From the NCBI RefSeq assembly GCF_910592395.1, contig NC_088325.1, positions 11,534,109-11,598,108 on the forward strand: a stretch of 64,000 nt of DNA, read 5' to 3'. The notes below the pieces were generated by a model. That model saw nothing but the letters and a program-made list of their open reading frames with translations, ran no database searches and was not told the origin of the DNA. The position numbers and the translations under genes are program-made. This document shows positions 1-64,000 of the stretch, in pieces. Source of the stretch: Lineus longissimus. Lineage: Eukaryota; Nemertea; Pilidiophora; Heteronemertea; Lineidae. How positions within the stretch are numbered: the first letter of the stretch is position 1; each line of letters starts with the position of its first letter.

Positions 1-551
1 TTGTTGGTGACGCAACCAATACCGATTATACAGATTTTGCACCGATAGTGAAAATCATCAGCCTTTTGTGTTCTGTCCTGTGTCTGAATACCCCACTTTC
101 ACACGTTCCTAGGCCCTTGCTTGCTGAATTTGTAGGCCCTTGTTTTTGGCCTCACTTTGAGTTGTCAGAAAGATTCCAACGAAGACGTCGGAGGCCATTG
201 GAGGCATGGGCTTTTCTGTCTTTGTTGTGGTGTACGTCTGTGGTGGCAGTTGCCCCCTGCCCCTCCCCCAACCGCTGTTAATATGGCCCTGCAACCTTAA
301 AATAACTCACCGTTGCAGTTTCTGTAGTTGTGTAGATAAGAATATATGCACCCACTCAGAAAAAAAGGCTTTTGAGCTTTTCGACTAACAGAAATGTGCT
401 CCTCGTTGAATTTAGCGAAATGGAAAAAAAAGAAGCTGGGCCACATAAGAGGTATTTGAGCATCTCAAATACCATTCTGCGTTTTTCATTGTGTCTAAAC
501 ACACCCCCGGGTGCTTATTTGCGTTGGCCAGAACCTTCCTGGAGCACGCTT

Positions 552-717
552 TGACGTCACTCCAATCACAAATAGAATTTCTCGCAGAGCAGAATTAAGA
601 CCAATGAAACCATAGGAACCCAACGTCGTTCGTAATTACTGATGGTCCATGAAAAAGAAATAGACCTCCATCCGCGTTGTACGTCATGATATGCAATGCA
701 TTGTCCTTCCATATATA
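552..717 (+). promoter_or_regulatory. Candidate promoter, unit 1: CRE + CCAAT, TATATA downstream
   Basis: TGACGTCA at 552-559 is followed three bases later by CCAAT (562-566), and CATATATAGC lies about 150 bp downstream (TATATA at 712-717). The CRE/CCAAT pair is kept in all four units. No transcription start can be shown from sequence. The distance to the first coding exon implies a 5' non-coding exon, which agrees with the splice acceptor just before the ATG of the signal exon in units 2-4. Confidence 0.35.
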
Positions 718-1027
718 GCATCAACCAAAGTTTCAATGACAGTTTAGAGACTGCGCCAAAAACTCTGAATGGTCTGGCATCCATAATGAAGCAATGACAG
801 GTTCTGTCATCATTTGGCACGAGATCAATTGCAAAGTCGCTGATATTTGATGATCCTATCAAATATTTCCTATTTTTGGAGTAGGGTGTACATACCATGA
901 TTTGTGTCCTACCACGAGACCTACACACGGCGACATTAGTCGGCAGGGATTGGTGATCCACTCTGCAAGGCGGCTTTGCGACGTGATGATCATTTTCCAT
1001 CCAGAGGTGAGTTTCCGTGTGAGTCAT
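566..1027 (-). other. 153-codon antisense open frame, conserved in all units, coding status doubtful
   Basis: An uninterrupted 153-codon frame on the minus strand recurs at the same place and length in all four units. No domain is recognised and there is no clear signal peptide. Differences between copies often change the amino acid (for example NVAV/NFAV/NFVV and SDFAID/IEFAID/SDSSID), which does not look like purifying selection. It overlaps the 149-bp duplication. More likely conserved non-coding DNA than a gene. Confidence 0.15.
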
Positions 1028-1200
1028 GTGTAAAATCCTTGTGTTTGAGATTGTAATCCACCACGAGACCTACATACGGCGAAATTAGTCGACAGGGATT
1101 AGTGATCCATTCTGCAAGGCGGCTTTCCGAGGTGATGATCATTTTCCATCCAGAGGTGGGTTTCCGTGTGAGACATGTGTAAAATCCTTGGGTTTGAAAA
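905..1200. repeat. 149-bp direct duplication, unit 1
   Basis: Two adjacent copies of about 149 bp. Each runs from 'accacgagacctac' (911 and 1060) through 'cagggatt(g/a)gtgatcca' to 'gtaaaatccttg'. The same pair is present in all four units, so it predates the duplication of the locus. Function unknown. Confidence 0.75.
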
Positions 1201-1798
1201 TTTAATCGCGTAATCCGGAAATCCCGAGGGACATTTGACATTTTTGAAATCCCAGAATTCAATTCCAATTTTGGATTTTCGAGCGAAATGTGACCACACA
1301 ACGTATCGATATCCTTCGGATCTAAGGCCTCTGAATCAAGAGTCGGTAAGGGGTCTAGGTATAGAAGAGGGAGCAAAAATCCAAAGAGTTCTCTATTAAG
1401 GCAGATAAGCTACAGTTTCAAAGGAATTGCGGTGCGATGGTACCCTTCCCACGAACTATTCGATCGCCAACGATAGAGTGGTGAGCGCCCCGGGGAGCGC
1501 CCACAATAATGCATTTGTGTCAGTCGGTCGATTTCGCTTTGCATTGACATGTGGGATAGAGTGATATCTTGGGCGATAGTGTCGGCATTCATACTTGGAC
1601 TTGCAGTAAACAACCTTTTGCGATCCAAGGAAAATTTCCAACTTCAAATCATCGTCTGCACGAATAACTTGATCACACAGCAATTTTCCATACGCTACGG
1701 AAACAGTGCGCATCAAACAATAAAAAATTACTTCGTTTTAGGAAGAAATACTTCGGACAGATAAGTGAAATGCAACTAAATAAGACAACCTTTTTTTG

Positions 1799-1942
1799 AA
1801 ACTCGGCTTGACTTTATAAAGGAGACTCGGCTTGACTGTATAAAGGGAACTTGGCTTGACTGTATAAATGGGACCCGCCTTGACTTTAAAAAGGCGAGTC
1901 GACTTAACTCTAAAAAGGAGACTCGGCTTGAGTGTATGGAGG
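1799..1942. repeat. 24-bp minisatellite, unit 1 (about 6 copies)
   Basis: Tandem copies of a 24-bp unit of the type actcggcttgactgtataaa. The period is a multiple of three and the copies stay open in one frame (TRLDxIKE-like), but no coding role is evident. Copy number differs between units: about 6, 11, 10 and 6. Confidence 0.85.
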
Positions 1943-2860
1943 AGACTCCATCATTCATATCACTAGCGGAGCATTGTCGTCCAGTTTCTCTCACTTTGAA
2001 CCGCATTGAGGAAATCAAGGGGCTTCTCCAGCCCTGCGAATCGAGCATTAAGCCTTGATTTCCTCAGAATCAGGTTACATAAAAAACTTGAAATATGCCA
2101 TTGGAACACATTTGATCAGTTATATTTGGCTATACTAATTGGTCTTTCATCAAACATGCAGAAAAAAACTATCGGTTTTCCGTTGTCTCCTGCCTTATTG
2201 CTATTCATCACATCGTTGGTCGATTATATGAATGCAAATAATTTTCTTTCTGCTCATTAAGTTTGGTGACCTCGTTTAGCTTCTACATACTTTGGTCATT
2301 ACCAGTTAAACATTACATCAGTGATGCATGGTTCATGAGTCACGACCCAAATATTTTGGAAGAGAACCACTCGGCGAACAGTTATTTCTTTTCTTCACAT
2401 AATAGGTTTTCTTCTTCCTCGTTATGGACACATATAATTATGGGCGTATTCTGTACATTCAGAACATGTGATTTTCATGCAGGCCTGTGCACTATAAGTC
2501 ATGATGATTGCGATAATAAATCCCGGACTTGTGATTTAAAAAAAATATATATTTACGGATGTTCTAGTTACATGTAGTCCTCTTCAAAACATATGCGTAA
2601 TTAATCATCGTTAGTTGCTTTACATATAATCAATTGGAATCAAAGGTCTTGATAGGAGGCCAAAGTACCATTATAGCCGATTTGACTTTTTTTAAGTGGA
2701 GTTGTGAAATCTCTGCAGTTTTGTAAATAGCATGATTGTTTTGATTTTTTTCCCGTGCCCATTCTTAAGGAACGCTATCTGAAGTGTGATAATGTGAGGT
2801 CAACTGGGCCTGTCACTAAGGTCGTTTAAAAGTGCTTCTTTCTTTGTTCTTTGCAGATTC
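1943..2860. other. Upstream non-coding interval, unit 1
   Basis: About 0.9 kb shared with units 2-4 (about 20,742-21,650 in unit 2). It holds AT-rich sequence, short open frames without recognisable similarity, and a pyrimidine-rich tract ending in TTGCAG directly before the remnant ATG. It is probably a 5' UTR intron or promoter-proximal DNA. Confidence 0.4.
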
Positions 2861-2875
2861 ATGATCGACATGTAT
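2861..2875 (+). pseudogene. Stub of the signal-peptide exon and deletion junction, unit 1
   Basis: TTGCAG followed by ATTC and ATGATCGACATGTAT matches the start of the signal exon of units 2-4. It then continues directly as 'cataaaatcgcctagtgg', which in unit 2 lies about 1.3 kb downstream (23,033), beyond the repeat array. Both parental sequences share TAT at the joint. The rest of the signal exon and the whole 69-bp array are missing. Reading on from this ATG soon meets stop codons, so the usual start is lost. Confidence 0.85.
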
Positions 2876-3103
2876 CATAAAATCGCCTAGTGGTCAGTAC
2901 CAAAGCAGTGGAGTAGGACAAGCAACAGGAATTTCGAGTACAAGAAGGAAACATCAACTTGTCTCCCGTTAAGTTGAATTCTGAAACCTCAGATTTTGTC
3001 TTAGAGTTCTTCAAAGTGGGTATATGGATATTTATGTGTTATAGAGTATCGTACCACTCAATCTGTTTCTTGTGGATGTTGATTTGCTCAATTTTCTTTT
3101 CAG

Positions 3104-3430
3104 GTGCTCTTGGAATAACTGCAAATAATAGCCTCAGTAATTCACGTCCACGCCTCGGCGAAACGATAACGCTGGAGTGTAACATTGTTATTGGGACCGC
3201 CAAGAGTGTTACATGGTACAAGGACAGAAATGACACGCGAAAAACAGTTTATTTCACGCACAATTGTAGTGTTGTCGCAGTCAAGTATAAATCAAGATCA
3301 AAAAACGTTCAGTGTGATACGCAGAATTATAATTTTCAAATAAGTGAAGTTCAACATTCGGACAGCGGGGAATGGCAGTGTGAGGCAGATGGAGAAGTGG
3401 CCAAACCACCGCTGGAATTAAATGTTTTAG
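3104..3430 (+). CDS. Exon encoding Ig1 (V-like), unit 1
   Basis: The exon follows a good polypyrimidine tract (attttcttttcag) and ends at ttttag|gtaagt: 327 bp, phase 1 to 1. It encodes one Ig domain with the canonical first Cys (LECNIV), Trp (VTWYKD) and the DSGEWQC motif with the second Cys. An extra Cys pair lies between them (THNCSV and VQCDT), suggesting a second disulphide. The stretch after WYKD differs strongly from the other units while the surrounding introns are nearly identical. Upstream of the acceptor the frame stays open and reaches ATG at 3034. That extension has an Arg followed by a hydrophobic core (ICFLWMLICSIFFSGA), like a signal peptide. Confidence 0.88.
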
Positions 3431-3914
3431 GTAAGTTGCTTAAAATAGTCGATCAATCCATTCATAGAGCACTTCACTGGTGGCAGCAAATCTGCTGGAT
3501 ATTGCACTTTCATGGATTAAATTAAATTGAAAATTGAAACACACACACAAATATTTCCTGGTTTTCAGAAGTGGCTGAAGGAGGTAGCAACTATTACCTG
3601 GGAAATATTCTAAGCAATTGAAGTTCGCCTTCTCGTGAAATAGCAGTTTTGGCGTTGATATGATGACACTAACTTTAAAGATATTTTCGTCTATGTATGA
3701 ATAACGCCTAATTTTTGCAAAATTCGAAATTAAAACACACGCATAATATTGCCTGGGTGAGGGTTTTGTTGCGTATTTTAAACATAGAATCTTAACCTCT
3801 GGTTCAAAATGGTCGATTGGACGGTCAAATAGGACAGCTCTGCTGTGGTATTTTTGGTAAATGATTATGAAGTGCATCCATTGATAATGTTAACTTAATG
3901 TTTTTCAATTTCAG
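3431..3914 (+). other. Intron after Ig1, unit 1
   Basis: A 484-bp AT-rich intron, gtaagt..tttcag, closely matched in units 2 and 4. No gene or element is recognised in it. Confidence 0.7.
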
Positions 3915-4187
3915 TTCCACCCCTCACCCCGACAGTTAAAAATCCATCACCGGTGAAGGTCGGAGACAGTATAAAATTCACCTGCAATGCTGAAAATGAA
4001 AACGTCACACAACCAATCAGGTACCAGTGGACTAAAAATGGCAACAATGTCTTAACAAGGAATATTGCACCTGATGGTGCCTTGCTTCTTTCGTCTGTCA
4101 AAAAATCAGATGCTGGGAAGTATGTCTGTGTCGCAAAAAATGATGCCGGATCTGAGGCAAGCGCGGAACAGGATTTTGTTGTTGACT
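3915..4187 (+). CDS. Exon encoding Ig2 (I-set/C2-like), unit 1
   Basis: 273 bp between aatttcag and gttgact|gtgagt, phase 1 to 1. It encodes a compact Ig domain: VGDSIKFTCNAE with the first Cys, YQWTKNG with the Trp, and KSDAGKYVCVAKNDAG with the second Cys. This is the classic DxGxYxC pattern of I-set domains. The exon is intact in unit 4, half-deleted in unit 3 and absent from unit 2. Confidence 0.9.
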
Positions 4188-4599
4188 GTGAGTATAGTTG
4201 TTTTCTACATTTAGTCGATTGAGGAATTGATACCGAACAGGCAACAATGGTTGTTTCACCTAACATAACGAGGATGGAGCTAAAATGTTTACCATAACCA
4301 AGGTTTTTTGCCGAGCAGTGTTTTGTGAGACAATGAATACCGACAATGAGGCATCAGTTTCTTTTCTTAAACGTCTCAACGTGATCACTAATATGTAACT
4401 ATGGTTGCTCAATTTCTTGCACAAACCAACCAGTTACCATGACTGCTGCCACCCAAATGAGTCACAGTGCATTATGCACACTGCAAACAGTGCCTTGTAA
4501 ACGGTGTCGCCAATGCATTTTCTTTTCAAGTTGAACAATTGAATAACACTTATCAACAGTGAGGGAGCGTCTGTAATCGTAATTTTGCCACTTTTTCAG

Positions 4600-4890
4600 C
4601 TGGATCCGAGTCTTTACAAATCAAGACAACCACGGCGTCAAATTCAAAATCGGAAAAAGAAACGGAAACATTCACATGTGAAGCTATTGTCGACATTACG
4701 GTGACATCGGTGAAATTAATACTCCAGAATGGGACTACGAATGAGACGCTGATTGAGGCAAACAGTAGTGTTGTGACATTTCGCCGACAAATGATGCGAC
4801 AGGATAACAAGGTGAAGTTCTACTGCGAAGCGACTGGGCCAGGAATTCCCAATTCGTTGTCGTCGGATATCATCACATACAACGTATTAT
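4600..4890 (+). CDS. Exon encoding Ig3 (divergent), only in unit 1
   Basis: 291 bp, ctttttcag|ctgg .. ttat|gtaagt, phase 1 to 1. Two Cys fit an Ig fold (TFTCEAI and KFYCEAT) but the core Trp is replaced (VKLILQN) and the DxGxYxC motif is weak (QDNKVKFYC). Several Asn-X-Ser/Thr sites are present. The other three units have lost this exon, so it may be an ancestral domain kept only here, or a gain in unit 1. Confidence 0.8.
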
Positions 4891-6276
4891 GTAAGTTGAT
4901 TTCTCTTTGGCTGTTTTAATATTGTAAGCCGCCAATAACGTTGATTTGCGAAATAAAAATTGTGAAAATACTGTTTTTTATTTGGAAAACAGAAATACAT
5001 TTTTAGGTCCGCTAAAATATAGAAATTGAATGTGATCATCTGATGCACGAAAAATCTTCTTCCGAAATCTTCGCAAAATATCGCAAAAATAAAACGGTTC
5101 AAAGTTTTGTGGGTTACAGAAGAGTGAGGAAGTCTTTCTTGGTTGGATGCAGTGGAATTGCGTCTTCATCTCAGATGTTCTAGTGTTGGATTTTCTATGG
5201 TCTTACGGCAATTTGTGTTCAAAAAAAGGGTTTTGAATCCCCGAGAAAACGGAAATGGGGGTACTTTTTCAGAAATCTTGCAAATCGTCCTACGCGCTGG
5301 GTATCGCGTCAATGACGCAACAATGACGCACCTACGACACTAATTTAGGTATGAAAATAATTGTGATTTGGACTGTATCTATCTTATTTTACCTTGTGTT
5401 CAGTATAAGAACTCATAAATAATGAAAATGATACGAAATAAATAGGTTAAAAAGGCTACGGTGATTTCTTACAAAGAAGTCTCCAAAAAGAGGTTCAAAA
5501 GTTAAATTGCAATTTTAGGATGACCCCCCCCCCCCCCCCCCCCCCCCCCGATTAAATTTGCTGAGTGAGCATGGGGCCCCGGAGGCTCACCAGGGGGAAA
5601 CGTGTCATTTTTCACGGAGACAGAAATATAACTTTTGAGCATGTGATTATCGGGTCATATGACAAGAGTCACGCGGCAGTCATTCCTTTACCATTGTGTT
5701 TTCTCTCCATGGCGATTTGCCGATGAGAAGAGGCTTTCTTCCAATTGAGGCTTACTCCAAATTTATGACTACATGTAAACACTCATTAATAACAAGTATA
5801 CTTGATAATAACCACATACATGGCCCGTAGCTTTCAAGGGGCCCGGAATGTTTGTATAATTAACAAAATGGGGACTTTGTTTTCGTAGTAACCATTATTG
5901 CCGCTAATTATACCGACTGTTTATCACTTTCAGCAGTGATATCATCGCAAATTATGCTCAATCTTTGGTTCGCTATGTCAGACACAAACAGTTTAAAATG
6001 CTGTATGTCCGTTTTCGTTCGTTCGTTGTTGTTTGTAGTGATATTTAAGCTACTAGTAAATAGATGACCTGAATGACAGTACAGACTTTGCGTGTGCCTG
6101 GTTAGAGCACGAGTTAGTAAATGATTTCAAGGGTAAACGATGGTAAAGTAAAAGTCACCATATCTGAAAATAATAAAATATCTCATTGATAACCTCGTGC
6201 CTAAAAGCAGAACGAGCGAGCCTCTTGCTTAATTTACGTTTGATGATATCTGACCAGTGACTCCATCTATTTGCAG
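4891..6276 (+). other. Intron between Ig3 and Ig4, unit 1
   Basis: 1.4-kb intron. It includes a run of 26 C (5,524-5,549), after which the sequence is shared with units 2, 3 and 4. In units 3 and 4 deletions of Ig3 end beside this C-run. No coding sequence was seen. Confidence 0.7.
5524..5549. repeat. Poly(C) run, unit 1
   Basis: 26 consecutive C. The same position in units 2, 3 and 4 also holds a C-run of different length (about 15-24). It is prone to slippage and to assembly error. Confidence 0.95.
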
Positions 6277-6570
6277 TTCCAAACAACGTTCAAGTCAAAG
6301 TCAGCAAGACGACGGTAAATGAACATGAATTTGTGCGTTTTGAGTGCGACACCAGTGGGGGCAACCCAGAGCTCGTCAAGCGGTACCAGTGGCTCTGGAA
6401 GAAGAGTGGCTCCACCAAGGAACAGGTCATCCAAGACACCGAAACCAGCACACAGAATGGAAAGTATTTGGAGTTCACGCGTATCCCATACGATAAGAGT
6501 GGGACATACTCTTGTAAGGCTTGGAATCTTGGTGGAATGGGACAGGCGTCGACAGTCCTTAATGTACAAT
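6277..6570 (+). CDS. Exon encoding Ig4 (C2/I-like), unit 1
   Basis: 294 bp, tttgcag|ttcc .. acaat|gtaagt, phase 1 to 1. The domain has VRFECDTSGG with the first Cys, YQWLWKKSG with the Trp and YDKSGTYSCKAWN with the second Cys. A nearly identical exon is in unit 2 (25,482). Units 3 and 4 have lost it through a deletion that also took Ig5. Confidence 0.9.
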
Positions 6571-7044
6571 GTAAGTTTATTTTGGCTTTCTTCATAAGGT
6601 CTGACAAGGGTTTTCACAGAATTTAAAATAGTGAATATTGGTTTGTGTCGAAACCGAAGTGATTTATAGATATGTAACCGCCCCAATTAAAATTGTGAAT
6701 CTCTTATTTTTGGCAGATTTTGCAGTAACCTAGATTTGCGAAAATAATATCTGCAACACAAATTTCATTGAAAAAAACGTGAATATTTGCCAGAGCTAAA
6801 AATAAGAGAAAAAAATGGAGGGAATATTTTCTTTATTTTTACCTTTTTTCGTCTCTTTTTTCAATATGCTACAAGTGCCTACTTTTGTTAGAGCAGGTCA
6901 CCTATCAGCAATGCGACACGTGTTGAAGACAATTATACATTTATCTAGACAGAATGAATAGAGGCACCAACACTGTAGCACTCCTGCACTAATTACTTGT
7001 AAAAAACTTAAACTAACCGTGCTCAACATTTCTTTCTCCCACAG

Positions 7045-7347
7045 ACTCTCCAAGGATAGACCCGGAAGCGAAAATGAAATATGATGTGGCGGGCGAAATT
7101 GGCAAGGAGGCAATGTTTAAACTGTTCATCGTCGCAAACCCATCTCCAACCAAAACTGATTACACCTGGTCCAAGGATGGCAATGTCCTATCGAGAACAT
7201 CACCGGATTATGAAATAACTTCCCGGCCAACATCCAGCAAGTTGAAAATCAAGAACGTCAAATCCTTGGATTATACCAATTATTCCTGTTCGGTTAAAAC
7301 GAGTGCATTCGAAGCCAAGATTTTCAATTTCACGCTTAACAAAGCAG
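7045..7347 (+). CDS. Exon encoding Ig5, lacking the first core Cys, unit 1
   Basis: 303 bp, tctcccacag|actc .. aagcag|gtaagc, phase 1 to 1. Ig-like features are YTWSKDG (core Trp) and SLDYTNYSCSVK (second Cys). The first core Cys is replaced by a hydrophobic residue (MFKLFIVA), so the usual intradomain disulphide cannot form. Unit 2 has the same substitution, so it is inherited rather than an error. This is the membrane-proximal Ig domain. Confidence 0.82.
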
Positions 7348-7465
7348 GTAAGCTCCTCTGACGGATTCCCAAAGCAGGTTTAAATTTCTACTATGTAGAC
7401 ACCGTTATCCAGCAAATTTGCACTCTAAAGTAGCTAGAATAACCATAACTAATATCAATCAGGTT

Positions 7466-7527
7466 GAGCTAAAAAATGTTGGCCAAACCCCGCCCCCGTC
7501 TCGGTTTTGGTCTATGTTTTAGCTCCG
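7466..7527. repeat. Short imperfect inverted repeat, unit 1
   Basis: Arms gagctaaaa... and ...ttttagctc flank a C-rich loop. Unit 2 has the same hairpin at about 26,639-26,699. The arm resembles part of the large foldback at 17,440-17,606 (ggagctaaaata.agtcc), so it may be a fragment of the same MITE family. Confidence 0.5.
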
Positions 7528-7838
7528 TTTCTGTTCATCTACGTATGTTTCCAGGATAATTTGCTTAGATGTATATCATGCATCTGCTTGAATTCCCATG
7601 CCATTTCTGCCAGATTTCATTGAATTTGGATGTGTTTTCCATGTTGAGGAGTGAAAATGACACCCCCTCCCCTAGGTGCCAGATTCTTTAGAGGGGGATG
7701 GATCTGCCTGCAGCTGATGTTTTAACCTGGGGGGAGGGGGGGGGGGGGGGCACAGTTCTCAAAGAACATTATTTTGATATTCATTCATCAAAGGGTTAAT
7801 GAGGATTTTGTTAGTCACAACTTACTCTTATTTTACAC

Positions 7839-7865
7839 CGTCCAACACAAGTAGTGTATCAGTGA
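7839..7865 (+). pseudogene. Decayed stalk mini-exon, unit 1
   Basis: Matches the 48-bp stalk exon of units 2-4, but the acceptor has changed from ttttacag to ttttacac (7,838) and two internal stretches of about 12 bp are missing. It cannot be spliced as in the other units. Ig5 therefore joins directly to the TM exon, still in frame. Confidence 0.8.
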
Positions 7866-8456
7866 GTAGTTGTTTTGTGTCCGCTTGTTGACAGGCTTTC
7901 AATAAATTATATTGAAAGACTCTAGTGTAACTGAACTGTGCTATATGTGAGATCAAATCATTGAAAGTATCGTTACATACTAGGACCAAGGATCTGTTGA
8001 AAGAACCATGCCACAGACTCTAAAACCCTTTACTGTTGCAAGCTCAATATTTTGAGTGACGAGTGGAAATTTATACAGGTGGCGTGGCAAAATGTACTGT
8101 AATTTACATAATGATGTGCGATATCTCGCTAAATCTTAAGATTGTCAACTGGTGCTAGACCAATTGACAACGAAAATTGGGAATTTATAATTGAAATCAA
8201 GAAGAATAAATATGCGCACTTTTGCGCAAACTTGTTTTAGGAATTACATAGGTCAGCCAGATTGCGGTCAGGATTCCGAACAAGGCAGTAGCCAAATCGG
8301 CGGATGTCCATGGAGGCGAAATCTCGTGTTCGCATCAAAGTCGCAATTCAGGGATCCTTGTCTCATAGACTGATTACTTATCCAGTATCATGGTCTATAG
8401 ATGTGCCTAAACCTCTGTTGATACATCAATTCATGGACACCAATTAAATTTTGCAG

Positions 8457-8609
8457 AAGCAACCCAAAGCTCGAAAGAAACAAACAAAACATATAAAGAT
8501 GGCATCGGTTTGATCGCTGTAGGGGGCTCACTGGTGGTCATCAGCATTGTCATCGGCATTGTCATAATCGTTATCAAACACAAGGAGAAGTCCAGTGGCA
8601 GAAAAAAGG
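8457..8609 (+). CDS. Transmembrane exon, type A, unit 1
   Basis: 153 bp, attttgcag|aagc .. aaaagg|gtaagt, phase 1 to 1. It encodes a short Ser/Thr/Lys linker (ATQSSKETNK), a hydrophobic helix (IAVGGSLVVISIVIGIVIIV) and a basic stop-transfer sequence (IKHKEKSSGRKK), giving N-out topology. Unit 4 carries the same type; units 2 and 3 carry an unrelated TM exon. Confidence 0.88.
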
Positions 8610-9214
8610 GTAAGTCACAATTTTCATTTTTGAGCAAAAAAGGCCCTTCCCGAGATACGTCTGTACCACCTAGGGTCGGGAAAACGAACCATATGTTGAA
8701 TTTCAGGCCGATCCGATATCTTATACAGGATAGTCCAGAAAAATGACGATATTGGTATCATTCTTCTTCTAGAAAGATTCCCCATCCACTGGTCTCAATT
8801 GAATTTCGCATTCTGCTAAACAGGTCACCCGACGGGCTTCAATGTTCTGTCACTTGTATGATGGGGTTGGGTGGGATAGATGCCCTATTGACTTTAGCCC
8901 GATCTGAAATTCAAGATGGCTATCTGGCTGCCACAGCAGTGGTCTTCCGCCATATATCACAGTCATACCCGCGATGCACTTGCATAATGGAAAAGCTGCA
9001 ATCTCCAATGACAGAAACAGATGATATATCGCTCCACACCTAGACCAAGCAACCATGAATTACCAGTCATTTTGCGATGCTATACCTTAGGCTTGGAGGA
9101 AGGAGCAACGGGGACTTGCTGTGCTGTGCTTTTCATATGAATTCGTCATTTCAAATCGCTATACAAATGTCTTATTTCGGCTCCTATACTCTAATGCATT
9201 CCTCCTTTCTTCAG

Positions 9215-9236
9215 GTGATGATCAGGAATCGCAAGA
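9215..9236 (+). CDS. Tail A micro-exon 1, unit 1
   Basis: 22 bp, ctttcttcag|gtga .. gcaaga|gtaagt, entering in phase 1 and leaving in phase 2. It encodes GDDQESQ(D), an acidic cytoplasmic stretch. The call rests on matching splice sites and on the phase that lets the following exon continue the frame. Confidence 0.6.
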
Positions 9237-9903
9237 GTAAGTACGGTTAAAATATCACAGTAAGTCTACAAAAGACAAAACGTGTTAAAATTGCATCCTG
9301 GCATAACCAGTGGTTTTCAATATACTACGCCTGTCGATCAGGATGGATAAATTGATGAATATAAAGTCCAGCATTTCTGCATTCCACCCAAATCCCTCCA
9401 TTTGACATTTGTGACGGTAACATCGAGCAAAATGTTCCGTAGCAAATTATCTTTCCTGTGACTGCTTGGATTTATTCCTGAAGGGGGTCTAGTAGAAAAA
9501 TAATGAGAGGCTTGTTTTTGATTGATCATCTAGATGCTCAAATTTATCATGATTGGTGTGATTTTCTGAGGAGAAAAGATAAAAAAGTTACGGACCTCCC
9601 TCGGCCTTTTGTGCGCACAGGCTTTAGTAAGCCATACATTCCAGTTTGTATACGGTTATGTGTTATGATAAGCGCATGAATTTTGTCATAATTTCTAATA
9701 TTTGTATCAATCACCTTGCTACAAGAAATTAGCATCTTCTATGTCAGAATTTTAAGGACCATTCATCGCCCCGGCTGATCATTCACTTGATATAGTACTG
9801 ACTTGCCTCTGCATACGTACCGTACCCTATTCTTATCCTGGTGACTAAGGCGTTCTTCCGAATGCATGTTTTTAGCATATTTCGTTTTTAATTTTTTCCG
9901 TAG

Positions 9904-10016
9904 CAATGTGGTAACAGACCAGTCAGCCCTATCAGGAGGTCAAGTCAATCATGCGATGCGGCTCCCCCTTCCACGTTCAGAATGCGAACCTAATGAAAAT
10001 CGCAAAGTTGCAAAAT
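9904..10016 (+). CDS. Tail A exon 2, unit 1
   Basis: 113 bp, ttccgtag|caat .. gcaaaat|gtaagt, phase 2 to 1. It encodes 37 hydrophilic residues (begins NVVTDQSALSGGQ, ends NENRKVAK) without tyrosine. It is a cytoplasmic spacer between the membrane and the tyrosine motifs. Confidence 0.7.
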
Positions 10017-10278
10017 GTAAGTTCTGCCACTGGATGAGTTACACCTCGCTCGCCACTGCCATGACTCTGAGAGGAATTCCTAGAAATTAGACATTGCTGG
10101 CATTACCTAATGGTGTGCATCGGGCTAAATTTCAATGGGAAATTGGGAAAAAAATTTCAAATTTGAAATTGATCCGCAATCGAACTTGAAAAATATGTTT
10201 TTTTTTTCTTGAGACGTGTAAAAATTTGGTAATTGTCTAACATTTTTCTTCCCTAACCAGTAAAAATAAATTTTCCAG

Positions 10279-10493
10279 CAAAACTCCGAACGCCTGATGT
10301 CGTGTCGGACACGAATCAGTACGTCGAGAGTGCTCTCCACGTGCCCGTCGGCAAGAACGGGAGTCAGAAGGAAGTTCGCCCGACATTGCTCAGGCCGACA
10401 CAGCCCGCTAGTCCTGCTAAGGAACATCTATACGAGAATGTGAAAAGGAAGATCCAGCCACAGCAAAAGAGTGGCAGTGAAGGTGTACCTAAG
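10279..10493 (+). CDS. Tail A exon 3 with LYENV docking motif, unit 1
   Basis: 215 bp, attttccag|caaa .. cctaag|gtgagt, phase 1 to 0. It encodes a Pro/Lys-rich cytoplasmic segment with two tyrosines: NQYVES and HLYENVKRK. Y-x-N after phosphorylation is a known Grb2-SH2 docking pattern; here this is a motif match only. Confidence 0.78.
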
Positions 10494-11230
10494 GTGAGTT
10501 GACCACCAAGTGACCCGCAATGCCCTGAAAATATGAAGCACAGTAACTAAATTTTTGGAGCCAAATATATACATGAATATATACATTTGTTTATTGTCAC
10601 CTATTGAATAGTCGGCCTTTCACAGGCCTATGAGACAGTACAGAATATTACTCGATGAAACTTCGTTTCTCACACGATAAATTATTTCAACATATTTTGC
10701 AACACGTCTGGCAATACAAGATTTCTTGAGCATAGTTTTATGTATGATGAACTCCTACAGCTCAGTATCCCCTTTAGCACCTAGCACTAACAATAGAAAT
10801 GCCTCATATCCGTAAATTTAGGAAGATAGCCAAAAGCAAACATCCTGGCACCAGTTGTTATAAATACTCAGCCTCTCGGTATTTCAGTCATATGAGTAAA
10901 AAGCCTGATCTCAGGATGAATGTAACTCCTGACGGTTGTTATTTAGGCGGATTACGAAAATCGTATTTTGAAATTGCATGAAATTGCAATTTAGGCGTGA
11001 CCTTTATCAAACGTTTTGACAACCCTCGAACAGTAATTTTAATTCTATATATTTTCAGAGAAATCACGAACAACATAAAATCAACAGGCACCCAAATATA
11101 TGTCTTGGTTTATGGTAATACCAATAGATCGTATAGTATTGTCGCACATCTGGCAAGGTGCTTAAGTCCAGTCAAAGATTTAAGATGTGTGCAACAACAG
11201 TTACTGAGGTCTCAATCTGTTTTTTTTCAG
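10494..11230 (+). other. Last intron of the unit 1 gene
   Basis: 737 bp, gtgagt..tttttttcag. AT-rich; no gene or element recognised. Confidence 0.6.
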
Positions 11231-11401
11231 CAAATTGGAGTGGACGGCACAGTGTACGCGAAACTTTCGTTCCAACCTGCTAAACACGACCATCCAGTAA
11301 GGCGGACTGAAGAGCCATCACCATACTCAACTGTCGATTTCAGCCGAAAGGCGCCGCCTTTGGAAGAGAAAGAAGAAGTACTTGTGCAGTACATTACTTA
11401 G
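11231..11401 (+). CDS. Tail A terminal exon with ITSM/ITIM-like motifs, unit 1
   Basis: 171 bp from tttttttcag to the stop TAG, phase 0. The C-terminal 56 residues contain TVYAKL (matches TxYxx[VIL], the ITSM form), SPYSTV (matches SxYxx[VIL], the ITIM form) and a last tyrosine near the end (VQYIT). In known receptors such motifs recruit SHP phosphatases or SAP-type adaptors when phosphorylated, so an inhibitory or switching role is inferred. The upstream in-frame sequence is intron. Confidence 0.85.
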   Translation, partial: QIGVDGTVYAKLSFQPAKHDHPVRRTEEPSPYSTVDFSRKAPPLEEKEEVLVQYIT

Positions 11402-14400
11402 TTACGAAATTGGCCTTTGTGCATCTTAATCTCCTGGTGACACATCATACACACGAAGTAATCATTGAAGATTTCCAGTACATGTGTATCTGGCCCATTG
11501 AAATAGGCTCGGATGCAGCTGTACATCGAGCTTATATGCAATCAAACAATCAGGAATGTAATTCAGATCTCGATGCGACATTTATTATAAGGGGACAGTT
11601 GTATTTTCTGCATGAAATGCTCTATTTTAGTAAGTAGTCTGTGCTCACTTGTTTCAAATCTGTTTCTGCATGTAATTGGATTTTGTTTGCTTAGATGTAC
11701 AGTGCTTATAGAATATGCGCTGATTATATATTCGGTTATATCACGGCAAAGCTCATTTAAAGGGACCACCTGGGCGAGGGGTTAACCTGGCCAGAATAAT
11801 ACACCTTCTTGCCATTATGCGTCGCCACTTGTAGTAGGAGACTGATGCTGATCTCTAAATATTATTTTCGTCTGTGTAGCAAGGCATTTTTGAACATGGC
11901 TTGTGGCTTTCAGGCAGGCCTTGGCTTACACCCTGTTCTAGTGCATTGTTTACTGCAGTTCAATGAATTTTTAATCACCTTTGAACATTCGGTTTTCTTT
12001 TTTGTTCATTTGAGTTTTATGTACATAAATGTATCACTCAGTGCTTTTACATATTTGTTAATAGGTTACATGTGCATACATGTTGATCATGTTATAATTA
12101 TATAGTCATGTATATGTAACTGGACACAAGCAGTTTGCACTAGATTTGGGCGAAGGAAAAGGTTGGTAAAATGATGAGTTAGGTTCGGCAATGACTATTT
12201 GGGACAATTTTGAGAACAAAATGGTTTCAAGATTGAAATTCCAGGGGTATTGCCTCCGTAGCCGCCAACGCGCATTGTATGGAACCTGAGCAATGTCAAT
12301 ACATGTACATTGAGGTTCAAGATCAAATTATAAGCTTGGAAGGAACTTGAGAATCAGAATGCATTAGATTTATGTGAAAAAACAATTTTATGAATTACGT
12401 TTTGTATTTCAAATTGAACCGGATTGTCAAACATTATAAGAAAAAACAACTCAGAAAATTCAGATATGGCTTTGGTCTCGTTTTGGTGACAAACGCCTGC
12501 GCTTCACGTGACGCCAACAACTCTGGCTCGGTGACTGTTTAAAGCTTAGAAATCATTCAATTTACATTCAATATACATGAACAAGCATCAGTCTATGTAC
12601 ATGTATATTATTGTAAAATTTCGGTAGTTTCATGGGTGGTTTCATGGGCATGGTTTTATGATTTTGGAACGTTCCAAGGTTAGAACCAACTCTGAGATAC
12701 AGGTTTTTGATACTCCTACTATACCTCTTATATAAAAATTTGAGATATCGAGAGGCGGAGTATATTGAACACAACTGGTGCCAGGATGACGACGTGCCGG
12801 TTGTTCACTAATCTAAAAATCCAAATCTAATCTAAATCTTTCCAGTCTAGTGACTTTCTGTTAAGTTTATTCAAGATGTGAAGGCCTCGTTTATTAAGGG
12901 TTTTGTTCATGTTCGTTATAATTGTATGTATTTTGTACCTTGTGATGTTGGTAATTATGTAATGGATATTTTTGTGTTACACGAAAATCAATCGATGCAA
13001 ACGAAATAGAAAAAAAGGCACCAATGTAAAATATTACCCGGTGATTTTTTACTTGTGTGTATGGAAAATATGACATCTTAGATAGTTGGATTATTTTATT
13101 TTTCGTTTCATAAGTGTGCCTGTCAGTTGAGTTTTAATTAAGGGGCAACTTATTGATGTTATTGAGTAGAATCATTTTAGATATTTTGTTGTAGACATTT
13201 TTTTACTTGTAACACGGGTTTTAAATCTCTGGAAATTTTTATTTTGTGTCAGTCCGAACAATTCCAAAGACAGTATTGGTAAGATATTATCCCTATGGAG
13301 TATGGTTGTTCGGTCGTGATTTCAAGATGTCGATACTGATATTGTAATTTAAGAGGAAGACCAATGTGATAAACATACCTCTTCTAAGCCTGTTTTTCAT
13401 TAATTAATCAGACACTTCCATTGATGGGGACCAGTACCTTTGTTAAGAAATTCATATTATGAAAGAATATTTTACCATTCTTGTAATAGTTACGAAGATT
13501 CTAGAAATCAGGTTATTTGAGCTACATGTAGATTATATCAGAAAGGCACATACGGTATGTGCACTTCGACATTGTAATCTGGGTAGTGTTACTTTATGAT
13601 TCTACATGTACCTCAAAAAAGCACTGGTGTGAAAAAAAGACTGGCACATCTACACATCACTGTATATAATGTACAGTTTGTAAGGGTTGAAGTGAGCCCC
13701 TTCTGGTTGCTCCTTGAAACCCCTGATTGATTTCTGTGGAGACCAGGGTAATAATACAGTATCCAAAAAACGCATTGAACAGTGAAACATGGAAAAGCGC
13801 TATCTAAGAACTCAATAATATTATCATTATTAATATTAAATGCACACGTTTACTGTAGTAATCAGATTCTGCCGAGCTGGCTTTAAAATCAGGTTGGGCG
13901 TTTTTTCAGGAAAAAAAGGAACGATCGGCCCAACAACATCCATTCTGAGATTGATTCCCACTTAAAGAAATCCAGTCGTGGCACAAGTCTTTATTAAGAC
14001 TAGCTGAACGTGGTTAAAATAACAAAATTTGTAATTAATTCTTATGCAGCTCATTGGCTACATACTTGAGGGAAACTCGAAACTGCAAACATTCATCAAT
14101 GGAAGCTTATTCCCGCCTTAGGTTTTAACCGGGCCGTTCAAAAATCCCAATTTCTATAAGCGTTTCGCTATAGGTTTCCTGTAACAGCTGAGTGCAACGT
14201 CGGTGATATGTTAGGAAGATTATATTTGATGAAGATTTCGATTTTTGCGGATCTGTTTCCGAAATAAAACATTGATTGTATTTTAACACTGGTTAACCGC
14301 ATGCAATAAACATGTGTAGGCAATTTACATTTGTCTTCGTTTTGTCCTTTAGTTGATATATGTGCTGTTACTTACTAGCTTGGACAACTTGCATATGGGA

Positions 14401-15339
14401 TATATGTGGCGAGAAGGATAAAACCCCTGCTTGCCACTAAATGGCTTCACTGGGCAGTTATCGTGGATTGACGAATCTGTGGAGTTTGCAATTGGCGAAC
14501 TCATAAACGGGCGACAGTAATAGGCAGTTTTCGCCAAACTCCAGGAACGTCAACGAGAACATAAGCGTGCCGAATAGTGGGACAGGCGGTCGCGTTGGCG
14601 TTTCGGCAACTTTGTACATCCCTGAAACGCCAAAGTGACCGATTATCCCATTGTTTCGCCTCCTCATGATGTCGAACAATGGGGAACATGTTCACGTTGG
14701 CGTTTCGGGATATCTTCCAAAGCTCCCAACTATACAGTGCCTTCTTTGGGTCCAATAAAAGGCATTATACGGCGCCACCAGTTGATTATCAATCACACCA
14801 CACATACTGTGTTAACTGTTTGCGAGGGGGAAAAACCACTCGCGGCGCAACCAACATTGGTGTATGACTGCGCCGAAACAAAGGATGCACTGTAGGTATT
14901 GTACTGTATTCCAACGGGAGAAAAACAGTGCCGATGTAGCCTTGCCACTTTGTGTGCCCCCATATAAGAGAACATTCATGTATTCCTGATGGGAAAAGAC
15001 CATTTACCTTTGAACACATGGCTCGCTGTCCTTTTAGAACGCTCTGCTGTCAGTAACATCCTTTGCAGGCCTTATCTTGGAGTAACCAGGCTGGTAACTC
15101 TACATACTGAACTTCCAGCGCTATTTCCTCCCCAGCCTCCGCTCTTGGCGCGCGTTGGCTGGAAGCTGAGTAATAGCAATACATTGAGGGTCAAGATGGA
15201 GAGTCTGAGGCCTTATCAATGTTTCAACTAAATGATGATTTATTTTTTTGGGGGAGGGGGGGGGGTCACAATTACGCCAGCAAAATCATTTTTCTCTGTG
15301 TATACTTTTATTCTGAAAAGTCGTCGGACTTTTGTCGGG
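11402..15339. other. 3' UTR and gene-free flank, unit 1
   Basis: About 3.9 kb with no credible coding region. Two AATAAA hexamers at 14,263-14,268 and 14,305-14,310 could end a long 3' UTR, but nearer weak signals are also possible. Between about 14,560 and 14,720 there are short inverted words (ttggcgtttcgg / ctgaaacgccaa), perhaps an old MITE. This flank is absent from units 2 and 3. Confidence 0.45.
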
Positions 15340-15351
15340 GGTCATTCGATT

Positions 15352-15605
15352 CATAGGCCTTCCCATATTTGAATCTACCACCTTCTCACTTTCCTGGGGC
15401 CTTGCTGGCTGAATTTTTAGGCCATTGTGCTTGGTTTCAGCTTCAGTTACTTAGTATCAGAAAAGAAAATGTCGGATACCATTCGAAAGCGTGGCTTTCT
15501 CTCCCGAAATTTTAATATCATGCCATTATTCTTGTAAGATAACATCCAAAATTCTCTTTTTTCGGTAGAGTGTGAAGTTAAGTACGTGAGGGCTCGATAT
15601 GGCTG
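15352..15605 (+). repeat. Diverged relic of the unit-start block
   Basis: Words such as 'ctttcctgggg', 'ttgctggctgaatttttaggcc', 'ggctttctctcccgaaatttt', 'taagataacatc' and 'agagtgtgaagttaagtac' follow the order seen at 18,280-18,485 in unit 2, but with many more differences than between units. This is an older copy of the start block inside unit 1's flank. Confidence 0.65.
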
Positions 15606-16260
15606 CTTGTAATAGGCCTTTTACACGGTTTTTGTTGACATTTATGTATACATGTACATGTATTTCATTTTTCAGCTTTGAGTTTTGAGCAGCCCATCCC
15701 CGTGTACCGCACAATGGTTTTTTTCTGTAATAGTGTCTTAGTTAGGTCCAGGATAGTAGCACTGGTATAGGCCTAATTCTACATAGTGCCTAGTATAGTG
15801 CATTGTAGAAGTACATGTTTTGTGAATGGAAAGTGTCCTACTTCTTGTCGCACCAGAAGATGTGAACATTTTTCCAGTGGACAAAAACATCTATATTGTG
15901 TCCAACACGGAAGGCATTAGTTGCCCCCTTCCGGAGAGTTAGCTCCATGTACATTTATAACTTTCTCACTTCGATCATTTTCCAGGTAAAACGGGTGAAG
16001 CAGTTGAGTTGACAACATTGAGCGAAGCAGCCCACCTGCAGATGTATGTACCACCATGCCCAAAAGGAAGTCTCATGTCAGTATATCAAATACTTTGATT
16101 CACAATTATCAACATTGCCCACAAGCTCGCACTCTCATGGAAGGGAATGAAATGAAAAGTAGCTGGTGTGATGGAATTATGCCTTGACGTATAAACGAAA
16201 TCCTTTGTTGATGCGGCCTAGCGTTCAAGAACCTCTCCCTTAGTTATAGACTTTAGTTCT
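15606..16260. other. Gene-free spacer, unit 1
   Basis: AT-rich with scattered 'taggcct' and 'tacatgta' words. No coding region recognised. Confidence 0.4.
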
Positions 16261-16456
16261 AGGCAGAGCCAGCACAGCACTCAGCAGGATGCAAGATCTC
16301 GCACTCCCAGACCAGAAATTGATTGATTTTAAGATAACAAAACATGTTTCTCTCAACGCCTTCCGCTTCGCCAGCAGTCGAAGGGAAAAACATCGTTCGT
16401 TGATGATTTCTTATCGCTGAAAATGTCTTTAGCGCTGATAACCCGTAATTTTGACA
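16261..16456. repeat. Unit-end block shared with units 2 and 3
   Basis: From 'gcagagccagcacagca' to 'cgtaattttgacaaa' this matches 31,440-31,616 and 49,491-49,671. In unit 1 the block is interrupted right after this by a 1.3-kb insert and resumes at about 17,769. Confidence 0.75.
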
Positions 16457-16827
16457 AACTAGTCCACTGTACCCGTGGCCGCCATCATCAGAGTTTCACC
16501 GGGTGATTGACTTTTAATTTTATGTTCTCTCGTGGGTAGTACTAGTAGGCCTAATGTCGAGGTGGGCAGTATCATTTGCTCTGACATGAAGTGACCGATG
16601 AGAAGTGAGATGTCAGTAGGCCAATGGAACAGTACACAAAAGGCCGATACTAAACACGCCCACCGGGCAGCAGTAGGCCTATCATCAATCTTTTTCATTC
16701 GTCATATATGCATTTAAATACAAACCTTCTTTTCACAATTTGATTCCGAACAAAAATCGATCACCAAGCTGTGTGTGAACGCGCAAAAGCTTTTGACTGA
16801 AGTGACAGGGCTCGAGACGTCGCATTG

Positions 16828-16902
16828 TGACGTCATGACGTCAGCAGACCCATCCTGACGTCGGAGCCGTGCCGCGATCAGGCTGTGTCGGGAATGACGT
16901 CG
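16828..16902. promoter_or_regulatory. Cluster of CRE palindromes
   Basis: TGACGTCA occurs twice back to back (16,828-16,835 and 16,836-16,843). TGACGTCG follows at 16,856 and 16,895, and further GACG words lie in a CpG-rich stretch. This is the pattern of an ATF/CREB-responsive promoter or enhancer. The transcript it would serve is unknown. Confidence 0.45.
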
Positions 16903-17439
16903 CCCGTGACGCGCATGACGCGAAGGTAAAATCGCCGCGCGGGCAAGCTGAATAACGTAGATAAAACCAATAAAAGGCGTTATATCGGATGTTAGTTGGA
17001 AATTCTAAAATACCTTGGTACCGTAAAGTCAACTTTTAAATGGAAAATGCATAAGCCTCGTTCTGAGAGTGGAGTGTTTTGGACACGCAACCAAGATGCT
17101 CTACCAAAGTTCCCGCGGGTTGCACTAAAATGTGGAACCATGCACACAGCTCACTTCAGAAGTTTGAGGCTCTCAAAACACTGCTTCAAACACAAATCAG
17201 CCAAGGAAGCATCAACCACCCTAAGTTTTTTAATGAGCACTACACATATTTGCTGAGAAAAACGCTCCAAATAGCCCATTTGCGCGGATTTTAGCGTCAC
17301 TTGAGCGAGCCGATCCGGACTTCCTATACGCGCTGCCGTAACATAATGTAAGGCGGCGATGGATGGAATTTGCCAAATTCGCACATATTCAAGTTATTTC
17401 GTGGCCTATCTTTTTAAGTTTGAGGTATTTTAGAATAGA

Positions 17440-17606
17440 AATTGAACCCGAGGCGGAGGACCTTGGTTCAGTTACCAAGACACTCGAGGGTGGAGCTAAA
17501 ATACAGTCCAAACCCGAGCCGACAGGCGAGGGTTTGGACGAAATTTTAGCTCCACCCTCGAGTGTCTTGGTAACTCAACCAAGGTCCTCCGCCTCGGGTT
17601 CAATTC
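17440..17606. mobile_element. Foldback (MITE-like) element with long inverted arms
   Basis: Two arms of roughly 72-75 bp (beginning attgaacccgaggcggagg and ending cctccgcctcgggttcaat) are nearly perfect reverse complements around a loop of about 15 bp (gagccgacaggcgag). No coding capacity. Confidence 0.9.
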
Positions 17607-17710
17607 CTTAATTCAAAAATCGGGCTTCGTAAGGACACTTTCGGGACCCGTTAAATGCTACATGCAAAATCTGGGGTCGCTCAGCCATTCGGTATGGGAG
17701 ATATGAGCGC

Positions 17711-17735
17711 ACAAACAAACAAACAAACAAACACA
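17711..17735. repeat. (ACAA)n microsatellite, possible retroelement tail
   Basis: Six or so ACAA units after 'gggagatatgagcgc' and before 'actttctctcg'. This arrangement is common at the 3' ends of invertebrate non-LTR elements. Confidence 0.7.
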
Positions 17736-19213
17736 CAAACTTTCTCTCGAATTTATAAAGTAAGGATATATTATAGTTTTTACTTGTACAATTTCCAGCC
17801 TAATTAGCACTCCGCACAACTTTTTATTACATGAGTTCCGTTTCTTTCAATATTTAAGTTAGCAAGTGTCCAAATAAGCATGCTTATTATGAATAAACAT
17901 TCTGTGACGTCACTCTGTTTCTGCCTTATCTTGTTTTTTGGTTTCGCAATCCACTCAAAAGAGAATTGTACATAAACTCAACTTGCAAAGGTTTTCAGCG
18001 AAAAATAATTTCGTTCCTCATGATTCTATTAAATGGTCAACATGTGTTGTTGGCTATATTTCCTCTAAAGAATTCATACCGAACTGGTGGTAGAGGGAAA
18101 GGGTCAAGCTGAAAAACAGGGCGAAACACAAGCGGCAGCGGAGGCTTTGGGTAAATGTCAGCTCAACTCCATACCCAAGTAGTTGTTGGTGACGCAACGG
18201 ATGCCGACTATACAGATTTTGCACCGATAGTGAAAATCATCAGCCTTTTTGTGGTCAGTCCTGTGTCTGAATACTCCACTTTCACACTTTCCTAGGCCCT
18301 TGCTTACTGAATTTGTAGGCCCTTGTTTTTGGCCTCAGTTTGAGTTGTCAGAAAGATTCCAACATAGATGTCGGAGGCCTTTGGAGGCATGGGCTTTTCT
18401 CCCGAAATTTCCAAATTGTGCTTTAATTCTGGTAAGAAAACATCTTAAATTCTCTCTTGATATAGAGTGTGAGGTAAAGTACACACGTTTGAAAGTTAAG
18501 CATCACGCCCATCGTGGTGTCATTTTTGTCCATCAATAGCTTTGCTGAGAATCAACATATTACGTAACTTGGCCACCTCACGGCGGATTACCAAAAAAGG
18601 AACATTGTTCATAACGAGGTAACCTAGGCCTAGATTGCATCACCTGTTTGATGACAGGGGAATTCTTTGGGCCCTTTGAATTGGACCGGATCCGGAAACC
18701 CTAAGAAGAGACAAATCTACGCCCAAATTGTGATATATACTGTGTTGGCTAAAGCTGCCTACCAGAGGGACTAGAAGTTCTGGATAATTTCGTTTGATTA
18801 AATATGGGAGGCAACCCATACCCGTATTTAACTTGAGGGGGGGGGCAGCAGAACAACTTTTTGTCCAACGGGCCCAAATCTGCATGAAAAACACGTTTTC
18901 GGCGACGTCTGGGGTGGCAATTGCTCCCTTCCCCTCCCCCAACCGCTATTAATATGGCCCTGCAACCTTTAAAAAACTCACTGTTGCAGTTTCTGTTGTT
19001 GTGTAGATGCACCCACTCAGAAAATATGGTTTTTTAGCTTTTCGACTAACAGAAATATGCTCCTCGTTGAATTTAGCGAAATGGAAAAAAAAGGGGATTG
19101 GCCACCTAAGAGGTCTTTGAGCATCTCAAATACCATTCTGCGTTTTTCATTGTGTCTAAACACACCTCCGGGTGCTTATTTAGCGTTGGCCAGAACCTTC
19201 CTGGAGCACGATT

Positions 19214-19379
19214 TGACGTCACTCCAATCACAAATAGAATTTCTCGCAGAGCAGAATTAAGACCAATGAAACCACAGGAACCCTACGTCGTTCGTAATTA
19301 CTGATGATCCATGAAAAAGAAATAGACCTCCATCCGCGTTGTACGTCATGATATGCAATGCATTGTCCTTCCATATATA
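19214..19379 (+). promoter_or_regulatory. Candidate promoter, unit 2: CRE + CCAAT, TATATA downstream
   Basis: TGACGTCA 19,214-19,221, CCAAT 19,224-19,228 and TATATA 19,374-19,379, with the same spacing as in unit 1. Confidence 0.35.
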
Positions 19380-19689
19380 GCATCAACCAAAGTTTGAATG
19401 ACAGTTTAGAGACTGCGCCACCAACTCTGAATGGTCTGGCATCCATAATGAAGGAATGACAGGTTCTGTCATCATTTGGCACGAGATCAATTGCAAATTC
19501 GATAATATTTGATGATCCTATCAAATATTTCCTATTTTTGGAGTAGGGTGTACGCACCATGATTTGTGTCTTACCACGAGACCTACACACGACGAAATTA
19601 GTCGGCAGGGATTGGTGATCCACTCTGCAAGGCGGCTTTGCGATGTGATGATCATTTTCCATCCCGAGGTGAGTTTCCGTGTTAGTCAT
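19228..19689 (-). other. Antisense 153-codon frame, unit 2, coding doubtful
   Basis: Counterpart of the frame at 566-1027, with the same length and an uninterrupted frame. Replacement differences are frequent. Confidence 0.15.
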
Positions 19690-19862
19690 GTGTAAAATCC
19701 TTGTGTTTGAGATTGTAATCCACCACGAGACCTACATACGGCGAAATTAGTCGGCAGGGATTGGTGATCCACTCTGCAAGGCGGCTTTGCGAGGTGATGA
19801 TCATTTTCCATCCAGAGGTGGGTTTCCGTGTGAGACATGTGTAGAATCCTTGGGTTTGAGAT
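19565..19862. repeat. 149-bp direct duplication, unit 2
   Basis: Two copies beginning at 'accacgagacctac', as in unit 1. Confidence 0.7.
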
Positions 19863-20477
19863 TTTAATCCTGTAATCCGGAAATCCCGATTAATATTTGA
19901 CACTTTTGAAATGCCAGAATTATTAGTTCCAATTTTGGATTTTCGAGCGAAATGTGACCACACAATGTACATTGTATCGATATCCTTTGGATCTAAGGTC
20001 TCTGAATCAAGAGTCGGTAAGGGGTCTAGGTTTTGAAGTGGGACTAAAAATCCAAAGAGTTCTCTAAGGCAGATAATCTATAGTTTCAAAGGAATTGCGG
20101 TGGTACCCTTCCCACGAACTATTCGATCGCCAACGATAGAGTGGTGAGCGCCCCGGGGAGCGCCCCCGGGGAGCACCCACGATAACGCATTTGTGTCAGT
20201 CGGTTGATTTCGCTTTGCATTGACATATGGGGTAGAGTGATATCTTGGGCGATAGTGTCGGCATTCATACTTGGACTTGCAGTGAACGACCTTACGCGAT
20301 CCAAGGAAAAAATTTTCAACTTAAAATCATCGTCTGCACGAATAACTTGATCACACAGCAATTTTCCATACGCTACGGAAATAATGCACATCAAACAATA
20401 ACAAATTACTTCGTTTTAGGAAGAAATATTTTGGAGAGATACGTGAAATGCAACTGAATAAGACAACCTTTTTTGAA

Positions 20478-20741
20478 ACTCGGCTTGACTCTATAAAGGA
20501 GACTCGGCTTGACTGTATCAATTGGACCCGCCTTGACTTTAAAAAGGCTACTCGACTTAACTCTAAAAAGGAGACTCGGCTTGACTGTATCAATTGGACC
20601 CGCCTTGACTTTAAAAAGGCGACTCGGCTTAACTCTATAAAGGAGACTCGGCTTGACTGTATCAATTGGACCCGCCTTGACTTTAAAAAGGCGACTCGGC
20701 TTAACTCTAAAAAGGAGACTCGGCTTGACTGTATGGAGGAG
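20478..20741. repeat. 24-bp minisatellite, unit 2 (11 copies, 72-bp higher order)
   Basis: Eleven 24-bp units. From the second unit on they follow a three-step pattern (TRLDCINW, TRLDFKKA, TRLNSxKE when read in the open frame), so a 72-bp block has been amplified three times. The frame remains open on the plus strand for 196 codons, but no domain or start context supports a gene. Confidence 0.88.
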
Positions 20742-21650
20742 ACTCCATCATTCATATCACTAGCGGAGTATTGTCGTCCAGTTTCTCTCACTTTGAACCG
20801 CATTGAGGAAATCAGGGGCTTCTCCAGCCCTGCGAATCGAGCATTAAGCCTTGATTTCCTCAGAATCAGGTTGCATAAAAAACTTGAAATATGCCATTGG
20901 AACGCATTTGATCAGTTATATTTGGCTATACTAATTGGTCTTTCATCAAACATGCAGAAAAAAAACTATCGGTTCTCCGTTGTCTCCTGCCTTATTGCTA
21001 TTCATCTCATCGTTGGTCGATTATATGAATGCAAATAATTTTCTTTCTACTCGTTAAGTTTTTTTTGGACCTCGTTTAGCTTCTACATACTTTGGTCATT
21101 ACCAGTTAAACATTACATCAGTGATGCATGGTTCATGAGTCACGACACAAATATTTTGGAAGAGAACCACTGGGCGAACAGTTATTTCTTTTCTTCACAT
21201 AATAGGTATTCTTCTTCCTCGTTATGGACACATATATGGGCGTATTCTGTACATTCGGAACATTTGATTTTCATGCAGGCCTACGCACTGTAAGTCAGGA
21301 TGATTGCTATAATTAATGCCGGACTTGTGATTGAAAAAATATATATTTACGGATGTTCTAGTTACATGTAGTCCTCTTCAAAACATATGCGTAATTAATC
21401 ATCGTTAGTTGCTTTACATATAATCAATTGGAATCAAAGGTCTTGATAGGAGGCCAAAGTACCATTATAGCCGATTTGACTTTTTTAAAGTGGAGTTGTG
21501 CAAATTTCTGCAGTTTCGTCAATAACATGATTGTTTTGATTTTTTTCCGTGCCCATTCTTAAGGAACGCCATCTGAAGTGTGATAATGTGAGGTCAACTA
21601 GGCCTGTCACCAAGGTCGTTTAAAAATGCTTCTTCCGTTGTACTTTACAG
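20742..21650. other. Upstream interval, unit 2
   Basis: Shared with the other units. It ends in a pyrimidine-rich acceptor (cttccgttgtactttacag) four bases before the signal-exon ATG, which implies a spliced 5' UTR exon upstream. No gene seen. Confidence 0.5.
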
Positions 21651-21654
21651 ATTC

Positions 21655-21730
21655 ATGATCGACATGTATAGCGACCGATTTCCCTTCCTCCTACTCGGCC
21701 TGGGACTCCTCCTGGCGCAAATTTTACATG
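21655..21730 (+). CDS. Signal-peptide exon, unit 2
   Basis: Starts at ATG four bases after an AG acceptor and ends TTACATG|gtaagt: 76 bp, ending in phase 1. It encodes a short polar N-terminus (MIDMYSDR) and a leucine-rich core (FPFLLLGLGLLLAQILHG), a standard signal peptide. The joined codon G|GT gives Gly before ALGIT of Ig1, a plausible cleavage region. Its 3' half is the seed of the 69-bp array that follows. Confidence 0.85.
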
Positions 21731-22826
21731 GTAAGTCATGCAGTCAACCCTCCTTCCTCCTACTCACCCTGGGACTTCTCCTGGTGGAACTCTTACAAAG
21801 TACGTCATGCAGTCAACCTTCCTTTCTCCTACTCAGCCTCGGACCCCTCCTGGTGGAACTCTTACAAAGTAAGTCATGAAGCCAACCTTCCTTCCTCCTA
21901 CTCAGCCTGGGACCCCCTCCTGGTGGAACTCTTACAAATCTAAGTCATGAAGTCAACATTCCTTCCTCCTACTCAGCCTTGGACCCCTCCTGGTGAAACT
22001 CTTATAAAGTAAGTCATGTAGTCAACCTTCCTTCCTCCTACTCAGCCTTGGACCCCTCCTGGTGGAACTCTTACAAAGTAAGTCATGAAGTCAACCTTCC
22101 TTCCTCCTACTCAGCCTGGGATCCCTCCTGGTGGAACTCTTACAAAGTAAGTCATGAAGTCGACCTTCCTTCCTCATACTCAGCCTAGGACCCCTCCTGG
22201 TGGAACTCTTACAAAGTAAGTCATGAAGTCAAACTTCCTTTCTCCTACGCAGCCTCGGACCCCTCCTGGTGGAACTCTTACAAAGTAAGTCATGCAGTCA
22301 ACCTTCCTTCCTCCTACTCAGCCTGGGACTCCTCCTTGTGGAACTCGTACAAAGTAAGTCATGCAGAAAACCTTCCTTCCTCCTACTCAGCCTGGGACCC
22401 CTCTTTGTGGAACTCTTACAAAGTAAGTCATGAAGTCAACCTTCCTTCCCCCTACTCAGCCTGGGATCCCTCCTGGTGGAACTCTTACATGGTGAGTAAT
22501 GCAGTGGAACTCTTCTAAAGTAAGTTATGAAGTCAACCTTCCTTCCTCATACTCAGCCTGTGACCCCTCCTGGTGGAACTCTTACATGGTGAGTCATGCA
22601 GTCAAACACCCTCCCTCCTACTCGGCCTTGGACTCCTGTTGGTGCAACTCTTGTACATCATGTGCGGCCGACTTGCTTTCCTCCTACCAAGCCTGGGACT
22701 CCTTCTTGTGAAACACTTACCTGGTAAGTCATGCACTCAAACACCCTTCCTCATACTCGGCATTGGACTCCTCCTTGGTGCAATACTTACCTGGTTAGTC
22801 ATGCAGTCTACCTCTCTTCCTTAAAG
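21731..22826 (+). repeat. 69-bp signal-exon/donor tandem array, unit 2 (about 16 copies)
   Basis: Each unit repeats the end of the signal exon and the first part of intron 1: gtaagtcatgcagtcaacc, cttccttcctcctactcag, then cctgggacccctcctggtgg and aactcttacaaa before the next gtaagt. The period is 69 bp (23 codons) with occasional 1-3 bp indels. The outer units are more diverged than the inner ones. The array lies wholly inside intron 1. Read in the signal-peptide frame it gives FLLLSLGPLLVELLQ repeats. Confidence 0.92.
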
Positions 22827-22913
22827 CCTTGAGAATTAGCCCGCTACGTAAATGTGGATACCCAAATCAAATTTACAGGGGAATCTGCAGCTTCCCTGAA
22901 GGAAACAGCCAGC

Positions 22914-22951
22914 ATTATAAACATCGCATCTACAGATGCGATGTTTATAAT
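22914..22951. repeat. Perfect 18-bp-arm palindrome, unit 2 only
   Basis: attataaacatcgcatct, a 2-bp loop (ac), then its exact reverse complement. Units 3 and 4 have only the left arm (catcgcatctacag) followed by unrelated sequence. Confidence 0.9.
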
Positions 22952-23259
22952 CACATCACACAACAACATCACATGTATATGAAGTATAGCAACTTAGAAT
23001 TCGCCTGTATTAATAAGAAACACACTTCTATCATAAAATCGCCTAGTGGTCAGTACCAAAGCAGTGGTGTAGGGCAAGCAACAGGAATTTCGAGTACAAG
23101 AAGGAAACATCAACTTCTCTCCCATTAAGTTGAATTCTGAAACCTCAGATTTTGTCTGAGAGTTCTTCAAAGTGGGCATATGGATATTTATGTGTTATAG
23201 AGTGTCGTACCTCTCAATCTGTTTCTTGTGGATGTTGATTTGCTCAATTTTCTTTTCAG

Positions 23260-23586
23260 GTGCTCTTGGAATAACTCTAGAAAATAGCCTTAGTAATTCA
23301 AGTCCACGCCTCGGCGAAACGATAACGCTGAAGTGTAACATTGTTGATGGGACCGCCAGGAGTGTTGTATGGTACAAGGACAAATATTTCCCGCCAAAAG
23401 TACTTTTTTTGACGCACAATTGTATTGTTTTGGCAGACAAGTATAAATCAAGATTAAAACAATTTCAGTGTGATACGCATAATTATAATTTTCAATTAAG
23501 TGATGTTCAAATTTCGGACCACGGGGAATGGCTGTGTGAGGCAGATGGAGTAGCGGCCAAAACTGCGCTGCAATTAGATGTTTTAG
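23260..23586 (+). CDS. Exon encoding Ig1, unit 2
   Basis: 327 bp, phase 1 to 1. Same Ig1 framework (LKCNIV, VVWYKD, DHGEWLC) and the same extra Cys pair (THNC, FQCDT). The segment after WYKD (KYFPPKVLFL) is unlike unit 1 (RNDTRKTVYF) or units 3/4 (KTGNISQIIYL). The frame is again open upstream to ATG 23,190 with the hydrophobic ICFLWMLICSIFF stretch. Confidence 0.9.
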
Positions 23587-25481
23587 GTAAGTTGCTTAAA
23601 ATAGTCGATCAATCCATTCATAGAGCACTTCAGTGGTGGCAGCAAATCTGCTGGGTATTGCACTTTCATGGATTAAATCAAATTGGAAATTGAAAAACAC
23701 ACAAAAATCTTTCCAGGTTTTCAAAGGTGACTGAAGGAGGTAGCAACTATTACCTGGGAAAGATTCTAAGCAATTGAAGTTCGCCTTTTCGTGAAATAGC
23801 AGTTTTGGCATTGATATGATGACACTAACTTTTAAAATATTTTCGCCTCTGTATGAATGAAGCCTAATTTTTTCAAAATTCGAAATTAAAACACACGCAT
23901 GATATTGCCTGGGTGAGGGTTTTGTTGCGTATATCAAACATAGAATCTTGACCTCTGGTTCAAAATGGTCGATTGGACGGTCAAATAGGACAGCTCTGCT
24001 GTGGTCTTTTTGGTAAATGATTATGAAGTGCATCCATTGATAATGTTTACTTAATATTTACTAGATATATGTTTACTTAATGTTTACAAGATATAGAAAG
24101 TGTGATCATCTGAGCCCGAAAATGTCTCTTCCGAAATCTTTGCAAAATATCAAAAAAATAAAACGGTTCAAAGTTTAGTGGGTTACGTAAGAGTGAGGAA
24201 GTCTTTCTTGGTTGGTTGCAGTGGAATTGCGCCTTCATCTGAGATGTTTTAGTGTTGGATTTTCTATGGTCTTACGGCAATTTGTGTTCAAAAATAGGAT
24301 TTTGAATCCCCGAGAAAACGGAAATGGGGGTACTTTTTCAGAAAGATTTCTTGCAAATCGTCCTACACGCTGGGTAGCGCACAATGACGCGACAATGACG
24401 CACCTACGACACTAATTTAGGTATGAAAATTCTGATTTGGACTGTATCTATCTTATTTTACCTTGTGTTCAGTATAAAAACTCAAAAATAATGAAAATGA
24501 TACGAAATAAATAGGTTAAAAAGGCTACGGTGATTTCTTACAAAGAAGTCTCCAAAAAGAGGTTTAAAAGTTAGATTGCAATTTTAGGATGACCCCCCCC
24601 CCCCCCCCGATTAATTTTGCTGAGTGAGCATGGGCCCCGGAGGCTCACCAGGGGGAAACGTGTCATTTTCACGGAGACAGAAATATAACTTTTTAGCATG
24701 TGATTATCGGGTCATATGACAAGAGTCACGCGGCAGTCATTCCTTTACCATTGTGTTTTCTCTCCTTGGCGATTTGCCGATGAGAAGAGGCTTTCTTCCA
24801 ATTGAGGCTTACTCCAAATTTATGACTACATGTAAACACCCATTAATAACAAGTATACTTAATAATAACCACATACATGGCCCGTAGCTTTCAAGGGGCC
24901 CGGAATGTTTGTATAATTAGCAAAATGGGGACTTTGTTTTCGTAGTAACCATTATTGCTGGTAATTATACCGACTGTTTATCACTTTCAGCAGTGATATC
25001 ATCGCAAATTATGCTCAATCTTTGGTTGGCTTTGTCATTTAGGGTTGTGGTTGGGGTTGTGAGAGGAATGTCAAAAGTGGTTGATTTTGGCAACATAAAA
25101 TGTGCAGGAGCCATGCTGAATATAGGGTGTTGACGTACTCCTGATTCTAACTCTTATTTGTTAGTATCCGACGGGATACACTGATGAGTGCAAAATATAA
25201 ATGTGCTCAAGACACAAACAGTTTGAAATGCTGTATGTTCGTTTTCCTTGTTGTTTGTAGTGATTTTTAAGCTACTAGTAAATAGATGACCTGGATGTCA
25301 GAAAAACTCTGCGGGCGACTGATTAGAGCACGAGTTAGTAAATGACTTCAAGGGTAAACGATGGTAAAGTAAAATAAATAAAATATCTCATTTATATCCT
25401 CGTGCCTAAAAGCAGAACGAGCGAGCCTCTTGCTTAATTTAAGTTTGATGATATCTGACCAGTGACTCCATCTATTTGCAG
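23587..25481 (+). other. Intron with deletion scar of Ig2/Ig3, unit 2
   Basis: About 1.9 kb. Near 24,050-24,100 the sequence passes from intron-2 sequence (matching unit 1 at about 3,890) to intron-4 sequence (matching about 5,015), so Ig2 and Ig3 are gone. A short duplicated word (tgtttacttaat) lies at the joint. A C-run is at 24,594-24,608. Confidence 0.75.
24594..24608. repeat. Poly(C) run, unit 2
   Basis: About 15 C at the position of the 26-C run in unit 1. Confidence 0.9.
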
Positions 25482-25775
25482 TTCCACACAACGTTCAAGT
25501 CAAAGTCAGCAAGACGACGGTAAATGAACATGAATTTGTGCGTTTTGAGTGCGACACCAGTGGGGGCAACCCAGAGCTCGTCAAGCGGTACCAGTGGCTC
25601 TGGAAGAACAGTGGCTCCACCAAGGAACAGGTCATCCAGGACACCGAAACCACCACACAGAATGGAAAGTATTTGGAGTTCACGCGTATCCCATACGATG
25701 AGAGTGGGACATACTCTTGTAAGGCTTGGAACGATGGTGGAATGGGACAGGCGTCGACAGCCCTTAATGTACAAT
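25482..25775 (+). CDS. Exon encoding Ig4, unit 2
   Basis: 294 bp, phase 1 to 1, nearly identical to 6,277-6,570. Core residues present: FECDTSGG, YQWLWKNSG, YDESGTYSCKAW. In this gene it follows Ig1 directly. Confidence 0.9.
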
Positions 25776-26218
25776 GTAAGTTTGTTTTGGCTTTCTTCAT
25801 AAGGTCTGACAAAGGATTTCACAGAATTTAAAATAGTGAATATTGGTTTGTGTCGAAACCGAAGTGATTTATAGATATGTAACCGCCCCAATTAAAATTG
25901 TGAATCTCTTATTTTTGGCAGATTTTGCAGTAACCTAGATTTGCGAAAATAATATCTGCAACACAAATTTCATTGAAAAAAAAGTGAATATTTGCCAGAG
26001 CTAAAAATATTTTTACCTTTTTTCGTCTCTTTTTTCAATATGCTACAAGCGCCTACTTTTGTTAGAGCAGGTCACCTATCAGCAATGCGACACGTGTTGA
26101 AGACAATTATACATTTATCTAGACAGAATGAATAGAGGCACCAACACTGTAGCACTCCTGCACTAATTACTTGTAAATAACTTAAACTAACCATGCTCAA
26201 CATTTCTTTCTCCCACAG

Positions 26219-26521
26219 ACTCTCCAAGGATAGACCCGGAAGCGAAAATGAAATATGATGTGGCGGGCGAAATTGGCAAGGAGGCAATGTTTAAACTGTT
26301 CATCGTCGCAAACCCAACTCCAACCACAACTGGTTACACCTGGTCCAAGGATGGCAAAGTCCTATCGAGAACATCACCGGATTATGAAATAACTTCCTGG
26401 CCAACATCCAGCGAGTTGAAAATCAAGGACGTCAAATCCTTGGATTATACCAACTATTCCTGTTCGGTTAAAACGAGTGCATTCGAAGCCAAGATTTTCA
26501 ACTTCATGCTTAACAAAGCAG
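26219..26521 (+). CDS. Exon encoding Ig5 (first Cys missing), unit 2
   Basis: 303 bp, phase 1 to 1. As in unit 1 the first core Cys is absent (MFKLFIVA); YTWSKDG and YTNYSCSVK are kept. Confidence 0.85.
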
Positions 26522-27052
26522 GTAAGCTCCTCTGACGGATTCCCAAAGCAGGTTTAAATTTCTACAATGCAGACACCTTTATCCAGCAAATTTCACTCTA
26601 AAGTAGCTAGAATTGCCATGACTAATATCAATCAGGTTGAGCTAAAAAATGTTGGCCAAACCCCGTCTTCGTCTTGGTTTTGGTCTATGTTTTAGCTCCG
26701 TTCCTGTTCATCTACGTATGTTTCCAGGATAATATGCTTAGATGTATCACATGCATCTGCTTGAATTGCCATGACATTTCTGCCAGATTTCATTGAATTT
26801 GGATGTGTTTTCCATGTTGAGGAGTGAAAATGACACCCCCTCCTCTAGATGCCAGATTCCTTAGAGGGGGATGGATTGCTCTGCAGCTGAAGTTTTAACC
26901 TTGAAGAATTCTTTCTGATTACATCCCCCGCTCTAGTCGATACTCTCCCAGTGTGGGGGGGGGGGGGGGGGGTCACAGTTTTAAAGAACAATATTTTGAT
27001 ATTCATTCGTTAATGAGGATGTTGTTAGTCACAACTTACTCTTATTTTACAG
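26522..27052 (+). other. Intron between Ig5 and stalk, unit 2
   Basis: Contains the short hairpin at about 26,639-26,699 and a G-run near 26,947-26,963. No coding sequence. Confidence 0.6.
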
Positions 27053-27100
27053 CGTCCAACACAAGTGACTTAAGCAATAGTGTATTAGTAAACACCACAG
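27053..27100 (+). CDS. Stalk mini-exon a, unit 2
   Basis: 48 bp, cttattttacag|cgtcc .. caccacag|gtgagt, phase 1 to 1. It encodes ASNTSDLSNSVLVNTT(G), rich in Ser, Thr and Asn with Asn-X-Thr sites, typical of a glycosylated stalk next to the membrane. Confidence 0.75.
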
Positions 27101-27310
27101 GTGAGTAGTTGTTTTGTGTCCGCTTGTTGACAGGCTTTCAATAAATTATATTGAAAGACTCTTGTGTAACTGAACTGTGCTATGTGTGAGATCAAATCAT
27201 TGATAGTATGGTTACATACTAAGACACAGGTCACAGTTTTAAAGAACAATATTTTGATATTCATTCGTTAATGAGGATTTTGTTAGTCACAACTTACTCT
27301 TATTTTACAG

Positions 27311-27358
27311 CGTCCAACACAAGTGACTTAAGCAATGGTGTATTAGCAAACACCAAAG
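27311..27358 (+). CDS. Stalk mini-exon b, unit 2
   Basis: Second 48-bp copy, 258 bp downstream of the first. The flanking intron is duplicated with it (from 'cacagttttaaagaac' on). It encodes ASNTSDLSNGVLANTK. Alternative inclusion would change stalk length by 16 residues. Confidence 0.72.
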
Positions 27359-28413
27359 GTGAGTAGTTGTTTTGTGTCCGCTTGTTGACAGGCTTTCAAT
27401 GAATTATATTGAAAGACTCTGGTGTAACTGAACTGCGCTATATGTGAGATCAAATCATTGATAGTATGGTTACATACTAGGACCAAGGATCTGTTGAAAG
27501 AATTTAACATGCCACATACTCTAAAACCTTTTATTGTTGCAAGCTAAATATTTTGAGAAACAAGCGTGTAATTTATACAGGCGGCTTGGCCAAATTTACT
27601 GTAATTTACAGAATGATGTGCGATATCTCGCTAAATCTTACGATTGTCAACTGGTGCTAGACCAATTGACAAGAAAATTGGGAATTGATAATTGAAATCA
27701 ACAAGAATAAATGTGCGCATTTTTGTGCAAACTTGTCTTAGGAATTATACAGGTCAGCCAGAGTGCGGTCAGGATTCTGAACAAGGCAGTAGTCAAATCG
27801 GCGGATGACCATGCAGGCAAAATATCGTTTTAGCACCAAGTCGAAATTCAGGACGTGTTGGGCCAGTGTGATTAACATTAGACCACCAGAACTCCTTGAA
27901 CTACTGCTTTTATAACTCAGGTGCCGGGCTTAGATGGCAGCACCGTCTATTACCTTTGGCCAGCTATTCATACGAAAAAAACACGCGATATCGGGATGTT
28001 AATACGATAAAACACACGAAAAACACATTTGCGTTGAAAATATTGATTGGAGACGTAATGGCTTCAATGGTAAAATCTACATGCACATACGAAAGATCGG
28101 TTAAGGCGGTGGTAGACATAAAGATACATTTACCAGTTCTAGTATTAATCTGTAGATGGAGAGAGTAAATCTGCCTGAGAGCTGTTCTGTGTAGGTTGGT
28201 TCAATACCTTGCACTGGCACGCTGGCACTGTCTGCCACTGGACCTAGGATGCATCCCAAAATGGTCTGCAGTCAACCGAAATTTATATGAAATCGGACTG
28301 CTGTCTGCCATCATCAAGGGCCGTGACAGACTCTATGCCTTGGCCTACTTACATAAGTTAGTGCATTTTATCGTTAGTTGTATTTATAAATCTTAAAATA
28401 ATTTATTTTACAG
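27359..28413 (+). other. Intron before TM B, unit 2
   Basis: 1.06 kb. A block at about 27,735-27,850 is conserved in all four units. At about 27,852 ('attcagga') units 2 and 3 leave the sequence shared with units 1 and 4, marking the switch from type A to type B 3' modules. No exon could be defined in the conserved block. Confidence 0.55.
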
Positions 28414-28492
28414 TTGCTATATATTTTGGTGTCGGCCTAATTGGCGCAATCATATTAATGACAACAGTCGTCCTTTTGGCAGTTGCTAGATG
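28414..28492 (+). CDS. Transmembrane exon, type B, unit 2
   Basis: 79 bp, ttttacag|ttgc .. gctagatg|gtaagc, phase 1 to 2. It encodes a hydrophobic helix (YFGVGLIGAIILMTTVVLLA) followed by ARW. The codon TG|G (Trp) is completed by the next exon, whose basic start (KRRLKKKW) acts as stop-transfer. Unrelated in sequence to TM A. Confidence 0.85.
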
Positions 28493-29037
28493 GTAAGCAT
28501 TAAAATTGGTTGTTAATTATTTGCCTAGGCCTCTTCACATCATGTCATAAACCATGAATAATTGATCACATGTTTGTTCAACTTTTCTCGCAAAATATCA
28601 TATGATTTGGTTTTACGTACCATATTCGGTGATTCCAATTAACACACTGGCCACTTATGTACGTGGAGGTATTATTGATTGGTATCGTAGTAGGCCTGTG
28701 GTATGCATATCGCCTCATATTCAATTGATACAATTTTACATTGATTATTTCGTAAGGTATAATATCGATTGTATCGACTCAGAATAGAAAAAACCAAGAT
28801 ACTGATGTAGAGTAGAACCTTAGCAGACATCTCACTATTAAGGTCACCTTGTCTACTTAGGACACTTATTTTGCTCTCAAATTGGGTGTCTTCAATTCAA
28901 TTTGATCTATCTAATGATCAGGACACCTCTGTAGTAAGGACAGCACCTGTCAGTCCCGAGGGTGTCTATAATAGAGATTCTACCGTATGTAGTAGTAATG
29001 CTGTTTATTTACAAGGTCATTTGTTTTGCTTACACAG
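28493..29037 (+). other. Intron between TM B and tail B, unit 2
   Basis: 545 bp, gtaagc..cttacacag, AT-rich. No feature recognised. Confidence 0.6.
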
Positions 29038-29581
29038 GAAACGTCGACTGAAAAAGAAATGGTCTAAAAAATTTAATCGACCTGCAAATGACAGTAATGA
29101 CGATGCTGCAAGAAATGAATTGACACCAATCAAGAAACGCCCTGATCATACATACGCCAACATTGACCCTGATTGCTTTAATGACGCACCCTCTCACTCA
29201 AAACGCACAACGGATAAATATCCCGCAAAGCCAATGGTTAAAAGGCCCCCCGTTTCAGTTCGTTTTGATGAGGATAAAGAGCCCGCGTGCTCAGAAGATA
29301 TCTTGGACGTAGATTCATATGACTACGTAGACAATGAGTGGCAGAGTAATGCAACGGGCTCAGATTACAGCTCTGTTCCCGCTTGCCGGACAAGTCAGGC
29401 GACGTTGCCTCAGGTTGCCTCGGCACTGATACATGTTCATGTTCACCAGACGAATCAACCGGATGAGGACGGTCAACAGTCACTTTATGAGCATCTAAAA
29501 CCAGTGTCCAAAAGTGATTATTTAGATTTCAGGGGGCTCAGTGCGGAAGAATTGAGACCACGAGTTTTATTAAAGGTATAA
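29038..29581 (+). CDS. Cytoplasmic tail B exon, unit 2
   Basis: 544 bp ending in TAA, about 181 residues. A Lys/Arg-rich start is followed by an acidic, Tyr-containing tail: HTYANID (Y-x-N), SYDYVDNEW, SDYSSV (matches SxYxx[VIL], ITIM form), SLYEHL (ITIM form) and SDYLDF. Phosphorylation of such tyrosines would recruit SH2 proteins, so inhibitory or adaptor signalling is inferred. The stop lies within 'aaggtataa'; a donor at AAG|GTATAA is possible but not needed. Confidence 0.85.
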
Positions 29582-32026
29582 CGTTCTTTCTCTGACTCTT
29601 TTTAGTGTAATGAAACCTTTGGAAGACCCCTCGATTCATGAGGCAAAATAACATGGCAAGCTCAAAGCGGGGACAAATGTTTATGCTGTTTCATTAAAAT
29701 ATGCCAACGTATTAAAAAGAATGGTGTATCCAGGCTGCTGTATTGGTAGCAACATATTATCATTGGCAAGAACATTGTACTCCATAATTCTCACCATTGT
29801 AACCATCGCGTGCCGAACATCCACTCGTCAGCAAAAATAATACGGGATCAAATTAGTATGGTTTTATCAAAATCTGGTGAATATATTCAACTGAAATATA
29901 TTTCAAGTATTGAGTGTATGCTGATTTACACGGTGATGATGTGACAAATGGAAATAATTTCCACCCGCAAATCTGCGCTAGGGAGCTGAAACCTTGGGAC
30001 ACCCTAATCTGAGAGCCAAGAGCCAAGAGCCTAGACTCTATTTTAAGAGCCAAGTGCCACCAGGAAAGCCACGAGCAAAGAAAAAATACCGGCGAATCAA
30101 TATAATTATTATTTTGGGGAGTACGAAGCCCACAGGTACGTACTTATGAATAACGTTTTTTGTAACCGTTGATGACGTTGTAACCATTTTTTATCGTGCT
30201 ATCGTTACGTTGCCTGTACAACACGGTGTACATTGTGCCTGCACTTCATACACTCTGTACAATCACACGTGTTTATCATTCGGGCCGTCAAAAATGGATC
30301 CGGATGGGGATGTCAGCTTCGAGACGAATATTAGCAACAAGTTTGAATGTTTACATTGTTTAACTCAAAGATGCGCGCCTTAGAGTTTTTAATTCTATGC
30401 TGTGGCTCGGTGCAGTTGAGGGGCAAAAACGTTTTGGGCATGCGCAAAAGAACTATTCTGATATTCAGATACTTCCTGACGTAACCAGTGCGTCTTCCAA
30501 AGCCGGATGCTGAATTTAGCTCGTCCCCGTTGGCTGCGAAAGCTCGTTACAGGGCGGCCCATAACAACTTCTTTGCCCTCTCTTGGGGACCTGATTTAGA
30601 AAAGGGAATTGATATCACTCAAAAATATCAAATGTATATACATGTATTCAGATGGCGGAGAATTGAAGCAGTGAGAGTGTACATGTAGGACTGCCTCGCC
30701 GTGTAGTTGGCGCAGTGATAGACAAGAACGTACGCCTATCTGTCCTGTAAGTGCAGAATTCACGCCCGCGTTATGTAGCCCTATCGAAATTACGTATGAA
30801 ATTTCCCATCCTGTACAATTTTGAAAGGTGAAATCAAAACAATTCTTCCCAATAACTTCTCATTCAAGTAACATTTAGATGTAAAACAGTGTCCCTATCG
30901 CATATCACACATTGGGAATATGCAAGATCTGAAAACACCACGCGTAACAACGATACGGATACGCAATACGGGCATGAATTTTGAACTTGCCGAAAGTCCC
31001 TAATACTGGAAGGGAGACGAGTTGGGGTGATTAGCATTATCTATTGAACAGGTGGGTGTATGGCCAGGGGGATGGAGCATGGTCTCCTGGCCTTCGGCAT
31101 CAAATCAGGACGGATGCTGCATATGGCACGCATCCGAACATAAATGAGAATGTGTGCCTGCGTGATGTTACACGTTGCTTCGAGTTGATTTCACCGGGAT
31201 TGAAAGAAACTAAAAACGATAGATTACAACAAGCCTGTGGAGCTCTGACACTAACGTTCGATACGCTATTAGCGTTGTTCTCATCCCCGCGGTAGGCACA
31301 ATGATGTTGTTTTCTTCGGAGGTTTACTACTCCACGTTCCACTTCTAGTTTCCTCTTATTCTGTGATGAAATAGACGTGGGCTCGTTTTATCGTTGTCTG
31401 CATGTGCTCTGTAGATTTGGGTAGATGATATCATCGTGGCAGAGCCAGCACAGCAGGATGCAAGATCTCGCACTCCCAGACCAGAAATTGATTGATTAAG
31501 ATAACAATACGGGTTTCTCACAACGCCTTCCCCAGCAGTCAAAAGGAAAAACATCGTTGATGATTTCTTATCGCTGAAAATGTCTTTAGCGCTGATAAGC
31601 CGTAATTTTGACAAATATCATAGTTTTTACTTGTACTATTTTCAGCATAATTAGCACTCCGCACAACTTTTTATTACATGAGTTCCGTTTCTTTCCATAT
31701 TTGAGTTAGCGAGTGTCCTAATAAGCATGCTTATTATGAAAAAACCTTCTGTGACGTCACTCTGTTTCTGCCTTATCTTGTTTTTTGGTTTTACACTCCA
31801 CTCAAAAGAGAATTGTACATAAACTCAACTTGCAAAGGTTTTCAGCGAAATATAATTTCATTCCTCATGATTCTATTAAATGGTCAAAATGTGTTGTTGG
31901 CCATTTCCTCTAAAGAATTCATACCGAACTGGTGGTAAAGGGAAAGGGTCAAGCTGAAAAACAGGGCGAAACACAAGCGGCAGCGGAGGCTTAGGGTAAA
32001 TGTCAGCTCAACCCCATACCCAAGTA
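29582..32026. other. 3' flank of unit 2 (shared with unit 3)
   Basis: About 2.4 kb, nearly identical to 47,648-49,984. An ATTAAA at 29,693 may serve polyadenylation. It contains repeated 'gagccaagagcc' near 30,010 and several short open frames (30,488-30,688; 31,044-31,295) kept in both units, without recognisable domains. The unit-end block lies at 31,440-31,616. No confident gene. Confidence 0.5.
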
Positions 32027-33149
32027 GTTGTTGGTGACGCAACCAATACCGACTATACAGATTTTGCACCGATAGTGAAAATCATCAGCCTTTTGTGGTC
32101 AGTCCTGTGTCTGAATACTCCACTTTCACACTTTCCTGGGCCCTTGCGTGCTGAATTTGTAGGCCCTTGTTTTTGGCCTCAGTTTGAATTGTCAGAAAGG
32201 TTCAAACGAAGATATCGGAGGCCATTGGAGGCACGGGCTTTTCTCCCGAAATTTCAAAATTATGCTTTAATTCTGGTAAGAAAACATCTTAAATTCTCTC
32301 TTGTTATAGAGTGTGAGGTAAAGTAGACATGTTTGAAAGTTAAGTAGCGCGCCCATTGTGGTGTCATTTTTGTCCAGCAATATTCAAATTCACTCCTCAA
32401 CATGTGCACACAGATGGTACTGGCGGGCAGCACATCGTCTGTTGGCAAGTCCTTGACTGTAATTAGTGCAAGCACCGAGTCCCAAGAATGGATCTGATAA
32501 GGAGAGGGTGTCTTACAAAGTCATGGAAAATCCCATCGTCATTTCTGTGTACTCAGATTCAAGAGTTGCTTCACATGAGGGACTCGGGTGATAGATTCGT
32601 AGCGGCCGAGGAGATCAATGAGATATTAGACTATTTATGTACATCTTAGGTGACTTCCTCGGTTGATGGGATTCTACCGCTGGAGTGCCTCATGTACAAC
32701 TAAATTATATGTCCTCATTTTGTATCGATATTTTGTCAAACTTGTTACAGCACTGTATATATTTCAACACCATGCACCTCTGATTGTACCTAGTACGAAA
32801 ATAAATATATATAATAATAGCTTTGGTGAGAATCAACATATTACGTAACTTGGCCACCTCACGGCGGATTACCAAAGAAAGAACATTGTTCATAACGAAA
32901 AAACCTCACCGTTGCAGTTTCTATAGTTGTGTAAATAAGAATACATGCAAACACTAAGAAAAAAAGGTTTTTGAGTTTTTCGACTAACAGAAAGATGCAC
33001 CTCGTTGAATTTAGCGAAATGGAAAAAAAGAGGCTGGGCAACCTAAGAGGTCTTTGAGCATCCCAGACACCATTCTGCTTTTTTAATTGCACCTACACAC
33101 ACCTCCGGGTGCTTATTTGCGTTGGCCAGAACTTTCCAGGAGCACGATT

Positions 33150-33315
33150 TGACGTCACTCCAATCACAAATAGAATTTCTCGCAGAGCAGAATTAAGACC
33201 AATGAAACCATAGGAACCCTACGTCGTTCGTAATTACTGATGGTCCATGAAAAAGAAATGGACCTCCATCCGCGTTGTACGTCATGATATGCAATGCATT
33301 GTCCTTCCATATATA
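33150..33315 (+). promoter_or_regulatory. Candidate promoter, unit 3
   Basis: TGACGTCA 33,150-33,157, CCAAT 33,160-33,164 and TATATA 33,310-33,315, same spacing as units 1 and 2. Confidence 0.35.
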
Positions 33316-33625
33316 GCATCAACCAACGTTTGAATGACAGTTTAGAGACTGCGCCACCGACTCTGAATGGTCTGGCATCCATAATGAAGCAATGACAGGT
33401 TCTGTCATCATTTGGCACGAGATCAATTGCAAAGTCGCTGATATTTGATGATCCTATCAAATATTTCCTATTTTTGGAGTAGGGTGTACATACCATGATT
33501 TGTGTCCTACCACGAGACCTACACACGGCGAAATTAGTCGGCAGGGATTGGTGATCCACTCTGCAAGGCGGCTTTGCGACGTGATGATCATTTTCCATCC
33601 AGAGGTGAGTTTCCGTGTGAGTCAT
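33164..33625 (-). other. Antisense 153-codon frame, unit 3, coding doubtful
   Basis: Counterpart of 566-1027; same length, no recognised domain. Confidence 0.15.
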
Positions 33626-33800
33626 GTGTAAAATCCTTGTGTTTGAGATTGTAATCCACCACTAGACCTACATAGGGCGAAATTAGTCGGCAGGGATTGG
33701 TGATCCACTCTGCAAGGCGGCTTTGCGACGTGATGATCATTTTCCATCCAGGGGTGAGTTTCCGTGTGAGACATGTGTAAAATCCTTGGGTTTGATATTT
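33505..33800. repeat. 149-bp direct duplication, unit 3
   Basis: Two copies, as in the other units. Confidence 0.7.
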
Positions 33801-34360
33801 TAATCCCATAATCCGGAAATCCCGATGAACATTTGACATTTCTGAAATCCCAGAATTATTATTTCCAATTTTGGATTTTCGAGCGAAATGTGACCACACA
33901 ACGTATCGATATCTAAGGTCTCTGAATCAAGAGTCGGTAAGGGGTCTAGGCATAGAAGAGAGAGCAAAAATCCAAAGAGTTTCAAAGGAATTGCGGTGGT
34001 ACCCTTCCCACGAACTATTCGATCGCCAACTATAGAGTGGTGAGCGCCCCGGGGAGCGACCACGATAATGCATTTGTGTTAGTGGGTCGATTTCGCTTTG
34101 CATTGACATGTGGGGTAGAGTGATATCTTGGGCGATAGTGTCGGCATTCATACTTGGACTTGCAGTGAACGACCTTTCGCGATCCAAGAAAAATTTCCCA
34201 GCTTAAAATCATCGTCTGCATGAATAACTTGACCACACAGCAATTTTCCATACGCTACGGAAATAGTGCGCTTCAAACAATAAAAAATTACTTCGTTTTA
34301 GGAAGAAATATTTCGGACAGATAAGTGAACTGCAACTGAATGAGACAACCTTTTTTTGAA

Positions 34361-34598
34361 ACTCGGCTTGACTCTATAAAGGAGACTCGGCTTGAATGTA
34401 TAAAGGGAACTTGGCTTGACTGTATAAATGGGACCCGCCTTGACTAAAGGCGACTCGGCTTAACTCTAAAAAGGAGACTCGGCTTGAGTGTATAAATAAA
34501 ACTTGGCTCGACTTGACTGTTTAACTGGAACCCGGCTTGAATATAAAGGGCGACTCGACTTAACTCTAAAAAGGAGACTCGGCTTGAGTGTATGGAGG
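34361..34598. repeat. 24-bp minisatellite, unit 3 (about 10 copies)
   Basis: Units of actcggcttgactctataaa type. It contains variants also seen in unit 4 (aaaacttggctc, tggaacccggcttgaat) and several indels that break the reading frame. Confidence 0.85.
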
Positions 34599-35511
34599 AG
34601 ACTCCATCATTCATATCACTAGCGGAGCATTGTCGTCCAGTTTCTCTATCTTTGAACCGCATTGAGGAAATCAGGGGGCTTCTCCAGCCCTGCGAATCGA
34701 GCATTAAGCCTTGATTTCCTCAGAATCAGGTTACATAAAAAACTTGAAATATGCCATTGGAACACATTTGATCAGTTATATTTGGCTATACTAATTGGTC
34801 TTTCATCAAACATGCAGAAAAAAAACTATCGGTTTTCCGTTGTCTCCTGCCTTATTGCTATTCATCTCATCGTTGGTCGATTATTTGAATGCAAATAATT
34901 TTCTTTCTGTTCCTTAAGTGTGGTGACCTCGTTTATCTTCTACATAATTTAGTCATTACCAGTTAAACATTACATTAGTGATGCATGGTTCATGAGTCAC
35001 TACACAAATATTATGGAAGAGAACCACTGGGCGAACAGTTATTTCTTTTCTTCACATAATAGGTATTCTTCTTCCTCGTTATGGACACATATATGGGCGT
35101 ATTCTGTACATTCGGAACATTTGATTTTCATGCAGGCCTATGCACTATAAGTCAGGATGATTGCAATAATTAATCCCGGACTTGTGATTTAAAAAAATAT
35201 ATATTTACGGATGTTCTAGTTACATGTAGTCCTCTTCAAAACATATGCGTAATTAATGATCGTTAGTTGCTTACATATAATCAATTAGAATCAAAGGTCT
35301 TGATAGGAGGCCAAAGTACCATTATAGCCGATTGGACTTTTTTAAAGTGGAGTTGTGCAAATTTCTGCAGTTTCGTCAATAGCATGATTGTTTTGATTTT
35401 TTTCCGTGCCCATTCTTAAGGAACACCATCTGAAGTGTGATAATGTGAGGTCAACTAGGCCTGTCACCAAGGTCGTTTAAAAATGCTTCTTCCGTTGTTC
35501 TTTGCAGATTC
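34599..35511. other. Upstream interval, unit 3
   Basis: Conserved with units 1, 2 and 4. Ends in acceptor ccgttgttctttgcag before the ATG. No gene seen. Confidence 0.45.
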
Positions 35512-35587
35512 ATGATCGACATGTATAGCGACCGATTTCCCTTCCTCCTACTCAGCCTGGGACTCCTCCTGGCGCAAATTTTACATG
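35512..35587 (+). CDS. Signal-peptide exon, unit 3
   Basis: 76 bp, ATG to TTACATG|gtaagt, phase 1. It encodes MIDMYSDRFPFLLLSLGLLL followed by AQILHG. Reading past the donor, the frame stays open through several array units (to 36,045), so failure to splice would add hydrophobic repeats rather than stop at once. Confidence 0.85.
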
Positions 35588-38500
35588 GTAAGTCATGCAG
35601 TCAACCCTCCTTCCTCCTACTCACCCTGGTACTTCTCCTGGTGGAAGTCTTACAAAGTAAGTCATGCAGTCAACCTTCCTTCCTCCTACTCAGCCTGGGA
35701 CCCCTCCTGGTGGAACTCTTACAAAGTAAGTCATGCAGTCAATCTTCCTTCCTCCTACTCAGCCTGGTACCCCTCCTTGTTGAACTCTTACAAAGTAAGT
35801 CATGCAGACAACCTTCCTTCCTCCTACTTAGCCTGGGACCCCTCTCCTGGTGGAACTCTTACAAAGTAAGTCATGCAGACAACCTTCTTTCCTCCTACTC
35901 AGCCTGGGATCCCTCCTGGTGGAACTCTTATAAAGTAAGTCATGAAGTCAACCTTCCTTCCTCCTATTCAGCCTTGGACCCCTCCTGGTGGAACTCTTAC
36001 AAAGTAAGTCATGAAGTCAACCTTCCTTCCTCATACTCAGCCTAGGACCCCTCCTGGTGGAACTCTTACATGGTGAGCTATGCAGTCAGCTTCCCTTTCT
36101 CCTACTCAGCCTGGGACTTATCCTGGTGCAACTCTTACATGGTAAGTCATGCAGTCAACCTTCCTTTCTCCTACTCAGCCTCGGACCCCTCCTGGTGGAA
36201 CTCTTACAAAGTAAGTCATGCAGACAACCTTCCTTCCTCCTACTCAGCCTAGGACCCCTCCTGGTAGTACTCTTAGCAAGTAAGTCATGCAGACAACCTT
36301 CCTTCCTCCTACTCAGCCTAGGACCCCTCCTGGTGAAACTCTTAGAAAGTAAGTCATGCAGACAACCTTCCTTCCTCCTACTCAGCCTAAGACCCCCCTC
36401 CTGGTGGAATTCTTACAAAGTAAGTCATGAAGGAAACATTACTTCCTCCTACTCAGCCTGGGACCCCTCCTGGTGGAACTCTTACAAAGTAAGTCATGAA
36501 GTCAACCTTCCTTCCTCATACTCTGCCTGGGACCCCTCCTGGTAAAACTCTTACAAAGTAAGTCATGCAGTCAACCTTCCTTTCTCCTACTCAGCCTCGG
36601 ACCCCTCCTGGTGGAACTCTTACAAAGTAAGTCATGCAGACAACCTTCCTTCCTCCTACTCAGCCTAGGACCCCCTCCTGGTGGAACTCTTACAAAGTAA
36701 GTCATGCATACAACATTCCTTCCTCCTACTCGGCCTAGGACCCCCCTCCTGGTGGAACTCTTACAAAGTAAGTCATGAAGGCAACCTTGCTTCCTCCTAC
36801 TCAGCCTGGGACCCCTCCTGGTGGAACTCTTACAAAGTAAGTCATGCAGTCAACCTTCCTTCCTCCTACTCAGCCTGGGGCCCCTCCTTGTGGAACTCTT
36901 ACAAAGTAAGTCATGCAGACAACCTTCCTTCCTCCTACTCAGCCTGGGACCCCTCCTGGTGGAACTCTTACAAAGTAAGTCATGCAGTCAACCTTCCTTT
37001 CTCCTACTCAGCCTCGGACCCCTCCTGGTGGAACACTTACAAAGTAAGTCATGCAGACAACCTTCCTTCCTCCTACTCAGCCTAGGACCCCTCCTGGAAG
37101 TACTCTTAGCAAGTAAGTCATGCAGACAACCTTCCTTCCTCCTACTCAGCCTAGGACCCCTCTTGGTGAAACTCTTAGAAAGTAAGTCATGCAGACAACC
37201 TTCCTTCCTCCTACTCAGCCTAAGACCCCCCTCCTGGTGGAATTCTTACAAAGTAAGTCATGAAGGAAACATTACTTCCTCCTACTCAGCCTGGGACCCC
37301 TCCTGTTGGAACTCTTACAAAGTAAGTCATGAAGTCAACCTTCCTTCCTCATACTCTGCCTGGGACCCCTCCTGGTAAAACTCTTACAAAGTAAGTCATG
37401 CAGTCAACCTTCCTTTCTCCTACTCAGCCTCGGACCCCTCCTGGTGGAACTCTTACAAAGTAAGTCATGCAGACAACCTTCCTTCCTCCTACTCAGCCTA
37501 GGACCCCTCCTGGTGGAACTCTTACAAAGTAAGTCATGCAGACAACATCACTTCCTCCTACTCGGCCTAGGACCCCCCTCCTGGTGGAACTCTTACAAGG
37601 TAAGTCATGAAGGCAACCTTGCTTCCTCCTACTCAGCCTGGGACCCCTCCTGGTGGAACTCTTACAAAGTAAGTCATGCAGTCAACCTTCCTTCCTCCTA
37701 CTCAGCCTGGGGCCCCTCCTTGTGGAACTCTTACAAAGTAAGTCATGCAGACAACCTTCCTTCCTCCTACTCAGCCTGGGACCCCTCCTGGTGGAACTCT
37801 TACAAAGTAAGTCATGCAGTCAACCTTCCTTTCTCCTACTCAGCCTCGGACCCCTCCTGGTGGAACTCTTACAAAGTAAGTCATGCAGACAACCTTCCTT
37901 CCTCCTACTCAGGCTAGGACCCCCCTCCTGGTGGAACTCTTACAAAGTAAGTCATGCAGACAACCTTCCTTCCTCCTACTCAGCCTGGGGCCCCTCCTCG
38001 TGGAACTCTTACAAAGTAAGTCATGCAGACAACCTTCCTTCCTCCTACTCAGCCTGGGACCCCTCCTGGTGGAACTCTTACAAAGTAAGTCATGCAGTCA
38101 ACCTTCCTTTCTCCTACTCAGCCTCGGACCCCTCCTGTTGGAAATCTTACAAAGTAAGTCATGCAGACAACCTTCCTTCCTCCTACTCAGCCTAGGACCC
38201 CCCCTCCTGCTGGAACTCTTAATGGTAAGTCATGCAGACAACTTTCCTTCCTCCTACTCAGCCTAGGACCCCCCTCCTAGTGGAACTCTTACAAAGTAAG
38301 TCATGCAGACAACCTTCCTTCCTCCTACTCAGCCTGGGACCCCTCCTTGTGGAACTCTTACAAAGTAAGTCATGCAGTCAACCTTCCTTCCTCCTACTCA
38401 GCCTGGGACCCCTCCTGGTGGAACTCTTACAAAGTAAGTCATGCAGTCAATCTTCCTTCCTCCTACTCAGCCTGGTACCCCTCCTTGTGGAACTCTTACA

Positions 38501-41500
38501 AAGTAAGTCATGCAGACAACCTTCCTTCCTCCTACTTAGCCTGGGACCCCTCTCCTGGTGGAACTCTTACAAAGTAAGTCATGCAGACAACCTTCTTTCC
38601 TCCTACTCAGCCTGGGATCCCTCCTGGTGGAACTCTTATAAAGTAAGTCATGAAGTCAACCTTCCTTCCTCCTATTCAGCCTTGGACCCCTCCTGGTGGA
38701 ACTCTTACAAAGTAAGTCATGAAGTCAACCTTCCTTCCTCATACTCAGCCTAGGACCCCTCCTGGTGGAACTCTTACATGGTGAGCTATGCAGTCAGCTT
38801 CCCTTTCTCCTACTCAGCCTGGGACTTATCCTGGTGCAACTCTTACATGGTAAGTCATGCAGTCAACCTTCCTTTCTCCTACTCAGCCTCGGACCCCTCC
38901 TGGTGGAACTCTTACAAAGTAAGTCATGCAGACAACCTTCCTTCCTCCTACTCAGCCTAGGACCCCTCCTGGTAGTACTCTTAGCAAGTAAGTCATGCAG
39001 ACAACCTTCCTTCCTCCTACTCAGCCTAGGACCCCTCCTGGTGAAACTCTTAGAAAGTAAGTCATGCAGACAACCTTCCTTCCTCCTACTCAGCCTAAGA
39101 CCCCCCTCCTGGTGGAATTCTTACAAAGTAAGTCATGAAGGAAACATTACTTCCTCCTACTCAGCCTGGGACCCCTCCTGGTGGAACTCTTACAAAGTAA
39201 GTCATGAAGTCAACCTTCCTTCCTCATACTCTGCCTGGGACCCCTCCTGGTAAAACTCTTACAAAGTAAGTCATGCAGTCAACCTTCCTTTCTCCTACTC
39301 AGCCTCGGACCCCTCCTGGTGGAACTCTTACAAAGTAAGTCATGCAGACAACCTTCCTTCCTCCTACTCAGCCTAGGACCCCCTCCTGGTGGAACTCTTA
39401 CAAAGTAAGTCATGCATACAACATTCCTTCCTCCTACTCGGCCTAGGACCCCCCTCCTGGTGGAACTCTTACAAAGTAAGTCATGAAGGCAACCTTGCTT
39501 CCTCCTACTCAGCCTGGGACCCCTCCTGGTGGAACTCTTACAAAGTAAGTCATGCAGTCAACCTTCCTTCCTCCTACTCAGCCTGGGGCCCCTCCTTGTG
39601 GAACTCTTACAAAGTAAGTCATGCAGACAACCTTCCTTCCTCCTACTCAGCCTGGGACCCCTCCTGGTGGAACTCTTACAAAGTAAGTCATGCAGTCAAC
39701 CTTCCTTTCTCCTACTCAGCCTCGGACCCCTCCTGGTGGAACACTTACAAAGTAAGTCATGCAGACAACCTTCCTTCCTCCTACTCAGCCTAGGACCCCT
39801 CCTGGAAGTACTCTTAGCAAGTAAGTCATGCAGACAACCTTCCTTCCTCCTACTCAGCCTAGGACCCCTCTTGGTGAAACTCTTAGAAAGTAAGTCATGC
39901 AGACAACCTTCCTTCCTCCTACTCAGCCTAAGACCCCCCTCCTGGTGGAATTCTTACAAAGTAAGTCATGAAGGAAACATTACTTCCTCCTACTCAGCCT
40001 GGGACCCCTCCTGTTGGAACTCTTACAAAGTAAGTCATGAAGTCAACCTTCCTTCCTCATACTCTGCCTGGGACCCCTCCTGGTAAAACTCTTACAAAGT
40101 AAGTCATGCAGTCAACCTTCCTTTCTCCTACTCAGCCTCGGACCCCTCCTGGTGGAACTCTTACAAAGTAAGTCATGCAGACAACCTTCCTTCCTCCTAC
40201 TCAGCCTAGGACCCCTCCTGGTGGAACTCTTACAAAGTAAGTCATGCAGACAACATCACTTCCTCCTACTCGGCCTAGGACCCCCCTCCTGGTGGAACTC
40301 TTACAAGGTAAGTCATGAAGGCAACCTTGCTTCCTCCTACTCAGCCTGGGACCCCTCCTGGTGGAACTCTTACAAAGTAAGTCATGCAGTCAACCTTCCT
40401 TCCTCCTACTCAGCCTGGGGCCCCTCCTTGTGGAACTCTTACAAAGTAAGTCATGCAGACAACCTTCCTTCCTCCTACTCAGCCTGGGACCCCTCCTGGT
40501 GGAACTCTTACAAAGTAAGTCATGCAGTCAACCTTCCTTTCTCCTACTCAGCCTCGGACCCCTCCTGGTGGAACTCTTACAAAGTAAGTCATGCAGACAA
40601 CCTTCCTTCCTCCTACTCAGGCTAGGACCCCCCTCCTGGTGGAACTCTTACAAAGTAAGTCATGCAGACAACCTTCCTTCCTCCTACTCAGCCTGGGGCC
40701 CCTCCTCGTGGAACTCTTACAAAGTAAGTCATGCAGACAACCTTCCTTCCTCCTACTCAGCCTGGGACCCCTCCTGGTGGAACTCTTACAAAGTAAGTCA
40801 TGCAGTCAACCTTCCTTTCTCCTACTCAGCCTCGGACCCCTCCTGTTGGAAATCTTACAAAGTAAGTCATGCAGACAACCTTCCTTCCTCCTACTCAGCC
40901 TAGGACCCCCCCTCCTGCTGGAACTCTTAATGGTAAGTCATGCAGACAACTTTCCTTCCTCCTACTCAGCCTAGGACCCCCCTCCTAGTGGAACTCTTAC
41001 AAAGTAAGTCATGCAGACAACCTTCCTTCCTCCTACTCAGCCTGGGACCCCTCCTTGTGGAACTCTTACAAAGTAAGTCATGCAGTCAACCTTCCTTCCT
41101 CCTACTCAGCCTGGGACCCCTCCTGGTGGAACTCTTACAAAGTAAGTCATGCAGTCAATCTTCCTTCCTCCTACTCAGCCTGGTACCCCTCCTTGTGGAA
41201 CTCTTACAAAGTAAGTCATGCAGACAACCTTCCTTCCTCCTACTTAGCCTGGGACCCCTCCTTGTGGAACTCTTACAAAGTAAGTCATGCAGACAACCTT
41301 CCTTCCCCCTACTCAGCCTGGGATCCCTCCTGGTGGAACTCTTATAAAGTAAGTCATGAAGTCAACCTTCCTTCCTCCTACTCAGCCTAGGACCCCTCCT
41401 GGTAGTACTCTTAGCAAGTAAGTCATGCAGACAACCTTCCTTCCTCCTACTCAGCCTAGGACCCCTCCTGGTAGTACTCTTAGCAAGTAAGTCATGCAGA

Positions 41501-43178
41501 CAACCTTCCTTCCTCCTACTCAGCCTAGGACCCCTCCTGGTGAAACTCTTAGAAAGTAAGTCATGTAGACAACCTTCCTTCCTCCTACTCAGCCTAAGAC
41601 CCCCTCCTGGTGGAATTCTTACAAAGTAAGTCATGAAGGAAACATTACTTACTCCTATTCAGCCTGGGACCCCTCCTGGTGGAACTCTTACAAAGTAAGT
41701 CATGAAGTCAACCTTCCTTCCTCATACTCTGCCTGGGACCCCTCCTGGTAAAACTCTTACAAAGTAAGTCATGCAGTCAACCTTCCTTTCTCCTACTCAG
41801 CCTCGGACCCCTCCTGGTGGAACTCTTACAAAGTAAGTCATGCAGACAACCTTCCTTCCTCCTACTCAGCCTAGGACCCCCTCCTGGTGGAACTCTTACA
41901 AAGTAAGTCATGCAGACAACCTTCCTTCCTCCTACTCAGCCTAGGACCCCCCTCCTGGTGGAACACTTACAAAGTAAGTCATGAAGGCAACCTTGCTTCC
42001 TCCTACTCAGTCTGGGACCCCTCCTGGTGGAACTCTTACAAAGTAAGTCATGCAGTCAACCTTCCTTCCTCCTACTCAGCCTGGGGCCCCTCCTTGTGGA
42101 ACTCTTACAAAGTAAGTCATGCAGACAACCTTCCTTCCTCCTACTCAGCCTGGGACCCCTCCTGGTGGAACTCTTACAAAGTAAGTCATGCAGTCAACCT
42201 TCCTTTCTCCTACTCAGCCTCGGCCCCCTCCTGGTGGAACTCTTACAAAGTAAGTCATACAGACAACCTTCCTTCCTCCTACTCAGCCTAGGACCCCCCT
42301 CCTGGTGGAACTCTTACAAAGTAAGTCATGCAGACAACCTTCCTTCCTCCTACTCAGCCTAGGACCCCCTCCTGGTGGAACTCTTACAAAGTAAGTCATG
42401 AAGGCAACCTTGCTCTCTCCTACTCAGCCTGGGACCCCTCCTGGTGGAACTCTTACAAAGTAAGTCATGCAGTCAACCTTCCTTCCTCCTACTCAGCCTG
42501 GGACCCCTCCTTGTGGAACTCTTACAAAGTAAGTCATGCAGACAACCTTCCTTCCTCCTACTTAGCCTGGGACCCCTCCTTGTGGAACTCTTACAAAGTA
42601 AGTCATGCAGACAACCTTCCTTCCTCCTACTCAGCCTGGGATCCCTCCTGGTGGAACTCTTATAAAGTAAGTCATGAAGTCAACCTTCCTTCCTCCTACT
42701 CAGCCTGGGACCCCTCCTGGTGGAACTCTTACAAAGTAAGTCATGAAGTCAACCTTCCTTCCTCATACTCAGCCTAGGACCCCTCCTGGTGGAACTCTTA
42801 CATGCTGAGCTATGCAGTCAGCCTCCCTTTCTCCTACTCAGCCTGGGACTTCTCCTGGTGCAACTCTTACATGGTAAGTCATGCAGTCAACCTTCCTTCC
42901 CCCTACTCAGCCTGTGACCCCTCCTGGTGGAAATCTTACATGGTGAGTCATGCAGTCAAACACCCTTCCTCCTACTCGGCCTTGGACTCCTGTTGGTGCA
43001 ACTCTTATACATCATGTGCGGCCGACTTGCTTTCCTCCTACCAAGCCTGGGACTCCTTCTTGTGAAACACTTACCTGGTAAGTCATGCAGTCAAACACCC
43101 TTCCTCATACTCGGCCTTGGACTCCTCCTTGATGCAATACTTACCTGGTTAGTCGTGCAGTCTATCTCTCTTCCTTAA
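35588..43178 (+). repeat. 69-bp signal-exon/donor tandem array, unit 3 (about 110 copies)
   Basis: 7.6 kb of the same 69-bp unit. Nearly all copies keep gtaagt and a pyrimidine tract ending in ctactcag. Variants (cctaggacccccctcc; gtagtactcttagcaa; gaaggaaacattac) recur in fixed order, giving higher-order blocks of about 833 bp (12 units) and 2,708 bp. Some units carry extra C residues that shift the frame between the LLLSLGPLL and the SYSAWDPSWWNSYK readings, both free of stops. The right-hand end (42,800-43,178) is diverged and matches the ends in units 2 and 4. Confidence 0.93.
35790..41253 (+). repeat. 2,708-bp higher-order duplication inside the array
   Basis: Positions from about 35,790 to 38,545 reappear 2,708 bp further on (38,498 to 41,253) with no difference in the stretches compared. 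Just left of the block (ccttgttgaac at about 35,780 against ccttgtggaac at about 38,488) and just right of it (cctctcctggtgg against cctccttgtgg at about 41,255) the copies differ. Either a very recent duplication or an assembly duplication. Confidence 0.85.
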
Positions 43179-43578
43179 AGCCTTGAGAATTAGCCCGCTA
43201 CGTAAATTTGGATACCCAAATCAAATTCAAGGGGAATCTGCAGCTTCCCTGAAGGAAACAGCCAGCATTGTAAACATCGCATCTACAGTACATGTATATG
43301 AAGTATAGCAACTTAGAGTTCGCCTGTATTAATAAGAAACACACTTCTATCATAAAATCGCCTAGTGGTCAGTACCAAAGCAGTGGAGTAGGACAAGCAA
43401 CAGGAATTTCGAGTACAAGAAGGAAACATCAACTTGTCTCCCATTAAGTTGAATTCTGAAACCTCGGATTTTGTCTTAGAGTTCTTCAAAGTGGGCATAT
43501 GGATATTTATGTGTTGTAGAGTATCGTACCACTCAATCTGTTTCTTGTGGATGTTGATTTGCTCAATTTTCTTTTCAG

Positions 43579-43908
43579 GTGCTCTTGGAATAACTTTAAA
43601 AAATAGCCTTAGTAATTCACGTCCACGCCTCGGCGACACGATAACGCTTGAGTGTAACATTGTTATTGGGACCGCCAAGAGTGTTTCATGGTACAAGGAC
43701 AAAACTGGAAACATCAGTCAAATAATCTATTTGACGCACAATTGTAGTGTTTTCGCAGACAAGTATAAATCAAGATTAAAGAACGTTCAGTGTGATACAA
43801 ATAATCATGATTTTCAATTAAGTGATGTTCAAATTTCGGACCGCGGAAAGTGGCTGTGTGAGGCAGATGGAGAAGAGGCCAAATCACCGCTGAAATTAGA
43901 TGTTTTAG
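43579..43908 (+). CDS. Exon encoding Ig1, unit 3
   Basis: 330 bp, phase 1 to 1. LECNIV, VSWYKD and DRGKWLC mark the Ig core, with the extra pair THNC and VQCDT. The variable stretch KTGNISQIIYL is the same as in unit 4. Open upstream to ATG 43,509. Confidence 0.9.
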
Positions 43909-43936
43909 GTAAGTTGCTTAAAATAGTCGATCAATA

Positions 43937-44072
43937 GTCTCACCAGGGACTGTTGAACCTGGTGCCCTGCTTTTTTCGTTTGTCAAAAAGTCAGATGCTG
44001 GGAAGTATGTCTGTGTCGCAAAAAATGATGCCGGATCTAAAGAAAGCACGGAACAGGATTTTGTTGTTCACT
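43937..44072 (+). pseudogene. Truncated Ig2 exon, unit 3
   Basis: After 'gtcgatcaat' of intron 2 the sequence jumps into the middle of Ig2 (gtctcaccagggactgttg, matching unit 4 at 61,600). Acceptor, first Cys and core Trp are missing; GKYVCVAKNDAG and the donor tcact|gtgagt remain. It cannot be spliced as an internal exon. Confidence 0.9.
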
Positions 44073-45032
44073 GTGAGTATATTTAGTTTTAGGATGACCA
44101 CCCCCCCCCCCCCCCCCCCCCCCCGATTAAATTTGCTGAGTGAGCATGGGGCAGGGGGCTTACCAAGGGGAAACGAATCATTTTCATGGTGACAGAATTA
44201 TGATTTATTAGCATGCGATTATCGGGTCATATGACAAAAAAAGTACTGATTGGCAGTCATTCCTTTACCATTGTGTTTTCTCTTCATATATTTGAGGTCC
44301 GTGGCGATTAGCCGATGAGAAGAGGCTTTCTCGAAATTGAGGCTTACTCCAAATTTATTACTACATGTAAACACCTATTAGTAACAAGTATAATTGATAA
44401 TAACCACATACATGGCCCGTAGCTTTCGAAGGGCCCGGAATGTTTGTATGATTAACAAAATTGGGACTTTGTTTTCGTAGTAACCATTATTGCTTGTCAT
44501 TATACCGACTGTTTATCACTTTCAGCAGTGATATCATCGCAAATTCTACTTTGGTTTGCTATGTCATTTAGGGTTGTGGTTGGGGTTGTGAGAGCAATGT
44601 TAAAAGTGGTTGATTTGGCAACATAACATCTGCAGGGGGGGGGGGCATGCTGAATATAGGGTGTTGTTGTACTCCTGATTCCAACTTTAATTTGTTAGTA
44701 TCCGATGGGATACACTGATTAGTGCAAAATGTAAATGAGCTCAAGACACAAACAGTTTGAAATGCTGTTCTTTTGCCTTGATGTTTGTAGTGATATTCAA
44801 GCTACTAGATGACCTGAATGGCAGTACAAACTCTGCGTTCGCCTGGTTAGAGCAGATCTGCCCGCAGCTGTAGTTTTAACCTTGAAGAATTCTTTCTGAT
44901 TATACGTCACTCTAGTCGATAATCTACCAGTGGGGGAGGGGGGTCACAGTTCTCAAAGAACATTATTTTGATATTCATTCGTCAAAGGGTTAATGAGGAT
45001 TTTGTTAGTCACAAATTACTCTTATTTTACAG
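44073..45032 (+). other. Intron, unit 3, with deletion scars of Ig3-Ig5
   Basis: Contains a C-run (44,101-44,124) at the Ig3 deletion border and a G-run near 44,635. At about 44,853 ('gttagagca|gatctgcccgc') sequence before Ig4 is joined to sequence after Ig5. No coding sequence. Confidence 0.7.
44101..44124. repeat. Poly(C) run, unit 3
   Basis: 24 consecutive C, beside the Ig3 deletion joint. Confidence 0.92.
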
Positions 45033-45080
45033 CACCTTACACAAGTGACTTAAGCAATAGTGTGCCTATAAACACCACAT
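45033..45080 (+). CDS. Stalk mini-exon a, unit 3
   Basis: 48 bp, ttttacag|cacc .. ccacat|gtgagt, phase 1 to 1; APYTSDLSNSVPINTT-like, Ser/Thr/Asn-rich. Confidence 0.7.
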
Positions 45081-45173
45081 GTGAGTAGTTAGTCCAAAGA
45101 ACATTATTTTGATATGCATTCGTCAAAGGGTTAATGAGGATTTTGTAAGTCACAAATTGCTCTTATTTTACAG

Positions 45174-45221
45174 CATCCTACACAAGTGACTTAAGCAATA
45201 GTGTATCAGTAAACACCAAAG
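45174..45221 (+). CDS. Stalk mini-exon b, unit 3
   Basis: 48 bp, ttttacag|catcc .. caccaaag|gtgagt, phase 1 to 1; ASYTSDLSNSVSVNTK-like. 141 bp after copy a. Confidence 0.7.
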
Positions 45222-45359
45222 GTGAGTAGTTGTTTTGTGTCCGCTTGTTGACAGGCTTTCAATAAATTATATACCGTTCTCAAAAAACATTATTGTGATA
45301 TTCATTCGTCAAAGGGTTAATGAGGATTTTGTAAGTCACAAATTACTCTTATTTTACAG

Positions 45360-45407
45360 CACCCAACACAAATGACTTAAGCAATAGTGTGCCTATAAAC
45401 ACCACAA
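45360..45407 (+). CDS. Stalk mini-exon c, unit 3
   Basis: 48 bp, ttttacag|caccc .. caccacaa|gtgagt, phase 1 to 1; APNTNDLSNSVPINTT-like. 186 bp after copy b. Confidence 0.7.
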
Positions 45408-46475
45408 GTGAGTACATGTAGTTGTTTTGTGTCTGCTTGTTGACAGGCTTTCAATAAATTATATTGAAAGACTCTGGTGTAACTGAACTGCGCTATATGT
45501 GAGATAGTATGGTTACATACTAGGACCAATGATCTGTTGAAAGAATTAAACATGCCACAGACTCTTAAAGCCCTTTACTGTTGCAAGCTCAATATTTTGA
45601 GAGACAAGCGTGAAATGTATACAGGCGGCGTGGCCAAATGTACTGTAATTTGCAGAATGATGTGCGATATCTCGCTAAATCTTACGATGGTCAACTGGTG
45701 CTAGACCAATTGACAACGAAAATTGGGAATTGATAATTGAAATCAAGAAGATTAAAATGTGCGCACTTTTGCGCAAACTTGTTTTAGGAATTACACAGCT
45801 GAGCCAGAGTGCGGTCAGGATGCCGAACAAGGCAGTAGTCAAATTGGCGGATGGCCATGCAGGCGAAATCTCGTTTTTCGCATCAAGTCGCAATTCAGGA
45901 CTTCAATTCAGACGCAACTCAGGACGCGTTGGGCCTGTGTGATTAACATTAGACCTCCAGAACACCTTTATGACCCAGGTGCCGGGCTTTGATGGCAGCA
46001 CCGTCTATTAGGCCTACCTTTAGCCTGGCCAGCTATTCATACGAAAAAACATGCGATCTCGTGATGTTCATACGATAAAACAATCGAAAAACACATTTGC
46101 TTTGAAAATATTGATTGGAGACATAATGGCTTCAATGGTAAAATTCACATGCACATACGAAAGAGCGGTTAAGGCGGTGGTAGACTTAAAGATACTTTTA
46201 CCAGTTCCAGTATTAATGTATAGATGGATAGAGTAAATCTGCCTGAGAGCTGTTCTGTGTAGGTTGGTTCAATAACTTGCGCTAGCATGCTGGCACTGGC
46301 TGCCACTCGACCATCCCAAAATGGTCTGCAGTCCACCGACATTTATATGAAATTGGACTGCTGTCTGCCATCATCAACCCGAACGTGCCATTCTCTATAC
46401 CTTTGCCTACTTACATAAGTTCGTGCATTTTATTGTTAGTTGTATTTATAAATCATAACATATTTTATTTTCCAG
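45408..46475 (+). other. Intron before TM B, unit 3
   Basis: 1.07 kb. The conserved block at about 45,785-45,900 precedes the A/B switch point; here a short internal duplication (caattcaggacttcaattcag) sits at the switch. Confidence 0.55.
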
Positions 46476-46554
46476 TTGTTGTATATTTTTGTGTCGGCTT
46501 CATTGGCACAGTCATATTAGTGACAACAGTCGTCTTTTTGGCAGTTGCTCAATG
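46476..46554 (+). CDS. Transmembrane exon, type B, unit 3
   Basis: 79 bp, tttccag|ttgt .. caatg|gtaagc, phase 1 to 2. Helix core VVYFCVGFIGTVILVTTVVF, ending AQW. Paralogue of 28,414-28,492 with several replacements. Confidence 0.85.
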
Positions 46555-47100
46555 GTAAGCATGAAAATTAGTTGTCAATTAATTACCTAGGCCTCTTCAC
46601 ATCATGTCATACACCGTAAATAAATGATGGCACGTTTGTTCAACTTTCAAATTCAAAATATCATTTGATATGGTTTTACGTACCATATTCTGGGATTCCC
46701 ATTATACACACTGGCATGTTACGTACATGGGGGTATTATTGATTGGTACCATGGTAGGCCTGTGGTATGCATATCGTCTCATATTCAATTGATACAATTA
46801 TACACTGACATTTCGAAAGGTGTAATATCGATTGTATCGACTCAAAATGGAAATAATCAAGATACTGATGTACAGTAGAATCTTAGCAGACACCTCACTA
46901 TTAAGGTCACCTTGTCTACTTAGGACACTTATTTTGCTCCCAAATTGGGTGCCTTCAATTCAATTTGATCTCTCTAATGATCAGGACACCTCTTTGGTAA
47001 GGACAGCACCTGTCATTTCCGAGGGTGTCTTTAATAGAGATTCTACCGTATGAGATACTAATGCTGTTTATTTACAATGTTATTTGTTTTGCTTACACAG
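46555..47100 (+). other. Intron between TM B and tail B, unit 3
   Basis: 546 bp, AT-rich, closely matching unit 2. No feature recognised. Confidence 0.6.
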
Positions 47101-47647
47101 GAATCGTCGACTGAAACTGAAATTGTCTAAAAAAATTAATCGACCTGCAAATGACAGTAATGACGATGCTGCAAGAAATGAATTGACACCAATCAAGAAA
47201 CGCCCTAATCATACATACGCCAACATTGACCCTGATTTCTTTAATGACGCATCCTCTCACTCAAAACGCACAACGGATAAATATCCCGCACATCCAATGG
47301 TTAAAAGGCCCCCCGTTTCAGTTCGTTGTGATGAGGATAAAGAAGAGCCCGCGTGCTCAGACGATATCTTTGACGTAGATTCATATGACTACGTAGACAA
47401 TGAGTGGCAGGGTAATGCATCGGGCTCAGATTACAGCTCTGTTCCTGCTTGCCGCACAAGTCAGGCGACGTCGTCTCAGGTTGCCTCGGCACTGATACAT
47501 GTTCATGTTCACCAGACGAATCAACCGGATGAGGACGGTCAACAGTCACTTTATGAGCATCTAAAGCCAGTGTCCAAAAGTGATTATTTAGATTTCAGGG
47601 GGCTCAGTGCGGAAGAATTGAGACCACGAGTTGTATCTAAGGTATAA
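47101..47647 (+). CDS. Cytoplasmic tail B exon, unit 3
   Basis: 547 bp ending in TAA. It keeps all tyrosine motifs of unit 2 (HTYANID, SYDYVDNEW, SDYSSV, SLYEHL, SDYLDF). Compared with unit 2 it has one extra Glu codon (EDKEEPAC) and a few replacements (KKINRP, DFFNDASSH). Tyrosines and their flanks are unchanged, suggesting constraint on signalling. Confidence 0.86.
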
Positions 47648-49984
47648 CGTTCTTTCTCTGACTCTTTTTAGTGTAATGAAACCTTTGGAAGACCCCTCGA
47701 TTCATAAGGCAAATAACATGGCAAGCTCAAAGCGGGAACAAATGTTTATGCTGTTTCATTAAAATATGCCAATACAAAAGAATGGTGTATCCAGGCTGCT
47801 GTATTGGTAGCAACATAATATCATTGGCAAGAACATTGTACTCCATAATTCTCACCATTGTAACCATCGCGTGCCGAACATCCACTCGTCAGCAAAAATA
47901 ATACGGGATCAAATTAGTATGGTTTTATCAAAATCCGGTGAATATATTCAACTGAAATATATTTCAAGTATTGAGTGTATGCTGATTTACACGGTGATGA
48001 TGTGACAAATGGAAATAATTTCCACCCGCAAATCTGCGCTAGGGAGCTGAAACCTTGGGACACCCTAATCTGAGAGCCAAGAGCCAAGAGCCAAGACTCT
48101 ATTTAAGAGCCAAGTGCCACCAGGAAAGCCACGAGCAAAGAAAAAATATAGGCGAATCAATATAATTATCATTTTTTAGAGAACGAAGCCCAACAGGTAC
48201 TTTATGAATAACGTTTTTTGTAACCGTTTATGACGTTGTAACCAATTTTTATCGTGCTATCGTTACGTTGCCTGTACAACACGGTGTACATTGTGCCTGC
48301 ACTTCATACACTCTGTACAATCACACGTGTTTATCATTCGGGCCGTCAACAATGGATCCGTATGGGTATGTCAGCTTCGAGACGAAGATTAGCAACAAGT
48401 TTGAATGTTTACATTGTTTAACTCAAAGATGCGCGCCTTAGAGTTTTTAATTCTATGCTGTGGCTCGGTGCAGTTGAGGGGCAAAAACGTTTTGGGCATG
48501 CGCAAAAGAACTATTCTGATATTCAGATACTTCCTGACGTAACCAGTGCGTCTTCCACAGCCGGATGCTGAATTTAGCTCGTCCCCGTTGGCTGCGAAAG
48601 CTCGTTACAGGGCGGCCCATAACAACTTCTTTGCCCTCTCTTGGGGACCAGATTTAGAAAAGGGAATTGATATCACTGAAAAATATCAAATGTATATATT
48701 CAGATGGCGGAGAATTGAAGCAGTGAGAGTGTACATGTAGGACTGCCTCGCCGTGTAGATGGCGCAGTGATAGACAAGTACGTACGCCTATCTGTCCTGT
48801 AAGTGCAAAATTCACGCCCGTATTATGTAGCCCTATCGAATTTACGTATGACATTTTCCCATCCTGAACAATTTTGAAAGGTGAAATCAAAATAATTCTT
48901 CCCAGTAACTTCTCATTCAAGGAACATTTAGATGTAAAACAGTGTCCCTATCGCTTATCACACATTGGGAATATGCAAGATCTGAAAACACCACGCGTAA
49001 CAACGATACGGATACGCAATACGGGCATGAATTTTGAACTTGCCGAAAGTCCCTAATACTGGAAGGGAGACGAGTTGGGGTGATTAGCATTATCTATTGA
49101 ACAGGTGGGTGTATGGCCAGGGGGTGGAGCATGGTATCCTGGCCTTCGGCATCAAATCAGGACGGATGCTGCATATGGCACGCATCCGAACATAAATGAG
49201 AATGTGTGCCTGCGTGATGTTACACGTTGCTTCGAGTTGATTTCACCGGGACTGAAAGAAACTAAAAACAATAGATTACAACAAGCCTGTGGAGCTCTGA
49301 CACTAACGTTGGATACGCTATTAGCGTTGTTCTCATCCCCGCGGTAGGCACAATGATGTTGTTTTCTTCGGAGGTTTACTACTCCACGTTCCACTTCTGA
49401 GTTTCCTCTTATTCTGTGATGAAGTAGATGTGGGCTCGTTTTGTCGTTGTCTGCATGTGCTCTGTAGATTTGGGTAGATGATATCAACGCGGCAGAGCCA
49501 GCACAGCAGGATACAAGATCTCGCACTCCCAGACCAGAAATTGATTGATAAAGATAACAAAACGGGTTTCTCTCAACGCCTTCCCCAGCAGTCAACGGGA
49601 AAAACATCGTTGATGATTTCTTATCACTGAAAATTTCTTTAGCGCTGATAAGCCGTAATTTTGACAAATATTGTAGTTTTTACTTGTACTATTTTCAGCA
49701 TAATTAGCACTCCGCACAACTTTTTATCACATGAGTTCCGTTTCTTTCAATATTTGAGTTAGCCAGTGTCCAAATAATCATGCTTATTATGAATAAACAT
49801 TATGTGAATATAATTTCATTCCTCATGATTCTATTAAATGGTCAACATGTGTTGTTGGCCATTTCCTCTAAAGAATTCATACCGAACTGGTGGTAAAGGG
49901 AAAGGGTCAAGCTGAAAAACAGGGCGAAACACAAGCGGCAGCGGAGGCTTAGGGTAAATGTCAGCTCAACCCCATACCCAAGTA
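47648..49984. other. 3' flank of unit 3 (shared with unit 2)
   Basis: Near-copy of 29,582-32,026 with small indels, including the open frames at 48,546-48,740 and 49,105-49,347 and the unit-end block at 49,491-49,671. A stretch of about 90 bp present at the end of unit 2 (ctgtgacgtcactctg region, 31,750-31,850) is missing near 49,805. No confident gene. Confidence 0.5.
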
Positions 49985-50537
49985 GTTGTTGGTGACGCAA
50001 CCAATACCGACTATACAGATGTTGCACCGATGGTGAAAATCATCAGCCTTTTGTGGTCAGTCCTGTGTCTGAATACCCCACTTTCACACTTTCCTGGGCC
50101 CTTGCTTGCTGAATTTTTAGGCCCTTGTTTTTGGCCTCACTTTGAGTTGTCAGAAAGATTCCAACGAAGACGTCGGAGGCCATTGGAGGCATGGGCTTTT
50201 CTGTCTTTGTTGTGGTGTACGTCTGTGGTGGCAGTTGCCCCCTGCCCCTCCCCCAACCGCTGTTAATATGGCCCTGCAACCTTAAAATAACTCACCGTTG
50301 CAGTTTCTGTAGTTGTGTAGATAAGAATATATGCACCCACTCAGAAAAAAAGGCTTTTGAGCTTTTCGACTAACAGAAATGTGCTCCTCGTTGAATTTAG
50401 CGAAATGGAAAAAAAAGAAGCTGGACCACATAAGAGGTCTTTGAGCATCTCAAATACCATTCTGCGTTTTTCATTGTGTCTAAACACACCTCCGGGTGCT
50501 TATTTAGCGTTGGCCAGAACCTTCCTGGAGCACGATT

Positions 50538-50552
50538 TGACGTCACTCCAAT
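50538..50552 (+). promoter_or_regulatory. CRE + CCAAT pair, unit 4
   Basis: TGACGTCA 50,538-50,545 and CCAAT 50,548-50,552 are kept. The downstream TATATA of the other units is altered here (caatacatagc near 50,697). Confidence 0.35.
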
Positions 50553-51013
50553 CACAAAAAGAATTTCTCGCAGAGCAGAATTAAGACCAATGAAACCATA
50601 GGAACCCTACGTCGTTCGTAATTACTGTTGGTCCATGAAAAAGAAATAGACCTCCATCCGCGCTGTACGTCATGATATGCAATGCATTGTCCTTCAATAC
50701 ATAGCATCAACCAAAGTTTGAATAACAGTTTAGAGACTGCGCCACCAACTCTGAATGGTCTGGCATCCATAATGAAGCAATGACAGGTTCTGTCATCATT
50801 TGGCACGAGATCAATTGAAGAGTCGCTGATATTTGATGATCCTATCAAATATTTCCTATTTTTGGAGTAGGTTGTACATACCATGATTTGTGTCCTACCA
50901 CCCGACATACCCACGGCGAAATTAGTCGGCAGGGATTGGTGATCCACTCTGCAAGGCGGCTTTGCGACGTGATGATCATTTTCCATCCAGAGGTGAGTTT
51001 CCGTGTGAGTCAT
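50552..51013 (-). other. Antisense 153-codon frame, unit 4, coding doubtful
   Basis: Counterpart of 566-1027; uninterrupted but with many amino-acid changes. Confidence 0.15.
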
Positions 51014-51190
51014 GTGTAAAATCCTTGTGTTTGAGATTGTAATCCACCACGAGACCTACATACGGCGAAATTAGTCGGCAGGGATTGGTGATCCACTCTG
51101 CAAGGCGGCTTTGCAAGGTAATGATCATTTTCCATCCAGAGGTGGGTTTCCGTGTGAGACATGTGTAAAATCCTTGGGTATGAAAATTTA
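50895..51190. repeat. 149-bp direct duplication, unit 4
   Basis: Two copies as in the other units. Confidence 0.7.
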
Positions 51191-51383
51191 ATCGCGTAAT
51201 CCGGAAATTCCGAGGGACATTTGACATTTTTGAAATCCCAGAATTCAATTCCAATTTTGGATTTTCGAGCGAAATGTGACCACACAACGTATCGATATCC
51301 TTAGGATCTAAGGTATCTGAATCAAGAGTCGGTAAGGGGTCTAGGTATAGAAGAGGGAGCAAAAATCCAAAGAGTTCTCTAAT

Positions 51384-52456
51384 ATGTAAAGTCAAGGACT
51401 AAGTGAGCCCCCCTTTAGGTCGGGGGAGCTCCCCCGAACCCCCCTACGAGCATATTGTTAAGTGCAAGCTCTAACAACTACAGCTATTACAATAGGGGGA
51501 CACCCCCCAAACCCCCCTCCGTCGACATAGGTTTTTACCAGTGCGTTGGGGGGAAGCTCCCCCAAACCCCCCCGGTGGACAGTCAACTAGCCCTTCTGTG
51601 TCATACTGCTGGAGGGGGGGGGGGGGGTGGGGTGCGATGGGACCATCCATATAGTTCCTTCCGACACATTTTTGTTTTGGTAATGTAATACATTGTGATT
51701 GTCCTTATTCACGGGAATCAGGCGTTTCCAGTGATATACGACACAAATGGGTTGTCCTCATGCATTCACTTTGGAAACGCATTTTAAAATAGATGTTACA
51801 TCCTGTTAATGGGGCACGTCATCGTCGCGTACATTTGGGAAAAACTCCCTAACGAGACCGGAGCAGACGGCTGAAAGTAGTTTAATTATTGGCCGCTAGG
51901 GTGCAGAATGTCGCTCACCCGAATTTTTCACGCAACTTTTGCTAAATAGACCTAGTTCTAGTTTGTTATTCATTTTGATACTTCAGATTTGGGCAGTAGA
52001 CCAATATAACTTAGTCGTCAGTGTGGTTTTAAGCAGGAAAAACGTATTTGTTTTTCTTAAAGTGCCTTTTTTGGAATGGTGTGTGCGATTGTTTTGTTTT
52101 TATGTCACGTGACCTCGACCATGTCGACACAAAATTGAAATAAACCACCCTTTTCTGTCATTATTTAGGACGGATATTTCTCTAATAAAAATATCAATAT
52201 AATTGGCCAATTTCTTAGGCATATGTAGCGAATTCCCATGAAGATTTAAATTAGATGTTCTCGTAACCTGTTACAACTGGTCTGATTTATAATTCAGCGC
52301 TACAACTGGTCTGATTTATTTATTCAGCGCCATTTTGAAAAACCAAAAAAAATTGTTTGTTGGATATACAATATTACTCTCTTTATTTCTCTTCATTTAC
52401 ATTATGTACTCCCGCACACACGTGTATCTTAAGAGCCCCTCCTAAGAGGGGGGCTT
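51384..52456. mobile_element. 1.07-kb insertion with G/C runs, unknown family
   Basis: Unit 1 reads 'agagttctctattaaggcagataag'; unit 4 has about 1.07 kb between 'gttctcta' and 'aggcagataag'. The left part repeats a module of the form gggggagctcccccgaaccccc three times. The ends are weakly inverted (taagtgagccccccttta on the left, taagaggggggcttata on the right). No transposase frame is present, so it looks like a non-autonomous element. Confidence 0.6.
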
Positions 52457-52857
52457 ATAAAGGCAGATAAGCTACAGTTTCAAAGGAATTGCGGTGCGGT
52501 GGTACCCTTCCCACGAACTATTCGATCGCCAATGATAGAATGGTGAGCGCCCCGGGGAGCGCCCACAATAATGCATTTGTGTCAGTCGGTCGATTTCGCT
52601 TTGCATTGACATGTGGGGTAGAGTGATATCTTGGGCGATAGTGTCGGCATTCATACTTGGACTTGCAGTGAACGACCTTTCGCGATCCAAGGAAAATTTC
52701 CAACTTAATCATCGTCTGCACGAATAACTTCATCACACAGCAATTTTCCATACGCTACGGAAATAATGCGCATCAAACAATAAAATATGTCTTCGTTTTA
52801 GGAAGAAATATTTCGGACAGATACGCGAAATGCAATTGAATAAGACAAACTTTTTTG

Positions 52858-53006
52858 AAACTCGGCTTAACTCTAAAAAGGAGACTCGACTTGACTGTAT
52901 AAATAAAACTTGGCTCCACTTGACTGTTTAACTGGAACCCGGCTTGAATATAAAGGGCGACTTGGCTTAACTCTAAAAAGGAGACTCGGCTTGAGTGTAT
53001 ATGGAG
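52858..53006. repeat. 24-bp minisatellite, unit 4 (about 6 copies)
   Basis: Same unit as elsewhere, with the aaaacttggctc and ggaacccggcttg variants of unit 3. Confidence 0.85.
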
Positions 53007-53899
53007 ACTCCATCATTCATATCACTAGCGGAGATTTGTCGTCCAGTTTCTCTCACTTTGAACCACATTGAGGAAATCAGGGGGTTTCTCCTGCCCTGCG
53101 AATCGAGCATTAAGCCTTGATTTCCTCAGAATCAGGTTACATAAAAAACTTGAAATATGCCATTGGAACACATTTGATCAGTTATATTTGGCTATACTAA
53201 TTGGTCTTTCATCAAACATGCAGAAAAAAACTATCAGTTTTCCGTTGTCTCCTGCCTTATTGCTATTCATCGTTGGTCGATTATATGAATGCAAATAATT
53301 TCTTTCTGCTCGTTAAGTTTGGTGACCTCGTTTATCTTCTACATAATTTGGTCATTACCAGTTAAACATTACATCAGTGATGCATGGTACATGATTCACT
53401 ACACAAATATTATGGAAGATAACCACTGGGCGAACAGTTATTTCTTTTCTTCACATAATAGGTATTCTTCTTCCTCGTTATGGACGCATACTGTCTTCTC
53501 CCACTTTACCGAGCGCGGCTGAATCGTAAAATCACTAAGTCCAAATGAATAGGCTGATTTTACTGGTGGCAGGCGAACATTAGAAAGAACAGCCACAGCT
53601 GATAATTGACTCCCTTTTCGTGGGCTATGCCAATGCCTTCCACGTCAGTGGATAAAAGACATGAACATTGACATGGGGTAGTCCTGTACTGAATGAATGA
53701 ATACAATACTACTAGCGTCCTCATTTTATGCCTATAGTGTTGGTTGACCAGAAATTTCTTATCTGGGGTCGATGATGAAGCCAGCTTAATGGGTCTTCAA
53801 AATGTCCCAGTAAAGAAGTCTTGCTGTCAACGAATAAATCAAATGAGATCACATATTTACTTATCAATTTACCAATCAATGATATTATCCAAACGGAGT

Positions 53900-54150
53900 T
53901 TACAAGTAATCATCAATAGCATCATCATCCTCTTCTCCTTCAGAAAACTCAATCCCCTCAACAATCTGCTCAAGCTCATCATTTACCATCTCTACCCCCT
54001 CCCCAACTTCGTCATCGTCCTCAGGAACTAGGCTACTGGCTCTCCAACTGTTCATAATCGTCTGTTGTGTGACCCTTTCCCAGCCGAGGCTGATCATCCT
54101 GACCACTTCCCGCCTGGTGATCCGCTCACAATGTCCTTGATCATCGGTGT
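53900..54150 (-). pseudogene. Remnant of a pogo/Tigger-type transposase C-terminus
   Basis: The minus-strand frame reads ..HTDDQGHCERITRREVV.. then GWERVTQQTIMNSWRAS and a strongly acidic end (EGEEDDDAIDDYL, stop). 'W-x-x-VTxxTIxNxW' followed by an acidic C-terminus is familiar from Tigger/jerky-like transposases. The upstream part is frameshifted and stops, so only a fragment remains. Moderate to low certainty. Confidence 0.35.
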
Positions 54151-54380
54151 GGCCGATTTTCGATCATCATCGTCGTCACCGTCGTCATCGTCATCATTCC
54201 ATACGTTAAGCTCATCAGGGAGCCTGCTAGGCCTACCAATAAAATCCATCGAATTGCGAAATGGCCGCTGTACACGGTCAATCATTTTCATCAAACTTTT
54301 TCATCAATCTTTTTGGTCAAATTTGTATGTAGAGGGTCCCGCCATACACGGTCAATCATTTTCATCCAATCATTCACAAA

Positions 54381-54845
54381 ATGGCTCCCGTGCAGTCAAG
54401 ACTGCTTGTGGCCGTTGCTGCGTCAGCTGTCGTTGCTGCTATGGCAATAGCCATGGCCGCATTGAAGAAGAAACGACGACGACGACGCCGATATTGGACA
54501 CGGCCATGGATCCTTCGAAGAGCATCCAAAGGGGCATATGCCATGCTAAACGAGGAGCTCAGGCTGGAAGACCCCGCTTCTTACAAAAACTATCTGCGTA
54601 TGGATGAAGAGATATTTGCTGATCTCGTTGATAGAGTCACTCCATACGTTTATAGGTCAGACACCAATATGCGCCAGGCAATCACTCCTGCCGAACGTTT
54701 AGCGGTGACGTTGCGTTTCTTGGCAACTGGAGAAACATTCCAAAGTCTAGAGTTCTCAACAAGGATTAGCGCCTGCACGATAGGTAGAATTGTTCCAGAG
54801 ATGTGCGATGCCCTCTACACGGTTTTGAAAGGCGATTTCATAAAG
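54381..54845 (+). CDS. Harbinger transposase exon 1
   Basis: 155 codons from ATG to ataaag|gtaata, phase 0. It begins with a small hydrophobic stretch and a strongly basic cluster (LKKKRRRRRRYW), a likely nuclear signal. The middle (RMDEEIFADLVDRVTPYV) and the helix-turn-helix-like segment (LRFLATGETFQSLEFSTRIS) match the N-terminal organisation of Harbinger transposases. Its intron contains exon 2 of the antisense MADF gene. Confidence 0.85.
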
Positions 54846-54949
54846 GTAATACGAACACTATGAAAATGACACTGCAATGTTTTCCTTTTAACCATTTTTT
54901 ATTTCTTGCTGTAGCTGACTTTACAATAACAAAATACTTAAATGCACAA

Positions 54950-55555
54950 TCATTCAGTACTGTAAAATGTTTGCATCATGGCATTACCAAGAATATCAGC
55001 GGTGTTCCCCATGCTACATGCATTTGAAGTTGTTACATTTGGAAAATCTTTACGACTAGGCTGACCGTTATACGTCATGATGGAACACTGCTGGTTGTAA
55101 CCATGTTTTCCAGGAGGAACTGTTGCATTATTAATGTGCTGCGGAGGGACTCTTCTAGTCAACTGAGTATTTCTGCCCAACTCAGACTCTTGCGCATCAA
55201 GAAGCGCCATGTTTATTTTCCTTTTTGCACTTTGCCTTATGTCAGCATGCTGCAGGCTGCGCTTTTCGCAAGCCACAAATTTACCAATAATATCAAATTG
55301 GTCCTCGTTCTGCGTTGGTGTACTAGTGCTTTCATTCATGTTTGAGCTGACAACAGCATCTTTCAATTCAGTCAAAGCATCAGCTGCTGTGTGCAACATC
55401 GACTCCTCTACAGAACGACTCTTTTTCGCCCTTGGTTTAGGTCTACTCGGTTCCTGGGATGTGCACGGTTTTGCTGAGTGTCCTACCGATGGCGTTCCAG
55501 GACGTGGTGATTCATCATGCAACTCTTGGTCGGAGTCGTCATGAGCAGAGGAGTC
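54950..55555 (-). CDS. Harbinger-encoded MADF protein, exon 2
   Basis: Minus-strand acceptor ccactttcag|gactcc at 55,556, phase 0, stop at 54,950. It encodes about 201 residues: an acidic and Pro/Ser-rich linker with a basic cluster (RPKPRAKKSR), then a BESS-like segment (FDIIGKFVACEKRSLQHADI) as often found C-terminal to MADF domains, and a Gln/Asn-rich end. Exactly the phase and order expected for the partner of 56,317-56,721. Confidence 0.8.
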   Translation of the reverse strand, partial: DSSAHDDSDQELHDESPRPGTPSVGHSAKPCTSQEPSRPKPRAKKSRSVEESMLHTAADALTELKDAVVSSNMNESTSTPTQNEDQFDIIGKFVACEKRSLQHADIRQSAKRKINMALLDAQESELGRNTQLTRRVPPQHINNATVPPGKHGYNQQCSIMTYNGQPSRKDFPNVTTSNACSMGNTADILGNAMMQTFYSTE

Positions 55556-55596
55556 CTGAAAGTGGAGGTTAACATTGCAACTTTTCCTTTTTTCAG

Positions 55597-56184
55597 ATGC
55601 CAGCGAACGCACAAGAGTGGCTTCAGGTTTCTAGAGATTTTGAGTACAGATGGAATCTATCCCACTGTCTTGGAGCTATCGACGGCAAACATGTGACTTT
55701 TCGCCCACCTCTGAAGTGTGGATCGTACTTTTTCAACCACAAGAATACCCATAGTTTGATTCTATTCGCTTTGGTTGATGCAGACTATAAATTTCTTATG
55801 ATTGACGCAGGGACAAATGGCCGTGTGGGAGATGGGGGTGTTTTTGCTAAAAGTGACCTAAACAAGGCTATAGTAGACGGAAGTATAGATTTTCCAGATG
55901 CTGAACCCCTGAAATATTGTACCGCCCCAATTCCTTATTTTTTGGTAGGAGACGATGCATTCCCTCTGCATACTTACATGATGAAACCGTACCCGTTCCG
56001 AAACCTTGATATTGACCACAGAATTTTTAACTACAGGCTGAGCAGGGCGAGACGCGTTGTTGAGAATGCGTTTGGGATTCTGGCAAATCGCTTCAGAGTC
56101 CTTCTTGCACTCATCTCAAGCTGGCAACAGGTCTACAAATGCGGCTCAGGCTCAGAGAGACTACCTTTGCTCCTATGTCAATAA
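55597..56184 (+). CDS. Harbinger transposase exon 2 (DDE domain), C-terminus disrupted
   Basis: Acceptor ccttttttcag, phase 0. The DDE_Tnp_4 catalytic set is visible: GAIDGKH (about residue 184 of the spliced protein), VGDDAFPL (about 274) and RRVVENAFGIL (about 311). Within the last 25 codons the frame becomes unlike the family and stops at 56,182-56,184. Another frame (56,126-56,224) reads RDYLCSYVNN and GRVSWQGK, the expected family C-terminus. A deletion or frameshift near 56,115 therefore removes the conserved stretch before the end. Probably inactive, or a missed small intron. Confidence 0.82.
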   Translation: MPANAQEWLQVSRDFEYRWNLSHCLGAIDGKHVTFRPPLKCGSYFFNHKNTHSLILFALVDADYKFLMIDAGTNGRVGDGGVFAKSDLNKAIVDGSIDFPDAEPLKYCTAPIPYFLVGDDAFPLHTYMMKPYPFRNLDIDHRIFNYRLSRARRVVENAFGILANRFRVLLALISSWQQVYKCGSGSERLPLLLCQ

Positions 56185-56316
56185 TATTGGTCGAGTATCG
56201 TGGCAAGGTAAATTTGCAGCGTAGAATGAGGCAGCCATTCTTGTATAACTGTGTGTACAGTCAGTGAATAATTCTGTTGTAGTCAGAGAAATAAAATGAT
56301 GTTAAGAATTAATTAC

Positions 56317-56721
56317 CTTGTCAAGTGTTTCATTGCAATCTGTGCCTCTCGACATTGAGCAAGAACTGGGCCTCGCCTCTACGTGGTCCTTAAGAAAGAG
56401 CAGCTTCTGGAACCACCATACGGTTGGCTTGTGCACATCCTTTGCCGCAGCACCACTTCTTTTGGTCTTGTTTATCTTCTCCATTTCCCTAGCAAAGTTG
56501 CTACGTAGCCCGTTCATTTTTTTCTTCACGTCATCAACCGTGCAGTCACTCTTTTCCTTGCAGACATCCTCAAGTACCTCTTGGTAGGCCAGTTCCTTCT
56601 TAACGCGATTGTGGTACAGGGCATTTTTGGTGTTGTATAGGATTGGGTGGGCCCTATACGACTCTATCATGATTTCCACTGCCCTCTGCGTCCAGCCCAT
56701 GTTGTCGTCTATGAGAGGCAA
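56317..56721 (-). CDS. Harbinger-encoded MADF/Myb-like protein, exon 1
   Basis: 135 codons on the minus strand from ATG at 56,721 to gacaag|gtaatt at 56,317, phase 0. The MADF-type DNA-binding domain is clear: WTQRAVEIMIESYRAHPILY, then VDDVKKKMNGLRSNFAREME, then WWFQKLLFLKDH. Such proteins help the transposase enter the nucleus or bind the ends in PIF/Harbinger elements. The next exon lies beyond the transposase DDE exon, which sits in this gene's intron. Confidence 0.83.
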
Positions 56722-56862
56722 ACTGTGGAATCTAGGCCTTGCATTACAAACCCGTCAAATTGCATAACCACCGTCATCATGAAGGAGGAATGGACGATCA
56801 TTGATTTCGGTGAACCCACGAACAATTCAATTCAATAGGGTTAATAGTTCAATAAATATCCA

Positions 56863-57037
56863 TGCCCGCTGTACACGGTCAAATTTTATCAATTCGTCAT
56901 TCAAAAATAGGACCGGCTCTATTCCATCAATCTTTGATTGATGGAAAATATTTCATCCAATTTCCCACCATACACGATCAATCTTTTCGGTCAAATTTTT
57001 TTCATCCAATTTTGAGGGATCGTGTACAGCGGGCATT
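56863..57037. repeat. Harbinger terminal repeat cluster / possible nested MITE
   Basis: GCCCGCTGTACACGGTCAAA at 56,865 faces its inverted partner ending at about 57,034, about 175 bp apart, with a further motif (ccaccatacacgatcaatc) between them. Either a solo MITE of the same family inserted at the right end, or a duplicated terminal region. Confidence 0.55.
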
Positions 57038-57445
57038 ACCAAAAGAACGTGGTCAAAAAAGATGGCAGACAACAATTATGACATTTGACACGGAAGTGCC
57101 CTTTATTGGATTTCCCCCACAAGAAACGATTCCATAATCGATTAGATAAAATAAATTCATTTGAAAGACTCTGGATTGGCCAACCATTTACATGGACTTG
57201 TAATAGAATTACGTTACTTCAATAATCATCACCCTGACTGCAGGGATTACTGGCCCTGGCCGCAACCAGGCGCTATTAAATTGACAACATTTACAAGGTT
57301 GTCTTCCCATAACGATTGATCACTATAATTGGCTGTCATATTGAATGTTTGCGACCCACCGGTAAAAAACTACAGACTGCCATGTTTCTGGACTCAGTCA
57401 TTTTCGAGCCATTTTCTTGGCGCTCGGTTAAGTGGGAGAAGCCAG

Positions 57446-57866
57446 TATATGGGCGTATTTTGTACATTCGGAACATTTGATTTTCATGCAGGCCTATGCA
57501 CTATAAGTCAGGATGATTGCAATAATTAATCCCAGACTTGTGATTTAAAAAAATATATATTTACGGATGTTCTAGTTACATGTAGTCCTCTTCAAAACAT
57601 ATGCGTAATTAATGATCGTTAGTTGCTTACATATAATCAATTGGAATCAAAGGTCTTGATAGGAGGCCAAAGTACCATTATAGCCGATTTGACTTTTTTT
57701 AAGTGGAGTTGTGCAAATTTCTGCAGTTTCGTCAATAGCATGATTGTTGTGATTTTTTCCGTGCCCATTCTTAAGGAACACCATCTGAAGTGTGATAATG
57801 TGAGGTCAACTAGGCCTGTCACCAAGGTCGTTTAAAAATGCTTCTTCCGTTGTTCTTTGCAGATTC
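57446..57866. other. Upstream interval resuming after the transposon, unit 4
   Basis: Resumes the sequence of units 2 and 3 (tatatgggcgtatt..) and ends in ccgttgttctttgcag before the ATG. No gene. Confidence 0.5.
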
Positions 57867-57942
57867 ATGATCGACATGTATAGCGACCGATTTCCCTTCC
57901 TCCTACTAAGCCTGGGACTCCTCCTGGCGAAAATTTTACATG
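57867..57942 (+). CDS. Signal-peptide exon, unit 4
   Basis: 76 bp, ATG to TTACATG|gtaagt, phase 1. Same peptide as unit 3 except AKILHG for AQILHG. The upstream acceptor is kept, so the 4-kb transposon lies in presumed 5' UTR intron or promoter DNA. Confidence 0.85.
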
Positions 57943-60250
57943 GTAAGTCATGCAGTCAACCTTCCTTCCTCCTACTCAGCCTGGGACCCCTCCTGGTGGA
58001 ACTCTTACAAAGTAAGTCATGCAGTCAATCTTCCTTCCTCCTACTCAGCCTGGTACCCCTCCTTGTTGAACTCTTACAAAGTAAGTCATGCAGACAACCT
58101 TCCTTCCTCCTACTTAGCCTGGGACCCCTCCTTGTGGAACTCTTACAAAGTAAGTCATGCAGACAACCTTCCTTCCTCCTACTCAGCCTGGGATCCCTCC
58201 TGGTGGAACTCTTATAAAGTAAGTCATGAAGTCAACCTTCCTTCCTCCTACTCAGCCTGGGACCCCTCCTGGTGGAACTCTTACATGGTGAGCTATGCAG
58301 TCAGCCTCCCTTTCTCCTACTCAGCCTGGGACTTCTCCTGGTGCAACTCTTACATGGTAAGTCATGCAGTCAACCTTCCTTTCTCCTACTCAGCCTCGGA
58401 CCCCTCCTGGTGGAACTCTTAAAAAGTAAGTCATGCAGACAACCTTCCTTCCTCCTACTCAGCCTAGGACCCCTCCTGGTAGTACTCTTACAAAGTAAGT
58501 CATGCAGACAACCTTCCTTCCTCCTACTCAGCCTAGGACCCCCCTCCTGGTGAAACTCTTAGAAAGTAAGTCATGCAGACAACCTTCCTTCCTCATACTC
58601 TGCCTGGGACCCCTCCTGGTAAAACTCTTACAAAGTAAGTCATGCAGTCAACCTTCCTTTCTCCTACTCAGCCTCGGACCCCTCCTGGTGGAACTCTTAC
58701 AAAGTAAGTCATGCAGACAACCTTCCTTCCTCCTACTCAGCCTAGGACCCCCCTCCTGGTGGAACTCTTACAAAGTAAGTCATGAAGGCAACCTTGCTTC
58801 CTCCTACTCAGCCTGGGACCCCTCCTGGTGGAACTCTTACAAAGTAAGTCATGCAGTCAACCTTCCTTCCTCCTACTCAGCCTGGGGCCCCTCCTTGTGG
58901 AACTCTTACAAAGTAAGTCATGCAGACAACCTTCCTTCCTCCTACTCAGCCTGGGACCCCTCCTGGTGGAACTCTTACAAAGTAAGTCATGCAGTCAATC
59001 TTCCTTTCTCCTACTCAGCCTCGGACCCCTCCTGGTGGAACTCTTACAAAGTAAGTCATGCAGACGACCTTCCTTCCTCCTACTCAGCCTAGGACCCCCT
59101 CCTGGTGGAACTCTTACAAAGTAAGTCATGCAGACAACCTTCCTTCCTCCTACTCAGCCTAGGACCCCCCTCCTGGTGGAACTCTTACAAAGTAAGTCAT
59201 GAAGGCAAACTTGCTTCCTCCTACTCAGCCTGGGACCCCTCCTGGTGGAACTCTTACAAAGTAAGTCATGCAGTCAACCTTCCTTCCTCCTACTCAGCCT
59301 GGGACCCCTCCTTGTGGAACTCTTACAAAGTAAGTCATGCAGACAACCTTCCTTCCTCCTACTCAGCCTGGTACCCCTCCTGGTGGAACTCTTACAAAGT
59401 AAGTCATGCAGTCAATCTTCCTTCTCTTACTCAGCCTGGTACCCCTCCTGGTGGAACTCTTACAAAGTAAGTCATGCAGACAACCTTCCTTCCTCCTACT
59501 CAGCCTGGGACCCCTCCTTGTGGAACTCTTACAAAGTAAGTCATGCAGTCAATCTTCCTTCCTCCTACTCAGCCTGGGACCCCTCCTGGTGGAACTCTTA
59601 CGAAGTAAGTCATGCAGTCAATCTTCCTTCCTCCTACTCAGCCTGGTACCCCTCCTTGTGGAACTCTTACAAAGTAAGTCATGCAGACAACCTTCCTTCC
59701 TCCTACTTAGCCTGGGACCCCTCCTTGTGGAACTCTTACAAAGTACGTCATGCAGACAACCTTCCTTCCTCCTACTCAGTCTGGGATCCCTCCTGGTGGA
59801 ACTCTTACAAAGTAAGTCATGAAGTCAACCTTCCTTCCTCATACTCAGCCTAGGACCCTCCTGGTGGAACTCTTACATGGTGAGCTATGCAGTCAGCCTC
59901 CCTTTCTCCTACTCAGCCTGGGACTTCTCCTGGTGCAACTCTTACATGGTAAGTAATGCAGTCAACCTTCCTTCCCCCTACTCAGCCTATGACCCCTCCT
60001 GGTGGAAATCTTACATGGTGAGTCATGCAGTCAAACACCCTTCCTCCTACTCGGCCTTGGACTCCTGTTGGTGCAACTCTTATACATCATGTGCGGCCGA
60101 CATGCTTTCCTCCTACCAAGCCTGGGACTCCTTCTTGTGAAACACCTACCTGGTAAGTCATGCAGTCAAACACCCTTCCTCATACTCGGCCTTGGACTCC
60201 TCCTTGATGCAATACTTACCTGGTTAGTAGTGCAGTCTATCTCCTTCCTT
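57943..60250 (+). repeat. 69-bp signal-exon/donor tandem array, unit 4 (about 34 copies)
   Basis: Same unit, splice-like motifs and variant types as unit 3, including blocks that appear in the same order in both arrays (for example gaaggcaaccttgc followed by the cctggggcccctcc unit). The diverged last units (60,030-60,250) match those of units 2 and 3. Confidence 0.92.
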
Positions 60251-60653
60251 AAAGCCTTGAGAATTAGCCCGCTACGTAAATTTGGATACCCAAATCAAAT
60301 TTCAAGGGGAATCTGCAGCTTCCCTGAAGGAAACAGCCAGCATTGTAAACATCGCATCTACAGTACATGTATATGAAGTATAGCAACTTAGAGTTCGCCT
60401 GTATTAATAAGAAACACACTTCTATCATAAAATCGCCTAGTGGTCAGTACCAAAGCAGTGGAGTAGGGCAAGCAACAGGAATTTCGAGTACAAGAAGGAA
60501 ACATCAACTTGTCTCCCATTAAGTTGAATTCTGAAACCTCGGATTTTGTCTTAGAGTTCTTCAAAGTGGGCATAAGGATATTTATGTGTTATAGAGTATC
60601 GTACCGCTCAATCTGTTTCTTGTGGATGTTGATTTGCTCAATTTTCTTTTCAG

Positions 60654-60983
60654 GTGCTCTTGGAATAAAAGTAAAAAATAGCCTTAATAATTCAAGTCCA
60701 CGCCTCGGCGACACGATAACGTTTGAGTGTAACATTGTTATTGGGACCGCCAAGAGTGTTTCATGGTACAAGGACAAAACTGGAAACATCAGTCAAATAA
60801 TTTATTTGACGCACAATTGTAGTGTTTTCGCAGACAAGTATAAATCGAGATTAAAGAACGTTCAGTGTGATACGAATAATCATGATTTTCAATTAAGTGA
60901 TGTTCAAATTTCGGACCGCGGAAAGTGGCTGTGTGAGGCAGATGGAGAAGAGGCCAAATCACCGCTGAAATTAGATGTTTTAG
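60654..60983 (+). CDS. Exon encoding Ig1, unit 4
   Basis: 330 bp, phase 1 to 1. Nearly the same as unit 3 except the first residues (GIKVKNSLNNSS) and FECNIV. Core Cys and Trp and the extra Cys pair are present. Open upstream to ATG 60,584. Confidence 0.9.
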
Positions 60984-61466
60984 GTAAGTTGCTTAAAATA
61001 GTCGATCAATCCATTCATACAGCACTTCAGTGGTGGCAGCAAATCTGCTGGGTATTGCACTTTCATGGATTAAATTAAATTGGAAATTGAAACACACACA
61101 CAAATCTTTCCTGGTTTTCAGAAGTGACTGAAGGAGGTAGCAACTATTACCTGGGAAAGATTCTAAGCAATTGAAGTTCGCCTTTTCGTGAATAGCAGTT
61201 TTGGCGTTGATATGATGACACTAACTTTGAAAATATGTTCGCCTCTGTATGAATGACGCCTAATTTTTTCAAAATTCGAAATTAAAACACACGCATAATA
61301 TTGCCTGGGTAAGGGTTTTGTTGCGTTTTTTAAACATAGAATCTTGACCTCTGGTTCAAAATGGTCGATTGGACGGTCAAATAGGACAGCCCTGCTGTGG
61401 TCTTTTTGGTAAATGATCATGAAGTGCATCCATTGATAATGTTAACTTAATGTTTTTAAATTTCAG

Positions 61467-61736
61467 TTCCACCCCTCACCCCGACAGTTACAAATCCATC
61501 ACCGATGAAGGTTGGAGACGTTGGAAATTTCACCTGTAATGCTGAAAATGAAAACGTCACAAAACCAGTCACGTACACATGGACTAAAAATGGCAACACT
61601 GTCTCACCAGGGACTGTTGAACCTGGTGCCCTGCTCTTTTCGGTTGTCAAAAAGTCAGATGCTGGGAAGTATGTCTGTGTCGCAAAAAATGATGCCGGAT
61701 CTAAAGAAAGCACGGAACAGGATTTTGTTGTTCACT
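61467..61736 (+). CDS. Exon encoding Ig2, unit 4
   Basis: 270 bp, aatttcag|ttcc .. ttcact|gtgagt, phase 1 to 1. NFTCNAEN, YTWTKNG and KSDAGKYVCVAKND show an intact I-set-like domain. One codon shorter than unit 1, with several replacements between Trp and the second Cys. Confidence 0.9.
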
Positions 61737-62734
61737 GTGAGTATATTTAGTTGTTTTGTACATTTAGTCGATTATGAAAGTGCGGGGGGAGGATGACCCC
61801 CCCCCCCCCCCCCCCGATTAAATTTGCTGAGTGAGCATGGGGCAGGGGGCTTACCAAGGGGAAACGAATCATTGGCATGGTCACAGAATTATAATTTATT
61901 AGCATGCGATTATCGGGTCATATGACAAAAAAGTACTGATTGGCAGTCATTCCTTTACCATTGTGTTTTCTCTTCATATATTTGAGGTCCGTGGCGATTT
62001 GCCGATGAGAAGAGGCTTTCTCAAAATTGAGGCTTACTCCAAATTTATTGCTACATGTAAACACCTATTGATAACAATTATGATTGATAATAACCACATA
62101 CATGGCCCGTAGCTTTCAAAGGGCCCGGAATGTTTGTATGATTAACAAAATTGGGACTTTGTTTTCGTAGTAACCATTATTGCTGGTCATTATACCGACT
62201 GTTTATCACTTTCAGCAGTGATATCATCGCAAACTAAGCTTTTGTTGGCTATGTCATTTAGGGTTGTGGTTGGGGTTGTGAGAGGAATGTCAAAAGTGGT
62301 TGATTTGGCAACATAACATCTGCAGGGGGGGGGGGGGCATGCTGAATATAGGGTGTTGTTGTACTCCTGATTCCAACTTTAATTTATTAGTATCCGATGG
62401 GATACACTGATTAGTGCAAAATGTAAATGAGCTCAAGACACAAACAGATTGAAATGCTGTTCTTTTGCCTTGATGTTTGTAGTGATATTCAAGCTACTAG
62501 ATGACCTGAATGGCAGTACAAACTCTGCGTTCGCCTGGTTAGAGCAGATCTGCCCGCAGCTGTAGTTTTAATCTTGAAGAATTCTTTCTGATTATACGTC
62601 GCTCTAGTCGATAATCTACCAGTGGGGGGGGGGGGGGGGTCACAGTTCTCAAAGAACATTATTTTGATAGTCATTCGTCAAAGGGTTAATGAGGATTTTG
62701 TTAGTCACAAATTACATGTACTCTTATTTTACAG
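61737..62734 (+). other. Intron, unit 4, with deletion scars of Ig3-Ig5
   Basis: C-run 61,797-61,815 at the Ig3 deletion joint; G-runs near 62,325 and 62,624; Ig4/Ig5 deletion joint at about 62,546 (gttagagca|gatctg). No coding sequence. Confidence 0.7.
61797..61815. repeat. Poly(C) run, unit 4
   Basis: 19 C, orthologous in position to the runs in units 1-3. Confidence 0.92.
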
Positions 62735-62782
62735 CATCCGACACAAGTGACTTAAGCAATAGTGTGCCTATAAACACCACAG
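62735..62782 (+). CDS. Stalk mini-exon a, unit 4
   Basis: 48 bp, ttttacag|catcc .. caccacag|gtgagt, phase 1 to 1; ASDTSDLSNSVPINTT. Confidence 0.72.
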
Positions 62783-62875
62783 GTGAGTAGTTGGTCCAAA
62801 AAACATTATTGTGATATTCATTCGTCAAAGGGTTAATGAGGATTTTGTTAGTCACAACTTACTCTTATTTTACAG

Positions 62876-62923
62876 CGTCCTACACAAGTGACTTAAGCAA
62901 TAGTGTATCAGTAAACACCAAAG
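62876..62923 (+). CDS. Stalk mini-exon b, unit 4
   Basis: 48 bp, ttttacag|cgtcc .. caccaaag|gtgagt, phase 1 to 1; ASYTSDLSNSVSVNTK. Confidence 0.72.
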
Positions 62924-63103
62924 GTGAGTAGTTGTTTTGTGTCCGCTTTTTGACAGGCTTTCAATAAATTATATAGAAATATGGTGTAACTGAATTATAC
63001 TCAAGGGGGGGGGGTCACAGTTCTCAAAGAACATTATTTTGATATTCATTCGTCAAAGGGTTAATGAGGATTTTGTTAGTCACATCTTACTCTTATTTTA
63101 CAG

Positions 63104-63151
63104 CGTCCTACACAAGTGACTTAAGCAATAGTGTATTAGCAAACCCCGAAG
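63104..63151 (+). CDS. Stalk mini-exon c, unit 4
   Basis: 48 bp, ttttacag|cgtcc .. ccccgaag|gtgagt, phase 1 to 1; ASYTSDLSNSVLANPE. Confidence 0.72.
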
Positions 63152-63749
63152 GTGAGTAGTTGTTTTGTGTCCGCTTGCTGACAGGCTTTCAATAAATTAT
63201 ATTGAAAGACTCTGGTGTAACTAAACTGTACTATGTGTGAGATCAAATCATTGATAGTATGGTTACATACTAGGACCTAGGATCTGTTGAAAGAACTTAA
63301 CATGCCACAGACTCTAAAACCCTTTACTGTTGCAAGCTCAATATTTTGAGTGACAAGTTGAAATTTATACAGGCGGTGTGGCCAAATTTACTGTAATTTA
63401 CCGAATGATGTGCGACATCGCGCTGAATCTTAAGATTGTCAACTGGTGCTTGACCAATTGACAACGAAAATTGGGAATTTATAATTGAAATCAAGAAGAA
63501 TATATGTGCGCACTTTTGCGCAAACTTGTTTTAGGAATTACACAGGTTAGCCAGAGTGCGGTCAGGATGCCGAACAAGGCAGTAGCCAAATCGGCGGATG
63601 ACCATGCAGGCGAAATCTCGTTTTCGCATCAAGTCGCAATTCAGGGATCCTTGTCTCCTAGACTGATTACTTATCCAGTATTATGGTCTATAGATGTGCC
63701 TTAACCTCTGTTGATACATCAATTCATGGACACCAATTAAATTTTGCAG
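63152..63749 (+). other. Intron before TM A, unit 4
   Basis: Matches unit 1 (7,863-8,456), including the conserved block at about 63,535-63,646 and the type-A continuation 'cagggatccttgtctc'. No exon could be defined in the block. Confidence 0.55.
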
Positions 63750-63901
63750 AAGCAACCCAAAGCTCGAAAGAAACAAACAAAAATTTTAAAGTTGGCATCG
63801 ATTTGATCGCTGTAGGGGGCTCACTGGTGGTCATCAGCATTGTCATCGGCATTGTCATAATCGTTATCAAACACAAGGAGATGTCCAGTGGCAAAAAAAG
63901 G
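63750..63901 (+). CDS. Transmembrane exon, type A, unit 4 (one base shorter)
   Basis: 152 bp, attttgcag|aagc .. aaaagg|gtaagt. Same helix as unit 1 (IAVGGSLVVISIVIGIVIIV). The linker differs (TNKNFKVGID). After GGC unit 1 has AGAAAAAAGG but unit 4 has AAAAAAAGG, so the exon ends in phase 0 instead of 1. This is a frameshift for the tail, or a base missed in the A-run. Confidence 0.8.
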
Positions 63902-64000
63902 GTAAGTCACAATTTTCATTTTTGAGCACAAAAGGCCCTTCCCCAGATACGTCTGTACCACCTATGGTCGGGAAAACGAACCATCTATTGAATTTCAGGC

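Follow-up and report, generated by a model that had tools for sequence, protein, structure and literature searches.

The question raised by this locus is why the first intron of a receptor gene should hold 110 units of a 69-bp repeat, most of them with an intact GTAAGT, and whether splicing takes any notice of them. The window, i.e., the whole 64,000-nucleotide stretch of Lineus longissimus DNA that was analysed, contains three array-bearing genes of a tandem family of immune-type receptors (U2, U3 and U4) and an array-less left-hand gene (Table 1).

The array and its first unit

The array is confirmed as a real feature, and its unit 1 is the coding signal exon itself. By TRF, the 69-bp unit is present in 109.4 copies in U3 (35540-43129), in 33.4 in U4 (57895-60204) and, as two rows, in 11.7 and 4.2 in U2 (21683-22808), while wrap-around alignment, counting the exon row and the last partial row, gives 110, 34 and 16 rows, respectively, the same numbers as had been estimated in a preliminary description of this DNA. 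That description was also right that gtaagt is kept in most copies. Among the 110 rows of U3, GT is present in 108, GTAAGT in 104, AG in 98 and both GT and AG in 97; the corresponding counts are 33, 28, 31 and 31 for the 34 rows of U4, and 14, 11, 12 and 11 for the 16 rows of U2. With 143 occurrences in the arrays (12.9 per kb) against 0.34 per kb elsewhere in the window, the GTAAGT density excludes chance.

Table 1. Coordinates of the signal exons, arrays and Ig1 exons in the window
Feature	Position	Strand	Remarks
Left-hand gene, truncated signal exon	2849..2876	+	exon 1 ends after ATGATCGACATGTAT
Left-hand gene (array-less), Ig1 exon	3104..3430	+	
U2 signal exon	21655..21730	+	
U2 69-bp array	21683..22806	+	16 units
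U2 Ig1 exon	23260..23586	+	
U3 signal-peptide exon, coding part	35512..35587	+	76 nt, MIDMYSDRFPFLLLSLGLLLAQILHG; last 48 nt are array unit 1
U3 69-bp array	35540..43152	+	110 units, with the exon unit and a partial final unit counted
U3 authentic 5' splice site, ATG/GTAAGT	35588..35593	+	U1 duplex -9.1 kcal/mol
U3 higher-order duplication within the array	35648..41260	+	39 units (2,708 bp)
U3 divergent 3'-terminal unit, 'exon 1b'	43012..43080	+	ATG and signal-like frame
U3 Ig1 exon	43579..43908	+	
U4 signal exon	57867..57942	+	NCBI LOC135502230
U4 69-bp array	57895..60228	+	34 units
U4 Ig1 exon	60654..60983	+	join matches NCBI model

In the arrays of the C19 cluster, the genomic neighborhood described below, unit 1 is the coding exon together with its donor (the exon portion in U3 being 35540-35587), and the array continues from it in register. 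That the array stems from the signal exon and donor site of the receptor itself, as proposed, is thus borne out. An unrelated satellite inserted in the intron, which had been named as the competing source of the seed, is ruled out, as unit 1 is the exon and the units of a related gene on contig C17 align to the start of their own C17 exon (0 of 1000 shuffles). The share of former exon in the unit had been put at about 32 bases; it is at least 48 nt, and perhaps ~62 nt because the supposedly intronic part aligns to the exon start in the C17 relatives and in unit 1b of U3 (0 of 1000 shuffles for the latter). The homology to the exon start is not significant for the window consensus (61 of 1000 shuffles) or for a gene with two copies (249 of 1000). 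The 69-bp unit is for the most part exon-derived. The pyrimidine tract and ctactcag, earlier taken for a former 3' splice site, are actually exon code for Phe-Leu-Leu-Leu-Ser, and the apparent real acceptor of the U3 signal exon is ctttgcag/ATTCATG at 35500.

The U3 array contains a duplicated block of 39 units with one mismatch over 2,904 compared positions. The left-hand gene has lost its array and its donor in a deletion that begins midway through exon 1 and reaches the 3' part of intron 1, into which exon 1 now runs on after ATGATCGACATGTAT. Reading the array as coding sequence was rejected: open frames of 120-202 aa are listed, yet C insertions of +1 or +2 shift the frame. A search of the window for structured RNA gave no Rfam match at gathering scores, and the signal plus Ig1 piece alone was found in 0 of 38 candidate homologues in a search confined to proteins comparable in length. 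A further Ig1-like site, at window position -108636, is a chance match.

Spread and divergence within the receptor family

Over a 294-kb stretch, the C19 cluster, an array stands behind 13 of 14 signal exons, with ~4 to 110 units. A gene near the cluster (L045) has two copies; divergent versions occur in three relatives, located on contigs C17 and C12, with 6-7 units in those on C17. The 69-bp period (3 x 23) is retained in genes on three contigs, which speaks against a mere passenger. The array consensus differs between C17 and C19. All matches listed from a whole-genome array search (part of 269) lie within the C19 cluster; the divergent C17 and C12 arrays were detected only via an Ig1 protein search. 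One genome thus offers a natural dose series, in which closely similar exons are followed by 2, ~4 to 16, 34 and 110 units, and with which the spliceosome's choice of a 5' splice site among near-identical sites becomes directly testable. The left-hand gene, with zero units, is not a clean zero point in this series because its own donor is lost too.

Among the 263 non-exon rows of 13 arrays, GT is present in 248, GTAAGT in 219 and AG in 222, counts that are good to within a few, since they include the exon row of G1 and some misaligned or flanking edge rows of G5, G10, G11 and G14, and leave out the partial rows at the end of U3 and U4. Divergent 3' units are retained in many arrays, the interiors of which are homogenised. 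The 3' block of the array diverges more than the adjoining intron (mean 6.5% versus 2.6% over 55 pairs, and higher in 51 of them), in a comparison without G1, whose array is shorter than the compared block; with G1 included, the values are 8.8% and 3.3% over 66 pairs. Two of the 14 signal-exon loci are deletion derivatives with one deletion end in or beside the array, viz., the left-hand window gene and G5, where the array passes directly into sequence that lies immediately upstream of the tail exon.

Known arrays of exon-intron boundaries

Mirage minisatellites were reportedly first described by Canestro et al. in 2002, and the repeats in intron 7 of human F7 are said to have been studied by Borensztajn et al. 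in 2006. The F7 repeat has a handful of copies, far fewer than the worm array. The preliminary description knew of no system of this form; arrays of this type are, however, already known from the amphioxus mirages (PMC3087553) and from F7 intron 7 (PMC6627357). What is new here is a large, family-wide instance in another phylum, the Nemertea.

According to PMC3087553, the mirages of amphioxus Adh3, BflGb6 and BflGb9 are minisatellite-like tandem copies of an exon-intron boundary, which appear not to disturb regular splicing, and somatic instability is reported for that of Adh3. They resemble the worm arrays in several ways: the tandem copies adjoin the real boundary, splice signals are retained in many units, the number of copies is variable, and a homogenised interior is accompanied by divergent edge units. 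The unit lengths overlap (10-72 bp in the Adh3 mirage, 69 bp in the worm), whereas copy numbers reach 110 units in the worm as against 6 and 3 in the BflGb6 haplotypes. The worm genes have the boundary-spanning repeats, the splice signals in many but not all units and, between paralogues, a copy-number range of 2 to 110 that mark mirages. They differ in belonging to a nemertean instead of a cephalochordate, in always copying the 3' end of a signal exon and in forming a tandem receptor family. This suggests that minisatellites of the mirage type occur beyond the cephalochordates and can persist in a gene family while it spreads over several chromosomes.

In the F7 repeats, splicing normally proceeds from the most upstream donor alone, and mutation of this true donor leads to exon skipping or to the use of downstream cryptic donors (PMC6627357). 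The worm genes likewise have the true donor in the first repeat; it is predicted gene models that place the splice junction there. The resemblance is drawn here without sequence comparison, and the F7 unit is 37 bp as against 69 bp, in another gene and another phylum. Intron gain through tandem duplicates of segments with AG/GT (PMC4974935, PMC3443670; a model in PMC3087553) also involves tandem copies with splice signals; in the worm, by contrast, no new intron is seen and the copies sit in an existing one.

Donors, reading frames and competing explanations

The array is probably an exon-junction ('mirage'-type) minisatellite, a largely neutral passenger removed with intron 1, and it is most likely ignored by splicing; of the roles considered in the preliminary description, 'only a selfish minisatellite' turns out to be the best reading. 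We hypothesize that the arrays began in an ancestor of the receptor subfamily, when part of the signal exon together with its 5' splice site underwent tandem duplication, and that slippage and unequal exchange later expanded the copies and made them uniform gene by gene, to 2-110 units. Exon 1 would still be spliced to Ig1, because unit 1 continues to be the real exon and no other donor lies upstream of its own, and the whole array would leave with intron 1. The donor would thus be chosen by position and not by strength, though within the C19 cluster the true donor mostly ranks as the strongest as well. The array itself would be largely neutral, and a site where deletions break. Among NCBI gene models, which are predictions, those of U4 (34 units) and G11 join exon 1 exactly to Ig1, and so does the predicted C17 model P0122, whose Ig1 matches at 100% at C17:1801456. 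None of 11 NCBI proteins contains array residues beyond the signal peptide itself, and none of these models has exon 1 of U3 (110 units).

Could the copied donors nevertheless vie with the true donor for U1, or hold the transcript in products with a shifted frame, such that a longer array lowers receptor output gene by gene? The numbers of intact GT and GTAAGT given above are in keeping with such a decoy, and so are the aberrant products, nearly all of which carry a premature stop, as a decoy would require. The donor hexamer shows 15 inferred changes against 24.3 expected on a base-matched basis, with only 3 of 69 circular windows as low, the counts being approximate as they derive from a minimum spanning tree of 143 unit types (234 units, those below 80% identity excluded). 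However, a composition-matched permutation gives 0.14. Counted by types per column, the donor does not stand out, as 19 of 69 windows are equally or more conserved. Compared with the true donor by U1 pairing, the 262 units of the C19 cluster comprise 233 with a weaker donor, 18 with an equal one and 11 with a stronger one, in a table that includes a few edge rows and in which the exon donor of G5 is set at -9.1. Outside the cluster the pattern is different: all six downstream donors of C17b (L033) are intact GTAAGT, three stronger and three slightly weaker than the exon donor; of five in C17a, one is stronger and one equal; and the single copied donor of the 2-copy gene is slightly stronger. 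Since many copied donors in C17, C12 and the 2-copy gene are as strong as the true donor or above it, no general claim of weaker donors can be made. Against the decoy also stand the broken donors common to several paralogues (a 1-bp insertion that destroys GT recurs at unit 3-6 in G2, G4, U2, G10, G11 and G14), the damaged donors in 3 of 6 rows of C17a and the normal splicing described for the amphioxus and F7 parallels. The decoy suggested earlier therefore keeps a weak hint from the donor changes and loses ground on donor strength and shared damage, and we consider it unlikely. Still less probable is a rheostat, in which up to 110 tandem donors just after the true one would send part of the transcripts, in a proportion particular to each gene, into products with a premature stop; if it did operate, the expression level of each receptor would be heritable, fast-mutating and set by array length, and weak selection on the donor hexamer would keep the arrays. 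Given the weak hint that donors are conserved, a functional role keeps a small probability.

A source of signal-peptide variants had also been envisaged. It could work through mini-exons, downstream donors in 23-residue steps or an ATG-bearing unit 1b, and the unit does equal 3 x 23 nucleotides. This fared poorly and is very improbable. Inclusion of a single mini-exon introduces a stop in 198 of 199 cases, and use of a downstream donor does so in 212 of 235, leaving 23 open, for GT-bearing units of genes other than G5 (broken exon, Ig1 lacking). In U2, U3 and U4 an open in-frame product results from just the first 2-3 downstream donors, and four of 12 genes tested (G4, G10, G11 and G14) have no open option; the proteins noted above likewise lack array residues outside the signal peptide. 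The frame of unit 1b resembles a signal peptide in U2, U3, U4 and G12, but as a second signal exon it is rejected, its ATG lying in another frame in six paralogues. A U1 platform that shields a long intron from early polyadenylation (telescripting) could draw on ~13 GTAAGT per kb over 7.6 kb of the 7,991-bp U3 intron 1, yet the intron is long solely through the array, and in other array genes intron 1 measures 0.6-2.7 kb. Neither AATAAA nor ATTAAA occurs in intron 1 of U2, U3 or U4; among 12 paralogues, nine have neither and three have one, in a count of these two hexamers that omits the G5-G6 stretch, which is not an intron. We therefore regard such guarding as scarcely credible. A repeat common to tandem genes might instead promote unequal exchange and family diversification by shuffling promoter and signal exon against Ig bodies, as the two deletion derivatives and the divergence of Ig1 between paralogues (7.3%, against 2.6% for the adjacent intron) would suggest. 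But two events are few, the unit order of U3 and U4 is no more alike than shuffled (LCS 9; shuffled mean 8.0, maximum 11), with 12 unit types common to both and none common with U2, and nothing indicates a fitness effect, such that this role is rather doubtful.

One further observation weighs against the passenger reading. In L046, an array-less relative, a CAAA/GTAAGT donor is apparently used, which fits P0127; therefore the AAA/GTAAGT donors of the arrays need not be dead.

Receptor genes and the distribution of the array

The window (G000:C19:11534109-11598108) lies inside a 391-Mb genome, and two NCBI Lineus longissimus proteins are identical to genes located here across exon 1, the signal-peptide exon, and Ig1, the first Ig-domain exon. 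The gene products comprise a signal peptide followed by an Ig domain (Pfam Ig_3, 5.7e-08; I-set, 1e-07), and the predicted NCBI gene models add further segments of Ig, stalk, membrane and tail type; tyrosine motifs occur in the tails of several NCBI proteins of the family. Genome searches with two Ig1 queries returned 84 and 86 matches. Almost all of these lie on one chromosome, C19, in several clusters (0.6-9.5 Mb and 11.4-11.7 Mb), and they constitute a large receptor family.

A 294-kb stretch contains 14 signal exons, of which 12 retain an intact 76-nt coding part, and 13 of the 14 are accompanied by an array of about 4 to 110 units. The only array-less signal exon is that of the left-hand gene of the window, where the array, together with the final part of exon 1 and its donor, has been deleted. 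The paralogue G5 is the reverse case: its exon 1, shortened by a 4-nt deletion, and its array are kept, and the array leads directly into sequence immediately 5' of the tail exon. Among the named genes in which arrays were looked for (a subset of the 84 and 86 Ig1 matches), a gene at C19:11.39 Mb has the exon plus one diverged copy, two C17 genes have 6 and 7 units with consensus sequences unlike those of C19, and one C12 gene has a degenerate array. No tandem repeat was found in the intron 1 sequence fetched for L046, a relative from a more distant branch with a different signal exon (C19:4.39 Mb). The stretch read for the C12 gene (C12:5207093-5210416) shows no recognisable ATG exon before the array and its first donor-like site lacks GT, and this may be a decayed gene.

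The copy numbers given in the preliminary description, about 110 in U3 and about 16 and 34 in its paralogues, agree with our counts (see table). Of the 110 rows of U3, 108 keep GT, 104 GTAAGT and 98 AG, with GT and AG both present in 97, and GTAAGT occurs at 12.9 per kb in the arrays versus 0.34 per kb outside. The U3 array includes a 39-unit, 2,708-bp duplication with 1 mismatch over 2,904 compared positions, which reflects either a very recent event or an assembly doubling.

Repeated features of the receptor genes, with positions counted within the window
Feature	Positions	Description
U2 array	21683-22806	16 units, exon unit and last partial row counted
U3 array	35540-43152	110 units of 69 bp, exon unit and last partial row counted
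U4 array	57895-60228	34 units, exon unit and last partial row counted
149-bp direct repeat (about two copies), then 24-bp repeat	911-1197, 19573-19870, 33509-33806, 50913-51183	upstream of the signal exon, one region per gene unit, in all four
48-nt stalk exon (TSDLSNSV...), in tandem	45033-45080, 45174-45221, 45360-45407	each with own acceptor and donor
48-nt stalk exon repeats	~26971-27483, ~62650-63207

Origin of the repeat unit

The derivation of the array from the receptor's own signal exon is borne out, as the first U3 unit is itself coding exon, with 35540-35587 in exon 1 and the donor at 35588. The pyrimidine tract plus ctactcag, noted earlier as kept in most copies, is the exon's code for Phe-Leu-Leu-Leu-Ser and is therefore a cryptic acceptor at best; exon 1 has its apparent true acceptor at 35500. 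For one C17 relative, the unit bases 3' of GTAAGT align with the gene's own exon start (CATG...GGCCGA); none of 1000 shuffles was as good, and roughly 7 of the aligned bases belong to the known core. An equal result (0/1000) was obtained when a unit of the second C17 gene, C17b, was aligned with that gene's own exon start, and when the divergent 3' unit '1b' was aligned with the start of the U3 exon. No clear trace of this homology is seen in the window consensus (61/1000 shuffles as good) or in the second copy of the two-copy gene (249/1000). Thus, the alignments in the C17 genes and unit 1b suggest that the seed probably comprised almost all of the coding signal exon, from the second ATG through the donor.

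Splicing and the possible roles of the array

The most plausible reading of the array is a passenger minisatellite, skipped by splicing since the true donor precedes all the copies and, in the cluster of the window, usually exceeds them in strength. The NCBI predicted models of U4 (LOC135502230) and G11 join exon 1 exactly to Ig1, and the same join is seen by sequence in the predicted model of a C17 gene (LOC135501170 isoform X2), where one downstream donor is stronger than the gene's own. Array residues outside the signal peptide are absent from 11 related NCBI proteins, all predictions and none with the U3 exon 1. In the C19 cluster, U1 pairing of exon-1 donors amounts to -9.1 kcal/mol, or -9.9 in three genes, versus -5.6 for the common array donor; 233 of 262 copied donors are weaker than their own exon donor, 18 equal and 11 stronger. 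Outside this cluster the rule of weaker copied donors breaks down. C17b has an exon donor of -9.3 and six copies, all GTAAGT, at -10.6 (three) and -9.1 (three); C17a has -9.1 and copies at -10.6, -9.1, -5.3, -2.6 and -2.6; and the single copied donor of the two-copy gene is at -9.3 versus -9.1. The passenger reading must therefore rest on position and not on strength. In the C12 gene, three other donor-like sites are intact, and L046 apparently uses a CAAA|GTAAGT donor.

The proposal that the array supplies signal-peptide variants is not supported by the reading frames: in 198 of 199 combinations (12 genes), joining exon 1 to a single AG-GT segment of a unit and then to Ig1 introduced a premature stop. 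Use of a unit donor with retention up to it left 23 of 235 products open; all of these use donors in units 1 to 6, and G4, G10, G11 and G14 have none. A U1 platform guarding the intron against early polyadenylation would likewise have little to protect, since the two common poly(A) hexamers are absent from intron 1 of U2, U3 and U4, and 3 of 12 paralogues contain one each. Judged by the number of unit types in each column, the donor hexamer does not stand out in the arrays of U2, U3 and U4 (19 of 69 windows reach a value as low). Inferred changes within it number 15 versus 24.3 expected (143 types, 13 arrays; a count this low in 3 of 69 windows; permutation matched for composition, 0.14), a hint of conservation and not a result. 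The 3' block of the array diverges by 6.5% versus 2.6% for the adjoining intron and is the higher in 51 of 55 pairs. A regulatory role for the array is a weakly supported possibility. Of the earlier alternatives, it is the selfish minisatellite that these data favour, and the structure belongs to an already described kind, contrary to the view that no such system was known. The titles and abstracts searched, with nemerteans not a search term and subscription papers mostly outside, gave no such array in nemerteans or in a receptor family. What makes the array a good natural system is its size, the dose series it provides and its distribution across a receptor family.

Other features around the genes

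The 48-nt stalk repeats are frame-neutral exons, unlike the signal array, and three stalk peptide units are present in the NCBI model of U4. In 11 of 13 Ig1 genes the last part of intron 1 (~43500-43578 in U3, and the same place in paralogues) carries a frame that runs open into Ig1 and includes an ATG plus a hydrophobic stretch (about MCYRVSYHSICFLWMLICSIFFSG). Such a retained-intron start could provide a signal peptide for the gene with the truncated exon 1, or the stretch may simply be the pyrimidine-rich acceptor. Paralogues differ by 7.3% in Ig1 (43579-43908 in U3 and equivalents) versus 2.6% in the intron immediately before, a contrast suggesting that Ig1 is under diversifying selection or that the 5' region undergoes conversion. 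Between U3 and U4, 54381-56721 holds a HARBI1/DDE_Tnp_4-type transposase fragment and, on the opposite strand, a MADF protein; the nearest named relative of the transposase fragment is also from Lineus longissimus and is 74% identical.
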